A stretch of 64,000 bases of DNA, taken from NCBI RefSeq assembly GCF_016792905.1, contig NZ_JAEULP010000056.1, positions 53,555 to 117,554 on the forward strand, in the 5' to 3' direction. Under the pieces are notes generated by a model. The model made no database searches. It was not told the origin of the DNA and worked only from the letters and a program-made list of their open reading frames with translations. This stretch comes from Tabrizicola sp. (GTDB taxonomy: Bacteria; Pseudomonadota; Alphaproteobacteria; Rhodobacterales; Rhodobacteraceae). The position numbers and the translations under genes are program-made. Below, in pieces: positions 1-64,000 of the stretch (position 1 is the first letter of the stretch; the number at the start of each line of letters is the position of its first letter).

Positions 1-785
1 CGTGCGCCGCCCCCGGCCTTGATCGCCACCCGTGCAGTTCCGGCAATCGCCTGCGCCGCTTCGGCCAGCGGGTCGTCGGCAGCGGGGGCCATTGCCGGAA
101 AGGACGGGCGCTCTGGCAGGGCGTCCAGCCGCAGCGTTACTGGCGCTTCCTGCGTGTTGATCGGCAGATTGAGGTAGAAGGGCCCGGGCTTCCAGGGATG
201 GAAGACGGAAGACGCACCTTTCCGTAGTCCGTCACGCAGAGAGCCCGGGCTATGCAGCGTGTAGGAGGCCCCCATCAGGGAGGAGATCTGGGAAAAGACC
301 CCCTGTGCCGGTTTCGGCACCTGCTGCATGTTGTAACCTTCGCCATGGGTCGTCTCATCACCATAAAGGTGATAGACGCCGATACTGTTGGAGCTGGCTG
401 CCAAAGAAGCTGCCATGGCCTGCAGGGCGCCTGGACCGATGGAGGTCACGACCGCCGGTACCTCGCCGTAGACCCAAGACAACGCAGTTGCCGCATGGGC
501 CATTTCCACCTCGTTCCGGAACTGCCAGCAGCGCACCAGGCCGGCGGCCTCATAGACCCGCAGAACATCGGCGAGAGCGGTCGAGCCATGGCCGAAGATC
601 GCCAGATACTTGGTCACGCGCTGGCGCATCAGTCCGAGGATCAGTCCTTCGGCCAACGGAAGGGTCACGGTCGGACCTGCGCCGTCGGCCGCAAGCAGGG
701 CCGATAGCCCACCCGCTCTGGCCAGGAAACGCGCGCGCTCTTCCGAGGTGGTGAGATCGGCGAAACGAAAAGACGGTGCGTTCAT
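1..785 (-). CDS. ThDP-dependent enzyme, IolD/acetolactate-synthase-like (partial, C-terminus beyond window)
   Basis: The reading frame opens with ATG at 785 and runs off the left edge, so about 261 N-terminal residues are visible. It begins MNAPSFRFADLTTSEERA. It contains an IFGHGSTALADVL segment and then a NEVEMAHAA segment, which carries the conserved glutamate that activates the thiamine ring in the ThDP (PYR) domain. SIGPGALQAM follows, and a YGDETTHGEGYN stretch resembles IolD, the hydrolase of the inositol ring-opening step. The family acts in the cytoplasm on 2-oxo or dione substrates using thiamine diphosphate. It lies 14 bp downstream of the Gfo/Idh/MocA dehydrogenase on the same strand, so the two are probably co-transcribed under the IclR regulator. 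Cyclitol ring cleavage fits this context, but a generic acetolactate-synthase-like enzyme is also possible because the PP domain is missing. Confidence 0.7.
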   Translation of the reverse strand, partial: MNAPSFRFADLTTSEERARFLARAGGLSALLAADGAGPTVTLPLAEGLILGLMRQRVTKYLAIFGHGSTALADVLRVYEAAGLVRCWQFRNEVEMAHAATALSWVYGEVPAVVTSIGPGALQAMAASLAASSNSIGVYHLYGDETTHGEGYNMQQVPKPAQGVFSQISSLMGASYTLHSPGSLRDGLRKGASSVFHPWKPGPFYLNLPINTQEAPVTLRLDALPERPSFPAMAPAADDPLAEAAQAIAGTARVAIKAGGGA

Positions 786-799
786 GGCCGCTTCCCCTG

Positions 800-1870
800 T
801 CAGCCGTCCAGCCGGATGGTCCGGCCTTCACGGGCCGACTGTTCGGCGGCGAGCGCAAAGCGCAGGACCTGGCGGCCTTCGGAGGCTGTAAGGACAGGTG
901 GCGCCCCGGTCCTAAGGGCGTTGATGTAATGGCGGGTCGACTGGATGAAACTGTGCTCCCACCCCGTCGGGATGTCGTAGGTGGTCAGCGTCCCGTCCCG
1001 GTAGAGCGTGACCGGAGGCGTGGCCCCCAGCCGCCCATGCCCACCGTTGATAAAGATCACTCCGGCAGTGCCGGTGATCTCTACCCGGTCATCCTGGGCA
1101 TAGTGCCGGGTCATAAGCTCCATATCGGGCGAATAGACGATCTCCAGGTTTCCGACGCGGTTTCCGGGGAAGCGAAAGGATACCATCGACTGGGCGTCGA
1201 ACCGGATGCCGCCCGGGCCTTCGCAGTCGCCGATGAAGGCATGGACTTCCTGAGGGTTGCCCATGAAATGCCAGGCGAGCGCAAACTTGTGGTGCCCGTC
1301 GTCGAAAACCAGCGGCCCGCCACCCGCATGCCCCTTCTCCTGCCGCCACGCATTCGCAGCCGCGGGCACGTCCCAAGAGGTAGCGCTGCGGGCAGGGTTC
1401 GACTTGATCCGAATCGACTGAGGCGTGCCGATGGCGCCCTGGTCGATCAATTCGCGCGCCTTCATTACCGGCGGGTAAAATATGAAGTTCTCGAAAATCT
1501 TCACCGGGCGGTCATGTGCCTCGGCGGCGGCGACCAGCTGGTCGGCTTCGGCCAGGTTCAGACACATCGGCTTTTGCAGCGAGATGATCTTGCCCCCCGC
1601 GATGGCTTTCAGCGCCACCGGCAGATGCAGGTGGTGTGGCAGAAGGATCTCGACCAGATCAAGGTCGGGGCGGGCAAGGAATGCATCAATATCGTCGTCA
1701 ACCGCCACGTCCGGGATACCCCAGGCGGCGGCCTTCGCCTTGGCCTGCGCGACATCGCGGTCACACAGCGCCACAATCCGCGCGTCCGGGTTCTGCAGAT
1801 ATTCGATGGCGTGCAGGTCCGAAATCCGTCCCGTGCCGATCAGTCCGACACGCAGGGGCGCCAAGGTCAT
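800..1870 (-). CDS. Gfo/Idh/MocA family oxidoreductase
   Basis: A 356-residue cytoplasmic NAD(P)-dependent dehydrogenase of the glucose-fructose oxidoreductase / inositol dehydrogenase family. The N-terminal Rossmann fold shows VGLIGTGRISDLHA (residues 8-21). The usual EKP motif appears as LQKP near residue 98, a change from the common Glu. The C-terminal alpha/beta domain has a DDGHHK segment near residue 195 where the family places its catalytic Asp/His pair. Length is typical. Its start overlaps the end of the IclR gene by 4 bp, which indicates translational coupling. It presumably oxidises a sugar or cyclitol imported by the divergent ABC transporter. The exact substrate cannot be read from the sequence. 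Confidence 0.85.
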   Translation of the reverse strand: MTLAPLRVGLIGTGRISDLHAIEYLQNPDARIVALCDRDVAQAKAKAAAWGIPDVAVDDDIDAFLARPDLDLVEILLPHHLHLPVALKAIAGGKIISLQKPMCLNLAEADQLVAAAEAHDRPVKIFENFIFYPPVMKARELIDQGAIGTPQSIRIKSNPARSATSWDVPAAANAWRQEKGHAGGGPLVFDDGHHKFALAWHFMGNPQEVHAFIGDCEGPGGIRFDAQSMVSFRFPGNRVGNLEIVYSPDMELMTRHYAQDDRVEITGTAGVIFINGGHGRLGATPPVTLYRDGTLTTYDIPTGWEHSFIQSTRHYINALRTGAPPVLTASEGRQVLRFALAAEQSAREGRTIRLDG

Positions 1871-2610
1871 CGTTGAGGCTCCTTCTGTCGTCCGCCCTGT
1901 CCCGCGGCGGCCACGATGCGGCCAAGTTCGTGCAGGCGGGCATCGGTGACTCGAACCGAGGGGCCAGAAATCCCAACAGCCGCAATCATCACTCCTGCCC
2001 CGTCGTAGATCGGCCGGGCAACGCAGCGGATGCCCGGGGCAAACTCCTCGTCGTCGATCGAATAGCCCCGGGCGCGGGTGCGCTCGATCTCTTCCGCCAG
2101 CGCGCGGCGGGTGGTGAGGGTGCGGGGCGTGAAGACGGGCTGGTCGTCCGGCAATTGTGCGCGGCCGAAGCTGAGGAAGGCCTTACCAAGCGCGGTACAA
2201 TGCAGCGGCGAAAGCGCGCCGATCGGATGATCGACCTTCAGCGGCAGCGGCGAATCCACCTTGTCGATGTACCAGACCCGCGAACCAACCAGCACTGCGA
2301 GATGCGCGCATTCACCGGTTTCGGCAACCAGCGTCTCCAGAGTGCCGCGCCAGGCTTCCTTGACCGCGACGATCTCTTCCAGCGTGTGTTCGGTCCGCGG
2401 GGTGCCGACCAGCCTGGCACTTGGCCGATAGCGGCGATTGTCGTCCTGCACCGCGTAGTCCTTGGCGACCAGAGTCTTCAGCAGATGCGCTGCGTTGGAC
2501 TTGTCGATACCGAGCGCCTCGGCCACGTCGGTCAGGCGAACGGGATCGGACTGGGCGGTCATGTAGCTGAGGGCCTCCAGACCACGGGACAGGGATTGCA
2601 GCAGGCGCAT
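1867..2610 (-). CDS. IclR family transcriptional regulator
   Basis: A 247-residue regulator with an N-terminal winged helix-turn-helix (about residues 5-65, including RLTDVAEALGIDKSNAAHLLKTL) and a C-terminal IclR effector-binding domain. The latter contains HCTALGKAFLSF and GYSIDDEEFAPGIRC, both characteristic of the family. It is the first gene of the leftward unit with the dehydrogenase and the ThDP enzyme, and is divergent from the sugar ABC transporter operon. It most likely controls both directions from the palindrome at 2641-2677 and responds to the transported compound or a catabolite. Whether it activates or represses cannot be told. Confidence 0.92.
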   Translation of the reverse strand: MRLLQSLSRGLEALSYMTAQSDPVRLTDVAEALGIDKSNAAHLLKTLVAKDYAVQDDNRRYRPSARLVGTPRTEHTLEEIVAVKEAWRGTLETLVAETGECAHLAVLVGSRVWYIDKVDSPLPLKVDHPIGALSPLHCTALGKAFLSFGRAQLPDDQPVFTPRTLTTRRALAEEIERTRARGYSIDDEEFAPGIRCVARPIYDGAGVMIAAVGISGPSVRVTDARLHELGRIVAAAGQGGRQKEPQR

Positions 2611-2640
2611 GGGGCGGGCTCCGATCGCGTTTCGTTGAAT

Positions 2641-2677
2641 TTGCGCTATGCTAAACAGATAGTTTTACATAGCGCAA
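2641..2677. promoter_or_regulatory. Long palindrome, candidate IclR operator
   Basis: Perfect 10-bp arms TTGCGCTATG (2641-2650) and CATAGCGCAA (2668-2677) are centred on 2659. A nested second pair AAAC (2653-2656) / GTTT (2662-2665) shares the same centre. The element lies 31 bp upstream of the iclR-type start codon and about 150 bp upstream of the binding-protein gene, where a regulator shared by both units would bind. Assignment to this IclR protein is inference from position and symmetry. Confidence 0.65.
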
Positions 2678-2827
2678 CTTTTCCATCCTCATGCTTCCAT
2701 ATCAGGACTTTTCTCGCATTGTCAGGCGATATGCAATACTTTTCGTTGACATGGTGGCAATTCTTGGCAATCAAGGACAGGACGGCAGGAAGAAGTGCCG
2801 CATGTTTAAACTTCTTGGGAGGATGAG

Positions 2828-4099
2828 ATGAAGCAGATCAGTCGGCGCGGCGTGTTGCTGGGGTCGCTTGCCGTCCCGCTCCTGAGCATGGGCCGGATGG
2901 CCCGGGCGCAAGCGGGCGAAGTGACGATCAGCCACTACTTCACCGGAGAACTGGGGCTCAAGGCCTTCAACGAGCAGATCGCCAAGTTCACCGAGGCCAC
3001 CGGCATCGCGATGAAGGAAAGCCCGGTCGGGCACGAGGATTTCAAGACCGACATCCTCGTTCGGGCTGCGGGCAACAGCCTGCCGGACGTGTTCAGCTAC
3101 TGGGCCGGAGCGCGGGTGCAGTTCATCGTCGATTCGAATTCGCTGCATCCGATAGACGAAATGTGGGGGGCCAACGGCCTTGACGGGATCATCGCCAAGC
3201 CAGTCGCCGACAGCGCCACGCTATACAATGGCAAGCGCTATCTGGTGCCGATGAACTACCACTACGCCGGCATGTTCTACAACGTGAAGGTGCTTGCAGA
3301 CGCCGGAATGACGGCCCCTCCCGCAAGCTGGGATGATTTCCTGGCGCTGTGCGAAACGCTGAAGGGCAAGGGCGTGGCCCCCGTCGCGCTTGGGTCGAAA
3401 AACCGCTGGCCGGCACAATTCTGGTTCGACTACCTGCTGCTGCGCACCGCAGGACCGGACTATCGTGCGCGCCTGATGACGGGCGATGCCAAGTACTCCG
3501 ACCCAGAGGTCGCCGCTGCCCTGGCAATGTGGAAAGAACTGTTCGACAAGGGCTACTTTGTTGAAAACGCAAACGCCGACGACTGGACCGATGCCTCGGA
3601 CAAGGTGGCGCGCGGAGAGGCGGCGATGACGCTGATGGGAACCTGGATCACCGGCTACTGGAACGGCAACGGGCTTGTTCCGGGACAGGATTACGACTTC
3701 TTCGAGTTCCCCAAGATCAAGGACGGCGTGCCCAACGCCGCGGTCGGCCCGGTCGACGGGCTGGTGATCGCCGCGAATGCCGCGAATGTCGAGGGCGCCG
3801 AGAAGTTCCTGGCCTTCATGGTCTCGGACGCCGGGGTGCAGGCGGCCTGGGCCAACGCGCAGGGCGCGCTGTCGGCGAACGTGAACGTCGACCCGGCAAG
3901 CTACAATGCGGTGATGCAGAAGGCGGCCGCGAGAGTGGCGGCGGCCGAGGCCTTCGCCTTCAACTACGACCTCGCCACGCCGCCTCCGGTGGCCGAGGTG
4001 GGACTTTCGATGTTCACCCGCTTCATCGACGACCCTTCGCAGGCCGAGGCCATTCTCGCACAAGTCGCAACTGACGCCGAAGCCGCGTTCAACGAATGA
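2828..4099 (+). CDS. Extracellular solute-binding protein of a CUT1 sugar ABC transporter, Tat-exported
   Basis: A 423-residue periplasmic binding protein of the family 1 / UgpB-MalE type. The N-terminus has a twin-arginine signal (SRRGVLLG at residues 5-12) followed by a hydrophobic stretch and a likely AQA cleavage site near residue 30. The mature protein shows the usual SBP layout, with LVRAAGNSLPDVFSYW, a MNYHYAGMFYNVKVL segment and MGTWITGYW. A good ribosome binding site (GGGAGGATG) precedes the ATG. It heads an operon of two permeases and an ATPase, and a strong hairpin separates it from the first permease. The ligand is a carbohydrate or polyol, unspecified. Confidence 0.9.
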   Translation: MKQISRRGVLLGSLAVPLLSMGRMARAQAGEVTISHYFTGELGLKAFNEQIAKFTEATGIAMKESPVGHEDFKTDILVRAAGNSLPDVFSYWAGARVQFIVDSNSLHPIDEMWGANGLDGIIAKPVADSATLYNGKRYLVPMNYHYAGMFYNVKVLADAGMTAPPASWDDFLALCETLKGKGVAPVALGSKNRWPAQFWFDYLLLRTAGPDYRARLMTGDAKYSDPEVAAALAMWKELFDKGYFVENANADDWTDASDKVARGEAAMTLMGTWITGYWNGNGLVPGQDYDFFEFPKIKDGVPNAAVGPVDGLVIAANAANVEGAEKFLAFMVSDAGVQAAWANAQGALSANVNVDPASYNAVMQKAAARVAAAEAFAFNYDLATPPPVAEVGLSMFTRFIDDPSQAEAILAQVATDAEAAFNE

Positions 4100-4102
4100 C
4101 CG

Positions 4103-4144
4103 GAAGACCCCGGGCCACCAACTTCCGGGCGGCCCGGGGTCTTC
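4103..4144 (+). other. Intercistronic hairpin after the binding-protein gene
   Basis: A perfect 14-bp stem, GAAGACCCCGGGCC (4103-4116) with GGCCCGGGGTCTTC (4131-4144), closes a 14-nt loop. It begins 4 bp after the binding-protein stop codon and ends 13 bp before the first permease start. No T-tract follows, so it is more likely an mRNA 3'-end stabiliser or partial terminator that keeps binding protein in excess over membrane components, as is common in sugar ABC operons. Confidence 0.75.
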
Positions 4145-4157
4145 GGGAAAGGGACGG

Positions 4158-5039
4158 ATGGAACAGCACAACCGCTTCTGGCGCATCGCGCTTCTAGGCC
4201 TGCCGCTGGGGCTGTTCGGGCTGTTCGTGGTCTGGCCACTGTTCAGTTCGTTCTACTACAGCTTCACCGACTGGAACGGATTTGACACCAACTACAGTTT
4301 CGTGGGCTTCGACAATTTCGCCAAGATCGCCACCGACCGTCTTTTCCTGCAGGCAGCGATCAACACCACGATCTGGATGGCGGCTGCAATCATCCTGCCA
4401 ACGACTCTGGGATTGATGCTGGCTTTGCTTCTCGATTCCAGGGTGGCCGGGGCGCGGGTGTTCAAGAGCATCTTCTACCTGCCGATCTGCCTGTCGGCCG
4501 TGATCGTCGGCCAGATCTGGACCTGGATCTACCAGCCCGACTGGGGCCTTCTGAACACGATCATTTCCCAAATAACGGGCGAGAAGTTCAAGTACGCATG
4601 GCTGGCCAAGCCCGACACTGCGCTCTGGTCGGTGATCGTCGCCTGGTCCTGGCAGCAGACCGGGCTTGCGATGGTGATCTATCTCGCCGGGCTGACCGCC
4701 ATTCCCGGCGATCTCCTGGAGGTCTGCGAGATCGAAGGTGCCTCGCCCTGGCAACGCTTTCGCCGGGTGGTGCTGCCGCTGCTTGCGCCCTCGACCGTGG
4801 TCGTGGTGGCGCTTTCGGTGATCAACTCGCTGAAAGGGTTCGACATTCTCTACATCATGACCGGCGGGGGCCCGTTCAACAGTTCGGACACGCTGGCGAT
4901 GCACATGTACAACGAAAGCTTCAAGAAATACCTGATGGGCTATGGTTCGGCGATTTCGGTCGTCCTGTTCCTGATAGCGCTGGCGATCATCGGGCTCTAT
5001 TTCCGCCAGCTGCGCAAGGTTGATCGCATCTATGGCTGA
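4158..5039 (+). CDS. Sugar ABC transporter permease (MalF/UgpA type)
   Basis: A 293-residue inner-membrane permease with about six transmembrane segments, starting with LGLPLGLFGLFVVWPLF. The cytoplasmic EAA loop that docks onto the ATPase is visible as EVCEIEGASPWQRFRRVVLPLL near residue 190. It pairs with the following permease as a heterodimer. The 3' end overlaps the next gene by 8 bp. Length and topology match CUT1 family MalF-like subunits. Confidence 0.93.
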   Translation: MEQHNRFWRIALLGLPLGLFGLFVVWPLFSSFYYSFTDWNGFDTNYSFVGFDNFAKIATDRLFLQAAINTTIWMAAAIILPTTLGLMLALLLDSRVAGARVFKSIFYLPICLSAVIVGQIWTWIYQPDWGLLNTIISQITGEKFKYAWLAKPDTALWSVIVAWSWQQTGLAMVIYLAGLTAIPGDLLEVCEIEGASPWQRFRRVVLPLLAPSTVVVVALSVINSLKGFDILYIMTGGGPFNSSDTLAMHMYNESFKKYLMGYGSAISVVLFLIALAIIGLYFRQLRKVDRIYG

Positions 5040-5880
5040 GCCCCTGCCCGTGACCCGCTTCAACCCATGGCCCACGACCATCTTCACCATCCTCAGCGCT
5101 CTCGCGGTGCTGTTCCTGCTGCCCACCCTCGGGGTACTGCTCTCCTCGATCAAGACCACTCGCGAGATTTCGATGGGTGAGCTCTGGTCCTTGCCCGCAA
5201 GCCTTTTCCTCGGCAACTTTGCCGAGGTTCTGGGCAACCCTGCGGTCCATCGCTACTTTCTGAACACCCTTCTGGTGACGCTGCCCGCAACCGCAGTTTC
5301 AATCACGCTCGGCGCGCTGGCCGGCTACGTCTTTGCCAAGTTGCCGTTCCGCGGCTCGAATGCCCTGTTCCTGGGGATCGTCGCTGGCATGTTCTTTCCG
5401 CCGCAGGTCATCCTGGTGCCGCTGTTTCGCCTGTTCAACGGGCTGGGGCTGATCGACACGCTATGGCCGGTGATCATCGTCCATTCGGCGCTTGGCCTCC
5501 CAATATGCGTCCTGATGATGCGGAATTTCTTCGCAACCGTCCCGAATGCCCTGCGCGAGGCCGCGATCATGGAAGGTGCCAACGAATGGCAGGTTCTGAC
5601 GCGAGTCGTCCTGCCCCTGTCGTTGCCTGCGCTGGCCGTGCTCGCCACGCTGCAATTCACCTGGATCTGGAACGATTTTCTCTGGCCACTGATTTTCACC
5701 CAGTCCGACAACAAGCGCACTATCATGATCGGCATCGTCAACCTGAAGGGCCAGTACTCCGTCGCCTGGGGCGTGCAGGGCGCGCTATCTCTGGTTGCCA
5801 GCTTGCCCACGCTTCTCGTCTTTCTCTTCTTCCAGCGCTTTTTCATCAAGGGGATGACCATGGGCGCAGTCAAAGGATAA
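5032..5880 (+). CDS. Sugar ABC transporter permease (MalG/UgpE type)
   Basis: A 282-residue inner-membrane protein with six predicted transmembrane helices and the EAA loop EAAIMEGANEWQVLTRVVLP near residue 185. The ATG at 5032 is preferred over an in-frame TTG at 5020 because it gives the normal N-terminus and an 8-bp overlap with the upstream permease. The C-terminus FFIKGMTMGAVKG is typical of MalG-like proteins. It forms the translocation pore with the upstream subunit. Confidence 0.93.
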   Translation: MAEPLPVTRFNPWPTTIFTILSALAVLFLLPTLGVLLSSIKTTREISMGELWSLPASLFLGNFAEVLGNPAVHRYFLNTLLVTLPATAVSITLGALAGYVFAKLPFRGSNALFLGIVAGMFFPPQVILVPLFRLFNGLGLIDTLWPVIIVHSALGLPICVLMMRNFFATVPNALREAAIMEGANEWQVLTRVVLPLSLPALAVLATLQFTWIWNDFLWPLIFTQSDNKRTIMIGIVNLKGQYSVAWGVQGALSLVASLPTLLVFLFFQRFFIKGMTMGAVKG

Positions 5881-5883
5881 CCC

Positions 5884-6936
5884 ATGGCCCAGCTTCAGCT
5901 TGCCAACCTTCGCAAATCCTTCGGCCAGGTCCAGGTGATCAAGGGACTGGACCTCGCGATTTCCGACGGCGAGTTCGTCGTCTTCGTCGGTCCGTCAGGC
6001 TGCGGCAAGTCCACCACCCTGCGGATGATCGCCGGGCTTGAGGATGCCACCTCTGGCACGATCCTGCTTGACGGCGGAGACCTGACCCGCGCCCGCCCCG
6101 CCGACCGCAGCATCGCCATGGTGTTCCAGTCCTACGCGCTGTTCCCGCACATGACGGTGGCCGACAACATCGGCTTCGGGCTTCAACTGAAGGGAACCGA
6201 CCGCGCAACGATCACCGCCCGCGTCGCCGAGGTGGCAGGGACGCTGCATCTCGCCCCCCTCCTTGCCCGCTACCCGCGCGAACTGTCCGGCGGCCAGCGC
6301 CAGCGCGTCGCCATCGGCCGCGCCATCATCCGCAACCCCAAGGTCTTTCTCTTCGACGAGCCTCTTTCCAACCTGGATGCCGCCCTGCGCGTGCAGATGC
6401 GGCTGGAGATTGCCCGCCTGCACCAGCGCCTTCGCGCAACCATGGTCTACGTGACGCATGACCAGGTCGAGGCGATGACGCTCGCCAACCGGATCGTGGT
6501 GTTCAACGATGGTCGGATCGAGCAGGTCGGCACGCCGATGGATCTGTACGAACGTCCGGCAAACCGCTTTGTCGCCGGGTTCATCGGCGCACCCTCGATG
6601 AACTTCCTGCCGGTCCGCACCAATGGGTCTCTGATCGACTGGCCGGGCATCGCGCCACTTGCGCTGCCCGCCGGGAAAGCACAGGTGGTCGAGCTGGGAA
6701 TCCGGCCCGAACATCTGGTGGCGGTGGAGGAAGCGGACGCCGACATCGCAGGCGACATAGAGATCATCGAGCGGCTCGGAGCCGAGACCTATGCCTATGT
6801 CCGCGTCGCGGGACAGCCCGCCGATCTGACACTCCGCCTTCCCGGCGAAACCGGCCATCGACCCGGCAGCAGGATCGGGCTGAAACTTGACTGGTCCCGT
6901 GCGCACTGGTTCGACGCGGATGGGCGGGTTCTCTGA
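5884..6936 (+). CDS. Sugar ABC transporter ATP-binding protein (MalK/UgpC type)
   Basis: A 350-residue ATPase. Walker A is GPSGCGKSTT (residues 37-46), the signature is LSGGQRQRVAIGRA and Walker B is VFLFDEPLSNLDAALR, with the switch histidine in VYVTHDQVEAMT. The last ~110 residues form the TOBE/regulatory domain seen in MalK-like proteins (GIRPEHLV). The start is 3 bp after the upstream stop codon, so it is in the same operon. It energises import by the two preceding permeases. Confidence 0.95.
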   Translation: MAQLQLANLRKSFGQVQVIKGLDLAISDGEFVVFVGPSGCGKSTTLRMIAGLEDATSGTILLDGGDLTRARPADRSIAMVFQSYALFPHMTVADNIGFGLQLKGTDRATITARVAEVAGTLHLAPLLARYPRELSGGQRQRVAIGRAIIRNPKVFLFDEPLSNLDAALRVQMRLEIARLHQRLRATMVYVTHDQVEAMTLANRIVVFNDGRIEQVGTPMDLYERPANRFVAGFIGAPSMNFLPVRTNGSLIDWPGIAPLALPAGKAQVVELGIRPEHLVAVEEADADIAGDIEIIERLGAETYAYVRVAGQPADLTLRLPGETGHRPGSRIGLKLDWSRAHWFDADGRVL

Positions 6937-7079
6937 AACTGGTTCGGGCTCCAGGTCAGCAAGCCGCGCCACCCCGGCGCCCGGCAATGCGGCAGCCTTC
7001 GCCCCCGGCCAAACCGGCAGAGCCTGGACCATTCCGTTCCCGGGAGATGTGCTTACCGGCGAGACCTTTGTGCAGCAAA

Positions 7080-7544
7080 TCAGATCGGGATGTTCAGGCT
7101 GTTCTTCACCCTCTTTAGCGTGAAGCTCGTATAGATCGACTGGACGTTCGGCAGTTCGACGAGCGCGTTCTTCACCGTTGCCTCATAGTCCCGGACGCTG
7201 GGTGCGATGACTTGCAGGACATAGTCGAACTCGCCACTGAGCGAGTAGCACTGCAGGATTTCGGGTACGCCCGCCACGGCATCCTCAAACGCTTTCAGGC
7301 GCTCACGCTGATGGTGGGTGATCTTCACAAAGCAGAAGACAAGAATTTCGTAGCCGACCGCCTCGGGGTCGATGACGAAGCGCCGGGTGCTGACCGCGCC
7401 TTCGGCCTGCAACCTCTGCAGCCGACGCCAGCAGGGAGAATGGCTCATGCCGGTAGCCTCGCCCAGTTCGCGCATCGTCAGGTCCGGTTGGGCCTGGATC
7501 ACGCGCAGAATGCGCCGATCCGAATCATCAAGCTTCATTCGCAC
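7080..7544 (-). CDS. Lrp/AsnC family transcriptional regulator
   Basis: A 154-residue protein with an N-terminal helix-turn-helix (KLDDSDRRILRVIQAQPDLT, then MRELGEATGMSHSPCWRRLQRL) and a C-terminal RAM domain, with GEFDYVLQVIAPSVRDYEA and a VQSIYTSFTLKRVK ending. Such proteins bind amino acids and control catabolic genes next to them. It is divergent from the 2-oxoacid oxidoreductase and leucine operon, so it probably senses leucine or a related amino acid. The dyad at 7642-7666 in the shared intergenic region is a candidate binding site. An alternative start lies two codons downstream. Confidence 0.93.
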   Translation of the reverse strand: MRMKLDDSDRRILRVIQAQPDLTMRELGEATGMSHSPCWRRLQRLQAEGAVSTRRFVIDPEAVGYEILVFCFVKITHHQRERLKAFEDAVAGVPEILQCYSLSGEFDYVLQVIAPSVRDYEATVKNALVELPNVQSIYTSFTLKRVKNSLNIPI

Positions 7545-7641
7545 CCCTATCCGGTTACACTATCGTTCATGGGTTCCGTCACCGGCACCAGTTTTGAGAA
7601 TCCTGCGCATCTGAAGGTACATTGTATCCATTCATATGCTA

Positions 7642-7666
7642 ACAAGGTCAACATTAGCGACCTTGT
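7642..7666. promoter_or_regulatory. Inverted repeat between lrp-type regulator and leucine operon
   Basis: Perfect 8-bp arms ACAAGGTC (7642-7649) and GACCTTGT (7659-7666) are separated by 9 nt. The dyad lies about 98 bp upstream of the regulator start and 63 bp upstream of the oxidoreductase start, in the only intergenic space available for divergent control. Its role as a binding site for the adjacent Lrp-family protein is inferred. Confidence 0.5.
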
Positions 7667-7729
7667 CCTTCGCGTTTCGGACTAAACTTCCGATGAGCAC
7701 TGCACGCGGATCTAGGGAGGGAGACGCGG

Positions 7730-10700
7730 ATGGCCATCACGCTCGACGACAAGTATGTGGCGGAAGCCGGGTCGGTCTACCTGACCGGCACCCAGGCGCT
7801 GGTCAGGCTGCCGATGACCCAAATGCGGCGGGATCGGGCCGCGGGGCTGAATACCGCCGCCTTCATCTCGGGCTATCGCGGCTCGCCCCTGGGTACCTAC
7901 GACCAGCAGTTGGCCAAGGCGAGGAAGTTCCTTGACCGGCACGATATCGTCTTCCAGCCGGGGTTGAACGAGGATCTCGCGGCCACCGCCGTCTGGGGCA
8001 GCCAGCAGGTGCACCTGTCGTCAGGCGCGCGCAAGGACGGTGTGCTGGGCATCTGGTACGGCAAGGGGCCTGGCGTCGACCGATCCGGCGATGTGTTCAA
8101 GCACGCAAATGCCGCAGGGACCGCGCCGCATGGTGGCGTTCTTGCCATTGCGGGGGACGACCATACCTGCAAGTCGTCGTCCATCCCCCACCAGTCGGAT
8201 CATGCTTTCATCTCGGCGCTGATGCCGATGCTGTATCCCTCATCGGTGCATGAATTCCTGGAGATGGGCCTTCTGGGCATCGCGATGTCGCGTTATTCGG
8301 GCTGCTGGGTCGGCTTCAAGGTCATCTCGGAAACCGTCGAGATCAGCACGGTGGTCGATCTGGCGCAGGAAGGTCGGCAGTTCGCCCTGCCGCAGGATTT
8401 CGAGTTGCCACCTGGCGGGCTGTCCTTGCGCTGGCCCGACCCGCCCCTGGTGCAGGACGAACGCTTGCAAGAGCACAAGGGCTATGCCGCCATCGCCTTT
8501 GCCCGGGCGAACAGCGTCGACACGGTGGTCTCCGACGCGCCCAATGCCCGATTTGGCATAGTTGCCTCGGGCAAGGCCTACGAGGACGTTCGGCAGGCGC
8601 TGGCCGAGCTGGGCATCGGCCCGGAGGAGCGCGCCCTGATCGGCCTGCGCTTCTACAAGGTGCGGATGCCCTGGCCCCTGGAACCGGAAGGAATCCGCGC
8701 CTTTTCGCAGGGCCTGGAAGAGGTGTTGATCGTCGAGGAACGGCGCGAGATCATCGAGAACCAGATCAAGCAGCAGCTGTTCAACTGGCGGGCAGATGTG
8801 CGTCCGCGTATCGTCGGAAAGTTCGACGAGGCCGGGACACCGTTCCTCAGCCTGTCCGCCGGGCTGACCGTGGCGCGAGTCGCCGGTGCAATCGCGGAAC
8901 GTCTGCTGCGACTTGACCTGCCCGAAGGGCTGGCGAGCCAACTGCGTCGCCGCGCCAAGCATCTGCACGAAGCCGAAGCGCGGGGCAGCGCGCAGGTACC
9001 GCCGATCGTGCGCCTGCCGCACTACTGCGCCGGATGTCCGCACAACACCTCGACGAGGGTGCCGGAAGGCTCGAAGGCCATGGCCGGGATCGGGTGCCAT
9101 TTCATGGTGCAGTGGATGGACCGCCGGACCGAGACCTTTACCCACATGGGCGCTGAGGGCGTACCGTGGACCGCGATCGGAAGGTTCACCGACGAAAAGC
9201 ACCGCTTCGTCAATCTTGGCGACGGCACATTCTTCCATTCCGGCCATCTTGCCATCCGCCAGTCGGTCGCGGCAGGGGCGAACATCACCTACAAGATCCT
9301 ATACAATGACGCCGTGGCGATGACTGGCGGTCAGCCGGTGGATGGCGTGCTGACCCCGCCACAGATCACCCATCTGATGTATCACGAACGCGTGGCGCGT
9401 ATCGTCCTGATGTCCGACCGGCCCGATCTCTACTCCGCCGCCGACCTCGCCCCCGGCACCAAGATCCGCCACCGCGACGAGATCGATGCTGTGATGCTGG
9501 AGTTGCGCGAGGTGCCCGGTGTGACCATCATCGTCTTCGAGCAGACCTGTGCTGCGGAAAAGAGACGGCGGCGCAAGCGGGGTATGCTGGAAGACCCCGG
9601 CCTGCGGCTCTGGATCAATCCGGAGGTATGCGAGGGCTGCGGCGATTGTTCGGAAAGGTCGAACTGCATCGCGGTCGAGCCGGAAGAGACCGAAATGGGC
9701 CGCAAGCGGCGCATCAACCAGTCAATGTGCAACAAGGACTATTCCTGCCTCAAGGGCTTCTGCCCGTCCTTCGTGACCGTGCGCGGAGGCAAGCTGCGAA
9801 AGCAGCGGTCCGAAAACGGCCCGGATATACAGACGCTGCCGGAACCTCTCCTGCCAGCGATCGAGCGCGCTTGGAACCTGGCGCTGGCCGGGGTTGGCGG
9901 CACCGGGGTGCTGACCATCAGCGCAATCCTTGGCATGGCTGCACATATCGAGGGCAAGATTCCGATGGTGCTTGATATGGCCGGGCTGGCGCAGAAAGGC
10001 GGCGCAGTGATGAGTCATGTCCGGGTGTCCCGGCCAGACCGTCCCGTGGCCGCCCCGCGCATCGCGGCCGGCAGCGCCGACCTCCTGATCGCGGCGGATG
10101 GCGTGGTAGCGGTCTCGAAGGAGTGCATCGTCCTTTGTGATCCGGACCGGACCCAGGCAGTCCTGAACACCCGCGTCACCCCGGTTTCCGACTTCATCCG
10201 CAATCGCGATTTTGACTTTCAAGAGGCGGCTGTCGAACGCAACGTGGCGCGGGCGGTCAGGTCGGACCGTCACTTTCTGGATTTCTCTGCGCTGGCGGCA
10301 CGACTTACGGGAGATGAGATCGGGGCCAACCTGATGATGCTGGGCTATGCCTGGCAACAGGGGATGGTGCCGATCGGGCGCGAGGCCATCCTGCAGGCAA
10401 TCAAACTGAATGGCGTGGCGGTCATGGCCAACTCCGATTCCTTCAACTGGGGCCGGGTTCTGGCGCATGATCCGGGCCATGTCCGACGCCTGACCGCCGC
10501 AGAGGCGCGGCCCGATCTCGAGACGATGTCCACAGAACGCATCGTGGAGCACCGCGCGGCCCATCTGCGGGCCTATCAGAACGAGGCCCTTGCCAACCGC
10601 TATCGCACCTGGTTGTCGAAGATCGACGAGGTTGCGGCACCGGCGCGGGTCGGTGCCAATGACCTGAAACGTCAGGTCGCAAGCGCCTATGCGCGCGTCC

Positions 10701-11185
10701 TCGCCTACAAGGACGAATACGAGGTCGCCCGGCTCTACTCGACAGCCAAGTTCCGGGCATCGCTGGACAAGGTCTTCGACGGCGACTTCCGCATCGCCTT
10801 CAATCTTGCCCCGCCGATGCTGCCCGGCAAGGCCGCGGACGGCCGCCCGAAAAAACGCGAGTTCGGCCCCTGGATCCTGCCCGTATTCCGCGTTCTTGCA
10901 CGCCTGAAAGGCCTGCGCGGGACTTGGGCGGATCCGTTCGGCCACACGACGGACCGCAAGCTGGAGCGGCAGCTGATCGTGGACTACGAGGATGACCTGG
11001 CGCTGGTTGTCAGGAAACTGACCGCCGAAAATCTTCCGCTTGCCCGCGAATTGCTGTCCCTGCCCGAGAAGATCCGGGGCTATGGTCCGGTCAAGGAAGC
11101 GGCCTACCGCCAGCAGATGGCCCGACGCGCCGATATCCGTGTCGCGCTGGATCGCAACGGGCCCATGGCCATCGCCGCAGAATGA
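7730..11185 (+). CDS. Fused indolepyruvate:ferredoxin oxidoreductase-type 2-oxoacid oxidoreductase (alpha-gamma fusion)
   Basis: A 1151-residue cytoplasmic ThDP / iron-sulfur enzyme that oxidatively decarboxylates 2-oxo acids to acyl-CoA. The N-terminal half is the IorA-like region (FISGYRGSPLGTYDQQL; LPHYCAGCPHNTS near residue 430; a ThDP-binding stretch with NLGDGTFFHSG). A cysteine-rich segment follows (VCEGCGDC, then CNKDYSCLKGFCP, about residues 633-680) for [4Fe-4S] clusters. The IorB-like gamma domain (GVGGTGVLTISAIL) starts near residue 720. This long fused form is typical of Alphaproteobacteria and Burkholderia. It stands 12 bp before the isovaleryl-CoA dehydrogenase gene, so it may convert 2-oxoisocaproate to isovaleryl-CoA in place of a branched-chain dehydrogenase complex. 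Aryl-pyruvates are the classical substrates. Confidence 0.9.
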   Translation: MAITLDDKYVAEAGSVYLTGTQALVRLPMTQMRRDRAAGLNTAAFISGYRGSPLGTYDQQLAKARKFLDRHDIVFQPGLNEDLAATAVWGSQQVHLSSGARKDGVLGIWYGKGPGVDRSGDVFKHANAAGTAPHGGVLAIAGDDHTCKSSSIPHQSDHAFISALMPMLYPSSVHEFLEMGLLGIAMSRYSGCWVGFKVISETVEISTVVDLAQEGRQFALPQDFELPPGGLSLRWPDPPLVQDERLQEHKGYAAIAFARANSVDTVVSDAPNARFGIVASGKAYEDVRQALAELGIGPEERALIGLRFYKVRMPWPLEPEGIRAFSQGLEEVLIVEERREIIENQIKQQLFNWRADVRPRIVGKFDEAGTPFLSLSAGLTVARVAGAIAERLLRLDLPEGLASQLRRRAKHLHEAEARGSAQVPPIVRLPHYCAGCPHNTSTRVPEGSKAMAGIGCHFMVQWMDRRTETFTHMGAEGVPWTAIGRFTDEKHRFVNLGDGTFFHSGHLAIRQSVAAGANITYKILYNDAVAMTGGQPVDGVLTPPQITHLMYHERVARIVLMSDRPDLYSAADLAPGTKIRHRDEIDAVMLELREVPGVTIIVFEQTCAAEKRRRRKRGMLEDPGLRLWINPEVCEGCGDCSERSNCIAVEPEETEMGRKRRINQSMCNKDYSCLKGFCPSFVTVRGGKLRKQRSENGPDIQTLPEPLLPAIERAWNLALAGVGGTGVLTISAILGMAAHIEGKIPMVLDMAGLAQKGGAVMSHVRVSRPDRPVAAPRIAAGSADLLIAADGVVAVSKECIVLCDPDRTQAVLNTRVTPVSDFIRNRDFDFQEAAVERNVARAVRSDRHFLDFSALAARLTGDEIGANLMMLGYAWQQGMVPIGREAILQAIKLNGVAVMANSDSFNWGRVLAHDPGHVRRLTAAEARPDLETMSTERIVEHRAAHLRAYQNEALANRYRTWLSKIDEVAAPARVGANDLKRQVASAYARVLAYKDEYEVARLYSTAKFRASLDKVFDGDFRIAFNLAPPMLPGKAADGRPKKREFGPWILPVFRVLARLKGLRGTWADPFGHTTDRKLERQLIVDYEDDLALVVRKLTAENLPLARELLSLPEKIRGYGPVKEAAYRQQMARRADIRVALDRNGPMAIAAE

Positions 11186-11197
11186 GGAGTTGGTGAC

Positions 11198-12360
11198 ATG
11201 TTCAACGCTTCGATGAAGTTCGACCTGGGCGAAGAGGTCAACGCGCTGCGCGACATGGTGCACGCCTGGGCGCAGAAACGGGTGAAGCCGCTGGCCGCAG
11301 GGATCGACAAGGACAACGACTTCCCGGCAGCGCTTTGGCGCGAGATGGGCGCTCTTGGCCTTCTGGGGATCACCGTCCCCGAGGAGTATGGCGGCGCTGG
11401 GATGGGCTATCTTGCACATGTGGTTGCGGTCGAGGAAATCGCCCGCGCCTCGGCTTCGGTCTCGCTCAGCTATGGCGCGCATTCCAACTTGTGCGTGAAT
11501 CAGATCAAGCTGAACGGAAGCGAGGCGCAGAAGCGCAAGTACCTGCCCGGCTTGATCAGCGGCGACCATGTCGGAGCGCTGGCCATGTCCGAGGCCGGGG
11601 CGGGTTCGGACGTCGTTTCCATGAAGCTCCGGGCCGAAAGGCGCAACGGCTATTATGTCCTGAACGGCACCAAGTTCTGGATCACCAACGGGCCGGATGC
11701 CGATACCCTGGTCGTCTACGGAAAGACCGACCCCGAGGCCGGGTCGAAGGGGATCACCGCCTTTCTGGTCGAGAAGACGATGAAGGGCTTCAGCACCTCG
11801 AAGCATTTCGACAAGCTGGGGATGCGGGGGTCGAATACCGCCGAACTGGTGTTCGAGGATGTCGAGGTTCCGTTCGAGAATGTACTCGGCACCGAGGGCA
11901 AGGGCGTCCGCGTGCTGATGTCGGGCCTTGATTACGAACGGGTGGTGCTGTCGGGCATCGGCACCGGGATCATGGCCGCCTGCCTGGACGAGATCATGCC
12001 CTACATGGCCTCCCGCAAGCAGTTCGGGCAGCGGGTTGGCGACTTCCAGCTGATGCAGGGCAAGATCGCCGACATGTACACCAAGCTGAACTCGGCCCGG
12101 GCCTATGTCTACGCCGTCGCCCGCGCCTGCGACCGGGGCCAGGTCACGCGGGCTGACGCCGCCGCCTGTGTGCTTTACGCCTCGGAGGAGGCGATGGTGG
12201 TCGCGCATCAGGCCGTGCAGGCGATGGGCGGCGCAGGCTTCATGAACGAAACCCCGGTCAGCCGGTTGTTCCGCGACGCCAAGCTGATGGAGATCGGCGC
12301 AGGCACCAGCGAAATCCGCCGGATGCTGATCGGGCGCGAGATGATGGGGGCGATGAGCGC

Positions 12361-12364
<4 letters not shown>
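11198..12364 (+). CDS. ivd: Isovaleryl-CoA dehydrogenase
   Basis: A 388-residue FAD acyl-CoA dehydrogenase that oxidises isovaleryl-CoA to 3-methylcrotonyl-CoA in leucine breakdown. Recognisable family segments are [52 protein letters not shown] and MLIGREMMG at the C-terminus. [11 protein letters not shown] near residue 247 matches the isovaleryl-CoA dehydrogenase position of the catalytic glutamate. The stop overlaps the start of the carboxylase gene by 4 bp. Context with both methylcrotonyl-CoA carboxylase subunits makes the assignment firm. Confidence 0.95.
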
Positions 12365-13968
<1,604 letters not shown>

Positions 13969-13978
13969 GGGGGCCACG

Positions 13979-15982
13979 ATGTTTGCCAAGATCCTGATTG
14001 CCAACCGTGGTGAAATCGCTTGCCGCGTCATCGCCACCGCACACCGAATGGGAACGAAAACAGTCGCGGTCTACTCCGACGCCGACGCGGGTGCCAAGCA
14101 TGTGGAACTGGCCAACGAGGCGGTCCACATCGGCGGTGCGGCAGTTTCCGACAGCTATCTGCGCGGCGAGGCGATCATTGCCGCTGCGCTGCGCACCGGG
14201 GCCGAGGCAATCCATCCCGGCTACGGTTTCCTGTCCGAGAACCCCGGTTTCGTCGAAGCGGTCGAGGCCGCCGGTCTGGTCTTCATCGGGCCGCCCGCCA
14301 GCGCCATCCGCGCCATGGGGCTGAAAGATGCCGCGAAAAGCTTGATGACCAAGGCCGGGGTTCCAGTGGTCCCCGGCTATCACGGCGAAAACCAGGATCC
14401 CGACTTTCTGGCGGCCGCGGCGGATGGGATCGGCTATCCCGTCCTCATCAAGGCGCGGGCGGGCGGTGGCGGCAAGGGCATGCGCCTTGTCGAGAACCCC
14501 GCCGGGTTCCGCGCAGCGCTGGAAAGCGCGAAGCGCGAAGCGCAGTCGAGTTTCGGCGACCCCGCCTGCCTGATCGAGAAATACGTCACCCAACCCCGCC
14601 ACATCGAGATCCAGGTCTTCGGCGACGCCCATGGAAACGTGATCCATCTTTTCGAGCGGGATTGCAGCCTGCAACGCCGCCACCAGAAGGTGATCGAAGA
14701 GGCTCCCGCGCCCGGCATGCCCGCGCAGGTCCGCGCCGCCATGGGACTCGCGGCGGTCGAGGCGGCAAAGGCCATCGGCTATCGCGGCGCCGGAACCGTC
14801 GAGTTCATCGTCGACGGGTCCGGCCCTCTGCGCGAGGACGGCTTCTGGTTCATGGAGATGAACACCCGACTGCAGGTCGAGCATCCGGTGTCGGAAGCCA
14901 TCACCGGGCTCGATTTCGTCGAACTGCAATTGCGGGTCGCTGCGGGCGAACCGCTGCCGATCCGGCAGGAGGAACTGTCGATCGACGGCTGGGCGTTCGA
15001 GGCCCGGCTCTATGCCGAGGATGTTCAAAAGGGATTCCTTCCGGCGATCGGCAGGCTGGACCACCTGTCCTTTCCATCCGGCGTGGCCTTTTCGCGCGGC
15101 GCGGTGCGGGTCGACAGCGGTGTGCGCGAGGGGGATTCCATATCGCCCTGGTACGATCCGATGATCGCCAAGGTCATCGTGCACGGCGCCAACCGCCCTG
15201 CGGCGCTCAATCTGCTCGCGACAACCCTGAGCGAAGTCCGGGTGGCCGGCACTACAACCAATCTGGAGTTCCTGACCGCCCTGGCCCGGCACGAGGGATT
15301 TGCCGCCGGAGAGGTCGATACCGGGCTGATCGGTCGCGATCTGGCCAGCCTGACGGCAAGGCCGCCCATGTCGACGGCGATCCCGGCCTTGGCGGCGCTG
15401 GCGGCCCTTGGGTCGTTGAATGGCGACCGCGGAAATGATCCCTGGAACCTGCTGACCGGTTGGCGCGCATGGTCGGACGCCGAGGATTTCGTCACGCTCA
15501 GGCTCGGTGAGCAAGTGGTCCACATGCGCATCCTCCACCTTGGGCAGCACCGTTATCAGGCAAGTGCCGACAACCTCGACTGCACGCTGACCATCGCGCA
15601 AAGCCGCGACGGCGTCGTGCATTTCGACAGCGACGGGTTGCGCTCGAAAGCCGAGATCGTGCCTCGCGCCCGATCGATTTCCGTTTTCCATGACGGCTAC
15701 TGCGACAAGTTCGAACTGGTTGATGACCTTGCCGTCGCAGAAAGCAAAGTGGCGGGCGGAGATTCGATCATGGCACCGATGCCGGGCCTTGTATCGGCGG
15801 TCCGGACGAAGGTCGGAGCCGTGGTTCGCACAGGCGATCCTCTGCTGGTGCTTGAGGCGATGAAAATGGAACACATCCTGACCGCACCCCGCGATGGCGT
15901 GGTTGCCGACGTGCTCGTCTCGGAAGGGGATCAGGTGACGGACGGGCTCCTGCTACTGCGGCTTGAGGCGCAGAATGGGTGA
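13979..15982 (+). CDS. mccA: Methylcrotonyl-CoA carboxylase biotin carboxylase/carrier (alpha) subunit
   Basis: A 667-residue biotin-containing subunit. The biotin carboxylase domain (about residues 1-450) starts FAKILIANRGEIACRVI, has the glycine-rich ATP loop ARAGGGGKGMR and the active-site stretch EMNTRLQVEHPVSEAITG. The C-terminal biotin carrier domain carries the biotinylated lysine in EAMKMEH near residue 632. The ATG at 13979 is preferred over a codon 30 bp upstream because the family begins at MFAKI. It works with the beta subunit just upstream, and its end overlaps the lyase gene by 8 bp. Confidence 0.95.
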   Translation: MFAKILIANRGEIACRVIATAHRMGTKTVAVYSDADAGAKHVELANEAVHIGGAAVSDSYLRGEAIIAAALRTGAEAIHPGYGFLSENPGFVEAVEAAGLVFIGPPASAIRAMGLKDAAKSLMTKAGVPVVPGYHGENQDPDFLAAAADGIGYPVLIKARAGGGGKGMRLVENPAGFRAALESAKREAQSSFGDPACLIEKYVTQPRHIEIQVFGDAHGNVIHLFERDCSLQRRHQKVIEEAPAPGMPAQVRAAMGLAAVEAAKAIGYRGAGTVEFIVDGSGPLREDGFWFMEMNTRLQVEHPVSEAITGLDFVELQLRVAAGEPLPIRQEELSIDGWAFEARLYAEDVQKGFLPAIGRLDHLSFPSGVAFSRGAVRVDSGVREGDSISPWYDPMIAKVIVHGANRPAALNLLATTLSEVRVAGTTTNLEFLTALARHEGFAAGEVDTGLIGRDLASLTARPPMSTAIPALAALAALGSLNGDRGNDPWNLLTGWRAWSDAEDFVTLRLGEQVVHMRILHLGQHRYQASADNLDCTLTIAQSRDGVVHFDSDGLRSKAEIVPRARSISVFHDGYCDKFELVDDLAVAESKVAGGDSIMAPMPGLVSAVRTKVGAVVRTGDPLLVLEAMKMEHILTAPRDGVVADVLVSEGDQVTDGLLLLRLEAQNG

Positions 15983-16832
15983 GCGGGTTACGGTGTTCGA
16001 GGTCGGGCCACGGGACGGGCTTCAGAACGAGTCGCGCGTGATTGACACGGCAGACAAGATTCGCCTGATCGACGGCCTCTCTGCCTGCGGCTTCACCCAT
16101 ATCGAGGCCACAAGTTTCGTCAGCCCGCGATGGGTGCCGCAGATGGCGGACGCGGCGGCGGTTATGGCCGGCATCCGGCGTGCGGCGGGAGTGTCCTACG
16201 CGGCACTGACGCCGAACCTGCAGGGCTTCGAGCGTGCGCTGGACGCCCGAGCGGACGAAGTGGCTGTCTTCGCCTCTGCCTCGGAGGGGTTCTCGCAAAG
16301 GAACATCAACTGTTCGATCGCGGAAAGCCTCGAGCGTTTCCGTCCCGTGCTCCTCCATGCAAGGGCGGCGATGCTGCCGGTGCGGGGCTATGTCTCCTGC
16401 GTGACGGATTGCCCGTTCGACGGGCCGGTCGCGCCAGCGGCCGTGGCGCGGGTCGCCGAAGCGCTGATCGACATGGGCTGCTATCAGGTCAGCCTTGGCG
16501 ATACCCTCGGTTCGGCCACCCCAGAGACGACAGGAAGAATGCTGGACGCCGTTCTTGAGCGGTTGCCGGCCACACGGTTGGCAGGGCATTTCCACGACAC
16601 ACGTGGGCTGGCCCTGCAGAACATCGCCCTCTGCGTTGGTCTTGGTCTGCGGACGTTCGACAGTTCGGTCGGCGGACTCGGCGGCTGCCCCTATGCGCCG
16701 GGCGCACAGGGCAATGTCGCGACCGAGGCGGTCGTCGCCATGCTTCACAATCGGGGCTTCGAAACGGGCATCGACGTCGAGGCGCTGGCCGAGATGTCAC
16801 GATTTGCGCAAGACCTGCGGAGACCGCTATGA
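15975..16832 (+). CDS. mvaB: Hydroxymethylglutaryl-CoA lyase
   Basis: A 285-residue TIM-barrel lyase that cleaves HMG-CoA to acetoacetate and acetyl-CoA, the last step of leucine degradation. VFEVGPRDGLQNE near the N-terminus, AGHFHDTRGLALQN and the loop GGLGGCPYAPGAQGN with the catalytic cysteine are all present. The ATG at 15975 overlaps the carboxylase stop region and gives the usual N-terminus. A TTG four codons upstream is less likely. Its stop overlaps the next gene by 4 bp. Confidence 0.95.
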   Translation: MGERVTVFEVGPRDGLQNESRVIDTADKIRLIDGLSACGFTHIEATSFVSPRWVPQMADAAAVMAGIRRAAGVSYAALTPNLQGFERALDARADEVAVFASASEGFSQRNINCSIAESLERFRPVLLHARAAMLPVRGYVSCVTDCPFDGPVAPAAVARVAEALIDMGCYQVSLGDTLGSATPETTGRMLDAVLERLPATRLAGHFHDTRGLALQNIALCVGLGLRTFDSSVGGLGGCPYAPGAQGNVATEAVVAMLHNRGFETGIDVEALAEMSRFAQDLRRPL

Positions 16833-17626
16833 ACTGGAAGACCCTGGATATCCGGACTGACGAACGCGGCGTCGCCCAGGTCAGGCTGAACACCCCCGAA
16901 AAGCGCAATGTCCTTTCCGCTCGGATGATTGCCGAGCTGACCGAAATGGCAGGCACCATCGGCAATGACAGCAGGACCCGGGCCATCGTCCTTTCCGGGG
17001 CGGGGTCCACATTCTGCGCCGGCGCAGACCTGACCTGGATGAAGGCCCAGATCGAGGCCGATCGGGCACAGCGCATGCGCGAGGCGCGAAAGCTTGCCGA
17101 GATGCTGCAGGCCATGAACACCATTCGTGCCCCATTGATCGGCCGCTTGCAGGGCGGAGCTTTCGGTGGCGGGATCGGCATGGCCTGCGTCTGCGACGTG
17201 ACATTGGCCGACACCACGACCAAGTTCTGTTTCTCGGAAACCCGACTCGGAATCATCCCGGCAACGATCGGGCCCTATGTCCTGGCCAGGATGGGTGAGG
17301 GTAACGCTCGCCGGGTCTTCATGTCCGCCCGCGTTTTCGACGCGGTCGAGGCCGAACGCCTTGGAATCGTTTCCCGGGCAGTTGCAGGAGAATATCTCGA
17401 CCAGGCCGTCGCGGCGGAAGTGGCGCCATATCTTCACGTCGCGCCGGGTGCCGTCGCCGCGGCCAAGAAACTGGCCCGCGATCTCGGACCCCGCATTGAC
17501 GCCGAGGTCATCGACGACACGATCCGCCGCCTTGCCGATGCCTGGGAGGGACCCGAGGCCGAGCACGGAATTGCCGCCTTTCTGGACAAGCGTCCGGCCA
17601 AGTGGGCAGCGCCAATCCGTGGATGA
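16829..17626 (+). CDS. Enoyl-CoA hydratase/isomerase family protein, probable methylglutaconyl-CoA hydratase
   Basis: A 265-residue crotonase-fold protein. The oxyanion-hole segments are LSGAGSTFCAGADLTWM (near residue 55) and LQGGAFGGGIGMACVCD (near residue 108), and FCFSETRLGIIPATIGPYVL carries the usual glutamate region. It is the last gene of the leucine operon and supplies the one step otherwise missing, hydration of 3-methylglutaconyl-CoA to HMG-CoA, so the role is assigned by context (LiuC/AtuE-like). Crotonase specificity cannot be decided from motifs alone. Confidence 0.88.
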   Translation: MNWKTLDIRTDERGVAQVRLNTPEKRNVLSARMIAELTEMAGTIGNDSRTRAIVLSGAGSTFCAGADLTWMKAQIEADRAQRMREARKLAEMLQAMNTIRAPLIGRLQGGAFGGGIGMACVCDVTLADTTTKFCFSETRLGIIPATIGPYVLARMGEGNARRVFMSARVFDAVEAERLGIVSRAVAGEYLDQAVAAEVAPYLHVAPGAVAAAKKLARDLGPRIDAEVIDDTIRRLADAWEGPEAEHGIAAFLDKRPAKWAAPIRG

Positions 17627-17789
17627 TGCTTCACGCAAATGAACGCGGCAGCTTTCTGTGCTTGGATGGACCGCGCTGACCAGGCTGTTGCGACCGCTGC
17701 ATCGGTATTCTGAGCCGCGCGAAAATTGGTCTCTTCGTCCGCGGACGTGTGAGATGGCCCAAGCGTGCAGGAGGGCGTAGCAGGCCGCC

Positions 17790-19067
17790 TTACCAGGGGT
17801 CGACCGAAACTCCATGCCGCCGGGCTTCTGCTACGCGTGGGGGCAACCCTTCTTGACCCGGGTAGTTGGTGACGGCACCGCTTTCGATCAGAGCGACCGT
17901 ACCCGCGACAGCCGAAGCGCGACCTTGTGGTGAATAGAAATCGCCACGCACCTGAATGGTCGCCGCAAGGAAGCGGACAAGGCATGCGACATCGGCTGGG
18001 TCGGGTCGGTTTGGCGTGGACCAAAAACCTTCAAGTGGTCCCTGATGGGTGACGCCCGGAATGTCGTAGGTCGCTATTCCAAGGCATTTCACCGGGCAAC
18101 CAACTTGCAGCGCATGCAATCCGACGGTGCTGTTCACAACGATACACCCCATAGCGCCGCCCAGAAGGGCCCTGAGATCGCCACCGTCGATGAAATCGAC
18201 TCTGTCCGCCAACCCGGCCTTTGCAGCGAGTGACAGAGTGACGGCCCGCCAGTCCGTCAGACCGTTGTCCATTGGGTGAAGTTTGACCACCAAATGCGAA
18301 TTGCCGGGAGCATCAGCGGCGAAAGAGGCAATCACCTCCTGCAGCACGGGCCTGAGCCCACCATATCGGGAGTTTGCGCGGATCTGGTAGTCGTCTTCCA
18401 TCTGCAAGGCCAATACGAAGAACGGATCGGCCTCGACAAGTCGCTCTCGGATGACGGCATTGGCATGGCGGGCATTGCGCGCCGCTCTGAGGTTTCGCGG
18501 AATGTAGGAAAGATACTCGACAATCGGATGGTGGGCGCGATCCGACACGAAATGCGGGAAAAATGGTCGGAAGATCGCGTTGCCAAGATGATACGCCACC
18601 TCGGCCAAAGCTTCTTGCCAGTAGGGGTGGCTGTAGCGGGGCCTCATGTCCGGCGTGGGAAGCGTCGCGGCATGCGCGCGAATGACCTCTAGCCGGTCGG
18701 GAAAATGCGAATGGACCGACTGGCCGCCAAGTTCGACGGTGATCCAGTCGGGGCGCAGGTACCCAAGCTCATAGGACAAAGGCGTGATCCCGCGACGCCT
18801 TGCCACCCGCTGCGCAACGACGTGATAAGGGTGGCGATCGGCGAAGTAGACCAGAAGATCAATCGCCTCCGTCACGACCAGCCGGTCAAGCCATGCCTCC
18901 CAGTCCTGCAGGCTGCCACGATAGCAGATCGCCCCGGCGCCACGCCAGAACAGCCAGTCGCCGACATTGAGCGTGACATGCCGGACCGTGTGTCCACGCC
19001 TTGCCAATTCCTGTCCAAGGTCCCGCGAAAAGAAGGATGGATGACCTTGCAGGAACAAGACCTTCAT
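17790..19067 (-). CDS. Capsule polysaccharide protein KpsS/LipB/RkpJ-like (Kdo transferase family)
   Basis: A 425-residue protein beginning MKVLFLQGHPSFFSRDLGQEL and containing HVTLNVGDWLFWRG, LSYELGYLRPDWITVELGG, VKLHPMDNG, DGGDLRALLGGAMG and VNSTVGLHAL. This is the layout of capsule biosynthesis proteins of the KpsS group (PF05159). Characterised members add Kdo to a lipid acceptor to begin the linker between capsule and its lipid. The ATG at 19067 is preferred over a GTG three codons upstream. It is the distal gene of the leftward capsule unit, 48 bp after the galactofuranosyltransferase. The usual partner KpsC is not in this window. Confidence 0.85.
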   Translation of the reverse strand: MKVLFLQGHPSFFSRDLGQELARRGHTVRHVTLNVGDWLFWRGAGAICYRGSLQDWEAWLDRLVVTEAIDLLVYFADRHPYHVVAQRVARRRGITPLSYELGYLRPDWITVELGGQSVHSHFPDRLEVIRAHAATLPTPDMRPRYSHPYWQEALAEVAYHLGNAIFRPFFPHFVSDRAHHPIVEYLSYIPRNLRAARNARHANAVIRERLVEADPFFVLALQMEDDYQIRANSRYGGLRPVLQEVIASFAADAPGNSHLVVKLHPMDNGLTDWRAVTLSLAAKAGLADRVDFIDGGDLRALLGGAMGCIVVNSTVGLHALQVGCPVKCLGIATYDIPGVTHQGPLEGFWSTPNRPDPADVACLVRFLAATIQVRGDFYSPQGRASAVAGTVALIESGAVTNYPGQEGLPPRVAEARRHGVSVDPW

Positions 19068-19115
19068 CGGCGTCACCCGACGGCCCCTTGCCGAAAGGGA
19101 TATGATGCACCGGCA

Positions 19116-20954
19116 TCAGTCATGTGCCTGGCCAAACTCCTGTGCCCAGCGTCCGCGGCTGCACAGCGCAGGCATCGCCTCCTGCCATCGGGCAGCGGCG
19201 CGCTTGCCTTCAAGTTGATAGCGTACAGTCAGGATCAGGGCGCGCACTGTGAGAAGGATCAAGAGTATACGTCTTGGGCGCAGGTGAAAGCAGCGGGTCG
19301 CGGCGGGATCGAGCGCACGCAGATACGACCGACCGAAGATAGCCAACGGCTCGGGTCGTCCCCTGAAGACAATCGTCGGTTTTCCCGTGCTGGGCACCAG
19401 AATGATGCGCAGGAAGATAGCTGCGAAGGCAACCACTTGGCCCGCAATGCCGACCCTGTACGACAAGGGCTGCACGAGAGGGAAGCTTTTCGGTCCGTGA
19501 TCTGTCCAGACCTCTGGGGCAGTAAGGGCTTGCACACGGTCGCGCACGATGCGGTTTCTCAGTGCGCCATCGATGGCGAAAGTGACATCCGGCCCCGCAA
19601 GGTAGTCCTCGATGGCTATCAGGCAGGACAGACCGGCGCGGTAGCGATGGACCAGCAAATTGAACATGGTCCATCCCAATACCGTCAGGATTCCGGGAAG
19701 TCGGGCAAACCCGGGATGGAAAGATGCCATGATAAGCAAGTTTCGCAAATCATAATAAATTGCGAGGCCGACGTGCTTGTAGAGAATCGACGCGTGCCAG
19801 ACCCCCAGGCCAGGAAGCGGCACGAGAGGAATGCCTGCCTCCTTGAGCCGAAGGCCATAGTCCACGTCGTCATTGTGTAAGAAGAAAGGTGCGGGCAAAC
19901 CGGCCTGGCGTATCGCAGAGACCGGCAGGACGCAGAACCACCACCCGTTGTAGTCCACTTCGAAACTGTTGTTCCACAGTTCAAGGCACTTGCGGTTTGC
20001 CAGAGAGGCACCATTGCCAAATGGATGAAACTGCCAATCCTTGCCGACCATCGCACCAGCTTCATGCAGGCGCAGGCGATCCTCGAGATCAATCGACTGA
20101 CCTCCCAGCGCGATGTCCTTTGCGCAGTAGCAAAGGAAGCGGATTGCCCTTTGCACGACACGGGCATCAACTCGGATGTCGTCATCCATAATGAGGTGAT
20201 GGGTAACAGGCTCGGCGGCATCAAGCGTTTCGATCATGGTCCGGGCAAAACCACCGCTGCCGCCACGATTGGGCTGGCGAATAACCCTGATTCCAGCGGT
20301 CTTGTGAAGACTGGTCAGGATCGGATGACTGAAGGATTTCCCCTGATTGACCAGGATGATCCGACGCAAGGCCGGTTCTGTCCCCAGAAGGGGGATCAAT
20401 TCGGCCACTGTCTCGGCAAGCAAGTCTTCGCGATTGAAGGTGCAAATACCAATCGAAAGGCTGACGTCGCGCAGCGGCGGGCAAAGCGTGACGAAGCTGA
20501 GTTCGTCGATCCTGCAAGTGTCCAACGCCGTCACCTCGACGTGCAAGCGGAGAATGTCCGGAGCCGAGCATCGGTCCCATGCCCAAATTGGCGTGCGGAA
20601 TTCCGGATGGTCGTCCGGCACCAGACAATCCAGGAGAGTGACACGTTTTCCACCCGCGCGATGACCGATGACGCGAAGCGCCAAGCGCCCGGTCGCCCTA
20701 CAGCGGAGGCCGACCCTGCCGATGTCGGTATGGGTGGCCCACCAAGCGAGATAGAGGCAGTTGAAGAAACCGTCGGCAATGATCTTCTGCCCGGAGGCAA
20801 GATGCATCAACCCATCACCCTTGGCTCGTGGTGTGGCGCTCGCAACGGCGAAGTACAACGCTGAAGGGTCCCCCGGCCTTGGGGCGATGATCTGTTGCAG
20901 TGGATATACCTGCACATCCGGCGCCATGGGTTGCCGAGGCTTCGGCAAAACCAT
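19116..20954 (-). CDS. GT2 galactofuranosyltransferase, GlfT2-like
   Basis: A 612-residue protein with an N-terminal beta-rich region (VQVYPLQQIIAP onward) and a GT2 catalytic domain. Key residues look complete: the DDD metal/UDP motif in LIMDDDIRVD, the WWFCVLP acceptor motif, the DD pair in FLHNDDVDYG with the presumed catalytic base, and the metal-binding histidine in GVWHASIL. This is the arrangement of mycobacterial GlfT2, which polymerises galactofuranose from UDP-Galf. The start at 20954 has a GAGGGG Shine-Dalgarno 8 nt upstream, while longer in-frame starts up to 21104 lack one. A UDP-galactopyranose mutase in the same locus provides the donor. It probably builds the capsule backbone or side chain. 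Confidence 0.82.
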   Translation of the reverse strand: MVLPKPRQPMAPDVQVYPLQQIIAPRPGDPSALYFAVASATPRAKGDGLMHLASGQKIIADGFFNCLYLAWWATHTDIGRVGLRCRATGRLALRVIGHRAGGKRVTLLDCLVPDDHPEFRTPIWAWDRCSAPDILRLHVEVTALDTCRIDELSFVTLCPPLRDVSLSIGICTFNREDLLAETVAELIPLLGTEPALRRIILVNQGKSFSHPILTSLHKTAGIRVIRQPNRGGSGGFARTMIETLDAAEPVTHHLIMDDDIRVDARVVQRAIRFLCYCAKDIALGGQSIDLEDRLRLHEAGAMVGKDWQFHPFGNGASLANRKCLELWNNSFEVDYNGWWFCVLPVSAIRQAGLPAPFFLHNDDVDYGLRLKEAGIPLVPLPGLGVWHASILYKHVGLAIYYDLRNLLIMASFHPGFARLPGILTVLGWTMFNLLVHRYRAGLSCLIAIEDYLAGPDVTFAIDGALRNRIVRDRVQALTAPEVWTDHGPKSFPLVQPLSYRVGIAGQVVAFAAIFLRIILVPSTGKPTIVFRGRPEPLAIFGRSYLRALDPAATRCFHLRPRRILLILLTVRALILTVRYQLEGKRAAARWQEAMPALCSRGRWAQEFGQAHD

Positions 20955-21210
20955 CCGTTGCCCCTCGGACGAGTGGATCATGCGGAAAGTTCGCCGATGC
21001 AATTTCCGTCTACCAGCCAATGAGCAGCACCTTGTCAGTTGCAAGGAGAAGTCTGATGGCGACATCCGCACTTGGATTGCACAGGTTACAAGGCAGCCAA
21101 ACATGCAGCCCGGCGAGCGTTCAGCGGTGCCCGGCTTCGCTTAGGTCACAGGCGATGACCCCGCACCGGCCTGCTCAAGCAATCAAAGTATCGAATGTGA
21201 GCCGGTCCGA

Positions 21211-22581
21211 TCAAGAGCTTCGCAAGTTGAAAACTGACAGAGGCAACGCGCGACCAAAGCTCGCGTCGCGAAGTTGGGCAAGTTCCTCGGCGGCAATGCT
21301 CACAGCCTTGACAATCTGGAGCTCGCTGTGCAGCGCAGACAGGAAGAAACGCAAGCGCGCTTCTTGCATTGGGACTGCCGGGAACATCACCGGTAGAACA
21401 TTCACTCCACGTTTGAGCAGTCGTTCGGAAAGCTTTGCAGCCAAGATTGAGTCGCCCACCATGACGGGCACGATGGCAAAGGGCCCGGCTCTTCCCGTAT
21501 CCAGACCGGACTGTGCAGCAAGGCGCAGGAACAAGGCACAGTTATCCTGCAGCTTTCGCACGCGTTCTGGTTCATCGTTCAGAATTTCCATCGCGCGCAA
21601 CGCCGATGCCGCCAGTGCAGGGGCCAGAGCGACAGAATAGACGTACCCGGACGCATACGCCCTCAACAGGTCGATCAGGGGGCGCGACCCGACGATAAAG
21701 CCCCCGGTCGACGCAAGTGTCTTTGACAGTGTTCCCATCCAAATATCGACGTCGGCCGCGTTGATGCCACAACCCTCGAACGACCCCTTGCCGGTTGCCC
21801 CGACACAGCCAATCGCATGGGCTTCGTCAACCATGAGCCAGCAGCCGTACTTCCGCTTCAGCGCTATCAGCCGATCGAGCGGAGGGATGTCACCGTCCAT
21901 CGAATAGAGGCCCTCGACGATGATGAGCGCGTTACGAAACTGCGCGCGGTTCTCGATCAGAAGGGTTTCCAGGGCTTCCATGTCATTATGCGCAAAGCTG
22001 CGCCGTGCAGCGCCTGAAAGCTTTATCCCCACCTGAATGCTGTTGTGGGAAAGGGTGTCGCTAAGCACCAGATCGCCTTCGCCCATCAGGCAACTGATGG
22101 TTGAAACATTCGTGGAATGGCCGCTCACAAAGACCATAGCGGCGGGAAGGCCGTAGTGGCGGGCAAGCGCGGCTTCAAGTTCGTCGTGCACGGGTCGGCA
22201 GCCTGCCACCAATCGGCTGCCAGACGGCGAAACTCCATACCGGTCTATCGCATTCTTGGCAGCTTCAGAGACCCTCGGATCGGCGTTCAGGCCGACATAG
22301 TCGTATGAAGCGAAGTTCAGGACCTCGCGATGGTCGATAACTGTCGTGCTGGCCGCATGGCCCTCGTGCATCCGGAAGTATGGTTGCTGGACATCCATCG
22401 CCGCATTAACCTCACGGAGTCGCTCCAGAGTGTGATAGTCGGATAGTTGATCAAAAGGGACGGCCGCAGGCCATTGCGCAGTTGAACTATGCCCTGCGGC
22501 AGGTTCCCGGCTCTTGCGCCGTTGAGCCGCAAGACGAGCAGCAGAAAGTGCCACTTCGTTTTCCTGGTCTGGTTCCCTCAT
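21211..22581 (-). CDS. PLP-dependent alpha-oxoamine synthase (serine palmitoyltransferase / AONS-like, RkpG-like)
   Basis: A 456-residue fold-type I PLP enzyme that condenses an acyl thioester with an amino acid, releasing CO2. The first ~75 residues are a non-conserved extension. Catalytic features are FVSGHSTNVSTI, SDTLSHNSIQVGIKLSGA, VEGLYSMDGD, DEAHAIGCVGATGKG and the PLP lysine in GTLSKTLASTGGF (about residue 286). Its ATG overlaps the PKS stop by 4 bp, so it is translated together with the PKS. It most likely takes the acyl chain from the PKS carrier domain to form a 3-keto sphingoid-type base, later reduced by the SDR at 39313-40113. Rhizobial RkpG is the closest known role. 8-amino-7-oxononanoate synthase for biotin is unlikely without other bio genes. 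Confidence 0.83.
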   Translation of the reverse strand: MREPDQENEVALSAARLAAQRRKSREPAAGHSSTAQWPAAVPFDQLSDYHTLERLREVNAAMDVQQPYFRMHEGHAASTTVIDHREVLNFASYDYVGLNADPRVSEAAKNAIDRYGVSPSGSRLVAGCRPVHDELEAALARHYGLPAAMVFVSGHSTNVSTISCLMGEGDLVLSDTLSHNSIQVGIKLSGAARRSFAHNDMEALETLLIENRAQFRNALIIVEGLYSMDGDIPPLDRLIALKRKYGCWLMVDEAHAIGCVGATGKGSFEGCGINAADVDIWMGTLSKTLASTGGFIVGSRPLIDLLRAYASGYVYSVALAPALAASALRAMEILNDEPERVRKLQDNCALFLRLAAQSGLDTGRAGPFAIVPVMVGDSILAAKLSERLLKRGVNVLPVMFPAVPMQEARLRFFLSALHSELQIVKAVSIAAEELAQLRDASFGRALPLSVFNLRSS

Positions 22582-25500
22582 TCCGCAGCCTCATCGTGGT
22601 GACTGCCACTGTCCAATGCGAGGGATAGGTGCTGCATCGCGAGCTCGGCATCCGGACCCTCAAGCCCTTCTGACGATGTCTCTCCATGGATGTGGCGAAC
22701 GATCCGGTCGGCGATGTCAAGAATGCTGAGATCATCCGAAACCGCCGTGATTGGCAAATCATGCCCCAGACTGTCCTGCATCGTCAGCCCGAGTTCGACG
22801 CCCATAAGCGAGTCGATCCCCATTTCCGAGACCGGCTTGGACACTTTGACCGCCTGCTCCGAGAACTGCAGGATGCGGGCGACGTGGCCAACAAGCCAGA
22901 TGATCAGACGCTCCTTTGCCTTTTCGAAGGGCAGTCCGACCAGCAAACTGCGCAGGTCTTCATCACCAGTGGACACCTCCGCACTCCGCCCCAAATTCAC
23001 AAGAAGCTTGAATGAGGGCGAACTGAGCGAGCGCAGGGTCGCGGAGACGGCATTCCACCCCATAGGGGTAATATGGATCACCGGATCGGCGGCGTCGCCT
23101 TGCGCAAGAATGCGATCAAGGGCGCGCATCGCCTGGAGGCTTGAAAAGTCGACGTCCCCGGACATGCGTCGCACGAGTCCCGCCTTGTCTTTGTCGCGCG
23201 AAAGGTAGCCCACATCGGAAATACCACCCCAGCCGATGGCAACGGCAGGCAGGCCCAACGCGCGGCGTCGGCGCGCGATACCTTCGAGGTAGCCATTGGC
23301 CGCAACATAACTGGACTGGCCGTGATTGCCGATCAGCGTTGCCAGCGAGGAAAAGAGGACAAAGTAGTCAAGCCTGTCTTCTCGGGTCAACAAATCCAGG
23401 TTCGCCCCCCCCGCGACCTTTGACGGCAATGTTCGGGCAAGGACGGCCACATCCACTTTGGTCATGGGCATGTCTTCAAGTACCATGGCAGAGTGGATTA
23501 TTCCGGAAAGGGGTCTTTCTGTCCGCAAGGCTGCAAGCGTTTCCTGCAACGCATTGGTGTCAGCGACGTCGCAAGAGACAAATCGCACTTCTGCACCTTC
23601 GTCCCTCCAGCGACGGTGCCTTAGCAGAGCATCATCGGAAGGCTCGGCCCGTCGGCCGATCAGGACGACATGCCGCGCACCTGCGTCACCGATCAGCCAA
23701 TCGGCGACCTCTAGCCCTAGCCCGCCCAGTCCCCCAACGACAACGTGGAAGCCGTCAGGGTCAGCGCGATATCGGGGGAGCGCAGCGGACAGTTCGCCCG
23801 CTTCCATGGGGCGGATCAGAATTTTTCCAATGTGACCCGACTTTTGCATCAGGCGAAAGGCAGCCCTCGTGTCAGCGCCGTCGAAGACGCGATACGGCAA
23901 GGGACGCAGGCCGCCGTCATGGAACGCGGCCATGATCTCGCTGAAGATTCCGGTCGCAAGTTCAGGCCGATGCTCCATCAACTGGTCAACATCGATCCCG
24001 TGATAGCTGATGTTCTCTTTCAGAGCGCGCAGGCCGATCCCGGTGTTGGAGTAGAAGTCCTGCTTGCCAAGCTCAAGAAAACGTCCAAACGGAGCAAGAC
24101 AGGCAAGGCTGCGCTCCATCGCCTCGCCAGCAAGGGAGTTTAGAACGATGTCCACACCGCGCCCCCCCGTAAGCGACCGGATATCTTCGGCAAAGATCAG
24201 GGACCGGCTGTCGAGAACATGCGATACTCCTTCGGCACGCAGAACGGCGCGCTTGATGGCAGAGCCTGCAGTTGCAATGATCTTCGCGCCCTTGCGTTTC
24301 GCGATCTGGATGGCGGCAAGACCAACACCCCCCGCTCCGCCATGGATCAACACCCATTCGCCGGCTCGCAGTCCGGCAAGCACATCGAGGGCGTACCAGG
24401 CCGTAAAGAAAGCGACGGGAAGCGTGGTTGCCTCCTCGAACGAAGTGCCGTCAGGAATCGTTGCGGCAAGATCGGCACGCACGACCTGATGTGAGGCAAA
24501 GAGCGAGGGACCGAAAGCCAGGACTCGGTCTCCGGTCACAAGGTTCGTCACACCGGGCCCGACCCTTGTGACCGTGCCTGCGCACTCGATGCCGATGGTC
24601 GGTCCGGCAAAGCCGCGTTCGACCGCTTCCTCCGGCAAGAGGCCCATTGACCACATCACGTCACGGTAGTTCAAGCCGGTCGAGGCGATGGCGATCTCCA
24701 CCTCTCCGCAAGATGGCGCGGGTCGCGCCTCTGACGTCCAACGCAGATCATCCAGCCCGCCAGCGATCGGAGCCTCAAGAAAACTGCGCATTTCCGACGG
24801 ACCGGCTGACGAAAATCCACCCTGCCCGTGGATCACGCGCATGGCCATCGTGGCGCTAGGGCTCAGGACTACTTCGGTTTCGGCGGAAGCGGAGGCTTCA
24901 ATGGCTGCGATACGATCCGCAGCCCTGACGGGCGGCGAATCTGGATGGATATCGTAGCAGGCGATGGGAAGCGCCGGGCTTTCGTTTGCTACGGTGCGCA
25001 TCAACGACCAGAGCGCGGTCTGGCCAGGTTCAACCGGACCGTTCTGACCGGACCCACCGGGGATAATTGCCACAAGCCGTTTCCGGCTGGCAGAGATGTC
25101 GGCGCAGATATCCTTTAACGCTAGAAATCGTTCAGAAAGAGCGACGACTGGATCGGCATCGTTCGGTGCAGGCGGGAACAGGACAAGAGCGCGTTCGCTC
25201 CTGTCCAGCCGGTGAAAGGGCCGTTCGGACGTGGCACCAGCAGCAAGCAAGACGTGGATGTCACTCGCCAGAACAGGATCAGCGACCCCGAGCACCATCG
25301 GTACAGCTGCGGCATGAGCAACCAATATGGAAGCAGTACCGCAGCCCTCGGGCAAGGACGCGATCTGAACCTTGGCCAGTCCTGCCTGCGTGGCGAACGA
25401 CGCAAGTCTGCCGAGGTCAAGATGACGGGCGGACGGACCATCCGGGGAGGTCACGTCGGAAAACCAACCCGGATTGGTGCCCGATACAAGGTCGGCAAAA

Positions 25501-28500
25501 TCCGAAGGTGCGGGGTCAACAAGCGCAATCGTCCCAACCGGTGATAGTGTCGCCCCAAGGCTTTTCAAAAGGCTGGCAGGCGAAGGCATGCGGAACAGGA
25601 GACCGTGTACAAGAATCAAGTCGAACGCACCGGCCGCCGCCAGTGCTTCTGCCGTACCCTGGATCTGCGTCACGCGGTCGAGGGGCAAAGAGACGGGGGC
25701 CGCAGGTTCATCCACGGGTGCAACAAGGATTTCGTGAAACGTGGCAACATCAGCCGGGAGATCGCGCAACAGCTTTGGCAGACACCGGGCAGCTCCGTCT
25801 GTAACTTCAGCGATGCGAAGAATACATCCACGCTGCCAACCCTTCGCCATTCGCAAGACTGCCGACGACAGGACCGAAGCACTGCGCTGAAGAAAGATCG
25901 AGCCGTCGGTCAGATTTGCCAGTCCGTCACGCCCGAAGATGGATGTCGGCGTCGAATGCTCTTCGATGTCCCGCAGCATGTTTGGCAAGACCACGCGCAG
26001 ATGTTCCAGCATGGCCCGTTCTGTCCCAAGCGTGGGATGGGCGCGGGCAATGTGGGACAGCAGCCTTTCAGGATTGCCGGTTGGTGGACGCTCAATCATG
26101 CGCCAGCCTCCCGGTAGCCGTTCGATGGCTTCGGCGCGTTCGCAAACGGCCAGCAGTCCGGCAGCATATGGCGTGGGCCAGCTCATCTGCGGCGGAAGCA
26201 CTCCGGAGGCATCGGCGATGGCCCGAAATCCTTCAACCGCGACCGCTTGGGCGGCTGCCTCGAGCAGGAAGAAGGCTTCGTCGTCCGGGCTAAAGGCGGG
26301 CTCCCCAGCGATTGCTGCAACGGACTGTGTGTCCAAGGTTGCCACGCCAATATCCGCGGGATCGGTCGGCAAAAGAATCTGCCGGAACGAATGGTGTGCC
26401 AGGCTGATCTCGCGCTGCAGCCGCACAGCCTGGAACCTCACCCCTTCCATCAATGTGAGCCCGTACCCTTCGGCATCGAATAGGGCGAACCTTGCAACTA
26501 CTGAACGTTTTCCGAGCCGCGTCACTTCGATCCGGGCCGAGGCGACACGGCCCCTTGGCCTCAGAAGCGTCAAGCGTTCAATGTGGACCGGGATATAGCC
26601 CATTCGGTCGGAAGCAGTCTCGGACCCTTCCAGGGCGGCGATCAGTCCATGAAAGGCAGCGTCGGTGCCGGGGATATCTAGCAGCGTCGAGATCTCTGCC
26701 TTGCCAGCCTGTTCGACAGGGTCAAGGAAAACCTCGACCATTCCGTCACGCACGGTCCGGACCCGTCGGCAAAGTGCAAAGCCGGGCCCGTAGTTAAGGC
26801 CGACCCGCCGTGCCGAGTGATAAAGTCTGTCACTGCCCCTGTCACCGGGCCGCGGTCTGGCATCAGGTGGGGGTTCTTGCGGGCCATCCGCTACCGCACG
26901 GAAGAAGCGTGTCTGCAAATGAGGCCGTAACGGTGCATCGGTCCCTCGTGGTCGTGCGGCGATCCGAATTGTGGCCTGTTCAGCATTTGCGCGGGTCCGC
27001 ACTTCGGTCATTGTCGTCCGCGAAAGAACGACCGGAGCCAGCAAGTCTACGTCACGAAGCTCTATTTGATCGGTTCCGAGAGTGGCGCATCCAGCGAAAA
27101 GGGCCATTTCGGCAAGGGCTGTGCCGGGCAGGACCACCTTGCCCCCAACGCGATGATCACAGAAGGCAGCAAGGACATGCTGGTCGATCTCGCTATACCA
27201 GGTGCCGGTGCCAACTCCATCCTCGCGACCGGGCAACAGACCTCCACCGATGTCGCCATAGCGGTTCAGGATTGCAGGCGTCCGGTCGATCCGCAGGCCT
27301 GCATCTGCCCAGCAATAGTGCGGCAAGTCTCGCCTGATCCTGCGGGGCGCGGGATACAACAACCGCCGATCGATCCTCAGACCATGGGCCATTGCGCGCG
27401 CAAGGCACCGTTGGACCGGATTTATCCCAGTTGGTTCGGCCTTTTCGAAACCGTGCAGGATCGCGGGCTTTCTGTCGCTGTCCAGACATGCCGCCATGTA
27501 GCTGCCCAGAACGGGCGAAGGGCCAATCTCGAGGAATGCGCGCAAGCCCATGTCCTGCATGGTGCGAATTGCCGAAAGGAATGCCACCGGTCGGCGCATG
27601 TTGGCGCGCCAATAGGCTGCACCAAGGTCGGTTCCCCTGGCAAGTTGCCCGGTCACCGACGACACAAAGGGCACGCGGGCCGGGCCTGGAGCAAAGGCAT
27701 CCAGATCGGTGTCCAAGGCGGACGCAACCTCGTCCACCGGCGAGCCGTGAAAGGGATATTCGATCGCAAGCAGAACCGCAGGCCAACGGTTGACCTGCCG
27801 CGAATAGCGCATGAAGGCCTCGATCCGTTCGGCCGAACCCACAACGGTCACGCTTTTCGGACTGTTCTCCGCGGCGATCTCGACCCCGCCGCCGAATGCT
27901 GCGATTGCGGCCACGACATCGTCCGCTGCGGCTTGAATGGCCGCCATCCGGCCGCGGCCGCGCAACCCTTGCAGCGCCAGGCTGCGACTGTGAACAAGCT
28001 TCAGTGCCTGATCCAGCGACAGCGCCCCCGAGGCGCATGCCGCGGCAACCTCACCGCCCGAATGCCCCATGACCGCCGCTGGAGCGAGGCCCCGATCCGC
28101 AAGCGACCAGGTCAGCGCCATCTGATCGGCGAAAAGCAGGGGTTGTGCCACTGCGCAGTCAAGCAGACCGACTTCAAGATCGGATGACTGCATGCGCGCA
28201 ATGATCGACCATCCGGCAATCTTCCTGAAGGACCGATCAATCTTTCTCAGGCCGCGGGCATAGACCGGATCGGCGGCAAGAGCTGCCAGCCCCATGCCAG
28301 CGTACTGCGATCCGCTCCCGGAATACACAAAGGCAGCGGGCGCATCCGTCAGATCACTTTGCGCAAGGATCACGCGCGGGTCGGACCCACCCTCCGAAAC
28401 TCGTGTCAAGGCGGCGACAGCAGCGTCGGAGGAATCGCAAATGACGGCGGCCCGATGTGGATACACACCGCGAAACTGCGCCACCTGGGACGCCAGCGCG

Positions 28501-29933
28501 GCAATCGGGGCGGAAGTTTTGCGCGAATCCTCCGCAATCAATTCAGCGTAGGCCTTCATGCTCTTGCCAAGCGACTCCCTGGCGAAAGCCGAAAGCAGCA
28601 GCAGTGGCTCTCCTGAACGATTGGTTGCGCTGGGCGGTGGCTCGCCCTCGTCGCGAACTTCGCGAAGAATGGCATGGGCATTGGCCCCGCCAAAGCCAAA
28701 TGAACTGACACCCGCCAGTGCCGGCTTTGCCGACTTGGCAAAGGGCACATGGTCCTGAGCCACGGAAAGGTTGAGGCCTCGAAAATCGATACTCGGATTG
28801 AGCTCTCCTGCGTGAAGTGTCGCCGGGTAGCAGCGACGCTCCAGCGCGATGATGGCTTTCATCACACCGGCAATCCCGGCGGCCGGCTCAAGGTGGCCGA
28901 TATTTGACTTGATCGAGCCGATAACCAGCGGGGTCTTGCGTTCGCGACCCAGGACCTGGCCGAGAGATGTTGCTTCGACCGGATCACCGGCAAGAGTACC
29001 GGTCCCATGCGCTTCCACGAAAGCCAACTCGTCCGGGTCTACTCCAGCCTCTCGGTAAAGCCGCCTCAGCAGGGAGGCTTGCCCCTCGACCGAAGGAAGC
29101 GCGACATTCAGTGTGCGCCCCGCAGTATTCGTGCCAACCGCCACAATCTCGCAATAGGCGCGCCGCGGCCAAATGGATCCCAGGTTCCTGCGTTCCAGAA
29201 CCAACGCCACCGCGCCTTCTGACCTCGCGTAGCCATCGGCTTGAGCCGAGAATGGCTTGCAACGCCCGGAGGGCGACAACATCCGGGCAGCAGAAAACCC
29301 AACATAGTGAATGGGATCCAGGATGGCGTTGACCGCAGCGACGATGGCAAGGTCGACTTCACCGGCACGCAGCGCATCCTCGGCTTGCTTCAACGCAAAG
29401 ATGGAAGATGAGCAGGCCGTGTCGATCGTGCTTGAGGGGCCCCGAAGGTCAAGCACATGCGAAATGCGGTTCGCAATCAGGGAAAGGCTATTTCCCGTCA
29501 TCAGATAGGAATCGGTCAGGGTGGCGTCCTGTGCCAACCGCGTGGCATGTCCCATTGTCGAGCACCCGACAAAGACACCCACTTGCTTTCCGGCCAGACT
29601 GCCAGGGGGTATCCCGGCATCCTCCAAGGCTTCCCAAACGACGTGCAGAAGCAAACGCTGCTGGGGATCCATCTGCCCCGCCTCGCGCGGGGAGATCCCG
29701 AACACTGTTGGATCGAACGCCCAAAGGCTTGGAACGATCCCGGCGGCGAACGTGTAGGTCTTGCCCTTTGTTCCCGGCACCGGATGCAGGAAAAAGTCGT
29801 GCAGCCAGCGGTCCGCCGGAACGGACGTGACCGTATCTTGTTTTCCGAAGAGAACTCTTTCAAGTGCTGAAGTATCTGGCGCTCCAGGCAAACGACACGA
29901 CCTGCCTGTAACGTAAATCTTCATGCGCTTCAT
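22578..29933 (-). CDS. Highly reducing type I polyketide/fatty-acid synthase, KS-AT-DH-(psi-MT)-ER-KR-ACP (RkpA-like)
   Basis: A single-module synthase of about 2451 residues. KS: active cysteine in DTACSSS (~170), histidines in EAHGTGT (~309) and NIGHLEPAAG. AT: GHSGGEVAAA (~622), with YPFH instead of YASH at the specificity site, which favours malonyl-CoA. DH: HRVGGKVVLPG (~925) and an Asp in DIPGTDAAFH. A methyltransferase-like region follows with a degenerate SAM loop (~1371). ER: HGGAGGVGLAAIQ (~1865). KR: GGLGGLGLE (~2066) and SSYVAANGY. ACP: serine in GIDSLMG (~2373). All reductive domains look intact, so the product should be a saturated acyl chain. Start ATG 29933 was chosen because KS begins at once (MKIYVTGRSCRLPG); 29924 and 30110 are alternatives. 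Together with the oxoamine synthase it resembles rhizobial RkpA-RkpG. Confidence 0.92.
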   Translation of the reverse strand: MKRMKIYVTGRSCRLPGAPDTSALERVLFGKQDTVTSVPADRWLHDFFLHPVPGTKGKTYTFAAGIVPSLWAFDPTVFGISPREAGQMDPQQRLLLHVVWEALEDAGIPPGSLAGKQVGVFVGCSTMGHATRLAQDATLTDSYLMTGNSLSLIANRISHVLDLRGPSSTIDTACSSSIFALKQAEDALRAGEVDLAIVAAVNAILDPIHYVGFSAARMLSPSGRCKPFSAQADGYARSEGAVALVLERRNLGSIWPRRAYCEIVAVGTNTAGRTLNVALPSVEGQASLLRRLYREAGVDPDELAFVEAHGTGTLAGDPVEATSLGQVLGRERKTPLVIGSIKSNIGHLEPAAGIAGVMKAIIALERRCYPATLHAGELNPSIDFRGLNLSVAQDHVPFAKSAKPALAGVSSFGFGGANAHAILREVRDEGEPPPSATNRSGEPLLLLSAFARESLGKSMKAYAELIAEDSRKTSAPIAALASQVAQFRGVYPHRAAVICDSSDAAVAALTRVSEGGSDPRVILAQSDLTDAPAAFVYSGSGSQYAGMGLAALAADPVYARGLRKIDRSFRKIAGWSIIARMQSSDLEVGLLDCAVAQPLLFADQMALTWSLADRGLAPAAVMGHSGGEVAAACASGALSLDQALKLVHSRSLALQGLRGRGRMAAIQAAADDVVAAIAAFGGGVEIAAENSPKSVTVVGSAERIEAFMRYSRQVNRWPAVLLAIEYPFHGSPVDEVASALDTDLDAFAPGPARVPFVSSVTGQLARGTDLGAAYWRANMRRPVAFLSAIRTMQDMGLRAFLEIGPSPVLGSYMAACLDSDRKPAILHGFEKAEPTGINPVQRCLARAMAHGLRIDRRLLYPAPRRIRRDLPHYCWADAGLRIDRTPAILNRYGDIGGGLLPGREDGVGTGTWYSEIDQHVLAAFCDHRVGGKVVLPGTALAEMALFAGCATLGTDQIELRDVDLLAPVVLSRTTMTEVRTRANAEQATIRIAARPRGTDAPLRPHLQTRFFRAVADGPQEPPPDARPRPGDRGSDRLYHSARRVGLNYGPGFALCRRVRTVRDGMVEVFLDPVEQAGKAEISTLLDIPGTDAAFHGLIAALEGSETASDRMGYIPVHIERLTLLRPRGRVASARIEVTRLGKRSVVARFALFDAEGYGLTLMEGVRFQAVRLQREISLAHHSFRQILLPTDPADIGVATLDTQSVAAIAGEPAFSPDDEAFFLLEAAAQAVAVEGFRAIADASGVLPPQMSWPTPYAAGLLAVCERAEAIERLPGGWRMIERPPTGNPERLLSHIARAHPTLGTERAMLEHLRVVLPNMLRDIEEHSTPTSIFGRDGLANLTDGSIFLQRSASVLSSAVLRMAKGWQRGCILRIAEVTDGAARCLPKLLRDLPADVATFHEILVAPVDEPAAPVSLPLDRVTQIQGTAEALAAAGAFDLILVHGLLFRMPSPASLLKSLGATLSPVGTIALVDPAPSDFADLVSGTNPGWFSDVTSPDGPSARHLDLGRLASFATQAGLAKVQIASLPEGCGTASILVAHAAAVPMVLGVADPVLASDIHVLLAAGATSERPFHRLDRSERALVLFPPAPNDADPVVALSERFLALKDICADISASRKRLVAIIPGGSGQNGPVEPGQTALWSLMRTVANESPALPIACYDIHPDSPPVRAADRIAAIEASASAETEVVLSPSATMAMRVIHGQGGFSSAGPSEMRSFLEAPIAGGLDDLRWTSEARPAPSCGEVEIAIASTGLNYRDVMWSMGLLPEEAVERGFAGPTIGIECAGTVTRVGPGVTNLVTGDRVLAFGPSLFASHQVVRADLAATIPDGTSFEEATTLPVAFFTAWYALDVLAGLRAGEWVLIHGGAGGVGLAAIQIAKRKGAKIIATAGSAIKRAVLRAEGVSHVLDSRSLIFAEDIRSLTGGRGVDIVLNSLAGEAMERSLACLAPFGRFLELGKQDFYSNTGIGLRALKENISYHGIDVDQLMEHRPELATGIFSEIMAAFHDGGLRPLPYRVFDGADTRAAFRLMQKSGHIGKILIRPMEAGELSAALPRYRADPDGFHVVVGGLGGLGLEVADWLIGDAGARHVVLIGRRAEPSDDALLRHRRWRDEGAEVRFVSCDVADTNALQETLAALRTERPLSGIIHSAMVLEDMPMTKVDVAVLARTLPSKVAGGANLDLLTREDRLDYFVLFSSLATLIGNHGQSSYVAANGYLEGIARRRRALGLPAVAIGWGGISDVGYLSRDKDKAGLVRRMSGDVDFSSLQAMRALDRILAQGDAADPVIHITPMGWNAVSATLRSLSSPSFKLLVNLGRSAEVSTGDEDLRSLLVGLPFEKAKERLIIWLVGHVARILQFSEQAVKVSKPVSEMGIDSLMGVELGLTMQDSLGHDLPITAVSDDLSILDIADRIVRHIHGETSSEGLEGPDAELAMQHLSLALDSGSHHDEAAE

Positions 29934-30135
29934 GATCCCATTGGCAGCGCGAGAGCAGGCCTTCTTGAGCAGGACCTGTACCTGCACGTCGACGTATCGA
30001 ACACTCGAACGAATGGGCAAACACGGGGGCCGGGAACCTGGCCTTCGGCGGGGATGGTCAGGTTGTATCGAGAAACAAGCACCACGCCAGTTGCGCCTTG
30101 TCTGGCGCATTCCAAGGGAACAGATTCACACTGTC

Positions 30136-30834
30136 TCACTCGTCATCGGGATCTTCGTCATCGGCCCTCAACCCGAGCGTCTGATGAAGAATGGCTTCAT
30201 GATGCGCGATTGCCTCTTCCAAGTCATCATAAACATAGAGGCGGCCCAGATCCAGCACCGCGCCCATGGTACAAAGTTGGCGCAGCTTGTTCATTGAATG
30301 AGAAACGTAGACCGCACCACCGTTCCGCATACGATCCATGAACACCCGTCGGCTCTTGGCCTTGAACGCCGCGTCACCCACGCTGGTGGCCTCGTCAACC
30401 AGGTAGGTGTCAAAGCGGATGCCCATGGACACCCCGAATGACAGTCGCGACCGCATGCCTGAGGAATAGCTGCGGAAGGGTTGATAGTACTGATGCCCCA
30501 GTTCAGCGAAATCCTCGACGAATGCGCTCAGCTCTTCGGTATCGACACCGTAGATGCGTGCGATGAAGCGGATGTTCTGCGCTCCGGTCAGGTCCCTGTG
30601 AAAGCTGCCGCGAAATCCGACCGGCCAAGAGATTGTGCCGTTCGAAACGACCGAACCCGTATCCGGTTCAAGCGTGCCGGCGATCATCGACAACAGTGAG
30701 GACTTGCCTGCTCCGTTGACGCCCATCAGCCCCACCCGCGCGCCGGTCGGGAAGGTGGCGGTGATGCCGTCGGCCACAACCCTGGGTTCGCCTCTGACCC
30801 AGAAGGTCTTGCTGACGTTGTCTAACCTGATCAT
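30136..30834 (-). CDS. kpsT: Capsule polysaccharide ABC exporter ATPase, KpsT-like
   Basis: A 232-residue ATPase of the polysaccharide exporter type. Walker A is GVNGAGKSSLL (~residue 39), the signature region is YSSGMRSRLSFGVSMG and Walker B is DTYLVDEATSVGD, with VYVSHS as the switch. The signature departs from LSGGQ as is usual for KpsT/Wzt. The acidic tail (DDEDPDDE) is unusual. With the permease at 32628-33551 it drives transport of the lipid-linked capsule across the inner membrane. It lies between the PKS and the KpsE gene on the same strand. Confidence 0.92.
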   Translation of the reverse strand: MIRLDNVSKTFWVRGEPRVVADGITATFPTGARVGLMGVNGAGKSSLLSMIAGTLEPDTGSVVSNGTISWPVGFRGSFHRDLTGAQNIRFIARIYGVDTEELSAFVEDFAELGHQYYQPFRSYSSGMRSRLSFGVSMGIRFDTYLVDEATSVGDAAFKAKSRRVFMDRMRNGGAVYVSHSMNKLRQLCTMGAVLDLGRLYVYDDLEEAIAHHEAILHQTLGLRADDEDPDDE

Positions 30835-30855
30835 GTCGGACCGCCCTCTTGTTGA

Positions 30856-32466
30856 TCAGCGCCGGTCACGAACCGAGTAGTAGATCAGCGCACCGGTAGC
30901 CCAGACCAGAAAGGCAAAAAGCACGAACACAGCGAGGATAACCTCGCGCTGTGGATAGCGCGAAGTTTCTGCCAGCGTAGGCCTGATATGAACAGCCAGA
31001 TAGCGCGACGTGCGCTGTGCCGAAATCAAGGCGGCATCATAACTCGCTTGCGCCCCCGTATAGGCTGTCTCGGCAAACTGGAGGTCGACCTCCAGCCGTT
31101 CGAATTCGCCGACCATCGTCGCGTAGTCTTCACCTCCCGGCCCCTCACCTCCGGCCCCGAAGCGCGAACGTTCATCGGTGATGCGGCTGCGGATCACCTC
31201 GATACGGCGTTCCAAAGTGCGAATGCGCGGATCATCCGCATCGGTGGTCAAGCGCAAGAGATCAATGTCGATCAACGCCGTCGCGAGTTCGGCCTGCAGC
31301 GTGTTCAAGAGCCCCATCCGTCCCTGGATGTCGAGAGCAGGGTCCACGATCTGGGTCTGCATCCGGAATTGCGTCACGGCGAGGCGGGCCTGGCGCAGCC
31401 GGTCGAGTGCAGCGTCGAGCTCATCCCGGGCATAGCGCGTGGCGTCAGCCCGTGCGATGGCCGAAAGCTCGTTTATCCGCAGCGTGCTTTCGTTCAGGAT
31501 CGCCTGAGCAATGCTCCGGGCATCTTGGGGTGTGAAGGCCCGGGCGGTGATCTCCATTAGCCCAGTGTTGGGGTCATAGGCAATCTTCACCATCCGTGCC
31601 CAATATTCCACCAGATCCTCGATTGAACCTGCAGGGTCATAGGAAAATACCGGATCATGCTCGATATTGCCGGAGTAGATCCGGGTCAGATCGAGATTGG
31701 CATTGATCCGATCGACCATTTCCTGGCTCTGGATGAATTCGTACAGGATATCTGTATCCGTCGAACTGGCTCCGGAAAGTTGCCGGAATTGTCCCAGCAG
31801 ATCGGGAGTCGGGCTGGTTTCTTCGGACCGGACTGAAAACCCCACCACCGAGGAGTACTGATCAACCGCGACGGCCCAGAGATAGGCCGCGACCAGAGCC
31901 CCCGGCACGACCACCAGGGCGACAAAGCTGAATAGGAGCATCCAGTGCCGCCGCCGTGGCCGGGCTGCAGCTGCGGCCGGGCGGATAATGATAGGTGCCA
32001 ACTCACCCATTTCCTTGCCGACGCGTCCGCGCTGTCGGCCAAGTCCTCGATTCACGGTCGTTGTGGGCAAGGTTGTGGCAGGCGGACCGGAATCCCCAGC
32101 CCCGTCTCCGGCTGGCACTTTCGAACGATTTTTCGCGTCACTCTCGCTGGCATTCCCGGTACTGGTCACGTCATTCTGATCATCTTGCGCATCCGGACCT
32201 TCGCTTAGACCTTTTCGGCTCCGCCGTGCTGCCTGACGCTGCGCCCTCAGGGCGACGGTCGTCGGATTCATTGAACCACCGCTTTTCGGACCTGCAGCGT
32301 TGGCCCGCTTCACCGGTTCCATGGTCTGGCTTGCTGAAACGCCTGTCTCTGCCGCGACAAGCGTAAGTCTACTCGCCGGGCCGGTTCTCTGATATTTCTT
32401 GTCCAGGATTAACGTCATTGTTCGGCGTACAGCTCTGACGATTTCTTCGAACGACAGTTCGGGCAT
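30856..32466 (-). CDS. kpsE: Capsule export inner-membrane protein, KpsE-like (PCP-3 family)
   Basis: A 536-residue protein (ATG 32466; a GTG five codons upstream is possible). The first ~165 residues are a cytoplasmic, low-complexity Ser/Ala/Gly/Lys-rich extension. A transmembrane helix follows (LLFSFVALVVVPGALVAAYL), then a large periplasmic region with coiled-coil-forming sequence (RDELDAALDRLRQARLAV; ERRIEVIRSRITDERSR), then a C-terminal helix (ILAVFVLFAFLVWATGALIYY) ending DRR. This is the topology of KpsE/CtrB/BexC, which links the ABC exporter to the outer-membrane channel. The N-terminal extension is longer than in E. coli KpsE. It is divergent from the KpsM gene. Confidence 0.88.
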   Translation of the reverse strand: MPELSFEEIVRAVRRTMTLILDKKYQRTGPASRLTLVAAETGVSASQTMEPVKRANAAGPKSGGSMNPTTVALRAQRQAARRSRKGLSEGPDAQDDQNDVTSTGNASESDAKNRSKVPAGDGAGDSGPPATTLPTTTVNRGLGRQRGRVGKEMGELAPIIIRPAAAAARPRRRHWMLLFSFVALVVVPGALVAAYLWAVAVDQYSSVVGFSVRSEETSPTPDLLGQFRQLSGASSTDTDILYEFIQSQEMVDRINANLDLTRIYSGNIEHDPVFSYDPAGSIEDLVEYWARMVKIAYDPNTGLMEITARAFTPQDARSIAQAILNESTLRINELSAIARADATRYARDELDAALDRLRQARLAVTQFRMQTQIVDPALDIQGRMGLLNTLQAELATALIDIDLLRLTTDADDPRIRTLERRIEVIRSRITDERSRFGAGGEGPGGEDYATMVGEFERLEVDLQFAETAYTGAQASYDAALISAQRTSRYLAVHIRPTLAETSRYPQREVILAVFVLFAFLVWATGALIYYSVRDRR

Positions 32467-32512
32467 AGAGGCCCGGGGCACTGACAGGGCCGTACATCGC
32501 CACTACATCAGG

Positions 32513-32560
32513 ATCAGGCGAAACCGTTGTCAGGTCTTTCGCGAACCTGTGTCGCCTGAT
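32513..32560. promoter_or_regulatory. Nested inverted repeats between kpsE- and kpsM-like genes
   Basis: Outer perfect 9-bp arms ATCAGGCGA (32513-32521) and TCGCCTGAT (32552-32560) enclose a second pair CAGGT (32531-32535) / ACCTG (32545-32549). The element fills about a third of the 161-bp space between the divergent start codons. It could be an operator for coordinated control of the two capsule arms or an RNA leader structure. The sequence alone does not decide. Confidence 0.5.
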
Positions 32561-32627
32561 AGAAGTGCGCTCATCGCGGCACCTTTGGTCTTGACCCTTA
32601 TCTACAGAAGCTGAACGGAAAAATCTA

Positions 32628-33551
32628 GTGCCCCGCTCCGAAGATTTTGGCAAAGCGCAAACCAGTTCGCGCGCACCGAGCGACAGAACGGGGCGTTGGC
32701 AAATGCTGCGGGGTGATGAAACGGCGCCAGATGATCCGCACCGACCTGAGCGCTTTCCACAGTTTCCAGTCCCGCGCGCGCCTCGCTACCGCACCTCTCG
32801 ATCCGTCGTTGCGTTGATGCTGCGCGAGATGTCCACCACCTATGGTCGCTCGCCGGGCGGGTATCTTTGGGTCATCCTTGAACCTGTGGGCGGGATCGCG
32901 CTGTTCTCCTTGGTGCTGGCGTTCGGGCTGCGGGTCAAGTCACCTGGGCTAGGTACCAACTTTCCACTGTTCTACGCCACGGGCACCCTGTGCATGATGA
33001 TGTACCAGCGGGGCGCAAGCTCGGTGTCCAGGTCGCTGGCATTTTCCAGCTCGCTGCTGTTCTATCCCGGAGTGAGCTACATCGATGCCATCTTGGCGCG
33101 ATTTCTGGTACATTTGCTGACCTATCTTCTGATCAGCTATCTGGTTTTCGGCGGCGTGCTGCTGTTGTTCGAGACGAGGGCTGCGCTGGATATACCATCG
33201 ATCATCCTGTCATTGATCTTGGCTGCCCTATTGGGGCTCGGAATTGGCTGCCTGAACATTTATCTCTTCTCGACCTTTCCGCTGTGGGAGTCGCTTTGGG
33301 GTATAGTGACCTTCCCGCTTCTGATCTTGTCGACTGTGTTTTACACGTTTGAGGCACTTCCCGCGCAGGTGCGGGACGTGTTGTGGTACAACCCGCTGGT
33401 TCACGTGATCGGGATCATGCGTCGCGGGTTCTATCCCACTTACGGGGCGACCTGGACCAGCTCGTCCTATGTCTTGGCGTTTGCCATGGTTCCACTCGTC
33501 ATCGGGCTCTTCCTCCTGCGCCGCTATCACCGCGACATCCTGAACCGCTGA
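32628..33551 (+). CDS. kpsM: Capsule polysaccharide ABC exporter permease, KpsM-like
   Basis: An ABC-2 type permease of 307 residues if it starts at the GTG at 32628, or 282 if at the ATG at 32703. The conserved entry RTSRSVVALMLREMSTTYG follows, with GYLWVILEPVGGIALFSLVLA and five more hydrophobic segments. YNPLVHVIGIMRRGFYP near the C-terminus is characteristic of the family. It pairs with the KpsT ATPase encoded on the opposite arm. The N-terminal ~50 residues are hydrophilic and poorly conserved, so the start is uncertain. Confidence 0.9.
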   Translation: MPRSEDFGKAQTSSRAPSDRTGRWQMLRGDETAPDDPHRPERFPQFPVPRAPRYRTSRSVVALMLREMSTTYGRSPGGYLWVILEPVGGIALFSLVLAFGLRVKSPGLGTNFPLFYATGTLCMMMYQRGASSVSRSLAFSSSLLFYPGVSYIDAILARFLVHLLTYLLISYLVFGGVLLLFETRAALDIPSIILSLILAALLGLGIGCLNIYLFSTFPLWESLWGIVTFPLLILSTVFYTFEALPAQVRDVLWYNPLVHVIGIMRRGFYPTYGATWTSSSYVLAFAMVPLVIGLFLLRRYHRDILNR

Positions 33552-33587
33552 CATCCACCCGGGTGCCATGCACGTCTTTGGCGCCAG

Positions 33588-33610
33588 AGGGGCTAGTGAC
33601 CTGAGCCCCT
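33588..33610 (+). terminator. Possible hairpin after kpsM-like gene
   Basis: A 7-bp GC-rich stem AGGGGCT (33588-33594) / AGCCCCT (33604-33610) with a 9-nt loop lies 37 bp after the permease stop. Only a weak T-rich stretch follows. It may be a partial terminator before the UDP-galactopyranose mutase gene. Confidence 0.35.
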
Positions 33611-33737
33611 GAACCTTCTAGACTATTCTTGGAGTCCGTCCATTTGAGGAGACGGACCAGGAAGCAATCGCGTTTCCGCGTGCACACGGGCCTCTGCGAC
33701 CTCGACCACCGGAGTTTCTCAAACGGTCGGCAAATGA

Positions 33738-34934
<1,197 letters not shown>

Positions 34935-35190
34935 TTGGCGCACTAGGAGAGTCGGCGGGGCATTTGATATCAAGGTGGAGCTCAAGGTCGATGTCGTCCC
35001 AAGAGGCAAGCACACGAAACGGGCAGCACCGCGCTGCAGGCGAATACCTAAGTACGCACCTGCCGAAATGGGGTAATGTCCTCAAGAGTCGGCTGCGATC
35101 TACCCTTCGGGCTTGAAAGGACATTTTCCAGGGGCTAACCAGATCAGGCAGACTGCCATCGATGCAACTCCAAACCATGGTTGCCCCTTG

Positions 35191-38100
35191 ATGCATGTTC
35201 TTCAGACGACGCTGCTGCCCAAGACCGGTCTGCCAGAAGCGCTCTACTTGCGCCTGAGCAACCCGGCAAATCGCCCTGCCCTGCCGCTGCCGACAGCCCG
35301 CGCCAATCTGGGCATTCCGCTGGAAAAGGGCGACCTGCTGTCGACCGACACCTTCTTCGGTTCGTTTTATCACAGTTACTGGAAGGCTTTCACTTCGATC
35401 GGCGATGTCGCGGTGGTGGTGGGGTTTCGCGGGCGCGGAAAGGTACGGGTCTTCGAGGATACTGGCGACGAGATACTGCTGCTGTGCGAGTACGAACTGC
35501 TGGCTTCCAAACCGCAGCGCCACTTGATCCGCTTTCGAACGGCGGGCATTGATACCGGACTGATCAACGGCGCATCTTCCTGTCGGCTCTACGTTGAAGT
35601 CGAGGCGCAGAGCTCGTCGGAAGTGCAGTCCATCGACTTTGTGACCGAGATTGCTGTCTCGCGCGGTGTCCATCTCTCGATAGGAATATCGACATTTAAC
35701 GACACAAACAGCGGTGCGGGCAGTCAAATCGCCACCATACTGCCAGCCCTTGTGCGGCTGGCCGAAAGCGACCCCACCCTCAACCCCGTTCATCTGGTCA
35801 ATCACGGGCCCCCGTTCACACAGCCTGCCATGTTGGCGGCGCTGGACTCACCCGCGGTGCGGCTCTCCTCACCCGCGGCAGGCCCCGAGGCACCGGGCGG
35901 GCTGGCACGAACCCTCGCGACGGCGCGTGCCGCACCCGAAGGTGCCACCCATCATCTGGTGCTGGCTGATGACATCCTGCTGGACGAGCGGCTGATCCAG
36001 CGCGCGCAGCGCTTTCTCGACTATGCGACCTCCGACCTTGTGCTCGGATCCGCGATGCTGGACGTGCAGTTTCCGGTTCGCCTGTGCATGTCCGGCGCGA
36101 TGCTTGCGGCAAATGGGCAGCTCCGCATGAACGGCCAGGAAACCGACGTTTCGATGGTGGGCGGACTGAGGCAGATCACCACACCGACCCGCGTCGATTA
36201 CTGCCCCTGGTGGTTCTGCATCCTGCCGTTGGCTCCGGTTGCAGCCACGCCTCTGCCGCAAGGCCCTTTTCTGCGCGGCGATGATTTCGCATATGGCCTA
36301 GACCAACAGCAGCGAGGCATCCCCAGCCTGTGTCTGCCGGGCCTTGGCATCTGGCGGAACAGGGCGATGACGCTACCGCAAGGCTGCCAGACAGGTCCGT
36401 CCACCGACGACGATGATTGCACCTATGATCTGGCCAACCGCTTCATGCCGCTGACCAGCGCGCAGGGCGTGCGCCGCAATGGCGCCACGTCAGGACGACT
36501 GCACGTTCTGCAGTCCACTCTGCTTCCCAGAGAAGACCTTCCCGAAACACTTTTTCTGCGCGCCATCCCGCCGAGGCGTCACGGCGATCTTGTTCCGCGA
36601 TCCGTGAAGTCAGGCACCGCTGCCATAAGGCTCGACCCCGGGAACATCCTGTCGACCGACACGTTCTTCGGTTCCTTTTACCGGGCCTACTGGCAAGCCT
36701 ACACAGTCGTGCGCGACCTTGCCGTGATGGTGGAAATGGCCGGTACCGCTCGCGTGCGGATATTTGAGGAAACCGGGCACGGCGCGAACCTGATTGCCGA
36801 AGACAGGTTTCGTTGCGCCACGCCGTGCCGATTTCTGGTCGACATCAGGTCATCGGAGGTCACTCAATGGCCCGGCGAGGCCGAGATCTGGCCCAGTCGG
36901 CTGTTCGTAGAGGTAGAGGCGGACGAGACCACCGATGTGCATGCTATCGACTTCATCACATCCGATGCGCCCAAGCGCCGCGTTACCCTGTCGATCGGGC
37001 TGTGCACCTTCAACCAGGAGCACTTTTTCGCCCGCACGCTCTGCCGTGTGGCTCGGTTGGCGGCAAGCAGCGATGCCATTTGCGCGGTACATGTGGTCAA
37101 CCAGGGCGCACCGTTCAAATCAGATGCGATCCGCGCCCTGCTGAATGCTCCCAAGATCCAGGCCATAGAGCAGCGTAACCTGGGTGGCTGCGGGGGCTTC
37201 ACCCGCACCCTCGTCGAGGAACTGGCCAACCCTGCCCCGGCCAGCCACCATCTGATGATGGACGATGACATAGTCCTCGACGAGCGGATGATCTTGCGCG
37301 CGCTCCGCTTCCTGAACTATGCCGACCGCGAAATCGCCCTTGGCGCGGGCATGTTCGACATTTTGCGCCCCCATATCATGTATGAGGCCGGTGCCTTCCT
37401 GAGGACCGACAACTCGATCCATGCCTATTGTCACGACGTCGATCTCTCGGACCCTGCGCAGCTTTGGCACTTCAACACACCGGTCAAGACCGACTACAAC
37501 GCGTGGTGGTTCTGCATCCTGCCGGTAGAGCGGTCTCGCACGCTGGCACTGCCTGCACCAGTTTTCATCCGGGGTGACGACTTCGAGTATGGCCAACGCC
37601 TGGCGCTCGACGGAGTGCCCACGGTCACCCTGCCCGGCATCGGTGTCTGGCACGAGCCCTTCTACGCCAAACCCTCAGGGTGGCAGGAATACTACGACCT
37701 GCGCAATCGGCTGATATTCGGTGCCACCTATGCCGACAAGGTTCGGCAGCTGCCGCCACTGGACGTGATCGGCATGATCACCGATGCGATCCTGACGCAC
37801 AACTACATGGCGGCCGAGCTGCGCATGAAAGCCGTACAGGATTTCCTGCGCGGCCCACGGGCCCTGTTCGCCCGCGACACCGAACAGATCCATGAAAGTG
37901 TCATGTCGCTGGCCAAAGGCAATGCCCCCGAAAAGCTGGATGCCAGCTGGAAGCAACGCCCTCTGACACCGCGTCGGCCGCGTCCAGGCTCGCTTCGAGG
38001 TCTGGTCATGGATCAGGTGAAGTCCGCATTGCGAACCGGCTTTGGCCCTTTGTGGCGCAACAGCGATGCCGTGTTGATGGACGTCGAGGCGCATCCGGGC

Positions 38101-38403
38101 AATACGGCCGGACAAAGCTATGTGCTGACCAACGGACCTCGCAGTTACCATCTGCGCTTTGTCCCACGGCGGTTCCGGATGTGGGGCCTGATGTTGCGCG
38201 CGGGCCTCCTGGCCCCGCGCTACAAGGCGCTTCGGGCGTCCGTCGGGGCAGATTGGGCTGCCAATATCGCTGCCTACCGGTCCCCGGACTGGTGGGCCGC
38301 AACCTTCCGTCGCCCAACGGACCAAGCCGGATCTGCCGCTACCGCCCCGACGCCCTTTCCAGACGCCATTGCGTCACCCCAGAAACAGGCAGAAAAGATA
38401 TGA
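35191..38403 (+). CDS. Tandem GlfT2-like galactofuranosyltransferase, two GT modules, first module apparently degenerate
   Basis: About 1070 residues made of two homologous halves. Each half opens with the same phrase (MHVLQTTLLPKTGLPE at 1; LHVLQSTLLPREDLPE near 437) and then LSTDTFFGSFYxxYW. The second half keeps all GlfT2 landmarks: MDDDIVLDE, WWFCILP, IRGDDFEYG and GVWHEPF. The first half has LADDILLDE, WWFCILP and LRGDDFAYG but GIWRNRA, so the first Asp of DDD and the metal-binding His are replaced; it also lacks the long C-terminal extension. The first half may therefore bind acceptor without catalysis. The gene follows glf. A TTG start at 35113 would add 26 residues, and neither start has a clear Shine-Dalgarno. 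Confidence 0.83.
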   Translation: MHVLQTTLLPKTGLPEALYLRLSNPANRPALPLPTARANLGIPLEKGDLLSTDTFFGSFYHSYWKAFTSIGDVAVVVGFRGRGKVRVFEDTGDEILLLCEYELLASKPQRHLIRFRTAGIDTGLINGASSCRLYVEVEAQSSSEVQSIDFVTEIAVSRGVHLSIGISTFNDTNSGAGSQIATILPALVRLAESDPTLNPVHLVNHGPPFTQPAMLAALDSPAVRLSSPAAGPEAPGGLARTLATARAAPEGATHHLVLADDILLDERLIQRAQRFLDYATSDLVLGSAMLDVQFPVRLCMSGAMLAANGQLRMNGQETDVSMVGGLRQITTPTRVDYCPWWFCILPLAPVAATPLPQGPFLRGDDFAYGLDQQQRGIPSLCLPGLGIWRNRAMTLPQGCQTGPSTDDDDCTYDLANRFMPLTSAQGVRRNGATSGRLHVLQSTLLPREDLPETLFLRAIPPRRHGDLVPRSVKSGTAAIRLDPGNILSTDTFFGSFYRAYWQAYTVVRDLAVMVEMAGTARVRIFEETGHGANLIAEDRFRCATPCRFLVDIRSSEVTQWPGEAEIWPSRLFVEVEADETTDVHAIDFITSDAPKRRVTLSIGLCTFNQEHFFARTLCRVARLAASSDAICAVHVVNQGAPFKSDAIRALLNAPKIQAIEQRNLGGCGGFTRTLVEELANPAPASHHLMMDDDIVLDERMILRALRFLNYADREIALGAGMFDILRPHIMYEAGAFLRTDNSIHAYCHDVDLSDPAQLWHFNTPVKTDYNAWWFCILPVERSRTLALPAPVFIRGDDFEYGQRLALDGVPTVTLPGIGVWHEPFYAKPSGWQEYYDLRNRLIFGATYADKVRQLPPLDVIGMITDAILTHNYMAAELRMKAVQDFLRGPRALFARDTEQIHESVMSLAKGNAPEKLDASWKQRPLTPRRPRPGSLRGLVMDQVKSALRTGFGPLWRNSDAVLMDVEAHPGNTAGQSYVLTNGPRSYHLRFVPRRFRMWGLMLRAGLLAPRYKALRASVGADWAANIAAYRSPDWWAATFRRPTDQAGSAATAPTPFPDAIASPQKQAEKI

Positions 38404-38407
38404 CTCC

Positions 38408-39169
38408 ATGAAAGTGTACATCTACACAATCCCCAAGGCAGGAACCTATTTTCTCGCCGATTTCATCGGACGTCTGGGGTTTCACAACACCGGGTTTCAC
38501 GTCAACCAAAAGAAGTTCCTCAATACTGCCAAGTTCGACTTGGAGACCAATGCCCGCTTCCCCTCGCGCGCGATGGAGCGGCAGTCCTTCATGAAGACCC
38601 TGCGCGACATGAACGACGGCGACCTGGCCTTCGGCCACTTCCCGGTGCCGCTTATGGCTTGGATCTTCCCCGATTTCTTCTTTGTTTGCTCGTATCGCCA
38701 CCCACGCCAGACTCTGGTGTCGGAGTTCATCGACTTCCGTTTTCGCCGCGAGGACGTCAACTGGATTGCGCGTGATCAGATCCCAGACGATCGCGAAGCC
38801 TTTTGCACCTACCTGGAACGGCATGGCCAAGGGCATATGGCGGTATTCTCTCAGATGCTCGCGATCACGGTGCTGCGGAACGAACCACTCTGCGGCCGGT
38901 TCCAGACTGAGCAATTCTACATGCTGAACTTCGAGACCTTGCTGAAGTCCCCGCAAAGCGCAGTTGATCTGGCCGGGCGACTGGGTATCGCACCCGACAG
39001 GGCCACCGAAGCGCTGGAACAGACCCGAAATGCCGAAACCAAGACCAAAGCTACCGGGCTGGACATCGACCGCGCCGCTCTCTGGTCGGACCGAGCCGAA
39101 GAATTGTACAGTTCGATCAACGCCGAAGACTATGTGAAGCGCGGGCGCGAACTTGGCTGGACGATATGA
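38408..39169 (+). CDS. Sulfotransferase family protein
   Basis: A 253-residue protein. The N-terminal IYTIPKAGTYFLADFI has the PKxGT 5'-phosphosulfate loop that binds PAPS, and YRHPRQTLVSEFIDF near residue 98 matches the 3'-phosphate-binding element (RxPxxxxxS). FETLLKSPQSAVDLAGRLGI and a C-terminal tail ending RELGWTI are also typical of bacterial sulfotransferases. The ATG at 38408 follows the upstream stop by 4 bp, so it is in the capsule operon. It likely sulfates a sugar of the capsule, though a lipid acceptor is possible. Confidence 0.78.
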   Translation: MKVYIYTIPKAGTYFLADFIGRLGFHNTGFHVNQKKFLNTAKFDLETNARFPSRAMERQSFMKTLRDMNDGDLAFGHFPVPLMAWIFPDFFFVCSYRHPRQTLVSEFIDFRFRREDVNWIARDQIPDDREAFCTYLERHGQGHMAVFSQMLAITVLRNEPLCGRFQTEQFYMLNFETLLKSPQSAVDLAGRLGIAPDRATEALEQTRNAETKTKATGLDIDRAALWSDRAEELYSSINAEDYVKRGRELGWTI

Positions 39170-39312
39170 GGTGGCACTTCCCACCACAGCGCTGAGGGAC
39201 CAATGGCCAACCAGGGTGGTCGACGAAAGACCGGCCGCGACATGGCCGAAAGCCGAGGTCTCGGTAAAGGCGAACCGTTACCGCAGAGCCAGAGATGGAG
39301 GCCGCTTCTTGC

Positions 39313-40113
39313 ATGACCAAGACTGCGTTCATTACCGGAGGATCCAGCGGCATCGGTCTCGCGATAGCCAAGGCTCTGACGGCGCGACACCCTGATATCC
39401 GCCTTGCCCTCTTTGCCCGGGATCAAGACCGTCTGTCCGCCGCCGCAGCGGAGTTGCGCATTGCAGCGCCAGTAGCCGAAGTCCGGACTTTCGCAGTGGA
39501 TCTTGCCCAGGTCGACTCTGCCAGGATCATGATCGACACTGCAGTAAGCACTCTGGGACCGCCCGACATGCTGATCCTTTCGGCGGGAATGACTTTTCCC
39601 GCCCGCTGGGAAAACGTCAGCATGGCGACGTATCGCGCGGTCATGGAGATCAATTTCTTCGCCTGCCTTTCGCTGGTTGCCCAACTTGCACCATTGATGA
39701 CCGCAGGATCAGCCATCGGCCTGATCGGCTCTGCGGCGAGCCTTTCGGGTACATACGGCTATGCCGCGTATACTGCCTCCAAATTTGCCCTGCACGGCTT
39801 GGCTGAAACGCTGCGGATAGAACTGCAACCAAGAGGGATAAACGTCACGCTTTGCCTGCCGCCGGACACCGATACCCCGATGCTTGCGGCCGAACGGACT
39901 TTGCGACCAGCCGTCACCAGCCGCACGGCGGCCAAGGCATCGGTCCTGGCTCCCGAGACGGTGGCGATGGCCCTGTTGCGCGGAATCGACAGGGGTCATT
40001 TCCTGGTCCTGCCAAGCTGGCCGATCAAGCTGCTCTATCTGTTTGGGCCCTGGATTTCGCCGCTGCTCCGCAGACAACAGGTGGCCCTGATCCGACGTCT
40101 CGGCCCGGACTGA
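39313..40113 (+). CDS. Short-chain dehydrogenase, 3-ketosphinganine-reductase-like (RkpH-like)
   Basis: A 266-residue NAD(P)H-dependent SDR. The cofactor loop is TGGSSGIGLAIAKAL and the catalytic Ser and Tyr-x3-Lys lie in IGSAASLSGTYGYAAYTASK. LCLPPDTDTPM (near residue 182) matches the PPDTDTP motif of eukaryotic 3-ketodihydrosphingosine reductase, which is uncommon in ordinary SDRs. The C-terminal part has hydrophobic segments (FLVLPSWPIKLLYLFGPW) that suggest membrane association. It closes the right capsule arm and would reduce the 3-keto amino lipid formed by the oxoamine synthase. The ATG at 39313 follows a GGAGG at 11 nt; 39295 is an alternative. Confidence 0.8.
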   Translation: MTKTAFITGGSSGIGLAIAKALTARHPDIRLALFARDQDRLSAAAAELRIAAPVAEVRTFAVDLAQVDSARIMIDTAVSTLGPPDMLILSAGMTFPARWENVSMATYRAVMEINFFACLSLVAQLAPLMTAGSAIGLIGSAASLSGTYGYAAYTASKFALHGLAETLRIELQPRGINVTLCLPPDTDTPMLAAERTLRPAVTSRTAAKASVLAPETVAMALLRGIDRGHFLVLPSWPIKLLYLFGPWISPLLRRQQVALIRRLGPD

Positions 40114-40265
40114 CCAAGACCTCGACTGGCGATCAACCGCCTGGCTTTGTAACTGATCGTCGACAGTCAATGCCAGTCAAGGCGCAGACCGGCGGCAGGG
40201 TGTTCAAGACCAAGAGCGGCACTGTCCACACCTTAAGGATCAAGAAATTGACAACGCCAGTACGC

Positions 40266-42524
40266 TCATTCGAAAGCCTTGAGTGGAGCGAAGGCAAGGT
40301 CCTCGCTCGTGTCAGACGCGGTGGCTGACAACGGCGGCGCGAAGGACGAAAGCGCCGCCGCTTCGACCGGGTCTGCCGACAGGTAGATCTCAGCCTGCGT
40401 GCCGGGCACCGCGTCGGCGATCATCATTGTCAGGAGTCCGCCCACAGCTGCGGCGCGGCAGTCAGTCGGCACCCCGGCGAGATCGAGCATCAGAATATCC
40501 TGCCCAGGCACCACCTCAGCCTGGCGCGCGTCGCCGCAGGCCGGGAAGTCCGCAGTCACGGACACCCTGCCGTCAGGCCCGAAGCTGCGCGCCGAGACAT
40601 AGACCCGGTCGGGAAGGTCGCCGTAGGCCGCCGTCACCCGGGGCACGGCGCCGCCTGCGCCCTGGCCGAGGTAGGCCACGCTGCGGACCGCATCGTAGAA
40701 GCCGTAGGTGCCAGTATTGCGCCCGCAGCCGGTGACGCCGGGCAGGCTCCGTCCACGAGCACAGCTGTCTGGCACGCGATCGGGGAAGGAGGTCGTCTGC
40801 AGGAACCGCGTGCGCGGGCCGTCGCCCGGGGGCTGCAGCGAATGGCGTCGCGCCAGTGGGTCGGCCACGCCGGGGGCCGCGAGCTCGACCAACGCCACGC
40901 CATGTGGAGGCAGCGCGACAACGCCGCCGGCGAAGTCCTGTTCCTGCGGCTCGGCCTGCCCGTCGGCCAGCACCGACACCCGAACTGTCCCCGCCTGATG
41001 CGCGGCCGGCAGCCCGGCAAGCGTTAGCGGCACCTCCACCGCGCTGCCGGAGCCGTTCCAAAGGAGAACTGCTGCCCCTCCCGCATCAAGACCGGCGAGC
41101 CCGCCGATCCCCTGCCCTTCCAGTACGCCCAGGTCGAGCCGGGTGCGCATGACCGGAAGCTCCATGAACATCCGCAACGCCATGTACCGGGGCGTCGGCA
41201 CGAGCCCGCCGTTCCGCGCCTGCAAAAGGCCGTAAGGTCCACCAATCCAGTAGGACAGGCAGACATGCTGGACGTCGGTCGCCCTCTGCAGCTGCGCAAG
41301 GTCCTGGAGCATGGCGACGGCGGCCTGCATGGGCGTAGCGTCCGTTCCGGCTTGCTTGCTGGGTTCGCCATCCTTGTTGGTCTTCAGTATCTCGGGGGCA
41401 TATTGCGTGAAGATGATCATGCCGAATGACGCATCCTCGCCCATCACCGCGCGGACACCGTTCAGGATCACCGACCAGCCACCGTTGAAGCTGTTGAATG
41501 TCAGGAAGTCGATGGGGGCATCGTCCGAACCGCGGCGCAAATCCTGCACTACCTCCTCGAAGTAGATGCCGCCATCGCCGGTGACTTTTTCGGCATGGAA
41601 GTTCGAAGCGATAAAGCTTGCCAGGCCGAACCGCGAGCGCGGGTGGAGGTGCGGGCGCATTGCCGCGCTGTAGCTGAAGAATAGGTCGGCGATCACTTCA
41701 GCGCTTTTATCCAGAACCTCGTCAAGCGCATCGCGAGGAGTCTTCGCCTTCTCGGCCTTGTGCTTTGCTTTGCCCTCCTTCTCCTTCTCGGCTTCACGTG
41801 CCTCCTTGCGTGCCTCCTTGCGTGCTTCCTTGCGTTCGGCCTTTCGCTCGGCCTTGCTTTTCGCGGGGTCTTCCGCAACGGGTGCTGCCGTCGGCATCGT
41901 GGCGTCCGCTCCGTCCCAGGCCACGAGAGTGTGGTTTGGCTCGTTCCACAACGACCACAGCACGGGATACGGGTGGCGGTCTGCCGCCGTCCAAGCGCCG
42001 ATCAGCGCGGCGGCGCCGTCAATGTCGGTGGGCGCGGGGTGGATTGCTGGCTTTTGCGCCTCCGCGGGCTGGAACTGTGCGGGCGCACCTGTCAGCTGGA
42101 AGAGTTGCGCCACGTTCATCTCACCGAGCATGCGCTCGTAGTCCGTCAGCCACTCTGCTGGCCGGTCATGCAGCACGGCCGGACGGCTGGTAGCGTCGCC
42201 CGGAACGGTGAAGTCCTGCAAAAGCGCTGCCATGGGTTCTCCTGGCCACTTGAACCAGTAGTCGAATTCGATGTTCGAGCACATCAAGCCCGGGCCAAGC
42301 TCGTCGATGAAGCGGCCCGCCTCGGCAAGCTCCTCGCGCCTGATGTTGGTGGCGAGCCCGATCTTCGACTTCAAATTGGGGAAGTACTCGACCACGGAGA
42401 AGTCGGCGACCGCGCCGGTCTCGACCCGGAGTAGCCGCTCCGGCATCGACTCCGTACGCATTGGTGGCGGCAGCGTCGAACCAACGATGACGACGAAGAC
42501 ACCGAAAATGGCGATCATCTGCAT
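40266..42524 (-). CDS. Secreted glycoside hydrolase-like protein (GH39-like barrel) with charged-helix insertion
   Basis: A 752-residue protein with an N-terminal hydrophobic signal (MIAIFGVFVVIVGS) and an AAGGTT Shine-Dalgarno. A TIM-barrel-like region has the acid/base motif WSLWNEPNH near residue 193, as in clan GH-A. The region normally carrying the nucleophile (TE[WFY]) reads MIIFTQYAPE near residue 370, so Gln may replace Glu. Between them (about 220-275) lies a Lys/Glu/Arg/Ala stretch that would form a long charged single helix. The C-terminal part is beta-rich (LLWNGSGSAVEVPLTLAG). It may act on, or only bind, exopolysaccharide. It is convergent with the capsule arm. GH39 assignment is tentative. 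Confidence 0.6.
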   Translation of the reverse strand: MQMIAIFGVFVVIVGSTLPPPMRTESMPERLLRVETGAVADFSVVEYFPNLKSKIGLATNIRREELAEAGRFIDELGPGLMCSNIEFDYWFKWPGEPMAALLQDFTVPGDATSRPAVLHDRPAEWLTDYERMLGEMNVAQLFQLTGAPAQFQPAEAQKPAIHPAPTDIDGAAALIGAWTAADRHPYPVLWSLWNEPNHTLVAWDGADATMPTAAPVAEDPAKSKAERKAERKEARKEARKEAREAEKEKEGKAKHKAEKAKTPRDALDEVLDKSAEVIADLFFSYSAAMRPHLHPRSRFGLASFIASNFHAEKVTGDGGIYFEEVVQDLRRGSDDAPIDFLTFNSFNGGWSVILNGVRAVMGEDASFGMIIFTQYAPEILKTNKDGEPSKQAGTDATPMQAAVAMLQDLAQLQRATDVQHVCLSYWIGGPYGLLQARNGGLVPTPRYMALRMFMELPVMRTRLDLGVLEGQGIGGLAGLDAGGAAVLLWNGSGSAVEVPLTLAGLPAAHQAGTVRVSVLADGQAEPQEQDFAGGVVALPPHGVALVELAAPGVADPLARRHSLQPPGDGPRTRFLQTTSFPDRVPDSCARGRSLPGVTGCGRNTGTYGFYDAVRSVAYLGQGAGGAVPRVTAAYGDLPDRVYVSARSFGPDGRVSVTADFPACGDARQAEVVPGQDILMLDLAGVPTDCRAAAVGGLLTMMIADAVPGTQAEIYLSADPVEAAALSSFAPPLSATASDTSEDLAFAPLKAFE
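41797..41832. repeat. 12-bp tandem repeat inside the GH39-like gene
   Basis: Three consecutive units CGTGCCTCCTTG, CGTGCCTCCTTG and CGTGCTTCCTTG lie at 41797-41832, with decayed copies on both sides. On the coding strand they encode the repeated KEAR units of the charged helix. The insertion may have grown by slippage. Confidence 0.85.
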
Positions 42525-42680
42525 GGCGCAACCTTAGCATGCGTCCCGACGGCACCCAAACGATTGTGGCTGCCCGGCGGGGTTTTGCCAAATCAGTCGG
42601 TGGAGGTGTCTAAGGTTGACTTTGCAGAGGTGCTGGTGTTCGATCCGATGCCAAAGTTGCGTCACGAAGGGAAGCCCGTG

Positions 42681-42974
42681 ATGTCCGAAGACAGCCTTGA
42701 TACCGCGGAAGACGCCGGAGAAGGCGATGGCGAGGGCAAAGGCGCAGTAGGCAAGGCCGCCCGCATCATGGCGCGGGCGCTCTGGCTGGTGGACTGGTCC
42801 GCCGCACATCCCGATGCCACGTCCGAAGAGCGCAAGGCCGCCTGGAAGGCCGGCGTCGAAGGACGGGGTGCCAGGGTGAAGCAGGCGCGAAAGGCACTGA
42901 AGATAATGGGCAAGCGCGGCGTTACCTTCATCGTGGCACCCGGAGCTGGCAACGACGAAGACGACGGCGACTGA
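42681..42974 (+). CDS. Small acidic/basic hypothetical protein
   Basis: A 97-residue protein not recognised. It starts with an acidic, disordered segment (MSEDSLDTAEDAGEGDGEG), has a middle helical, basic part (GKAARIMARALWLVDW and RKAAWKAGVEGRGARVKQARKALKIM) and ends in an acidic tail (NDEDDGD). The ATG at 42681 follows GAAGGGAAG at a good distance; longer in-frame starts at 42564 and 42648 are less likely. It is divergent from the GH39-like gene and convergent with the sulfotransferase-like pair. The middle region could bind nucleic acid or another protein; no function is assigned. Confidence 0.6.
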   Translation: MSEDSLDTAEDAGEGDGEGKGAVGKAARIMARALWLVDWSAAHPDATSEERKAAWKAGVEGRGARVKQARKALKIMGKRGVTFIVAPGAGNDEDDGD

Positions 42975-42999
42975 CCCAGGGCACCAGCCACGCGCTGGC

Positions 43000-43944
43000 T
43001 CAGCGCGCTTGCCGAACCGCCGTTCTACGGCCAGCCAGCACTCGTGCAAGTTGTTGTGCCGCGGCTTCCGAGGGCAGCGCGATTGGGTCGTCGGGTTCGT
43101 CCGGCAGGTCGGCGGGAAAGGTCACGCCGTGACGAGCGGCAAGTGCATCATTCGCTGAAGCGACACGTTGCAACAGTTCGGTTCGTAGCTGCCGTCCGAG
43201 CGCACGGCGCGCCATCAGGGCAGTGTCATCGGCATGCAGCCTGTTTACGGCCGATTCCACCCGCTTCCAGGCGAAGCCGATGCCAAGACGGCTCAGCACG
43301 GCCATGTAGGCCGCACAAAGCATGCTTGGGCTGACGTTGCGGTCCCGCGGCGCTGTCGGCAGCGAGATCCCGGCCGCAGTCGCGAAGGACTCGGCCACGC
43401 CATCGCGCCGGGCGGCCTCGAAGCCCACGGCGACCACCCGGCCGACCTCTGCCCAGGGGGCGAGCATCGCTAGATAGTCCATGTGTTTAGCCATCCGGGC
43501 GCCGTTCACGAAGGCCTCGATGCCGTCATATTCGTTGCCCGCCTTGCAGCGCTGGTTCCACAATGATTCCGCGAACGTGTCCTGCCTGCGCAGGAAGCAG
43601 ACGGCAGTAAGGTCGAACGCGCCGGCGAGCGCGGCAAGCGCCGCTGGATCAGGGCGCATCGTCGGGCCTGAAAGGCCCTCGCCGCTCATCAGCACTTGGT
43701 CGCAGCCCGAAGCCGCAACCTCGGTGCGAAGGTCGGCCAGCATCGCCTCGAAGGCGGGGCCCCCGTCATGCAAGAGCCGCGCCAGGAAGGCATGTTTGCG
43801 TCGGCTGCGTATCGGTAGCCGGTCGGTACTGGGGTAGAGGATGCCCTCGGCCCGCAACTGGCTGCGCTGGCCGACCATCAGCGCCTGCAACGTGCTCGTG
43901 GCAGTCTTGTGAGTGCCGATATGCAGGATCAGGCGTGGCTTCAT
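43000..43944 (-). CDS. Sulfotransferase-like P-loop protein, paralogue 2
   Basis: A 314-residue protein starting MKPRLILHIGTHKTATSTLQALM. HIGTHKTATSTLQ is the phosphosulfate-binding loop of a widespread bacterial sulfotransferase-like family often found with surface polysaccharide genes. FLRRQDTFAESLWNQRCK near residue 137 resembles the 3'-phosphate element. It shares this layout, including the RNVSPSM segment, with the upstream gene 43941-45011, so the two are tandem duplicates. They overlap by 4 bp. Acceptor unknown. Confidence 0.68.
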   Translation of the reverse strand: MKPRLILHIGTHKTATSTLQALMVGQRSQLRAEGILYPSTDRLPIRSRRKHAFLARLLHDGGPAFEAMLADLRTEVAASGCDQVLMSGEGLSGPTMRPDPAALAALAGAFDLTAVCFLRRQDTFAESLWNQRCKAGNEYDGIEAFVNGARMAKHMDYLAMLAPWAEVGRVVAVGFEAARRDGVAESFATAAGISLPTAPRDRNVSPSMLCAAYMAVLSRLGIGFAWKRVESAVNRLHADDTALMARRALGRQLRTELLQRVASANDALAARHGVTFPADLPDEPDDPIALPSEAAAQQLARVLAGRRTAVRQAR

Positions 43945-45011
43945 GGTGACGTCGCCCCGGGCTTGGCAGCCGGGCGATCTGCAACTCGGGGCGCATTGGC
44001 AGGGTCCCGCTCAGCTGTGTTCGCGGTCGCGGCCCCACGCGCCTGGCGCACATCGCGGAGTCGCGTCTGCCGCCTCATCTTGCGTTTGCTGTCGCCCCCT
44101 CCCTGTTCAGCCAGCGCATCCAGATACCGCTCCACGTCCTTACTGCCTGCTGCGGGAATCGGATCCGCGTCTTCTTCGGGCAGAGTATCGGGAAAACGCA
44201 CACCATAGGCCGCAAGAAGTGCCGCATTGTGGTCGGTGAACTGGGCCAGTATCTCGCCGCGCAGTCGTGCACCAAGCGCATGTCGCGTCGGGTCTGCACC
44301 CAACACTTGCTCGATCCATCGGTGGCTGTGCGTCACGCCGGCCCTGTTCAAGGCGGCCATCAATGCGGCATGGCGCATGCCGGGGCTGACGTTTCGGCTT
44401 TTCGACGACGGCGGCAGCGAGATGCCGACGGCGGCAGAGAACGCCTCGACCACGCCAGTTTCGCGCGCGGCCTCGAAGCCGATCGCTGCGACCCGGCCAA
44501 CCGTAGCCCACCTGTCGAGCATGACCTTGTAAGCCATGTGACGCCGCACGGCCGGCAACTGCACGAAGTCGGTGATGTGTCTGTTCGTGCGGCCGTTCTT
44601 GGATCGCTGGTTCCACAGGGATTCGACGAAGCTGTCCTGCCGACGCAACAGGCAGACGACCAGCACGTCGAAGCCGTCCGCTACCGCGCGCAGACGGTCA
44701 AGCGAACTGTCCAATGACTTGGCCGGACCGGACAAACCCTCGGCACTCAGCACCAGCGTGTGGGCACCCGAAGCGTCGAACTCGTCCCGAACGCGCGCCC
44801 ATTCCAAATCAAAGGCGGCGGCGTCGTGAATTAACGCCTCAGCCAGCGCGATGTGCTTGTTCTGATCAATAAAGTCGGGATGGTCAGTGCGCGGGTAGCA
44901 GACACCGGCCTCGCGCAGGTTCTTCCGCTCCGCGGCCATCAGTGCCTGCAGCGTGCTGGTCGCCGTCTTGTGCGTGCCGATGTGCAGGATCAGACGTGGT
45001 CGGGCGGTCAT
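43941..45011 (-). CDS. Sulfotransferase-like P-loop protein, paralogue 1
   Basis: A 356-residue protein. PRLILHIGTHKTATSTLQALM is nearly identical to the N-terminus of its neighbour. LLRRQDSFVESLWNQRSKN, VGRVAAIGFEAARETGVVEAF and SRNVSPGMRHAALMAALNRAGV also match it. The C-terminal ~55 residues (RKMRRQTRLRDVRQARGA onward) are basic and low complexity and absent from the neighbour. The family presumably transfers sulfate from PAPS to carbohydrate. The gene is translationally coupled to the next by a 4-bp overlap. An IS6-type scar lies upstream of its promoter. Confidence 0.68.
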   Translation of the reverse strand: MTARPRLILHIGTHKTATSTLQALMAAERKNLREAGVCYPRTDHPDFIDQNKHIALAEALIHDAAAFDLEWARVRDEFDASGAHTLVLSAEGLSGPAKSLDSSLDRLRAVADGFDVLVVCLLRRQDSFVESLWNQRSKNGRTNRHITDFVQLPAVRRHMAYKVMLDRWATVGRVAAIGFEAARETGVVEAFSAAVGISLPPSSKSRNVSPGMRHAALMAALNRAGVTHSHRWIEQVLGADPTRHALGARLRGEILAQFTDHNAALLAAYGVRFPDTLPEEDADPIPAAGSKDVERYLDALAEQGGGDSKRKMRRQTRLRDVRQARGAATANTAERDPANAPRVADRPAAKPGATSP

Positions 45012-45190
45012 CGCTATCTCCTCTGCCCGCCCAAGGACGGGACTTGTGGTATTGCCAGAGCAAGAGAGGCAATTCGTCGCTTGGGACCCGCTGCTCTGAG
45101 CGAACGGTCAAGTCAACTTTGTGCTTGGCTCTTGCGAAGCAGGCCGACAGGATAGGCGCCGAAGTTCCGCACCGAAGTCTAGCAGAACCG

Positions 45191-45559
45191 ATTCCTCTGA
45201 CAATGCCGTCCCGAGGTGCTGTGAGACGAATGCGAACCAGCCTCCGTTCCTCCTGCCCCGTCCAGGTGCCGCTGCCAGTGGCGATGCGCGCGCATTGCCT
45301 CCACGCGCTTGCCGCGGATCTCGCCAGCGAACCTCGGGCCGAACCTGTTCCAGCAGTACCGCACCGTCTCGTGACCGACTTCGACGCCGTGTTCATGCTG
45401 CAGGTCCTCGACGTTTCCGAGCGAGAGGGAAGCTGGATGTAAAGCATTACCGCCAGGCGCATGATGTCGGGGCTGGCGTTGGAGTGGTGGAAAGCGGAGC
45501 GACGGGTCGTGCGGCAGGCTGGTTGACCGCCCTGGACACCTCAACACAATTCCTCTGAC
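45191..45559. repeat. 11-bp direct repeats flanking the transposase scar
   Basis: ATTCCTCTGAC occurs at 45191-45201 and again at 45549-45559 in the same orientation, enclosing the IS6-type relic. The repeats could be remnants of element ends or of a deletion. They are longer than the 8-bp target duplication usual for IS6. Confidence 0.5.
45254..45507 (-). pseudogene. IS6-family transposase remnant, truncated and frameshifted
   Basis: One frame reads SAFHHSNASPDIMRLAVMLYIQLP and then, after loss of one base near 45430, another frame continues LSLGNVEDLQHEHGVEV, HETVRYCWNRFGPRFAGEIR and HWQRHLDG. Joined, these match the N-terminal helix-turn-helix region and the start of the catalytic domain (W..HLDE) of IS6-type transposases. 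The catalytic Asp/Glu residues further on are missing. The surrounding 638-bp gap (45012-45649) has no intact gene. Confidence 0.75.
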
Positions 45560-45649
45560 CACACCCGATGTCCGGCATGCCACCTACCGGGCCATCTGGC
45601 CAAGGCTTTTGGTCTTGCGAAGGCGACTCGATCCTTGCATTGATCACGG

Positions 45650-46252
45650 ATGGAGCGACGGAATTGTCTGAAGTGCGGGGCAGATCTGGGCGAAAGCTTC
45701 CGTTGGGCCCGCATGGTCAACTGCGACCATTGCGGGACCGCGCATGTCTTGCGCGACGCCGTCTTCACTGTGGCGGGCAGCTCCGGCGTCCTGCACGAGA
45801 CACCAGGGCTCGTCCATATGTTGCAACCTTTCGTGACCCCGAAGGGCACATTTGACCCTGTAGGCATGGTGCGCTTCTCTTATGGGCGCGGTGCCTGGGA
45901 TGAGTTCTGGGCTTTGGACGAAGCCGGCTCGGGCGCCTGGATTTCGGTCGACGAGGGCGACATCGTCCTGCAGCGCCCTACCAGTGATAAGGATCTGCCC
46001 CACTTCCCTCCTGCCCTGGGATCGACCATCGGCCATGACTCGGAAGACTGGACAGTCACCGAGGCTGAAACCGCGCGTTGCATTGGGTTCCGCGGCCAGT
46101 TGCCCGAGGCATTCGAGCTGGATGAGGTCTTCACCTTTGTGAATGCGTCCTGCGGGGACGGGCGGCTTCTGTCGGGCGAGTTCCATGCTGGCGCCGCCAC
46201 CTGGTTCATCGGGCCCTGGCTCGATTCGTTCGAACTGGGCAGGCCGGGATGA
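45650..46252 (+). CDS. DUF4178-like protein with N-terminal zinc ribbon
   Basis: A 200-residue protein. The N-terminus has two CxxC pairs (NCLKCGADL and VNCDHCGTAH) forming a probable zinc ribbon. The rest has the tryptophan-rich beta pattern of DUF4178 (GRGAWDEFWALDEAGSGAWISVDEGD), a domain found beside DUF350 and polyamine enzymes and sometimes PspA-type membrane-stress proteins. Its stop overlaps the next gene by 4 bp. The molecular function is unknown. It is the first gene of a five-gene rightward cassette. Confidence 0.72.
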   Translation: MERRNCLKCGADLGESFRWARMVNCDHCGTAHVLRDAVFTVAGSSGVLHETPGLVHMLQPFVTPKGTFDPVGMVRFSYGRGAWDEFWALDEAGSGAWISVDEGDIVLQRPTSDKDLPHFPPALGSTIGHDSEDWTVTEAETARCIGFRGQLPEAFELDEVFTFVNASCGDGRLLSGEFHAGAATWFIGPWLDSFELGRPG

Positions 46253-47535
46253 GGGGCGAGGTCGCAGCGGTCTCGTGCCCCTCCTGCGGTGCCGGGCTCA
46301 TGGCGCTCGGTGGCGGGCGCGTCGTTCTACAGGTCTGCGCCCATTGCGGAGCGGCGCTGGATGCGGTCGACAACTACCGCCTGCTCAAGACCTTTGCCGA
46401 CAGACGTCGCCCGGCGTCGCCTTTCCAGCTGGGCATGAAGGGCCAGATTGCAGGCATCGACTGGACGGTGATAGGCATTCTCGGCTGGGCGGAGACCTGG
46501 AAGGGTGAACGCTGGAATTGGACCGACCATCAGCTCTTTTCACCCACGCATGGCTATGCCTGGCTGACGCTGGAGGACGGCCATCTGATACTGACCCGCG
46601 CCTGGCGCGGTCCGCTTGGCCCGAACTGGATCACCTCGCAGACAGTCGAATTGGCAGAACACCCCCCGACCATCCGCGCTAGGAACCGGACCTACACCTA
46701 CTACGAGACGTCGGACGCGAGAATTTCATATGCCGACGGCGAATTCTCATCCGTTGCCATGGTGGGCGACCGCGTCCAGTCGCTTTGCTTTCTTGCCGAG
46801 GACGAAATGCTGACCCTGACGCAGACCGGGACCGAGCGCGAGGTGGAGCTGTCAACCTGGCCCCAGCAGGCAGAGACGTGGGCCAGCTTCGGCCTGACCT
46901 CTCTTGGCAAGCCCTGGCGCGTGCATCCTCTGCAACCCTACCGACCCTGGCCAAACGAGCGGTTCCTTGGTGCGACTGGGGCGGTTCTGGCATTCGTCTC
47001 GCTGATCATGGGCCTGCTCCTGCTTGCTCAGGGCGAAAAGGTGCAACCGGTCATGCAGCCTGGCGCCAGCCGGCTGGCCTTCGAGGCAGAGCTGCCGATC
47101 ACGCATACCCGCGGCCTAATTCGACTTGTCGTGCAGACCGACCTCTACAACGCCTGGTCAGGGATCGACGTAGAGATCACCGACCCGGACGATGCGCCGG
47201 TGTTTCAGACGGCCCGTGAGGTCGGCTACTACCAAGGCGTAGAAGGCGGCGAGTCCTGGTCAGAGGGCAATCAAACCCTGTCGATCTCCTTCCGTCCCGA
47301 GGTCGCGGGCAATTATCGCGTCAGCCTTGACGTGCCCGAGGGCGGCAGCGGCGAGGGAGTCGAAGGCTCTCCCATCCGGACAATGCAGTTCCTGGCCTAT
47401 CAGGGCGAGGCTGCCAGTTTCTGGATGTGGCTTGTCTTCGCCATCTCGCTCCCCATCGCCGGACTGACGCCGCTGCGATCCTGGCTTCACCACAAGGCGC
47501 GCTGGCGCGGCAGCGACTGGAGCGAAGAGGACTGA
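46249..47535 (+). CDS. DUF4178-like membrane protein with zinc ribbon
   Basis: A 428-residue protein. The zinc ribbon VSCPSCGAGL and QVCAHCGAAL lies in the first 40 residues. A DUF4178-type region follows (GWAETWKGERWNWTDHQLFSPTHGYAWL), then a transmembrane helix near residue 250 (GAVLAFVSLIMGLLLLAQG), a beta-rich extracytoplasmic part (LDVPEGGSGEGVEGSPI) and a C-terminal helix (FWMWLVFAISLPIAGL) near residue 395. It pairs with the soluble paralogue upstream. It shares one base with the next start codon. Confidence 0.75.
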   Translation: MRGEVAAVSCPSCGAGLMALGGGRVVLQVCAHCGAALDAVDNYRLLKTFADRRRPASPFQLGMKGQIAGIDWTVIGILGWAETWKGERWNWTDHQLFSPTHGYAWLTLEDGHLILTRAWRGPLGPNWITSQTVELAEHPPTIRARNRTYTYYETSDARISYADGEFSSVAMVGDRVQSLCFLAEDEMLTLTQTGTEREVELSTWPQQAETWASFGLTSLGKPWRVHPLQPYRPWPNERFLGATGAVLAFVSLIMGLLLLAQGEKVQPVMQPGASRLAFEAELPITHTRGLIRLVVQTDLYNAWSGIDVEITDPDDAPVFQTAREVGYYQGVEGGESWSEGNQTLSISFRPEVAGNYRVSLDVPEGGSGEGVEGSPIRTMQFLAYQGEAASFWMWLVFAISLPIAGLTPLRSWLHHKARWRGSDWSEED

Positions 47536-47696
47536 TGACCCCCGCTCGCATCATCATCGTCCTGTCCGCCGCCGCGACGCTTTCCGGCGCCTGGTGGCTC
47601 TCCGCGAATGGCGTCTGGGGCGAAAGCACCGACCTCGACCGCTCCATCCGAACTGGCAGCGGCGGAAACACCTTCACCCAAACATCCGTAAAATGA
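47535..47696 (+). CDS. Small membrane/exported protein of the DUF4178-DUF350 cassette
   Basis: A 53-residue protein. The ATG at 47535 overlaps the preceding TGA by one base and the stop is 8 bp before the DUF350 gene, so it is embedded in the operon. It has one hydrophobic segment (IIIVLSAAATLSGAWWL), then a Ser/Thr/Gly-rich tail (STDLDRSIRTGSGGNTFTQ). It could be a small lipidless exported peptide or a single-pass subunit. A comparable small protein (DUF4247-like) is often seen at this position in related cassettes, but identity is not certain. Confidence 0.6.
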   Translation: MTPARIIIVLSAAATLSGAWWLSANGVWGESTDLDRSIRTGSGGNTFTQTSVK

Positions 47697-47704
47697 GGGC
47701 ACAG

Positions 47705-47926
47705 ATGTTCGAAGCAATCCAACTTGCCGAAGTCGTCAGCACGATCTTCTACACTGTCCTTGGCGTCTGCCTGATGGCGCTGTTCTGGTGGCTCCTGACC
47801 CGCATGGCGCCGTTTTCTGTCATGCGCGAAATCGAGCATGACCAGAACATTGCTCTGGCCATCCTGATTGGAGCGATCTTCCTGTCCCTGGCCATCATCA
47901 TCGCTGCGGTTCTGCACTCGTCATGA
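47705..47926 (+). CDS. DUF350 family membrane protein
   Basis: A 73-residue protein with two hydrophobic helices, VVSTIFYTVLGVCLMALFWWLL and ALAILIGAIFLSLAIIIAAVL, separated by REIEHDQNIA. This two-helix unit matches DUF350 (YjfL-like), which in E. coli lies in the yjf operon with a PspA homologue. The ATG at 47705 gives the natural N-terminus and an 8-bp gap from the upstream stop. The stop overlaps the aminopropyltransferase start by 4 bp. Confidence 0.75.
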   Translation: MFEAIQLAEVVSTIFYTVLGVCLMALFWWLLTRMAPFSVMREIEHDQNIALAILIGAIFLSLAIIIAAVLHSS

Positions 47927-49461
47927 TCCGGGAAGGCAGCGGCCAGCGCGAGGTCTGGCTCCTGGTTGCGACCTTTCTGGTAGCCCTCGCCGGACTGATC
48001 TACGAGCTGATCGGGGCGACGCTCTCCAGCTACCTCTTGGGCGATTCCGTCCGGCAGTTCTCCTTCGTGATCGGCATCTACCTTGCGGCCATGGGACTGG
48101 GCGCCTGGGTGTCACGCTTTGTCTCGGACACGCTGGCAGGGTTCATCTGGGCGCAAATTGCTCTTGGAATCTTCGGCGGATTCATGGCGCCAATCCTGTT
48201 CTTCTCCTACGCGTTCATGGGCGAGGTCAGCCTTCCGCTCCTCCTGAATCTTGTCATCGTGGGCTCGCTGGCGGGTATGGAACTGCCGCTGATTGCGCGC
48301 CTGCTGAAAGAGATCGGCCTACCTCAGTTCCGCTTCGAGAATGTGCTGAGCTTTGACTATGTTGGCGCCCTGGTCGCCTCGCTGATCTTTCCTCTGCTGA
48401 TCGTGCCACAGCTAGGCCTCATGTCGGCAAGCCTTGCCTTTGGGGCGCTGAATCTCGGCGTGGCGGGGCTCTCGCTCTGGGTCTTTCCGCAGGCAGCGAA
48501 GAAAGGCACCGTTGTCGCGTTGGGATTGGCCATGGCCGCAACGCTGACGGCCCTTGTCTACTCCGAACGCCTGGTCTCGGTCAGCGAAGCGGCACTCTTC
48601 GAGGATGACGTGGTCCTATCGCAGGACACCTCTTATCAGCACATCACGCTAACCCGGTTCCGCGACCGCTTGCGGCTGTTCCTCGACAACTCCATCCAGT
48701 TCGATAGCCAGGACGAGTACCGCTATCACGAGATGCTGGTCCACCCGACCATGACCCTTGCGCCACGGCGCGCGCAAGTGTTGATCCTGGGCGGGGGCGA
48801 TGGGCTTGCCGCGCGCGAGGTATTCCGCCACCCCGACGTCCAGGCGGTGACGCTGGTGGACCTCGACCCCGGGGTTACCGAACTCTTCCGGTCCCATCGC
48901 GACCTCGTGGCCTTGAACGGAGCTGCGCTGAACGATCCGCGACTGACCATCGTGAACATGGACGCCTGGAAGTATCTGGAAATCGCGCAGGAAAGTTTCG
49001 ACGTGATCATCGCCGACCTGCCTGACCCGAAATCCATCGCACTGTCGAAGCTGTATTCGGCCGAATTCTATGCGCTTGCCGTCCAGCACCTCTCGGCGCA
49101 AGGGGTAATGGTCGTGCAGTCCGGCTCGCCGCTCTTTGCCCGGCAGGCGTTTTGGTCGGTGGCCCATACGATTGCCGCAACACGCAATCCGGTGGCGCCA
49201 GGCCAGAACCTTTGGACCCTGACCTATCACACCTGGGTGCCAAGCTTCGGCGACTGGGGATTCGTCATGGCGGCGCTCCGCTCGCCATCCGACCGACCGC
49301 TTTCTCTGCCCGAGGGCCTGCGCTACCTGACGCCCGAGATCTGGGCCCAGGCACAGGTCTTCGCCCCCGATAGCTCCGACATTCCTGCCGAGCTAAATTC
49401 GATCCGGAGCCATGCGCTCGTTGGCTTCTACAATGCCGGCTGGGACGCCTGGTTTCGCTGA
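47923..49461 (+). CDS. Membrane-anchored spermidine synthase-like aminopropyltransferase
   Basis: A 512-residue protein. The first ~210 residues contain about six or seven transmembrane helices (VATFLVALAGLIYELIGATL; FSFVIGIYLAAMGLGAWVSR; and others). The C-terminal ~300 residues are a spermidine-synthase fold with LGGGDGLAAREVFRHP (binding decarboxylated AdoMet), VTLVDLDPGVTELFR, MDAWKYLE and IIADLPDPKSIALSKLYS. It would transfer an aminopropyl group to an amine at the membrane. The AdoMet decarboxylase that makes the donor is encoded convergently and overlaps its 3' end by 34 bp. Acceptor unknown. Confidence 0.85.
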   Translation: MIREGSGQREVWLLVATFLVALAGLIYELIGATLSSYLLGDSVRQFSFVIGIYLAAMGLGAWVSRFVSDTLAGFIWAQIALGIFGGFMAPILFFSYAFMGEVSLPLLLNLVIVGSLAGMELPLIARLLKEIGLPQFRFENVLSFDYVGALVASLIFPLLIVPQLGLMSASLAFGALNLGVAGLSLWVFPQAAKKGTVVALGLAMAATLTALVYSERLVSVSEAALFEDDVVLSQDTSYQHITLTRFRDRLRLFLDNSIQFDSQDEYRYHEMLVHPTMTLAPRRAQVLILGGGDGLAAREVFRHPDVQAVTLVDLDPGVTELFRSHRDLVALNGAALNDPRLTIVNMDAWKYLEIAQESFDVIIADLPDPKSIALSKLYSAEFYALAVQHLSAQGVMVVQSGSPLFARQAFWSVAHTIAATRNPVAPGQNLWTLTYHTWVPSFGDWGFVMAALRSPSDRPLSLPEGLRYLTPEIWAQAQVFAPDSSDIPAELNSIRSHALVGFYNAGWDAWFR

Positions 49462-49802
49462 CCGCGCGCCGTGCGGGTGACACGGCAGCTTGCCGGGGCC
49501 AGCGCGGTCTCCAGGGCCCGGGCCGCCGCCTCAATGTCAGCAGATCCGCACATGAAGATGTCCAGCGCGGCGAAGTTCAGCTCGGGCCAAGTATGGACCG
49601 AGATATGGCTTTCCGCCAAAAGCAGCACCCCAGTTACTCCACCTCCCTCGGGAAAGTCATGCAGCTGCGCCGACAACACTCGTGCGCCCGCTGCATTGGC
49701 CGCCGCGCGCATCGCCAATTCGAGCGCCGCCGCATCTTGCAGATGCTTTGCGCCATACATGTCCAGCAATAGGTGCCATCCCGGCACTGGCAACGAAGTC
49801 AT
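49428..49802 (-). CDS. speD: S-adenosylmethionine decarboxylase (SpeD/SpeH type)
   Basis: A 124-residue pyruvoyl enzyme. GWHLLLDMYGAKHL opens the fold and LLAESHISVHTWPELNFAALDIFMCG carries the self-processing Glu-Ser site and the catalytic His and Cys. The family cuts itself before the Ser of AESHIS to make the pyruvoyl group. It provides decarboxylated AdoMet for the aminopropyltransferase encoded opposite; their 3' ends overlap by 34 bp. The ATG at 49802 gives normal length; a frame extending to 49967 is not supported by family similarity. Confidence 0.92.
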   Translation of the reverse strand: MTSLPVPGWHLLLDMYGAKHLQDAAALELAMRAAANAAGARVLSAQLHDFPEGGGVTGVLLLAESHISVHTWPELNFAALDIFMCGSADIEAAARALETALAPASCRVTRTARGQRNQASQPAL

Positions 49803-50148
49803 GGCCGGAGATTGGCTGATCCAGCAGCCAGCGCAAGGGTTCTGCCAGAGAAAAGTGGGAGCTCGTCGTCGGGCGTCCGCAACCTTCTCGCAAGTTGATC
49901 TGGTGTCGGACCTGCCCCCCGGAAGTTCCCCCGCCGTGATGTTTCTGGGTTGGTCGATTCCAAGCACTGGTCCTGTCAGAACAGATGCAGCGGCTCCTTT
50001 TCTATGATCCGGTGCCGTGCAGCCTCAGACAAATCTCTTTGAAAGCTTGGCTGTTGCCCCGCTTGCCGCTGCGAGTGTCACCCTTGAAGCTCCCTCACGC
50101 CTCTAGCGACTCGCTTCGTCTGGCAAGACCTGCAGGACGGACCGGAGA
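49803..50148. other. Intergenic region upstream of speD and downstream of acyl-CoA synthetase
   Basis: 346 bp without a convincing gene. It must hold the speD promoter and the 3' end of the leftward synthetase transcript. No clear hairpin, repeat or operator was seen. Confidence 0.5.
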
Positions 50149-52197
50149 TCAGATCTTTCGAGCTATGATCAACGCGTCGACGGCCTGGGAACCCGTGGCA
50201 GTAACGATGACCGGGTTCACTTCCATTTCAGAGATCTGCACGGCCAAGGCGGCGCTGGCTCGTGAGAAGGCGCTGAGTGCCTGGGCGGCGGCAGCCAGGT
50301 CGCGGGGTGGTTCGCCGCGCACGCCTTCCATCAGCCGGGCAACACGCAGGCGACGAATCATCGCCTCGGCCTTGGCGGTCCCGAAAGGGGCGCGCGCAAC
50401 CTGCCGCTCGTCAAACAGTTCGACCAGAATTCCGCCGGGTGCCACCATGACCAGCGGGCCGAAGTCTTGGTCGACGACGCAGCCAAAGGCAAGCTCGATA
50501 CCCTTCTCCGCCATCTTCTGCACGATCACGCGAGGCCCAAGGCGTGCCGACAAGTCAGCGTAAGCGTCGAGCAAACCGTCAGTATCCCGAAGGTGCAGGA
50601 CAACACCTCCGGCATCGCTCTTGTGGTCGATGCCGGGGGCGGCGGTTTTCAGGGCCAGGGGGAAGCCAATCTCGCCTGCGGCGGTCTGGACGGCCTCGGC
50701 TGTGTCGCAGACTCGGCATTCGACGGTCGGCAAACCAAAGCCGCGCAACAGTGCCAGGCTGGAAGCTTCGTCAAGTTGTTCCGGCAGAGCAACGCCCGTG
50801 GTTGTGACCGTATCCGGCGCGCAAGCATTCCAGTCTGCCCAACCCTGCAAGTTGCGTGCCGCCGCCAGCATCATCTTTGCGCCGTTCATGACCGGTAGGC
50901 CGAGATCGGCCAGCTCGTCAGCCAGACGGCGGTTATGCGTCAGGCCAAAGCTGGCATAGAGGAAACAGGGCTTGTCGGTCAGACGGGGAAGGGCTTTCGC
51001 CAGGGTAAGCAGCCGATCCTCATAGATATAGTCGTCGCGGACATCGGCCTCGAGCCCAAGCATCGACACTTCCGGCGCCGCAGAAAGCAGCCTCAGGCCA
51101 GTTTCGAAGGTCTTTGCGAAGTCGTCCGTCAGGTCGGCAGCGCAGTCAAGCGGGTTGGACGGTTCAAGGTCAGGCGGCAATTGGGCCCGCAGCGCTTGGC
51201 GGGTGGACGCAGATAGCCGGGCCAGCGGAGTGCCGCTCTCCACCGCAAGATCAACCTGCAGTTCCCGCAACCCGCCACTGTCCGTGACCAGACCGAGCCC
51301 GCCCGGACCGGGCACTCGCCCTGTCGCGCACAGAAGTGCGGTACTCATCATCTCGTCCACGCTGTCGACCACGATCGCACCGCATTCTTCGAACACCGCG
51401 GCGTAAGCTGCATTCGACCCCACGAGTGCCCCGGTATGCGACCGCGCGAGCCGGGCGCTTTCCTCGGTGCGTCCGACCTTGCATACCACGACCGGGATTC
51501 CCCGCGCCCGTGCCGCCTTCAGGCTGTCGATCAATCCTTGCGGATTGCGCGCTGCTTCCATGAAGAGCGCAATGGCGCGGGTCGTGTTCCGACTGGTGGC
51601 AAAGGCGATGTACTCGTCGATACCTGCCCCGATTTCCTGTCCCGGCGAGACCATCAGATCAAAGCGGAAGCGTGGGTCGTTCATGCCAAGGACGGTGAAC
51701 ACGCTGCCAGAATGGGCGATCAGGGATATTCCGCCAGATTTCAGGTGGCCGGCCGGGTAGAAACTGGCCACAGCGCCCGAGCGGGTGTTGATGAAGCCCA
51801 TTCCCGACCCGCCGCATACTGGAATATCGGCCTCTGCTGCGATAGCCCGCAGCCGCGGAAGCAAAAGGTGGCCATTCGCAGTCTCGCCATGGCAACTGTC
51901 AAAGATCACTGCGGATCGCGCACCCTTCGCGATTGCATCCAGCAGCGCGCGCTCCAGGTTGGCACCGCCCACGCCCAACACGGCAACGTCCGGAACATGG
52001 TCCAGGTCAGCCAGGCTTGGCAGTGCCGTCCGACCGCAGATCTCGCCGCCCCTCGGATTGACGAAGGTGATCTGTCCCGGAAATCGCGCCGACATGGTCG
52101 CCTTGGCCAGACGGGTACCAAAGGAACCGGGCCGTGCAGATGCGCCGACCACGACCATCGACTGCGCATCCAACATCGGGGAAAGTCGATGGGTCAC
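50149..52197 (-). CDS. ADP-forming acyl-CoA synthetase (acetate-CoA ligase-like)
   Basis: A 682-residue fused alpha-beta NDP-forming acyl-CoA ligase. The N-terminal CoA-binding domain has VVVGASARPGSFGTRLAKAT, the middle ligase domain has the phosphorylated histidine in LARSHTGALVGS (~residue 253), and the C-terminal ATP-grasp domain has FPLALKTAAPGIDHKSDAGGVVL and EMEVNPVIV. It activates an organic acid to its CoA ester with formation of ADP and phosphate. It lies 3 bp after the crotonase gene, so both act on the same acyl-CoA route. The acid is unknown. Confidence 0.9.
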   Translation of the reverse strand: MTHRLSPMLDAQSMVVVGASARPGSFGTRLAKATMSARFPGQITFVNPRGGEICGRTALPSLADLDHVPDVAVLGVGGANLERALLDAIAKGARSAVIFDSCHGETANGHLLLPRLRAIAAEADIPVCGGSGMGFINTRSGAVASFYPAGHLKSGGISLIAHSGSVFTVLGMNDPRFRFDLMVSPGQEIGAGIDEYIAFATSRNTTRAIALFMEAARNPQGLIDSLKAARARGIPVVVCKVGRTEESARLARSHTGALVGSNAAYAAVFEECGAIVVDSVDEMMSTALLCATGRVPGPGGLGLVTDSGGLRELQVDLAVESGTPLARLSASTRQALRAQLPPDLEPSNPLDCAADLTDDFAKTFETGLRLLSAAPEVSMLGLEADVRDDYIYEDRLLTLAKALPRLTDKPCFLYASFGLTHNRRLADELADLGLPVMNGAKMMLAAARNLQGWADWNACAPDTVTTTGVALPEQLDEASSLALLRGFGLPTVECRVCDTAEAVQTAAGEIGFPLALKTAAPGIDHKSDAGGVVLHLRDTDGLLDAYADLSARLGPRVIVQKMAEKGIELAFGCVVDQDFGPLVMVAPGGILVELFDERQVARAPFGTAKAEAMIRRLRVARLMEGVRGEPPRDLAAAAQALSAFSRASAALAVQISEMEVNPVIVTATGSQAVDALIIARKI

Positions 52198-52200
52198 GAT

Positions 52201-53022
52201 CTACCCCTTGAATGCCGGATCGCGCTTCTCCGCAAAGGCGACTGACCCCTCGCGGAAATCGTCGGACCGGATCATCTGCTCGTAATGCGGCATGTCGCTG
52301 CGACCAACCCAGGCACGGCGGACCGCCGCATGCGCCTCTTCGACCGAGACATGGGCATAGCGGCGCATGTATTCCTTCAGCGCGACCGCGACCAGCGGGG
52401 CGCCCTGGGCAATGATGGCAGCGACGGTGCGGGCGTGTTCCAGCAGTTGGTCGGCCGGTACGACATCGCGCACAAGGCCCCAGTGTTTCGCCTCGTCTGC
52501 AAACATCTTCCGGCCGGTCAGGATCAGCTCCATGGTCACGTTGAAGGGAATGCGGTGATGCAGCTTCTGGATCGCACCGCCGTCGGGCAGGAAGCCGCGC
52601 TGCATTTCCGGCAGCCAGAAGTAGGCATCCTCGGAACAGACGATGACATCGCCGCCGAGGGCCAGTTCCAACCCGCCACCGATTGCTCCACCAGCGACTG
52701 CAACGACGACGGGTTTGTATAGTCCGAAGTACTCCGGCAAACCACCCAGACCGCCCGGCCCGAGGTCGAAGCCTGTCTCGTCGTTCTGGCTTTCACCGGC
52801 TGCGAAGGCTTTCAGATCCCAACCGGCCGAGAAGATGTTCTTGGCATTGCCCTCGCTGTAGAGAAGCCCGACCCGAAGGCTGTCATCCTCGTTCAACCGC
52901 TTGAAAGCGTCATACATCTGTCGGCTGAGGGTGAGATTGATCGCGTTGACCGGCGGGCGGGCCATGGCGACTTCCATGACGGCACCGCTGACCATCACAT
53001 TCACCTGGCGTGTTTCACTCAT
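52201..53022 (-). CDS. Enoyl-CoA hydratase/isomerase family protein (CaiD-like)
   Basis: A 273-residue crotonase. RPPVNAINLTLSRQMYDAF opens the fold. FSAGWDLKAFAAGE (the usual AGxDL with Trp) and VAGGAIGGGLELALGGDVIVCSEDAYFWLPEMQRGFLPDGGA give the oxyanion hole and the acid residues. This resembles carnitinyl-CoA dehydratase (CaiD) and related hydratases. The ATG at 53022 is preferred because an upstream extension to 53295 is not conserved-looking. It forms an operon with the acyl-CoA synthetase and is divergent from a LysR regulator. Confidence 0.85.
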   Translation of the reverse strand: MSETRQVNVMVSGAVMEVAMARPPVNAINLTLSRQMYDAFKRLNEDDSLRVGLLYSEGNAKNIFSAGWDLKAFAAGESQNDETGFDLGPGGLGGLPEYFGLYKPVVVAVAGGAIGGGLELALGGDVIVCSEDAYFWLPEMQRGFLPDGGAIQKLHHRIPFNVTMELILTGRKMFADEAKHWGLVRDVVPADQLLEHARTVAAIIAQGAPLVAVALKEYMRRYAHVSVEEAHAAVRRAWVGRSDMPHYEQMIRSDDFREGSVAFAEKRDPAFKG

Positions 53023-53119
53023 CTTGGGTTGCCCGAGCATATGTCCAATACCCCTATTTCCACGAGCAAACGCAGCTGGCACAATCTCGGATCGAGTCAT
53101 TCTGTCATGAAGGAAATTC

Positions 53120-54046
53120 ATGTTGAGATACTGGAAGGACATACCGCCGCTGAAATCGCTATTGGCGCTTGAAGCGGTCGCCCGGCACGCCAGCTTTTCA
53201 CAAGCGGCGGAAGAATTGAATGTCAGCCAGTCCGCCATCAGCCACGCGGTCAACACGGCGGAATCCTTCCTGGGGGCGGTTCTGGTCGACCGCACGACCC
53301 GGCCGGTCAGTCTTACGGCAGACGGTCGGACCTACATCGCGACGCTGGCAAGCTGCCTGACCCAGCTTGCCACTCAGGGCCGCGCGCTGCGCCCGGTGAA
53401 ACCACGCAACACGCTGACGATCTCCTGCAACCTCGCCTATGGAAACTACTGGCTGATGCCGCGCCTGAAGTCCTTTCACGAGACCTGGCCAGATCTTCAG
53501 GTCAATCTTGTGACGACATACCAGGGACTTGCCTCACTGGACGACGGCATAGACATCGCCGTGCGTTTTGGCGATGGCAACTGGCCGGGCTGCATCTCGC
53601 ATCTGTTGCTCCGCGAACGTATCCTGCCAGTGGCGACTCCGGACTACATTGCCCGGCACGGGAAAGTGCGGGAGCCGTGCGACCTTCTGGTCCACAACCT
53701 TCTGCACGCCGTATCGGTGGAACGGTCCTGGTATGACTGGACACAATGGTTTGAGCACTTTGGCATTCAGAGCCCTGCCTTGCCGGGGCCAAGTTTCGAC
53801 AACCACCTCTTGATGATGCAGGCCGCACTCGCCGGGCGGGGCGTCGCCCTGGGCTGGGTTGGCACAGCATCAGACTTTCTCCAACATGGGCAGTTGGTCA
53901 AAGTTCTGGATCAACCTGTCATTCTGCCCACTGGTCTCTATGCCGTCACCCGCGCGGGGCGCGATCCTCACGTCGCGCCCTTTATCGAGTGGATCACGGC
54001 TATGGCGACCGCGGAGGCGGAAGGGATCACCTGCCCCTTCCTTTAA
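53120..54046 (+). CDS. LysR family transcriptional regulator (GcvA-like)
   Basis: A 308-residue regulator. The N-terminal helix-turn-helix reads LLALEAVARHASFSQAAEEL and NVSQSAISHAVNTAESFLGA, with RTTRPVSLTADGRTY following. The C-terminal substrate-binding domain has FHETWPDLQVNLVTTYQGL, DIAVRFGDGNWPG and AGRGVALGWVGTASDFL, as in GcvA-like members. AAGGAA precedes the ATG. It is divergent from the crotonase and acyl-CoA synthetase genes across 97 bp, so it probably controls them. Effector unknown. Confidence 0.93.
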   Translation: MLRYWKDIPPLKSLLALEAVARHASFSQAAEELNVSQSAISHAVNTAESFLGAVLVDRTTRPVSLTADGRTYIATLASCLTQLATQGRALRPVKPRNTLTISCNLAYGNYWLMPRLKSFHETWPDLQVNLVTTYQGLASLDDGIDIAVRFGDGNWPGCISHLLLRERILPVATPDYIARHGKVREPCDLLVHNLLHAVSVERSWYDWTQWFEHFGIQSPALPGPSFDNHLLMMQAALAGRGVALGWVGTASDFLQHGQLVKVLDQPVILPTGLYAVTRAGRDPHVAPFIEWITAMATAEAEGITCPFL

Positions 54047-54920
54047 CAGACAAGAACCCTCTGGCGCTGGATTGGAAAGAGATACAATCCTGTCCGCTAT
54101 CGGCCCGCAGCTGCCTCTCGATGGTCGACAGTTCAATTGCGGCTTCGCGCCCAAGTACCGGCTTGCCGGTGCCGCTCGTGCGGCAACAAATCCTGGATGC
54201 TCCGCTCCTGCCGAAGTTCGAGCCGTGCGCCAGCAAGCCAAGGCCGATCTTCACAGAGGGACCCGCAGATCGGGACATCAAGTCATTCCAGCCAGTACAG
54301 TCAGCACCGGCCTGTTCTTGGGGTGCTGCTTCCCTGATCTGGCAAATTTGCTTCCCTGATATGCCGATTGGTTTCCCTGTTCCCGGCGAGCAGCGAAGTT
54401 GCTCGTAAGTTACGGAATAGGCGCGGTGCTTCAGGACGAAAGGCGCCCGAAGGGCCCGCAAACTTCGACTTTCCCCGTCATTTCCCTGTTCTTGCGATCG
54501 AGGCAACCGGAACGGGGCTTGGTGTCAGCAGAGACTCGATTGGTGTTCTGCGGGATTATTGGTAGCGAATGGCGTCTCCCTCGCGAATTGACCATGGCAA
54601 CCCCCGAAAAGGGGGGCAAATATCCTGGTGGAACGGAAAGAGCAGAATAATCGAGGGGTGGCTGGCGGAGGGGATGGGCCTGACATCCAACCTTCTCCGT
54701 CTGCTAAGTCATTGATTTGCAATGACACACCTTAGTCCAATTCTGAGCTTCACTCTGCGGCTGACATAGTTTGCTGCGCCCAAAACGCTGAACGAAAACA
54801 GCCGCGATGCTCTCATAAGTTGTTGTAGATCGCCCGACCTCGCGGCTAGTCTGTTCTTCGTGAAAAGGGCGTTCTGGAACATTTAACGCGGATGTTCCCA
54901 TTTGATTTCTTGAGGCGTGC
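54047..54920. other. Gene-free, repeat-containing region left of the helicase pair
   Basis: 874 bp in which no frame looks like a conserved protein. It includes four TTCCCTG copies (54330-54488), a small GC hairpin CCCCC-GAAAA-GGGGG at 54601-54615 and an AT-richer stretch from 54700 that should hold the promoter of the GHKL-helicase gene. The texture suggests remnants of a mobile element, but no transposase fragment was identified. Confidence 0.5.
54330..54488. repeat. TTCCCTG short repeats
   Basis: TTCCCTG occurs at 54330, 54352, 54373 and 54482; the first three are spaced 22 and 21 bp, with related TTCCC variants in between. About two helical turns separate the regular copies, as in multiple transposase or regulator binding sites at element ends. 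Meaning is inferred. Confidence 0.45.
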
Positions 54921-57900
54921 ATGGATGTTCGCAACCACGAAACCGAACTGAAGCAGCTCGCCGAGTTCGTTCACGACGAGTGCCGGAAGCGCCTTAAGGC
55001 CTACGAAGCGCAGCCGCGAGACGCGGCCGAGCATTTCGAGACCGAGAACGAAGTTCTGTCTGGGGGATACGCATACCGTCAGTTGTACGAACTGGTGCAG
55101 AACGCAGCCGACGCGATCCTCGAGGCCGCGGAGCCGCAAGGACGAATTCACGTCCTTCTCTCCCCTCACCGGCTTGAGGCAGCCAACACCGGGGCCGCTC
55201 TGGACGAACCGGGGATTGTTGCGCTTCTTAATGCGCGCAGCTCACCAAAGCGCGGCAATCAGATCGGTAGATTTGGGATCGGGTTCAAGTCGCTGCTCAA
55301 ACTGGGCGGTCGCGTTGACCTGACATCCAAATCAGTAGGACTGCGCTTCGACCCCGAAGCCTGCCGTGATCGCATTCGTGGACATCTTGGTTTTGGCAAG
55401 AGCGCACCCGCCCCCGGCATGCGACTTGCCGAGGTACTGGACCCATCTGCCGAAAGCAGTCCACTGTTCAGTACAAACAAGTGGAGCTGGGCGACCACGG
55501 TCGTCTCGGCGGAGATATCGGATGACGCAGCATTTGATCGACTGAGCCAGGAAATTGCCGATTTTCCGGCAGAGTTCCTGTTGTTCTTACCCTCGGCTAT
55601 CACCCTCGAGCTTGAAGTTGAAGGCGCTGCACCCCGTCTCTTGACGAAACGGTTTGAAGACGGTTTTGCCGTTGTGGGCGATGGAACCAATGAGGCCCGT
55701 TGGAAGATATTCGAGACTTCGGTCAAGGTCGACAGCGAGGCTGCGCGCTCCGATGCAACTCACATCCAGGCGAGGGAACAGGTGCCATTGGCTTGGGCAG
55801 TGCCGGTCGGTGGTCGTGAACAGGCTGGTCGCTTCTGGGCGTTTTTCCCGACCGAAACGCAGAGCCGAACTTCGGGCATCCTTAATGCTCCCTGGAAGCT
55901 CAACAGCGACAGGACCAACCTGATCAGGGGACCATGGAACGAAGCGATAATGCAGGCAGCCGCTGATCTGATCAGCGGCTCACTCACTGCGCTATCGACA
56001 CCCGAGGACTGCGGGGCCGCAGTAAGTGCGTTCCCGCGTCAACCGGAACGGCAGGACGAAATCGCCGTCCCCCTTGTTCGGTCTCTTTGGGACAAGATCG
56101 TTTCGTCCGAGGTCCTGCCTGACGTGAACGGTATCCCGCGCAACCCAAGCAAGCTCGTTCGGCATTTTGTTGAGAACACGGAAATCTGCAGATCCTGGGC
56201 CGACCTAGCAGGCGCGGATGCGAGAGAACGTTATCTGCATCCAGACTGCTACTCCTCCGAGGCAAGGGTCTCGCGTTTGAAGGCGCTCGTCGAGGAAGCA
56301 AGACGCCGGGAGATGCAGGTCCTCGCGAAGCCCCCCGCCGATGAATGGCTGAACTGCGTCGCGAATACCGATCTCGCTCTGGCGAGAAATGCCTTGGCGT
56401 TCGTTGGCCGCCTCCTGCAGGAAGGCTATAAGCACGGGTTGTTCAGCGTTCCTGAGGCCCGCCTGATCCCAACTACTGAGGGGAGGCTGGCCACCCCCTA
56501 CGAGGCAGTCATCGTATCCGGATCGGCTCCTCCCGCAGGCTTCCGAGCAGTCGCTGAAGAAATCGCTTCGGACAAACAGAGCCGAGACATCCTGATAAAT
56601 CAGTTGCACGTCACCGAACTGGCGGCAGCGGCATGGTCCGACATCCTGGAAACATCTCTGACGACAGCGGAGGAATCAGATCAGCCTGAAGACTGGGAGA
56701 ACTTCTGGCACAACATTGCCTCTGCACCGCAGGAGGCGAGGCAAGAATACATTGATGACCTTGATCTGGATCGGCTCAAGTTTCGTGCGACTTCGGGAAA
56801 GTGGACAAGCCGGAACCTATTGATCGTACGGGAGAACCCAGAGGGTTTTCCCCAGGACCATGTCATGAGTCCGCAGTTCTCGCAGGAGATCAAAGCCACG
56901 GCTCCAAATGAATGGCTGACGGAATTCCCCTGTGCCGAGGAGTCTGTGGATCGGGGCGATCCAAATCTAACGGACTACTTCCGCTTGTTGAGTCCTGCCT
57001 TCGATGAAATCTGCAGGAAGCACTCTGGCAGCACGCCGCGATACTTGCCCAAAACTTCCAGCTACTCGCTTCGAATGCCAGCCGGCTGGCGGCTTCTCCC
57101 TTTGCTGCCTGCAGCAAGCTCCGCTAAATTGAGCCAGGTGCTCTTGAGTGCAATCACGCAAACTGCCGAAAGTGCGTTCAAAGTTACTATCGTCCACCCG
57201 ACACGTCCGGATTCATACCCAAAGGTGACAGCGCCGCATCCGATCTACTTCTGGCTCACGGAGCATGGACGGATACGTGTCGGCAATCTCGTGGTGCCGT
57301 TGAAGTGCATCTCCCCCAAAATCTCTAGAGCCCTGGTTGGAGCTGAAGTCTCCGGCCTTAAGGCTGTAGACGGCTTTCTCCAAGAGAGAGACGCTGAGAC
57401 GGACCTAGGATCACGCCTTGCTTGGCAAAGGTCCAAATTCACGCGCGAAGCCGCTGCGCGTTTCTGGGAAGAGGTGTTCAAATCACTCGCGGAGCGAAAA
57501 AGCGACTTCAAGGCACTACGGCCAGTTTGGGAGATAGCGCATGCTGACGGAGCTATTCCCGCTACCTTGCCCAGCGCCGACGGCACGCTCCCATTGTCGA
57601 AAATCTATGTGACGTCCGATCCGAGCGTAAGTCACGATCTCGACGATGGCAGGATTGTCTTGTTGTCCCAGGATGTTGCTTCGGCATGGGTAGCGGCCGG
57701 CGCAATCGAGCTTGGCACTGGACTCTCGATGTCATTCGAGAAGCGTATGTCCGTGCCGTCCTACCTTCTAGATCTTATCCCAGAGTTGGTGGCAGCACCG
57801 GAAGGCGCTGAGGCCCTCAGGACGGTACTGGCAGTCTGGGTAACTGGCCTTGAAGAAATCGTAGGGCCCTCGAAGCGAGCGGTCACAGTCGGTATGGACG

Positions 57901-59627
57901 CCGACGGCGCATTACTCATCGATCGTGAGCAGTTTGGCAGTCGTGGCCGGAAGGAAGGCATCGAACTGGTGCTTCGGTGTCTTGCGCGCCACGGGATCGT
58001 CCGGGACGGGGTAGATCTGGAAGAAATCCTTTCCCGGATAATGGATCGGCGGTCAGACGAGGCACGCAAGGCAGTTCGAGATGAAAGAACCCTTGAGCTC
58101 AGGTTGCTGAAGGCGATCGGAAGTGATCTCGGGTGCCTCCTCGAGACCCTCACTCCTGCTACCCGTCAAGCCGTTGGGAACGATCTTGATCCGGAGAGCC
58201 TTGCCCGACTGGCAATGGCGGTTCACGGACCGACGCTGCTCAGCAAGCTCAGGAACGCACTCGAGCTTCAAGGACTTGCACCTCCCAATCGATGGGGCGG
58301 TGAGCAATCGCGCATGTTTGTGCAAGAACTTGGCTTCCCGATTGAGTTTGCTTCTTCGGCCGGCGGCCGCAGAGATGCAGAAGTCTCCGTAAGTGGGCCG
58401 ATCCACCTTCCAGCGCTTCATGATTACCAGGAAGATATCTTGACGAGCATAGGCACGCTTCTCGGCACAGGCACTGGCCGCCGCCGAGCCGTGGTCAGCC
58501 TGCCTACAGGCGGAGGGAAAACGCGTGTTGCTGCTGAGGCTGTCGTGCGGCTCGTCTTGAAGGGAGAGGGACGCCGAATTGCACTCTGGATAGCCCAGAC
58601 CGATGAACTGTGCGAGCAGGCTGTCCAGGGCTTTCGCCAGCTCTGGGTCAATGTGGGAGAGCCCGGCGAAGATCTTCGTATCGTGCGGCTATGGGGTGGT
58701 CAGCGAAACCCGTCACCGCCGGAGGGGGACGAGCCAACCGTAGTGATCGCAAGCATCCAGACCTTGATCAGCCGTAGCGGTCGCCCGGAACTGGCATGGG
58801 TCGCTCAAACCGGGATCATCGTCATAGATGAGTGCCATCACGCGATAACCTCGAGCTACACCGACCTGTTGCGATGGCTCGATGTTCAGGTCGGCAGCGA
58901 GCGAGCACGGGAGCGTGAAGCGCCCGTTCTCGGCCTCAGCGCAACGCCTTGGCGCGGATACGATGAGGACGAGTCCGAGCGGCTTGCAGCGCGTTTTGAC
59001 CGTCGCTGGTTTCCGGCCGACCAGCCTGGCCTTCACGACAAGCTCTCCAAGATGGGCGTGCTCGCCGACCGAAGCTATCGCCCCCTTCGTTACGACAGGC
59101 CGATTACCCTGACAGAACGCGAACAGCAACACGTCGATACGTTTGGGGAGCTTCCTGACAGCGTCGTGGATCGGATGGGCGAAGACTCCGACCGGAACGA
59201 TCTGATCATTGATGCAATCGCGAACAGCAAGGCAGAGTCTATCCTCCTCTTCGCCAACTCCGTCGCCCACGCACAGTACCTTGCAGCGAGACTACACTTG
59301 GCGGGTTGTCCTGCAGCCGCTGTCAGCGGTCAGACGGACCGACTTGCGAGGCAGCATTTCACGCGACGGTTCCGTGCCGGCGATCTTCGAGTGATCTGCA
59401 ATCACAGTGTCCTGACGACAGGTTTCGATGCACCAAAGGCGGACATGGTCCTGATCTCAAGGCCCGTTTTTAGTCCTGTTCTTTACATGCAAATGGTGGG
59501 CCGCGGTCTTCGGGGCCCAGCGAACGGTGGCACCGCTCACTGTGAAATCATGACAGTGGAAGACAACATACTCAATTTCCGAGATCGCCTTGCATACCAC
59601 TTCTGTAGGCGCTTTTTTGATGCTTGA
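54921..59627 (+). CDS. GHKL-ATPase (sacsin/Hsp90-like) fused to SF2 helicase; candidate defence protein
   Basis: A 1568-residue protein. The N-terminus is a GHKL ATPase with the N-box LYELVQNAADAI (~56-67) and glycine loop GRFGIGFKSLLKL (~114-126), of the type found in sacsin-like proteins. A long region (~350-1150) has no recognised domain. The C-terminal third is an SF2 helicase: Q-like LHDYQEDIL, Walker A LPTGGGKTRVA (~1193), DECH (VIDECHHA, ~1303), LGLSATPWRG (~1337), and motifs V and VI in CNHSVLTTGFDAPKAD and MQMVGRGLRG (~1525). It overlaps the downstream helicase-nuclease gene by one base. Codon use and GC appear lower than in the rest of the window. Sensing plus DNA or RNA translocation is inferred; it is not any named defence gene I can identify. 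Confidence 0.8.
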   Translation: MDVRNHETELKQLAEFVHDECRKRLKAYEAQPRDAAEHFETENEVLSGGYAYRQLYELVQNAADAILEAAEPQGRIHVLLSPHRLEAANTGAALDEPGIVALLNARSSPKRGNQIGRFGIGFKSLLKLGGRVDLTSKSVGLRFDPEACRDRIRGHLGFGKSAPAPGMRLAEVLDPSAESSPLFSTNKWSWATTVVSAEISDDAAFDRLSQEIADFPAEFLLFLPSAITLELEVEGAAPRLLTKRFEDGFAVVGDGTNEARWKIFETSVKVDSEAARSDATHIQAREQVPLAWAVPVGGREQAGRFWAFFPTETQSRTSGILNAPWKLNSDRTNLIRGPWNEAIMQAAADLISGSLTALSTPEDCGAAVSAFPRQPERQDEIAVPLVRSLWDKIVSSEVLPDVNGIPRNPSKLVRHFVENTEICRSWADLAGADARERYLHPDCYSSEARVSRLKALVEEARRREMQVLAKPPADEWLNCVANTDLALARNALAFVGRLLQEGYKHGLFSVPEARLIPTTEGRLATPYEAVIVSGSAPPAGFRAVAEEIASDKQSRDILINQLHVTELAAAAWSDILETSLTTAEESDQPEDWENFWHNIASAPQEARQEYIDDLDLDRLKFRATSGKWTSRNLLIVRENPEGFPQDHVMSPQFSQEIKATAPNEWLTEFPCAEESVDRGDPNLTDYFRLLSPAFDEICRKHSGSTPRYLPKTSSYSLRMPAGWRLLPLLPAASSAKLSQVLLSAITQTAESAFKVTIVHPTRPDSYPKVTAPHPIYFWLTEHGRIRVGNLVVPLKCISPKISRALVGAEVSGLKAVDGFLQERDAETDLGSRLAWQRSKFTREAAARFWEEVFKSLAERKSDFKALRPVWEIAHADGAIPATLPSADGTLPLSKIYVTSDPSVSHDLDDGRIVLLSQDVASAWVAAGAIELGTGLSMSFEKRMSVPSYLLDLIPELVAAPEGAEALRTVLAVWVTGLEEIVGPSKRAVTVGMDADGALLIDREQFGSRGRKEGIELVLRCLARHGIVRDGVDLEEILSRIMDRRSDEARKAVRDERTLELRLLKAIGSDLGCLLETLTPATRQAVGNDLDPESLARLAMAVHGPTLLSKLRNALELQGLAPPNRWGGEQSRMFVQELGFPIEFASSAGGRRDAEVSVSGPIHLPALHDYQEDILTSIGTLLGTGTGRRRAVVSLPTGGGKTRVAAEAVVRLVLKGEGRRIALWIAQTDELCEQAVQGFRQLWVNVGEPGEDLRIVRLWGGQRNPSPPEGDEPTVVIASIQTLISRSGRPELAWVAQTGIIVIDECHHAITSSYTDLLRWLDVQVGSERAREREAPVLGLSATPWRGYDEDESERLAARFDRRWFPADQPGLHDKLSKMGVLADRSYRPLRYDRPITLTEREQQHVDTFGELPDSVVDRMGEDSDRNDLIIDAIANSKAESILLFANSVAHAQYLAARLHLAGCPAAAVSGQTDRLARQHFTRRFRAGDLRVICNHSVLTTGFDAPKADMVLISRPVFSPVLYMQMVGRGLRGPANGGTAHCEIMTVEDNILNFRDRLAYHFCRRFFDA

Positions 59628-62600
59628 TGCAGCGCGCGACTGCCCTGCAGGAAGGAATGCCAATGATCGCCGGAGCAAGACGCTTGCCCACCATGCATGT
59701 TTCAGTTCGTGTTCCATGGCACGACGGTGGCTGGGCAGGGAAAACTTGCGCAAATCCGCGTGGGAACACGTCCTGCCTGATCCTGCCGAGAGTAGCAGAA
59801 AGCAAGGACGACAATTTCGAGACGAGCATCGCTGGTGCCGCTTGGGATCCCGACGGCGCTCGGCTACCGGCATGTGCCGCAGAACGCGGGGCATTCATGG
59901 CGCCCTTCGGCTATGCTCGGAAGGTGCGTCATCCCTACAGTCACGACCCTAGATACAAGCACTTCCAGGAAAGCTACTTCCACCATCCGGCCTATTCCGC
60001 TGCGGCAGTTCCTTTCGCCTGGATGATGAAGAATTCGGATGACGGGATCCCTGATCGTGCCAAGGCCTACAAGATCGACTTCCGACCCGAACTCGAACCC
60101 GACCTCGAATTCGATAAGCTCTGGGTTCAGGAACGCCGGAACCAGCTTGCGATGCTCGACACGTTCTTCGGCGCAATCACACCCGAGGAATCTCTTGTAT
60201 TCTTCTATGCCAAGCGAACACCGCTGACGGATGACGGGCGGCGAGTCATTGTCGGCATGGGTCGCGTTCTCAAGGTAGACCCTTCTGTCGAGTACATCTA
60301 TGAGAAGGGCGCGCCATCGGACGCGATGCGCTGTGTCCTGTGGGAGCGCAATCTGCATCATTCGATACGGCCAGACATCAAGGACGGCTTTCTTCTTCCC
60401 TATCACGAACTGATTGATCTGGCCGAAAAAGACCCCAGCATCGATGTGTCGAGCCTTGTGCTTCATGCGCCCGAGGAACAATGGGACGCATTCTCAATGG
60501 GCACCGAGCATGTGACGCATGATCAAGCGATCACGGTTCTGCTCGCCTGCGCGTCACTGCTTGAGCGGCTTGAACGGGTAGTTCCAGGCAATTGGTCCGC
60601 CGCTCGGGGCTGGGTCGACACTCAGCTGAACAGGATCTGGCGGCTTCGGGGTGCCTTTCCCGGCCTTGGCTCAGCACTGACAGCTTTCGGATTGACTCAC
60701 GGTACTCTCGTCGCACACGCCGTTGGTCAACAGCTGCACGCCGACGGCTCCCAGGAGGTGCGCGATCCTTGGCCGCTCGTTGAAAAAGTGCTTCACGAGC
60801 CGACCCTGCTCGCTCTCGATTTGGCAGCGACAATTGGTTCGACCGCGGCAAAACTCTGGGGCAGCCTGAAGCCAGAGCGGCGGGCGCTGCTCAAGCTGCT
60901 TGCCAGATTCGAGATTACTGCCGATCAGGCGACCCGGTGGTTTGTAACGGAAGAACGCACGCGGGTTGGCATCACAGCTACCGACGCAGAAATCTTAGCC
61001 AACCCGTATATTTGCTTCGAAGACGACCGAGGGCGCATCGACCCAATTTCGGCAGCAGTGATTGATCGTGGACTTTTCCCTGACGCGACAGTCGCGACGG
61101 CGGTACCCCTGCCGGACCCCTCCCGCTGTCGGGAAGCTATTGATCCCCGTCGTGGCCGAGCCTTGATGATTTCGACGCTCGATCGCGCAGCGGGTGAAGG
61201 GCATACCTTGCTGCCCCAATCTTGGCTCGTGCAACGGGTCCGCGACCTCGATGTCTCACCCCAGTGCGCAATCGGTGCCGATTGGGTCGAAGCATTTGGC
61301 ACATTCCTAAAGGCCAGGATAGCCGTCTCCCTTATGGCGGATGGCACCCCAGCATGGCAGCTCCAGCAGTATGCAAAGTCACGCGACCTTATATCGGCCC
61401 GTGTGAAACGACGCCTTACGGGTAAACGACATCCTGGCGAGCACGACTGGCGAGCACTTATCGACCAACAGCTTCCGCCGTTTGCGGCGGCGAGCGACCC
61501 CGAGACGGAGGAGCTTGCGCGGGTCGAAAAAGCCAAGGCGCTAGAGGAGATATTTCGGTCTCGGTTTTCGGTTCTGATTGGGCCTGCTGGTACTGGCAAG
61601 ACGAGCCTATTGACGGCCCTCCTGTCTTTGCCATCGGTCGCTGCCGGAGGGGTACTCCTGCTCGCCCCGACAGGGAAGGCGCGGGTTCAGATGCAGAGGC
61701 GGGCCAAAAATGCGCAGGCCTACACACTTGCGCAGTTCTTGCTGGCACTCGGCCGCTACGACCCACTGACCGGAGCGTATCGAGTTACCGATGACGCCAA
61801 CCGAGAGCGCGGATTCAAGACTGTAGTCATCGACGAGTGCTCTATGCTGACCGAGGACCAATTGGCGGCGACCCTTGACTCGATCGAGACAACATCGGTC
61901 GAACGCTTGATCTTGGTGGGCGATCCAAGACAGCTCCCGCCAATTGGGGCGGGCCGCCCCTTCGTCGACATCGTCCGCTACTTGAACTACGACAGTGCAA
62001 CGGCGAACAGACAGACGGCGGCGGGATATGCTGAGCTCAAGATGGTGCGTCGGCAAACCGAGCAATCAGTCGCGGCAGGACAGCCGCCAGCAGCACGCGA
62101 CGACATCATTTTGTCAAGGTGGTTCGGGGGAGAGGCTCCGGATCCTGGTGCTGATGAAGCATGGGATCGTCTAGCGATAGGCAAGGCCATAGGAATTCGA
62201 GCGGTTCGTTGGGAGGGCGACGCCGACCTCCAGACAACGCTTCTTGCCGAGGTCAAGGCGACGACGCGGAGCATTTCTCAAAAGAAAGGGTTCGACGATG
62301 AGGGGGACGACACCACTTTCGAGATCAGCCTTGGCGGGCGTCCGTTCAAAGAAGTCGTGTACTTCAATCTGTCCCGCCTAGAGAAAGATGCCGAGGGCGC
62401 CGAACGGCGCAGTGGAGGTGGCGCTGACGCTGAAACATGGCAAATACTCTCACCAGTGCGCGCTGGTGAGACCGGCGTGGATGGCCTAAACCGCTGGCTT
62501 CAGAAAACTTTCCGGCAAAGGGCGCGTGTTTGGGCCACGCCCAATTCTTTTGGCTCGCGTAAGGTCTTTAAACCGTTAGGACCTCAGGGAATTCTTTATG

Positions 62601-63481
62601 GTGACAAGGTAATCAATCTGATCAACAAAAAGCGATCTTGCTATCCCAAGGTAGCTGACAGCTATTTGGCAAATGGGGAAATTGGAATTGTAATTGGGCA
62701 GTACAAGGGTGCGAAAGCATCCTACAAGGGAAGTCCCTGGGAGGCTCAGGTTGAATTTTCGTCGCAGCTCGGCTACCATTTTAGCTTCCAAGCTCGCGAT
62801 TTTGGTCAAGATGGCGAGTCGCCTTTGGAGCTCGCTTATGCATTGACCATTCACAAGGCCCAAGGCAGCGAATTTGGTACGACTTTCATCGTTATCCCGA
62901 ATCCCTGTCGGCTTCTTTCACGTGAACTGCTCTACACGGCACTGACGCGCCAACGTGAAGAGGTCGTCCTTTTTCACCAAGGAGACCTTAGAGCTCTTCT
63001 GAATCTGTCTCTATCCGAGCATTCCGAGACCGCCCGTCGGCTTACCAATCTGTTTTCCGATCCCAAGCCTGTCGAGCACCTCGGGTCTTTCCTCGAAGAA
63101 GGCCTAATTCACCGCACCACGCGTGGCGAGCTAGTGCGCTCAAAATCGGAGGTGATTATTGCCAATCTTCTTCATGGTCTCGGGATCACGTATGCTTATG
63201 AACAACCCTTTACCGGGCAGGACGGCAGCGTCCGATACCCTGACTTCACGATCGAAGACGCTGAGACTGGTCGGCGCGTGTTTCTGGAGCACCTTGGGCT
63301 GCTGTCTGAACCAGCATATCGACGGCGGTGGCTGGCAAAGTTGAATTGGTATCGCTCTCAGGGGGTGTTGCCGGAAGAAGAGGGTGACGGAGACGCAGGA
63401 ATTCTAATGACGACCACCGAAGAGAAGGGCATCGACTCTGCGGATATTGAGCAACGGCTGCGCATGCTGCTAGGGCTATAG
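59627..63481 (+). CDS. RecD-like SF1 helicase fused to PD-(D/E)XK nuclease; candidate defence protein
   Basis: A 1284-residue protein starting inside the upstream stop (TGATG). The N-terminal part begins with a Cys/His/Trp-bearing segment (RVPWHDGGWAGKTC, ~28-41) that I do not recognise. The helicase core has Walker A GPAGTGKTSLL (~650), Walker B VIDECSMLTEDQL (~735), GDPRQLPPIG and AYALTIHKAQGSEF plus LYTALTRQREE (~1075-1110), as in RecD/TraA-type SF1B enzymes. The last ~120 residues look like a PD-(D/E)XK nuclease: RSKSEVIIANLL, then YPDFTIED, then FLEHLG. It presumably degrades DNA unwound by this or the partner helicase. Around 62580-62800 the DNA is notably AT-rich. Confidence 0.82.
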   Translation: MQRATALQEGMPMIAGARRLPTMHVSVRVPWHDGGWAGKTCANPRGNTSCLILPRVAESKDDNFETSIAGAAWDPDGARLPACAAERGAFMAPFGYARKVRHPYSHDPRYKHFQESYFHHPAYSAAAVPFAWMMKNSDDGIPDRAKAYKIDFRPELEPDLEFDKLWVQERRNQLAMLDTFFGAITPEESLVFFYAKRTPLTDDGRRVIVGMGRVLKVDPSVEYIYEKGAPSDAMRCVLWERNLHHSIRPDIKDGFLLPYHELIDLAEKDPSIDVSSLVLHAPEEQWDAFSMGTEHVTHDQAITVLLACASLLERLERVVPGNWSAARGWVDTQLNRIWRLRGAFPGLGSALTAFGLTHGTLVAHAVGQQLHADGSQEVRDPWPLVEKVLHEPTLLALDLAATIGSTAAKLWGSLKPERRALLKLLARFEITADQATRWFVTEERTRVGITATDAEILANPYICFEDDRGRIDPISAAVIDRGLFPDATVATAVPLPDPSRCREAIDPRRGRALMISTLDRAAGEGHTLLPQSWLVQRVRDLDVSPQCAIGADWVEAFGTFLKARIAVSLMADGTPAWQLQQYAKSRDLISARVKRRLTGKRHPGEHDWRALIDQQLPPFAAASDPETEELARVEKAKALEEIFRSRFSVLIGPAGTGKTSLLTALLSLPSVAAGGVLLLAPTGKARVQMQRRAKNAQAYTLAQFLLALGRYDPLTGAYRVTDDANRERGFKTVVIDECSMLTEDQLAATLDSIETTSVERLILVGDPRQLPPIGAGRPFVDIVRYLNYDSATANRQTAAGYAELKMVRRQTEQSVAAGQPPAARDDIILSRWFGGEAPDPGADEAWDRLAIGKAIGIRAVRWEGDADLQTTLLAEVKATTRSISQKKGFDDEGDDTTFEISLGGRPFKEVVYFNLSRLEKDAEGAERRSGGGADAETWQILSPVRAGETGVDGLNRWLQKTFRQRARVWATPNSFGSRKVFKPLGPQGILYGDKVINLINKKRSCYPKVADSYLANGEIGIVIGQYKGAKASYKGSPWEAQVEFSSQLGYHFSFQARDFGQDGESPLELAYALTIHKAQGSEFGTTFIVIPNPCRLLSRELLYTALTRQREEVVLFHQGDLRALLNLSLSEHSETARRLTNLFSDPKPVEHLGSFLEEGLIHRTTRGELVRSKSEVIIANLLHGLGITYAYEQPFTGQDGSVRYPDFTIEDAETGRRVFLEHLGLLSEPAYRRRWLAKLNWYRSQGVLPEEEGDGDAGILMTTTEEKGIDSADIEQRLRMLLGL

Positions 63482-63521
63482 AGAGGTATGCATTGACGGC
63501 ACGAAAGAGATTGCTCCCGTA

Positions 63522-63686
63522 TCACTCCTTAGTCCGCCAGCCCCTGTTCGGCGAGCAGTCCCCCACGTTCGTCGAACCGCCGAAGCGGAGCCGGAACAGG
63601 AGCACTGCGATTTCAAGGTCGTCGTCGTGCAGCGCCGACCACATCCACGGGCTGACGGCGAAGCCGCCAAGCAGGATGCTGATCAC
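63522..63686 (-). pseudogene. Possible remnant of a small membrane-protein gene
   Basis: From a GTG at 63686 a 54-codon frame reads SILLGGFAVSPWMW and LEIAVLLFRLRFGG, with a natural composition and high third-position GC. In the same frame upstream, RRISFVVALVCLAVTF precedes an in-frame TAA at about 63718. This suggests an older, longer gene interrupted by a stop codon. No family is recognised and the evidence is thin. Confidence 0.3.
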
Positions 63687-63854
63687 TGACCCTTGGCTCC
63701 AATCGTCGGGAACGTCTTAGAATGTGACCGCGAGGCAAACGAGTGCCACGACGAAAGAGATTCTGCGGAGCGTATCGAGACACGGCACCAGCGGCAGGAC
63801 CGCTGCCTGGGTCTGGCGAGGACGCTCTGCGCATCCAGCGTCGCCACACTGTCA

Positions 63855-63902
63855 ATCGGCGCGCAAAACTGACCCCTTATCGGCGTCCAAAATTGACCCC
63901 CC
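63855..63902. mobile_element. Two 24-bp direct repeats resembling an IS21-family end
   Basis: ATCGGCG-x-x-CAAAACTGACCCC (63855-63876) is followed at a 24-bp period by ATCGGCG-x-x-CAAAATTGACCCC (63879-63900). Repeated TGACCCC units are typical of the multiple transposase-binding sites at the ends of IS21-like (istA/istB) elements in Alphaproteobacteria. The element itself would continue beyond the right edge. 63482-63854 contains no intact gene. Confidence 0.5.
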
Positions 63903-63914
63903 TTGTGGTGTCGA

Positions 63915-63972
63915 GATCAGGGCCTGAGCCGACGGAGCTGATCACAGAGTGGAGGCGGGTCAGGCCCTGATC
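63915..63972. repeat. 13-bp inverted repeat at the right edge
   Basis: GATCAGGGCCTGA (63915-63927) and TCAGGCCCTGATC (63960-63972) are perfect complements separated by 32 nt. The element follows the TGACCCC repeats directly and may be part of the same mobile element or a hairpin that blocks read-through. Confidence 0.55.
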
Positions 63973-64000
63973 GGTGTCATGCGCGGTTTTTGAAGCGCCA

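Follow-up and report, generated by a model that had tools for sequence, protein, structure and literature searches.

In the window analysed here, a stretch of 64,000 nucleotides from Tabrizicola sp., two adjacent forward-strand genes, P0001 and P0002, are best read as a mobile, prophage-associated two-protein module directed against phages or other invading DNA, in which P0001 would act as sensor and translocase and P0002 as effector, a reading that we consider somewhat probable. The joint action of the two proteins and the protection against phages are both proposed here from sequence comparisons. An earlier note on this DNA had put the pair forward as a candidate defence system, and this is partly supported: the pair is present in two phyla, it is very patchily distributed and relatives of P0002 lie beside defence-type helicases or prophage genes, but the association appears obligatory in one direction only.

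P0001 (54921..59627) encodes a protein of 1,568 aa in which a sacsin-type GHKL ATPase is fused to a RadD-like SF2 helicase. Counted from the ATG at 59627, the P0002 ORF (59627–63481) encodes 1,284 aa, and both ORFs have the coordinates and lengths first described and run without internal stops. The two genes had been taken to be translationally linked by TGATG; this overlap is present at 59625–59629, but its ATG is probably not the start of P0002. Given that several homologues of P0002 start where its residue 13 would align, and that GGAAGGA occurs at 59650–59656, six bases 5' of the ATG at 59663, the latter is probably the true start. P0002 would then span 59663..63481, with a probable product of 1,272 aa belonging to the PDC-S68 family, and the gap between the genes would therefore be about 35 nt.

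The two-gene unit has a GC content of 58.1%, compared with 62.2% for window positions 1–54920, and its GC3 is 0.61–0.63 against 0.65–0.80 in four other genes. Its composition is thus lower in GC, as had been noted, but this is not exclusive to the unit, since stretches of the window within 18–36 kb are also low (58–63% GC). The left flank is not repeat-rich, contrary to the earlier description: its 874 bp hold just one 15-nt direct repeat pair. It does contain, directly 5' of P0001 and on the same strand, a conserved stretch (54759..54920) that is a candidate regulatory region, with matches in L032 (90.7% identity over 162 bases), L026 (79.7%, 148 bases) and L031 (67.5%, 117 bases). Further out, a repeated boundary-like motif, TGGCGGAGGGGATGGG...CCAACCTTCTCC (54663..54735), recurs in L026, L031 and a second Roseibium contig. 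This motif resembles the 3' end of a tRNA-Ser, such as the tRNA-Ser in L032, and an attachment site was considered; a search for a tRNA at the motif at 54663 found none, Rfam gave no family at the motif loci in L116, L031 and L026 (gathering threshold) or within window positions 53000–64000 (E ≤ 0.1), and no flanking repeat pair was found on the same contig.

The first protein had been described as an Hsp90/sacsin-like ATPase joined to an SF2 DECH helicase, and profile matches at both ends bear this out. The GHKL/Hsp90-like module (residues 1–460, 54921..56300, forward strand) scores 59.7 bits with NF047352, the sacsin-type GHKL model (cut-off 50, E 2.8e-16); a GHKL profile built from four sequences matches yeast Hsp82 at 2.9e-4, and E57, N61, D64, G116, F118, G119 and G121 are invariant across four aligned sequences. 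The SF2 DECH-box helicase core (residues 1151–1568, 58371..59624, forward strand) is matched by ResIII (68.9 bits), Helicase_C (51.1 bits) and the RadD structure PDB 6jde (1.5e-15), and the RadD profile reaches 1.8e-29 and 102.5 bits, under its NCBIfam equivalog cut-off of 720. The middle of the protein (residues 401–1150, 56121..58370, forward strand) is fast-evolving, and its uneven evolution is apparent from regional dN and dS; Pfam has no match for residues 461–1150. Variability peaks at residues 641–880 (56841–57560), where identity to the L026 homologue is 49–59%, compared with 86–99% in residues 1–400 and 1121–1568. Over the full length, P0001 is 85% identical to its homologue in L031, 84% to that in L026 and 34% to that in L105.

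In P0002, the RecD-type helicase reported previously is likewise recovered by profile matches. Its RecD2-like SF1 core (61526..62974, forward strand) is matched by TIGR01448 (RecD2; 4.4e-54, 183.8 bits, under the NCBIfam equivalog cut-off of 500), by PDB 3e1s (1.7e-17) and by the PADLOC model typeIV_RecD (8.5e-40), and the Walker A lysine K658, D736, E737 and R1108 are each present in 50 of 50 sequences. The core is preceded by an N-terminal domain (about residues 13–612, 59663..61462, forward strand) that is conserved across the family in a 72-sequence alignment; no known domain was detected in it, with no Pfam match above cut-off, and its profile returned nothing useful from the PDB, the sole RecD match lying at the Walker A end. 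As regards the PD-(D/E)XK nuclease assigned to the C-terminus, the motif set is conserved, but profile searches gave at most weak, partial or sub-threshold matches. The putative domain (63104..63376, forward strand) carries E1175, P-D1206-F, E1221-H-L-G and K1238, with the acidic triad in order (E1175 in 49, D1206 in 50 and E1221 in 49 of 50 sequences) and H1222 in all 50; a 50-sequence C-terminal profile gave no PDB match with E ≤ 1, and the window's own nuclease-like domain matched nothing in Pfam at E ≤ 5. PADLOC matches to this end are weak and partial (PDC-S69, 2.4e-6; HEAT_CxxC_PDDEXK, 0.005), and the C-terminal domains of two relatives gave sub-threshold matches to TPD (0.13–0.17). Fast evolution of residues 973–1092 was considered and rejected: a comparison of ten sequences shows a single replaced segment common to the window and Cereibacter, unlinked to the presence of P0001.

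The pair recurs beyond the window. Downstream DNA could be read for three intact P0001 genes, and P0002 follows directly in all three, namely those of the window, Roseibium aestuarii (L031) and an Acidimicrobiia MAG contig (L105), which span two phyla, with P0001 identity down to 34% and at most about 35 nt between the genes. Deleted remains of P0001 also precede P0002 in Cereibacter ovatus (L041, identical to L021) and Pseudogemmobacter bohemicus (L032). Full P0001 was found once among 292 genomes of the order, where one deleted copy also occurs; its N-terminal 460 residues were found in one of 385 genomes of the class (1e-20), and P0002 in five of 398 genomes of the phylum (1e-60). Given that each gene thus occurs in about 1% or fewer of the sampled genomes, their adjacency by chance is unlikely. 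Among viral contigs, no further distant P0001 was found except on the contig of L026 again. Second copies present in Roseibium and carried by an Aminobacter plasmid proved uninformative.

These observations argue against two independent defence genes that merely adjoin in a cargo site of a prophage or island and each act alone, an explanation that we regard as unlikely. It would account for P0001 or its remains being present in only 3 of the 68 P0002 loci for which 1.5 kb or more of upstream DNA is available, the other 65 lacking it (tblastn, 1e-4), for P0002 remaining intact in L032 although P0001 is deleted there, and for the absence of a P0001 match in five plasmid relatives; the label PDC-S68 also suggests a single-gene candidate, if we read its 'S' correctly. 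In this small sample, the occurrence of P0001 depends on that of P0002 and not the reverse.

Relatives of P0002 are found among genes typical of defence, as the survey of neighbours proposed in the earlier note was meant to reveal, but almost no such genes were found among the few scanned beside the intact pairs. Models of DrmD, DrmA, DpdE, HmaA and BrxH were each matched by 10 of 70 same-strand neighbours of P0002 relatives (1e-15) and by none of 70 control proteins, which were shorter in total and drawn from the window's own phylum. A RapA-type SNF2 helicase model was equally frequent (10 of 70), and a match to the DrmD model is therefore no proof of DISARM. GHKL ORFs, on scattered branches of the tree, were detected in 11 of 80 P0002 loci and in none of 20 control regions; four of the 11 loci had supplied seeds and three more are P0001 copies, so that the excess is small and may reflect plain clustering in islands. 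L066 and L088, which lie far apart on the tree, each carry a three-gene row made up of a DrmD-like helicase, a TmtA-type GHKL gene and P0002. Beside the intact pairs, none of the three proteins scanned in L031 or of the three in L105 had a defence match, and one of ten in the window did, a partial match to mad2 (2.3e-15). The window's ORF of 2,510 aa (22578–30110), considered as a giant GHKL gene like that of L034, reads by eye as a polyketide synthase and has no PADLOC match.

With one partial match excepted, the scanned neighbours of the intact pairs are thus non-defence genes, and the helicase cores are nearest to the repair enzymes RadD and RecD2/RecD, as would be expected if the pair were a host module for DNA repair or recombination, combining a RadD-like with a RecD2-like helicase, rather than for immunity. 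We consider this highly improbable, given bit scores well short of the equivalog thresholds (102.5 against 720 for RadD, 183.8 against 500 for RecD2), the patchy distribution, the low GC, the prophage context and the defence-type neighbours of relatives.

The prophage context is seen in L027–L031 (Roseibium and four phage contigs), where tail/endolysin PHROGs adjoin P0002; the contigs of L028–L030 start in or at P0002, and among the four phage contigs an upstream side without P0001 is visible just in L027. The window retains a remnant of the prophage endolysin/peptidase side of P0002 (63546..63832), with matches to L030 (70.9%), L027 (69.2%) and L031 (80.3% over 117 bases) at places that overlap phrog_17373/phrog_894 genes in those loci. 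This scrap of the tail/endolysin module is cut by an IS21-family element end (63850..64000), which confirms the IS21-like end noted earlier on the right: it is 77.5–83.7% identical to five places on Paracoccus plasmids, four of them covered by istB of IS21-like elements, and is itself cut at the window's right end, where the contig terminates. The adjoining tail/endolysin genes in five loci and the remnant in the window would also fit a pair that serves the prophage, through superinfection exclusion or the prophage's own replication or packaging, rather than cell immunity as such. This seems rather improbable, since relatives outside this clade are placed among defence-type helicases and P0002 relatives occur in 2 of 50,697 phage records (1e-20) and, in an IMG/VR scan, in at least 8 of at least 80 loci when relatedness beyond the helicase core is required (two being cut by contig ends); superinfection exclusion would itself be a form of defence.

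The earlier note had put the unit forward as undescribed, which holds only in part: P0002 is already catalogued and the combination of GHKL ATPase, helicase and nuclease is known, while the PADLOC matches of P0001 are partial. P0002 matches PDLC05065, the model of the phage defence candidate PDC-S68 in PADLOC-DB 2.0.0, over its full length (E 0, 1585.2 bits; residues 21–1279 to model positions 4–1216 of 1,221). PDC-S68 is a candidate label whose name was not found in the literature searched, and its model covers P0002 alone and is silent on P0001. The GHKL N-terminus of P0001 (residues 11–451) matches the PADLOC-DB family TmtA at 7.7e-54, but the match ends early (positions 7–428 of 1,538) and P0001 continues into its SF2 helicase; TmtA-type proteins directly precede P0002 relatives in L066 and L088, and no relevant TmtA literature was found among the matches listed. 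When single proteins are matched to PADLOC models, the two proteins do not both match a named system (DISARM, Gabija, Zorya, Dnd/Pbe, type I/IV restriction or others) over their full length. P0001 has partial helicase matches to mREase_IV (1.8e-16), PbeA (1.3e-15) and REase_I (4.8e-10), and the further matches of P0002 include RecD_like in the helicase core (2.5e-30) and GajB (0.0041). P0001 resembles the repair helicase RadD in its SF2 core but scores under the cut-off and carries a fused GHKL module, and P0002, whose SF1 core is like RecD2/RecD including typeIV_RecD, differs from RecD2 in its score under the cut-off, its large N-terminal domain of no known kind and its nuclease-like C-terminus.

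In the available part of the 2008 description of MORC/paraMORC operons (PMC2292703), restriction-type operons combine a GHKL ATPase, an SFII helicase and an RE-fold nuclease, a set that recurs here with a putative nuclease; a DNA methylase is frequent in them but not universal, and the S5 domain carries a family-specific motif. P0001 has intact GHKL motifs and an SFII helicase partner, but here the two are fused and are accompanied by a RecD-like SF1 helicase joined to a probable nuclease; neither 'sacsin' nor 'RecD' appears in the paper, and Pfam gave no DNA methylase match in P0001 or P0002 themselves. Druantia III, as far as its accessible description goes, pairs a DruH sensor with a DruE helicase-nuclease (PMC13192584), a division of labour between large sensor and effector like that proposed here, although the analogy is one of working only: no Druantia model is among the PADLOC matches of P0001 or P0002 at 0.01.

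In the proposed mechanism, P0001 would be a sensor and clamp-translocase. On ATP binding, its GHKL head may dimerise and close on DNA or a DNA-protein complex, with the fast-evolving middle selecting the target recognised; the RadD-like SF2 motor would then travel along or remodel the captured DNA and hand it over, presumably by direct contact, to P0002. The latter would open DNA from ends, gaps or forks as a RecD2-like 5'-3' SF1B helicase, assuming for it the polarity of RecD/RecD2, and its putative C-terminal PD-(D/E)XK nuclease would cut the strands. P0002 may be a general-purpose effector, able to act with other partners or alone. More tentatively, PDC-S68 could be an interchangeable RecD-type effector repeatedly coupled to a GHKL (sacsin/TmtA-type) ATPase and an SF2/SNF2 motor, with P0001 as the compact sensor-motor form whose recognition segment is swapped between strains, a possibility that gained weight because L088 repeats the three-gene row of L066.

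On this view the pair would form an immune system with three motors that spreads with prophages and recognises its targets through a modular segment. If the proposed reading holds, PDC-S68, now just a candidate, would acquire a defined, testable partner. The gene fusion would tie a sacsin-type Hsp90-like ATPase to DNA processing in immunity, and residues 641–880 of P0001 offer a concrete variable segment in which to seek what the system recognises.

In the window, the right end of the 117,554-base contig C56 of a 3.79-Mb genome in 91 contigs, the two genes proposed in the earlier note are both stop-free ORFs: P0001, a GHKL ATPase joined to an SF2 helicase (54921-59627, 1568 residues), and P0002, a RecD-like helicase joined to a putative nuclease (59627-63481, 1284 residues). 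The TGATG overlap taken as translational linkage is present, but its ATG is probably not the P0002 start; since several homologues begin at the equivalent of residue 13 and GGAAGGA (59650-59656) lies six bases 5' of the ATG at 59663, the true start is probably 59663. As had been noted, the base composition differs from the neighbourhood (58.1% GC vs 62.2% in positions 1-54920) and the right flank terminates in an IS21-family end, but the left flank, described as repeat-rich, holds just one pair of 15-nt direct repeats. Upstream bases 54759-54920 are common to the loci of Pseudogemmobacter bohemicus (L032), Roseibium aestuarii (L031) and an IMG/VR contig (L026). A motif, TGGCGGAGGGGATGGG(n)CCAACCTTCTCC, similar to a tRNA-Ser 3' end, recurs 5' of P0001 (window 54663-54735, L026 8893, L031 5041) and at a second Roseibium site (L116, contig C21); no tRNA or Rfam family was found at these sites. 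Elsewhere in the window lies, by eye, a glycolipid- or surface-glycan-like cluster (22578-30110, 21211-22581, 19116-21104, 33789-34934 and 35113-38403) with a large polyketide synthase, an aminotransferase-like synthase, glycosyltransferase-like proteins and a UDP-galactopyranose-mutase-like gene.

Residues 1-460 of P0001 form a sacsin-type GHKL module (NF047352, 59.7 bits against a cut-off of 50), in line with the Hsp90/sacsin-like head first noted; a four-sequence profile of residues 1-1150 matched yeast Hsp82 at 2.9e-4, and all four aligned sequences carry the ELVQNAADA and GxFGxGFK motifs unchanged. The expected SF2 helicase occupies residues 1151-1568, and its nearest relative is RadD, although the score is far below the RadD cut-off. 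Residues 461-1150 had no Pfam match at E<=5. Among PADLOC models, the GHKL part matched TmtA, a GHKL family (7.7e-54), only over 7-428 of its 1538 positions, and the helicase part matched several restriction helicases, best mREase_IV (1.8e-16).

P0002 is a full-length match to the PADLOC-DB phage defence candidate PDC-S68 (PDLC05065, 1585 bits). Its core (634-1116) bears out the proposed RecD-like helicase, being RecD2-like (TIGR01448, 4.4e-54) though below the model's cut-off, and K658, D736, E737, Q769 and R1108 are each present in 50/50 aligned sequences. In the C-terminal domain, E1175, E1221 and K1238 are conserved in 49/50 and D1206 and H1222 in 50/50. These motifs support a PD-(D/E)XK-type nuclease, but the domain had no PDB match and its window copy no Pfam match, so the putative nuclease label is motif-based. 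The N-terminal 600 residues are conserved throughout the family (72 sequences), and no known domain was found in them by PDB profile or Pfam searches.

Both genes are rare. P0001 matched 7/292 genomes of the order at 1e-30: the window's own gene at full length, one copy with a deletion (G263) and five that match in the helicase only. Its N-terminal 460 residues were found in 1/385 genomes of the class at 1e-20 and, counting two short matches, in 3/398 phylum genomes at 1e-10. P0002 was found in 5/398 genomes of the phylum at 1e-60 and in five plasmid records at 1e-40, and P0001 had no match at these five plasmid loci. The named genome collection has 483 places related to P0002, of which the best 80 were used. 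Pairing was assessed by searching loci L011-L110 with three pieces of P0001 (tblastn, 1e-4). P0001 or its remains stood beside P0002 in 4 of the 80 loci, and in 3/68 with at least 1.5 kb before P0002. In L031, full P0001 lies directly 5' of P0002 (three parts 90, 76 and 95%); in an Acidimicrobiia MAG (L105), a 1509-aa P0001 ORF immediately precedes P0002 (N-terminal part 35%, helicase 41%); in L032, an in-frame deletion leaves P0001 residues 1-102 and 1529-1567 before an intact P0002; and in Cereibacter ovatus (L041, also L021), among the 12 loci with less upstream DNA, P0001 residue 478 joins P0002 residue 496 out of frame. The IMG/VR copy (84%; L026 1-8625 of a 36.7-kb contig, with, by eye, an adjoining type I restriction system) was left out of the count because the contig ends about 200 bases past P0001, by eye in IS-like sequence. 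Where downstream DNA was readable (window, L031, L105), P0002 followed intact P0001 in 3/3. We conclude that the two genes form a real unit, which is both rare and mobile.

The genomic setting of P0002 relatives was compared with a control. Same-strand adjacent ORFs (250-1300 aa, gaps <=300 nt, at most two per side) gave 78 proteins from 43/79 loci, of which 70 from 41 loci were scanned; the control, 70 of 198 ORFs from 20 arbitrary 20-kb regions of seven genomes of the window's phylum, is less diverse and smaller (31.5 vs 49.3 thousand residues). The defence-type helicase models DrmD, DrmA, DpdE, HmaA, BrxH and PLD-helicase each matched 10/70 neighbours at 1e-15 and no control protein; in total, 276 families were matched among neighbours and eight, by one protein each, in the control. 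NCBIfam at 1e-6 found HsdR in four neighbours, BREX PglZ in two and a RapA model in ten, and because the latter matched equally, the DrmD-type neighbours are SNF2 helicases rather than proven DISARM parts. A GHKL profile detected ORFs at 11/80 P0002 loci (L031, L032, L034, L041, L066, L071, L088, L101, L103, L104, L105) vs 0/20 control regions; four of these loci gave seeds, three more are P0001 copies near the window seed, and four are independent finds (L066, L071, L088, L104).

In the distant lineages of a Chlorobiaceae MAG (L066 3050-13487) and Oceanicella (L088 3082-13747), P0002 comes last in a row of three genes, behind a DrmD-like helicase and then a TmtA-type GHKL gene, with -1 to 63 nt between neighbours; this is an unfused counterpart of the window's three parts. 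L034 carries a 2531-aa GHKL gene with a DrmD-like helicase on the opposite strand. On a quick P0002 tree the GHKL label is scattered, as it needs 9 changes for 10 rows against a mean of 9.7 in 500 shuffles (142 as low). Repeated coupling of P0002 to GHKL genes fits these data, and so does plain defence-island clustering. Large sacsin-like genes (1607-2626 aa) lie by PDC-S68 relatives at L034 4-9605, L101 13812-21689, L103 13838-18829 and L017 15529-20352, the last beside an annotated DEAD/DEAH helicase. The mobilizable IncC plasmid pIDH5335-1 of Vibrio fluvialis (L018 11962-16960) has a Qnr-family pentapeptide gene just after its PDC-S68 relative. At L025 6734-11865, a relative stops past the residue-853 equivalent with, by eye, adjoining IstA/IstB-like ORFs, which, together with the IS21 end by the window copy, suggests IS21 insertion at PDC-S68 loci.

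Evidence for a defence setting is weaker for the pair itself than for P0002 relatives: PADLOC at 1e-10 matched none of the three proteins beside the pair in L031 or the three in L105, and among ten large window ORFs only one matched, partially (mad2, 2.3e-15; 47923-49461, 512 aa). In L031 and the phage contigs L027-L030, opposite-strand phage genes follow P0002 (nine proteins scanned), encoding tail proteins (phrog_4271, up to 1110 bits), peptidase/endolysins (phrog_17373, phrog_894) or tail-fibre-like proteins. L027 carries P0002 without P0001, with an alcohol-dehydrogenase-like ORF upstream by eye, and L028-L030 lack the side upstream of P0002. The Roseibium pair, complete, has host-type genes (by eye, TRAP transporter and TetR) on one side and this phage tail/endolysin module on the other. 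Window positions 63546-63832 are similar to the DNA on the endolysin side in L030, L027 and partly L031, so that the copy in the window most probably derives from this prophage-adjacent arrangement.

Between the window and L031, dN along P0001 was 0.046 (1-400), 0.143 (401-640), 0.164 (641-880), 0.110 (881-1150) and 0.029 (1151-1568), with dS of 0.70-0.99; residues 641-880 thus change 3.6 to 5.7 times faster than the ends at similar dS. Against L026, dN and dS were 0.349 and 1.04 in this segment and 0.019-0.036 and 0.24-0.25 at the two ends. The ends are strongly constrained, and L026 has a distant allele substituted for the segment. A recognition segment would show such a pattern, but so may a spacer under weak constraint. 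P0002 shows a comparable jump at residues 973-1092, which is one replacement that the window has in common with Cereibacter.

Earlier papers describe R-M operons with GHKL ATPases, SFII helicases and nucleases (PMC2292703), R-M neighbourhoods with GHKL-HEPN fusions and the sacsin HEPN (PMC3710099), 'phage defence candidate' (PDC) as a PADLOC gene label (PMC11514479; the term is absent from PMC9252829) and an analogous pairing of a sensor with a helicase-nuclease (PMC13192584). In the literature searched, whose scope leaves out most subscription papers, there was no published mention of PDC-S68 and no published description of the pair. The unit had been put forward as an undescribed system; P0002 is already catalogued as candidate PDC-S68, and P0001 and the pairing did not turn up in the literature searched.

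GHKL clamps and SF1B polarity provide the family background for the favoured mechanism. P0001 would act as an ATP-gated GHKL clamp with an SF2 motor; its target would be either the DNA of an invader or a DNA-protein complex made by the phage, which it would pass to the RecD-like helicase-nuclease P0002. Recognition, clamping, hand-over and cutting are predicted from the protein families.
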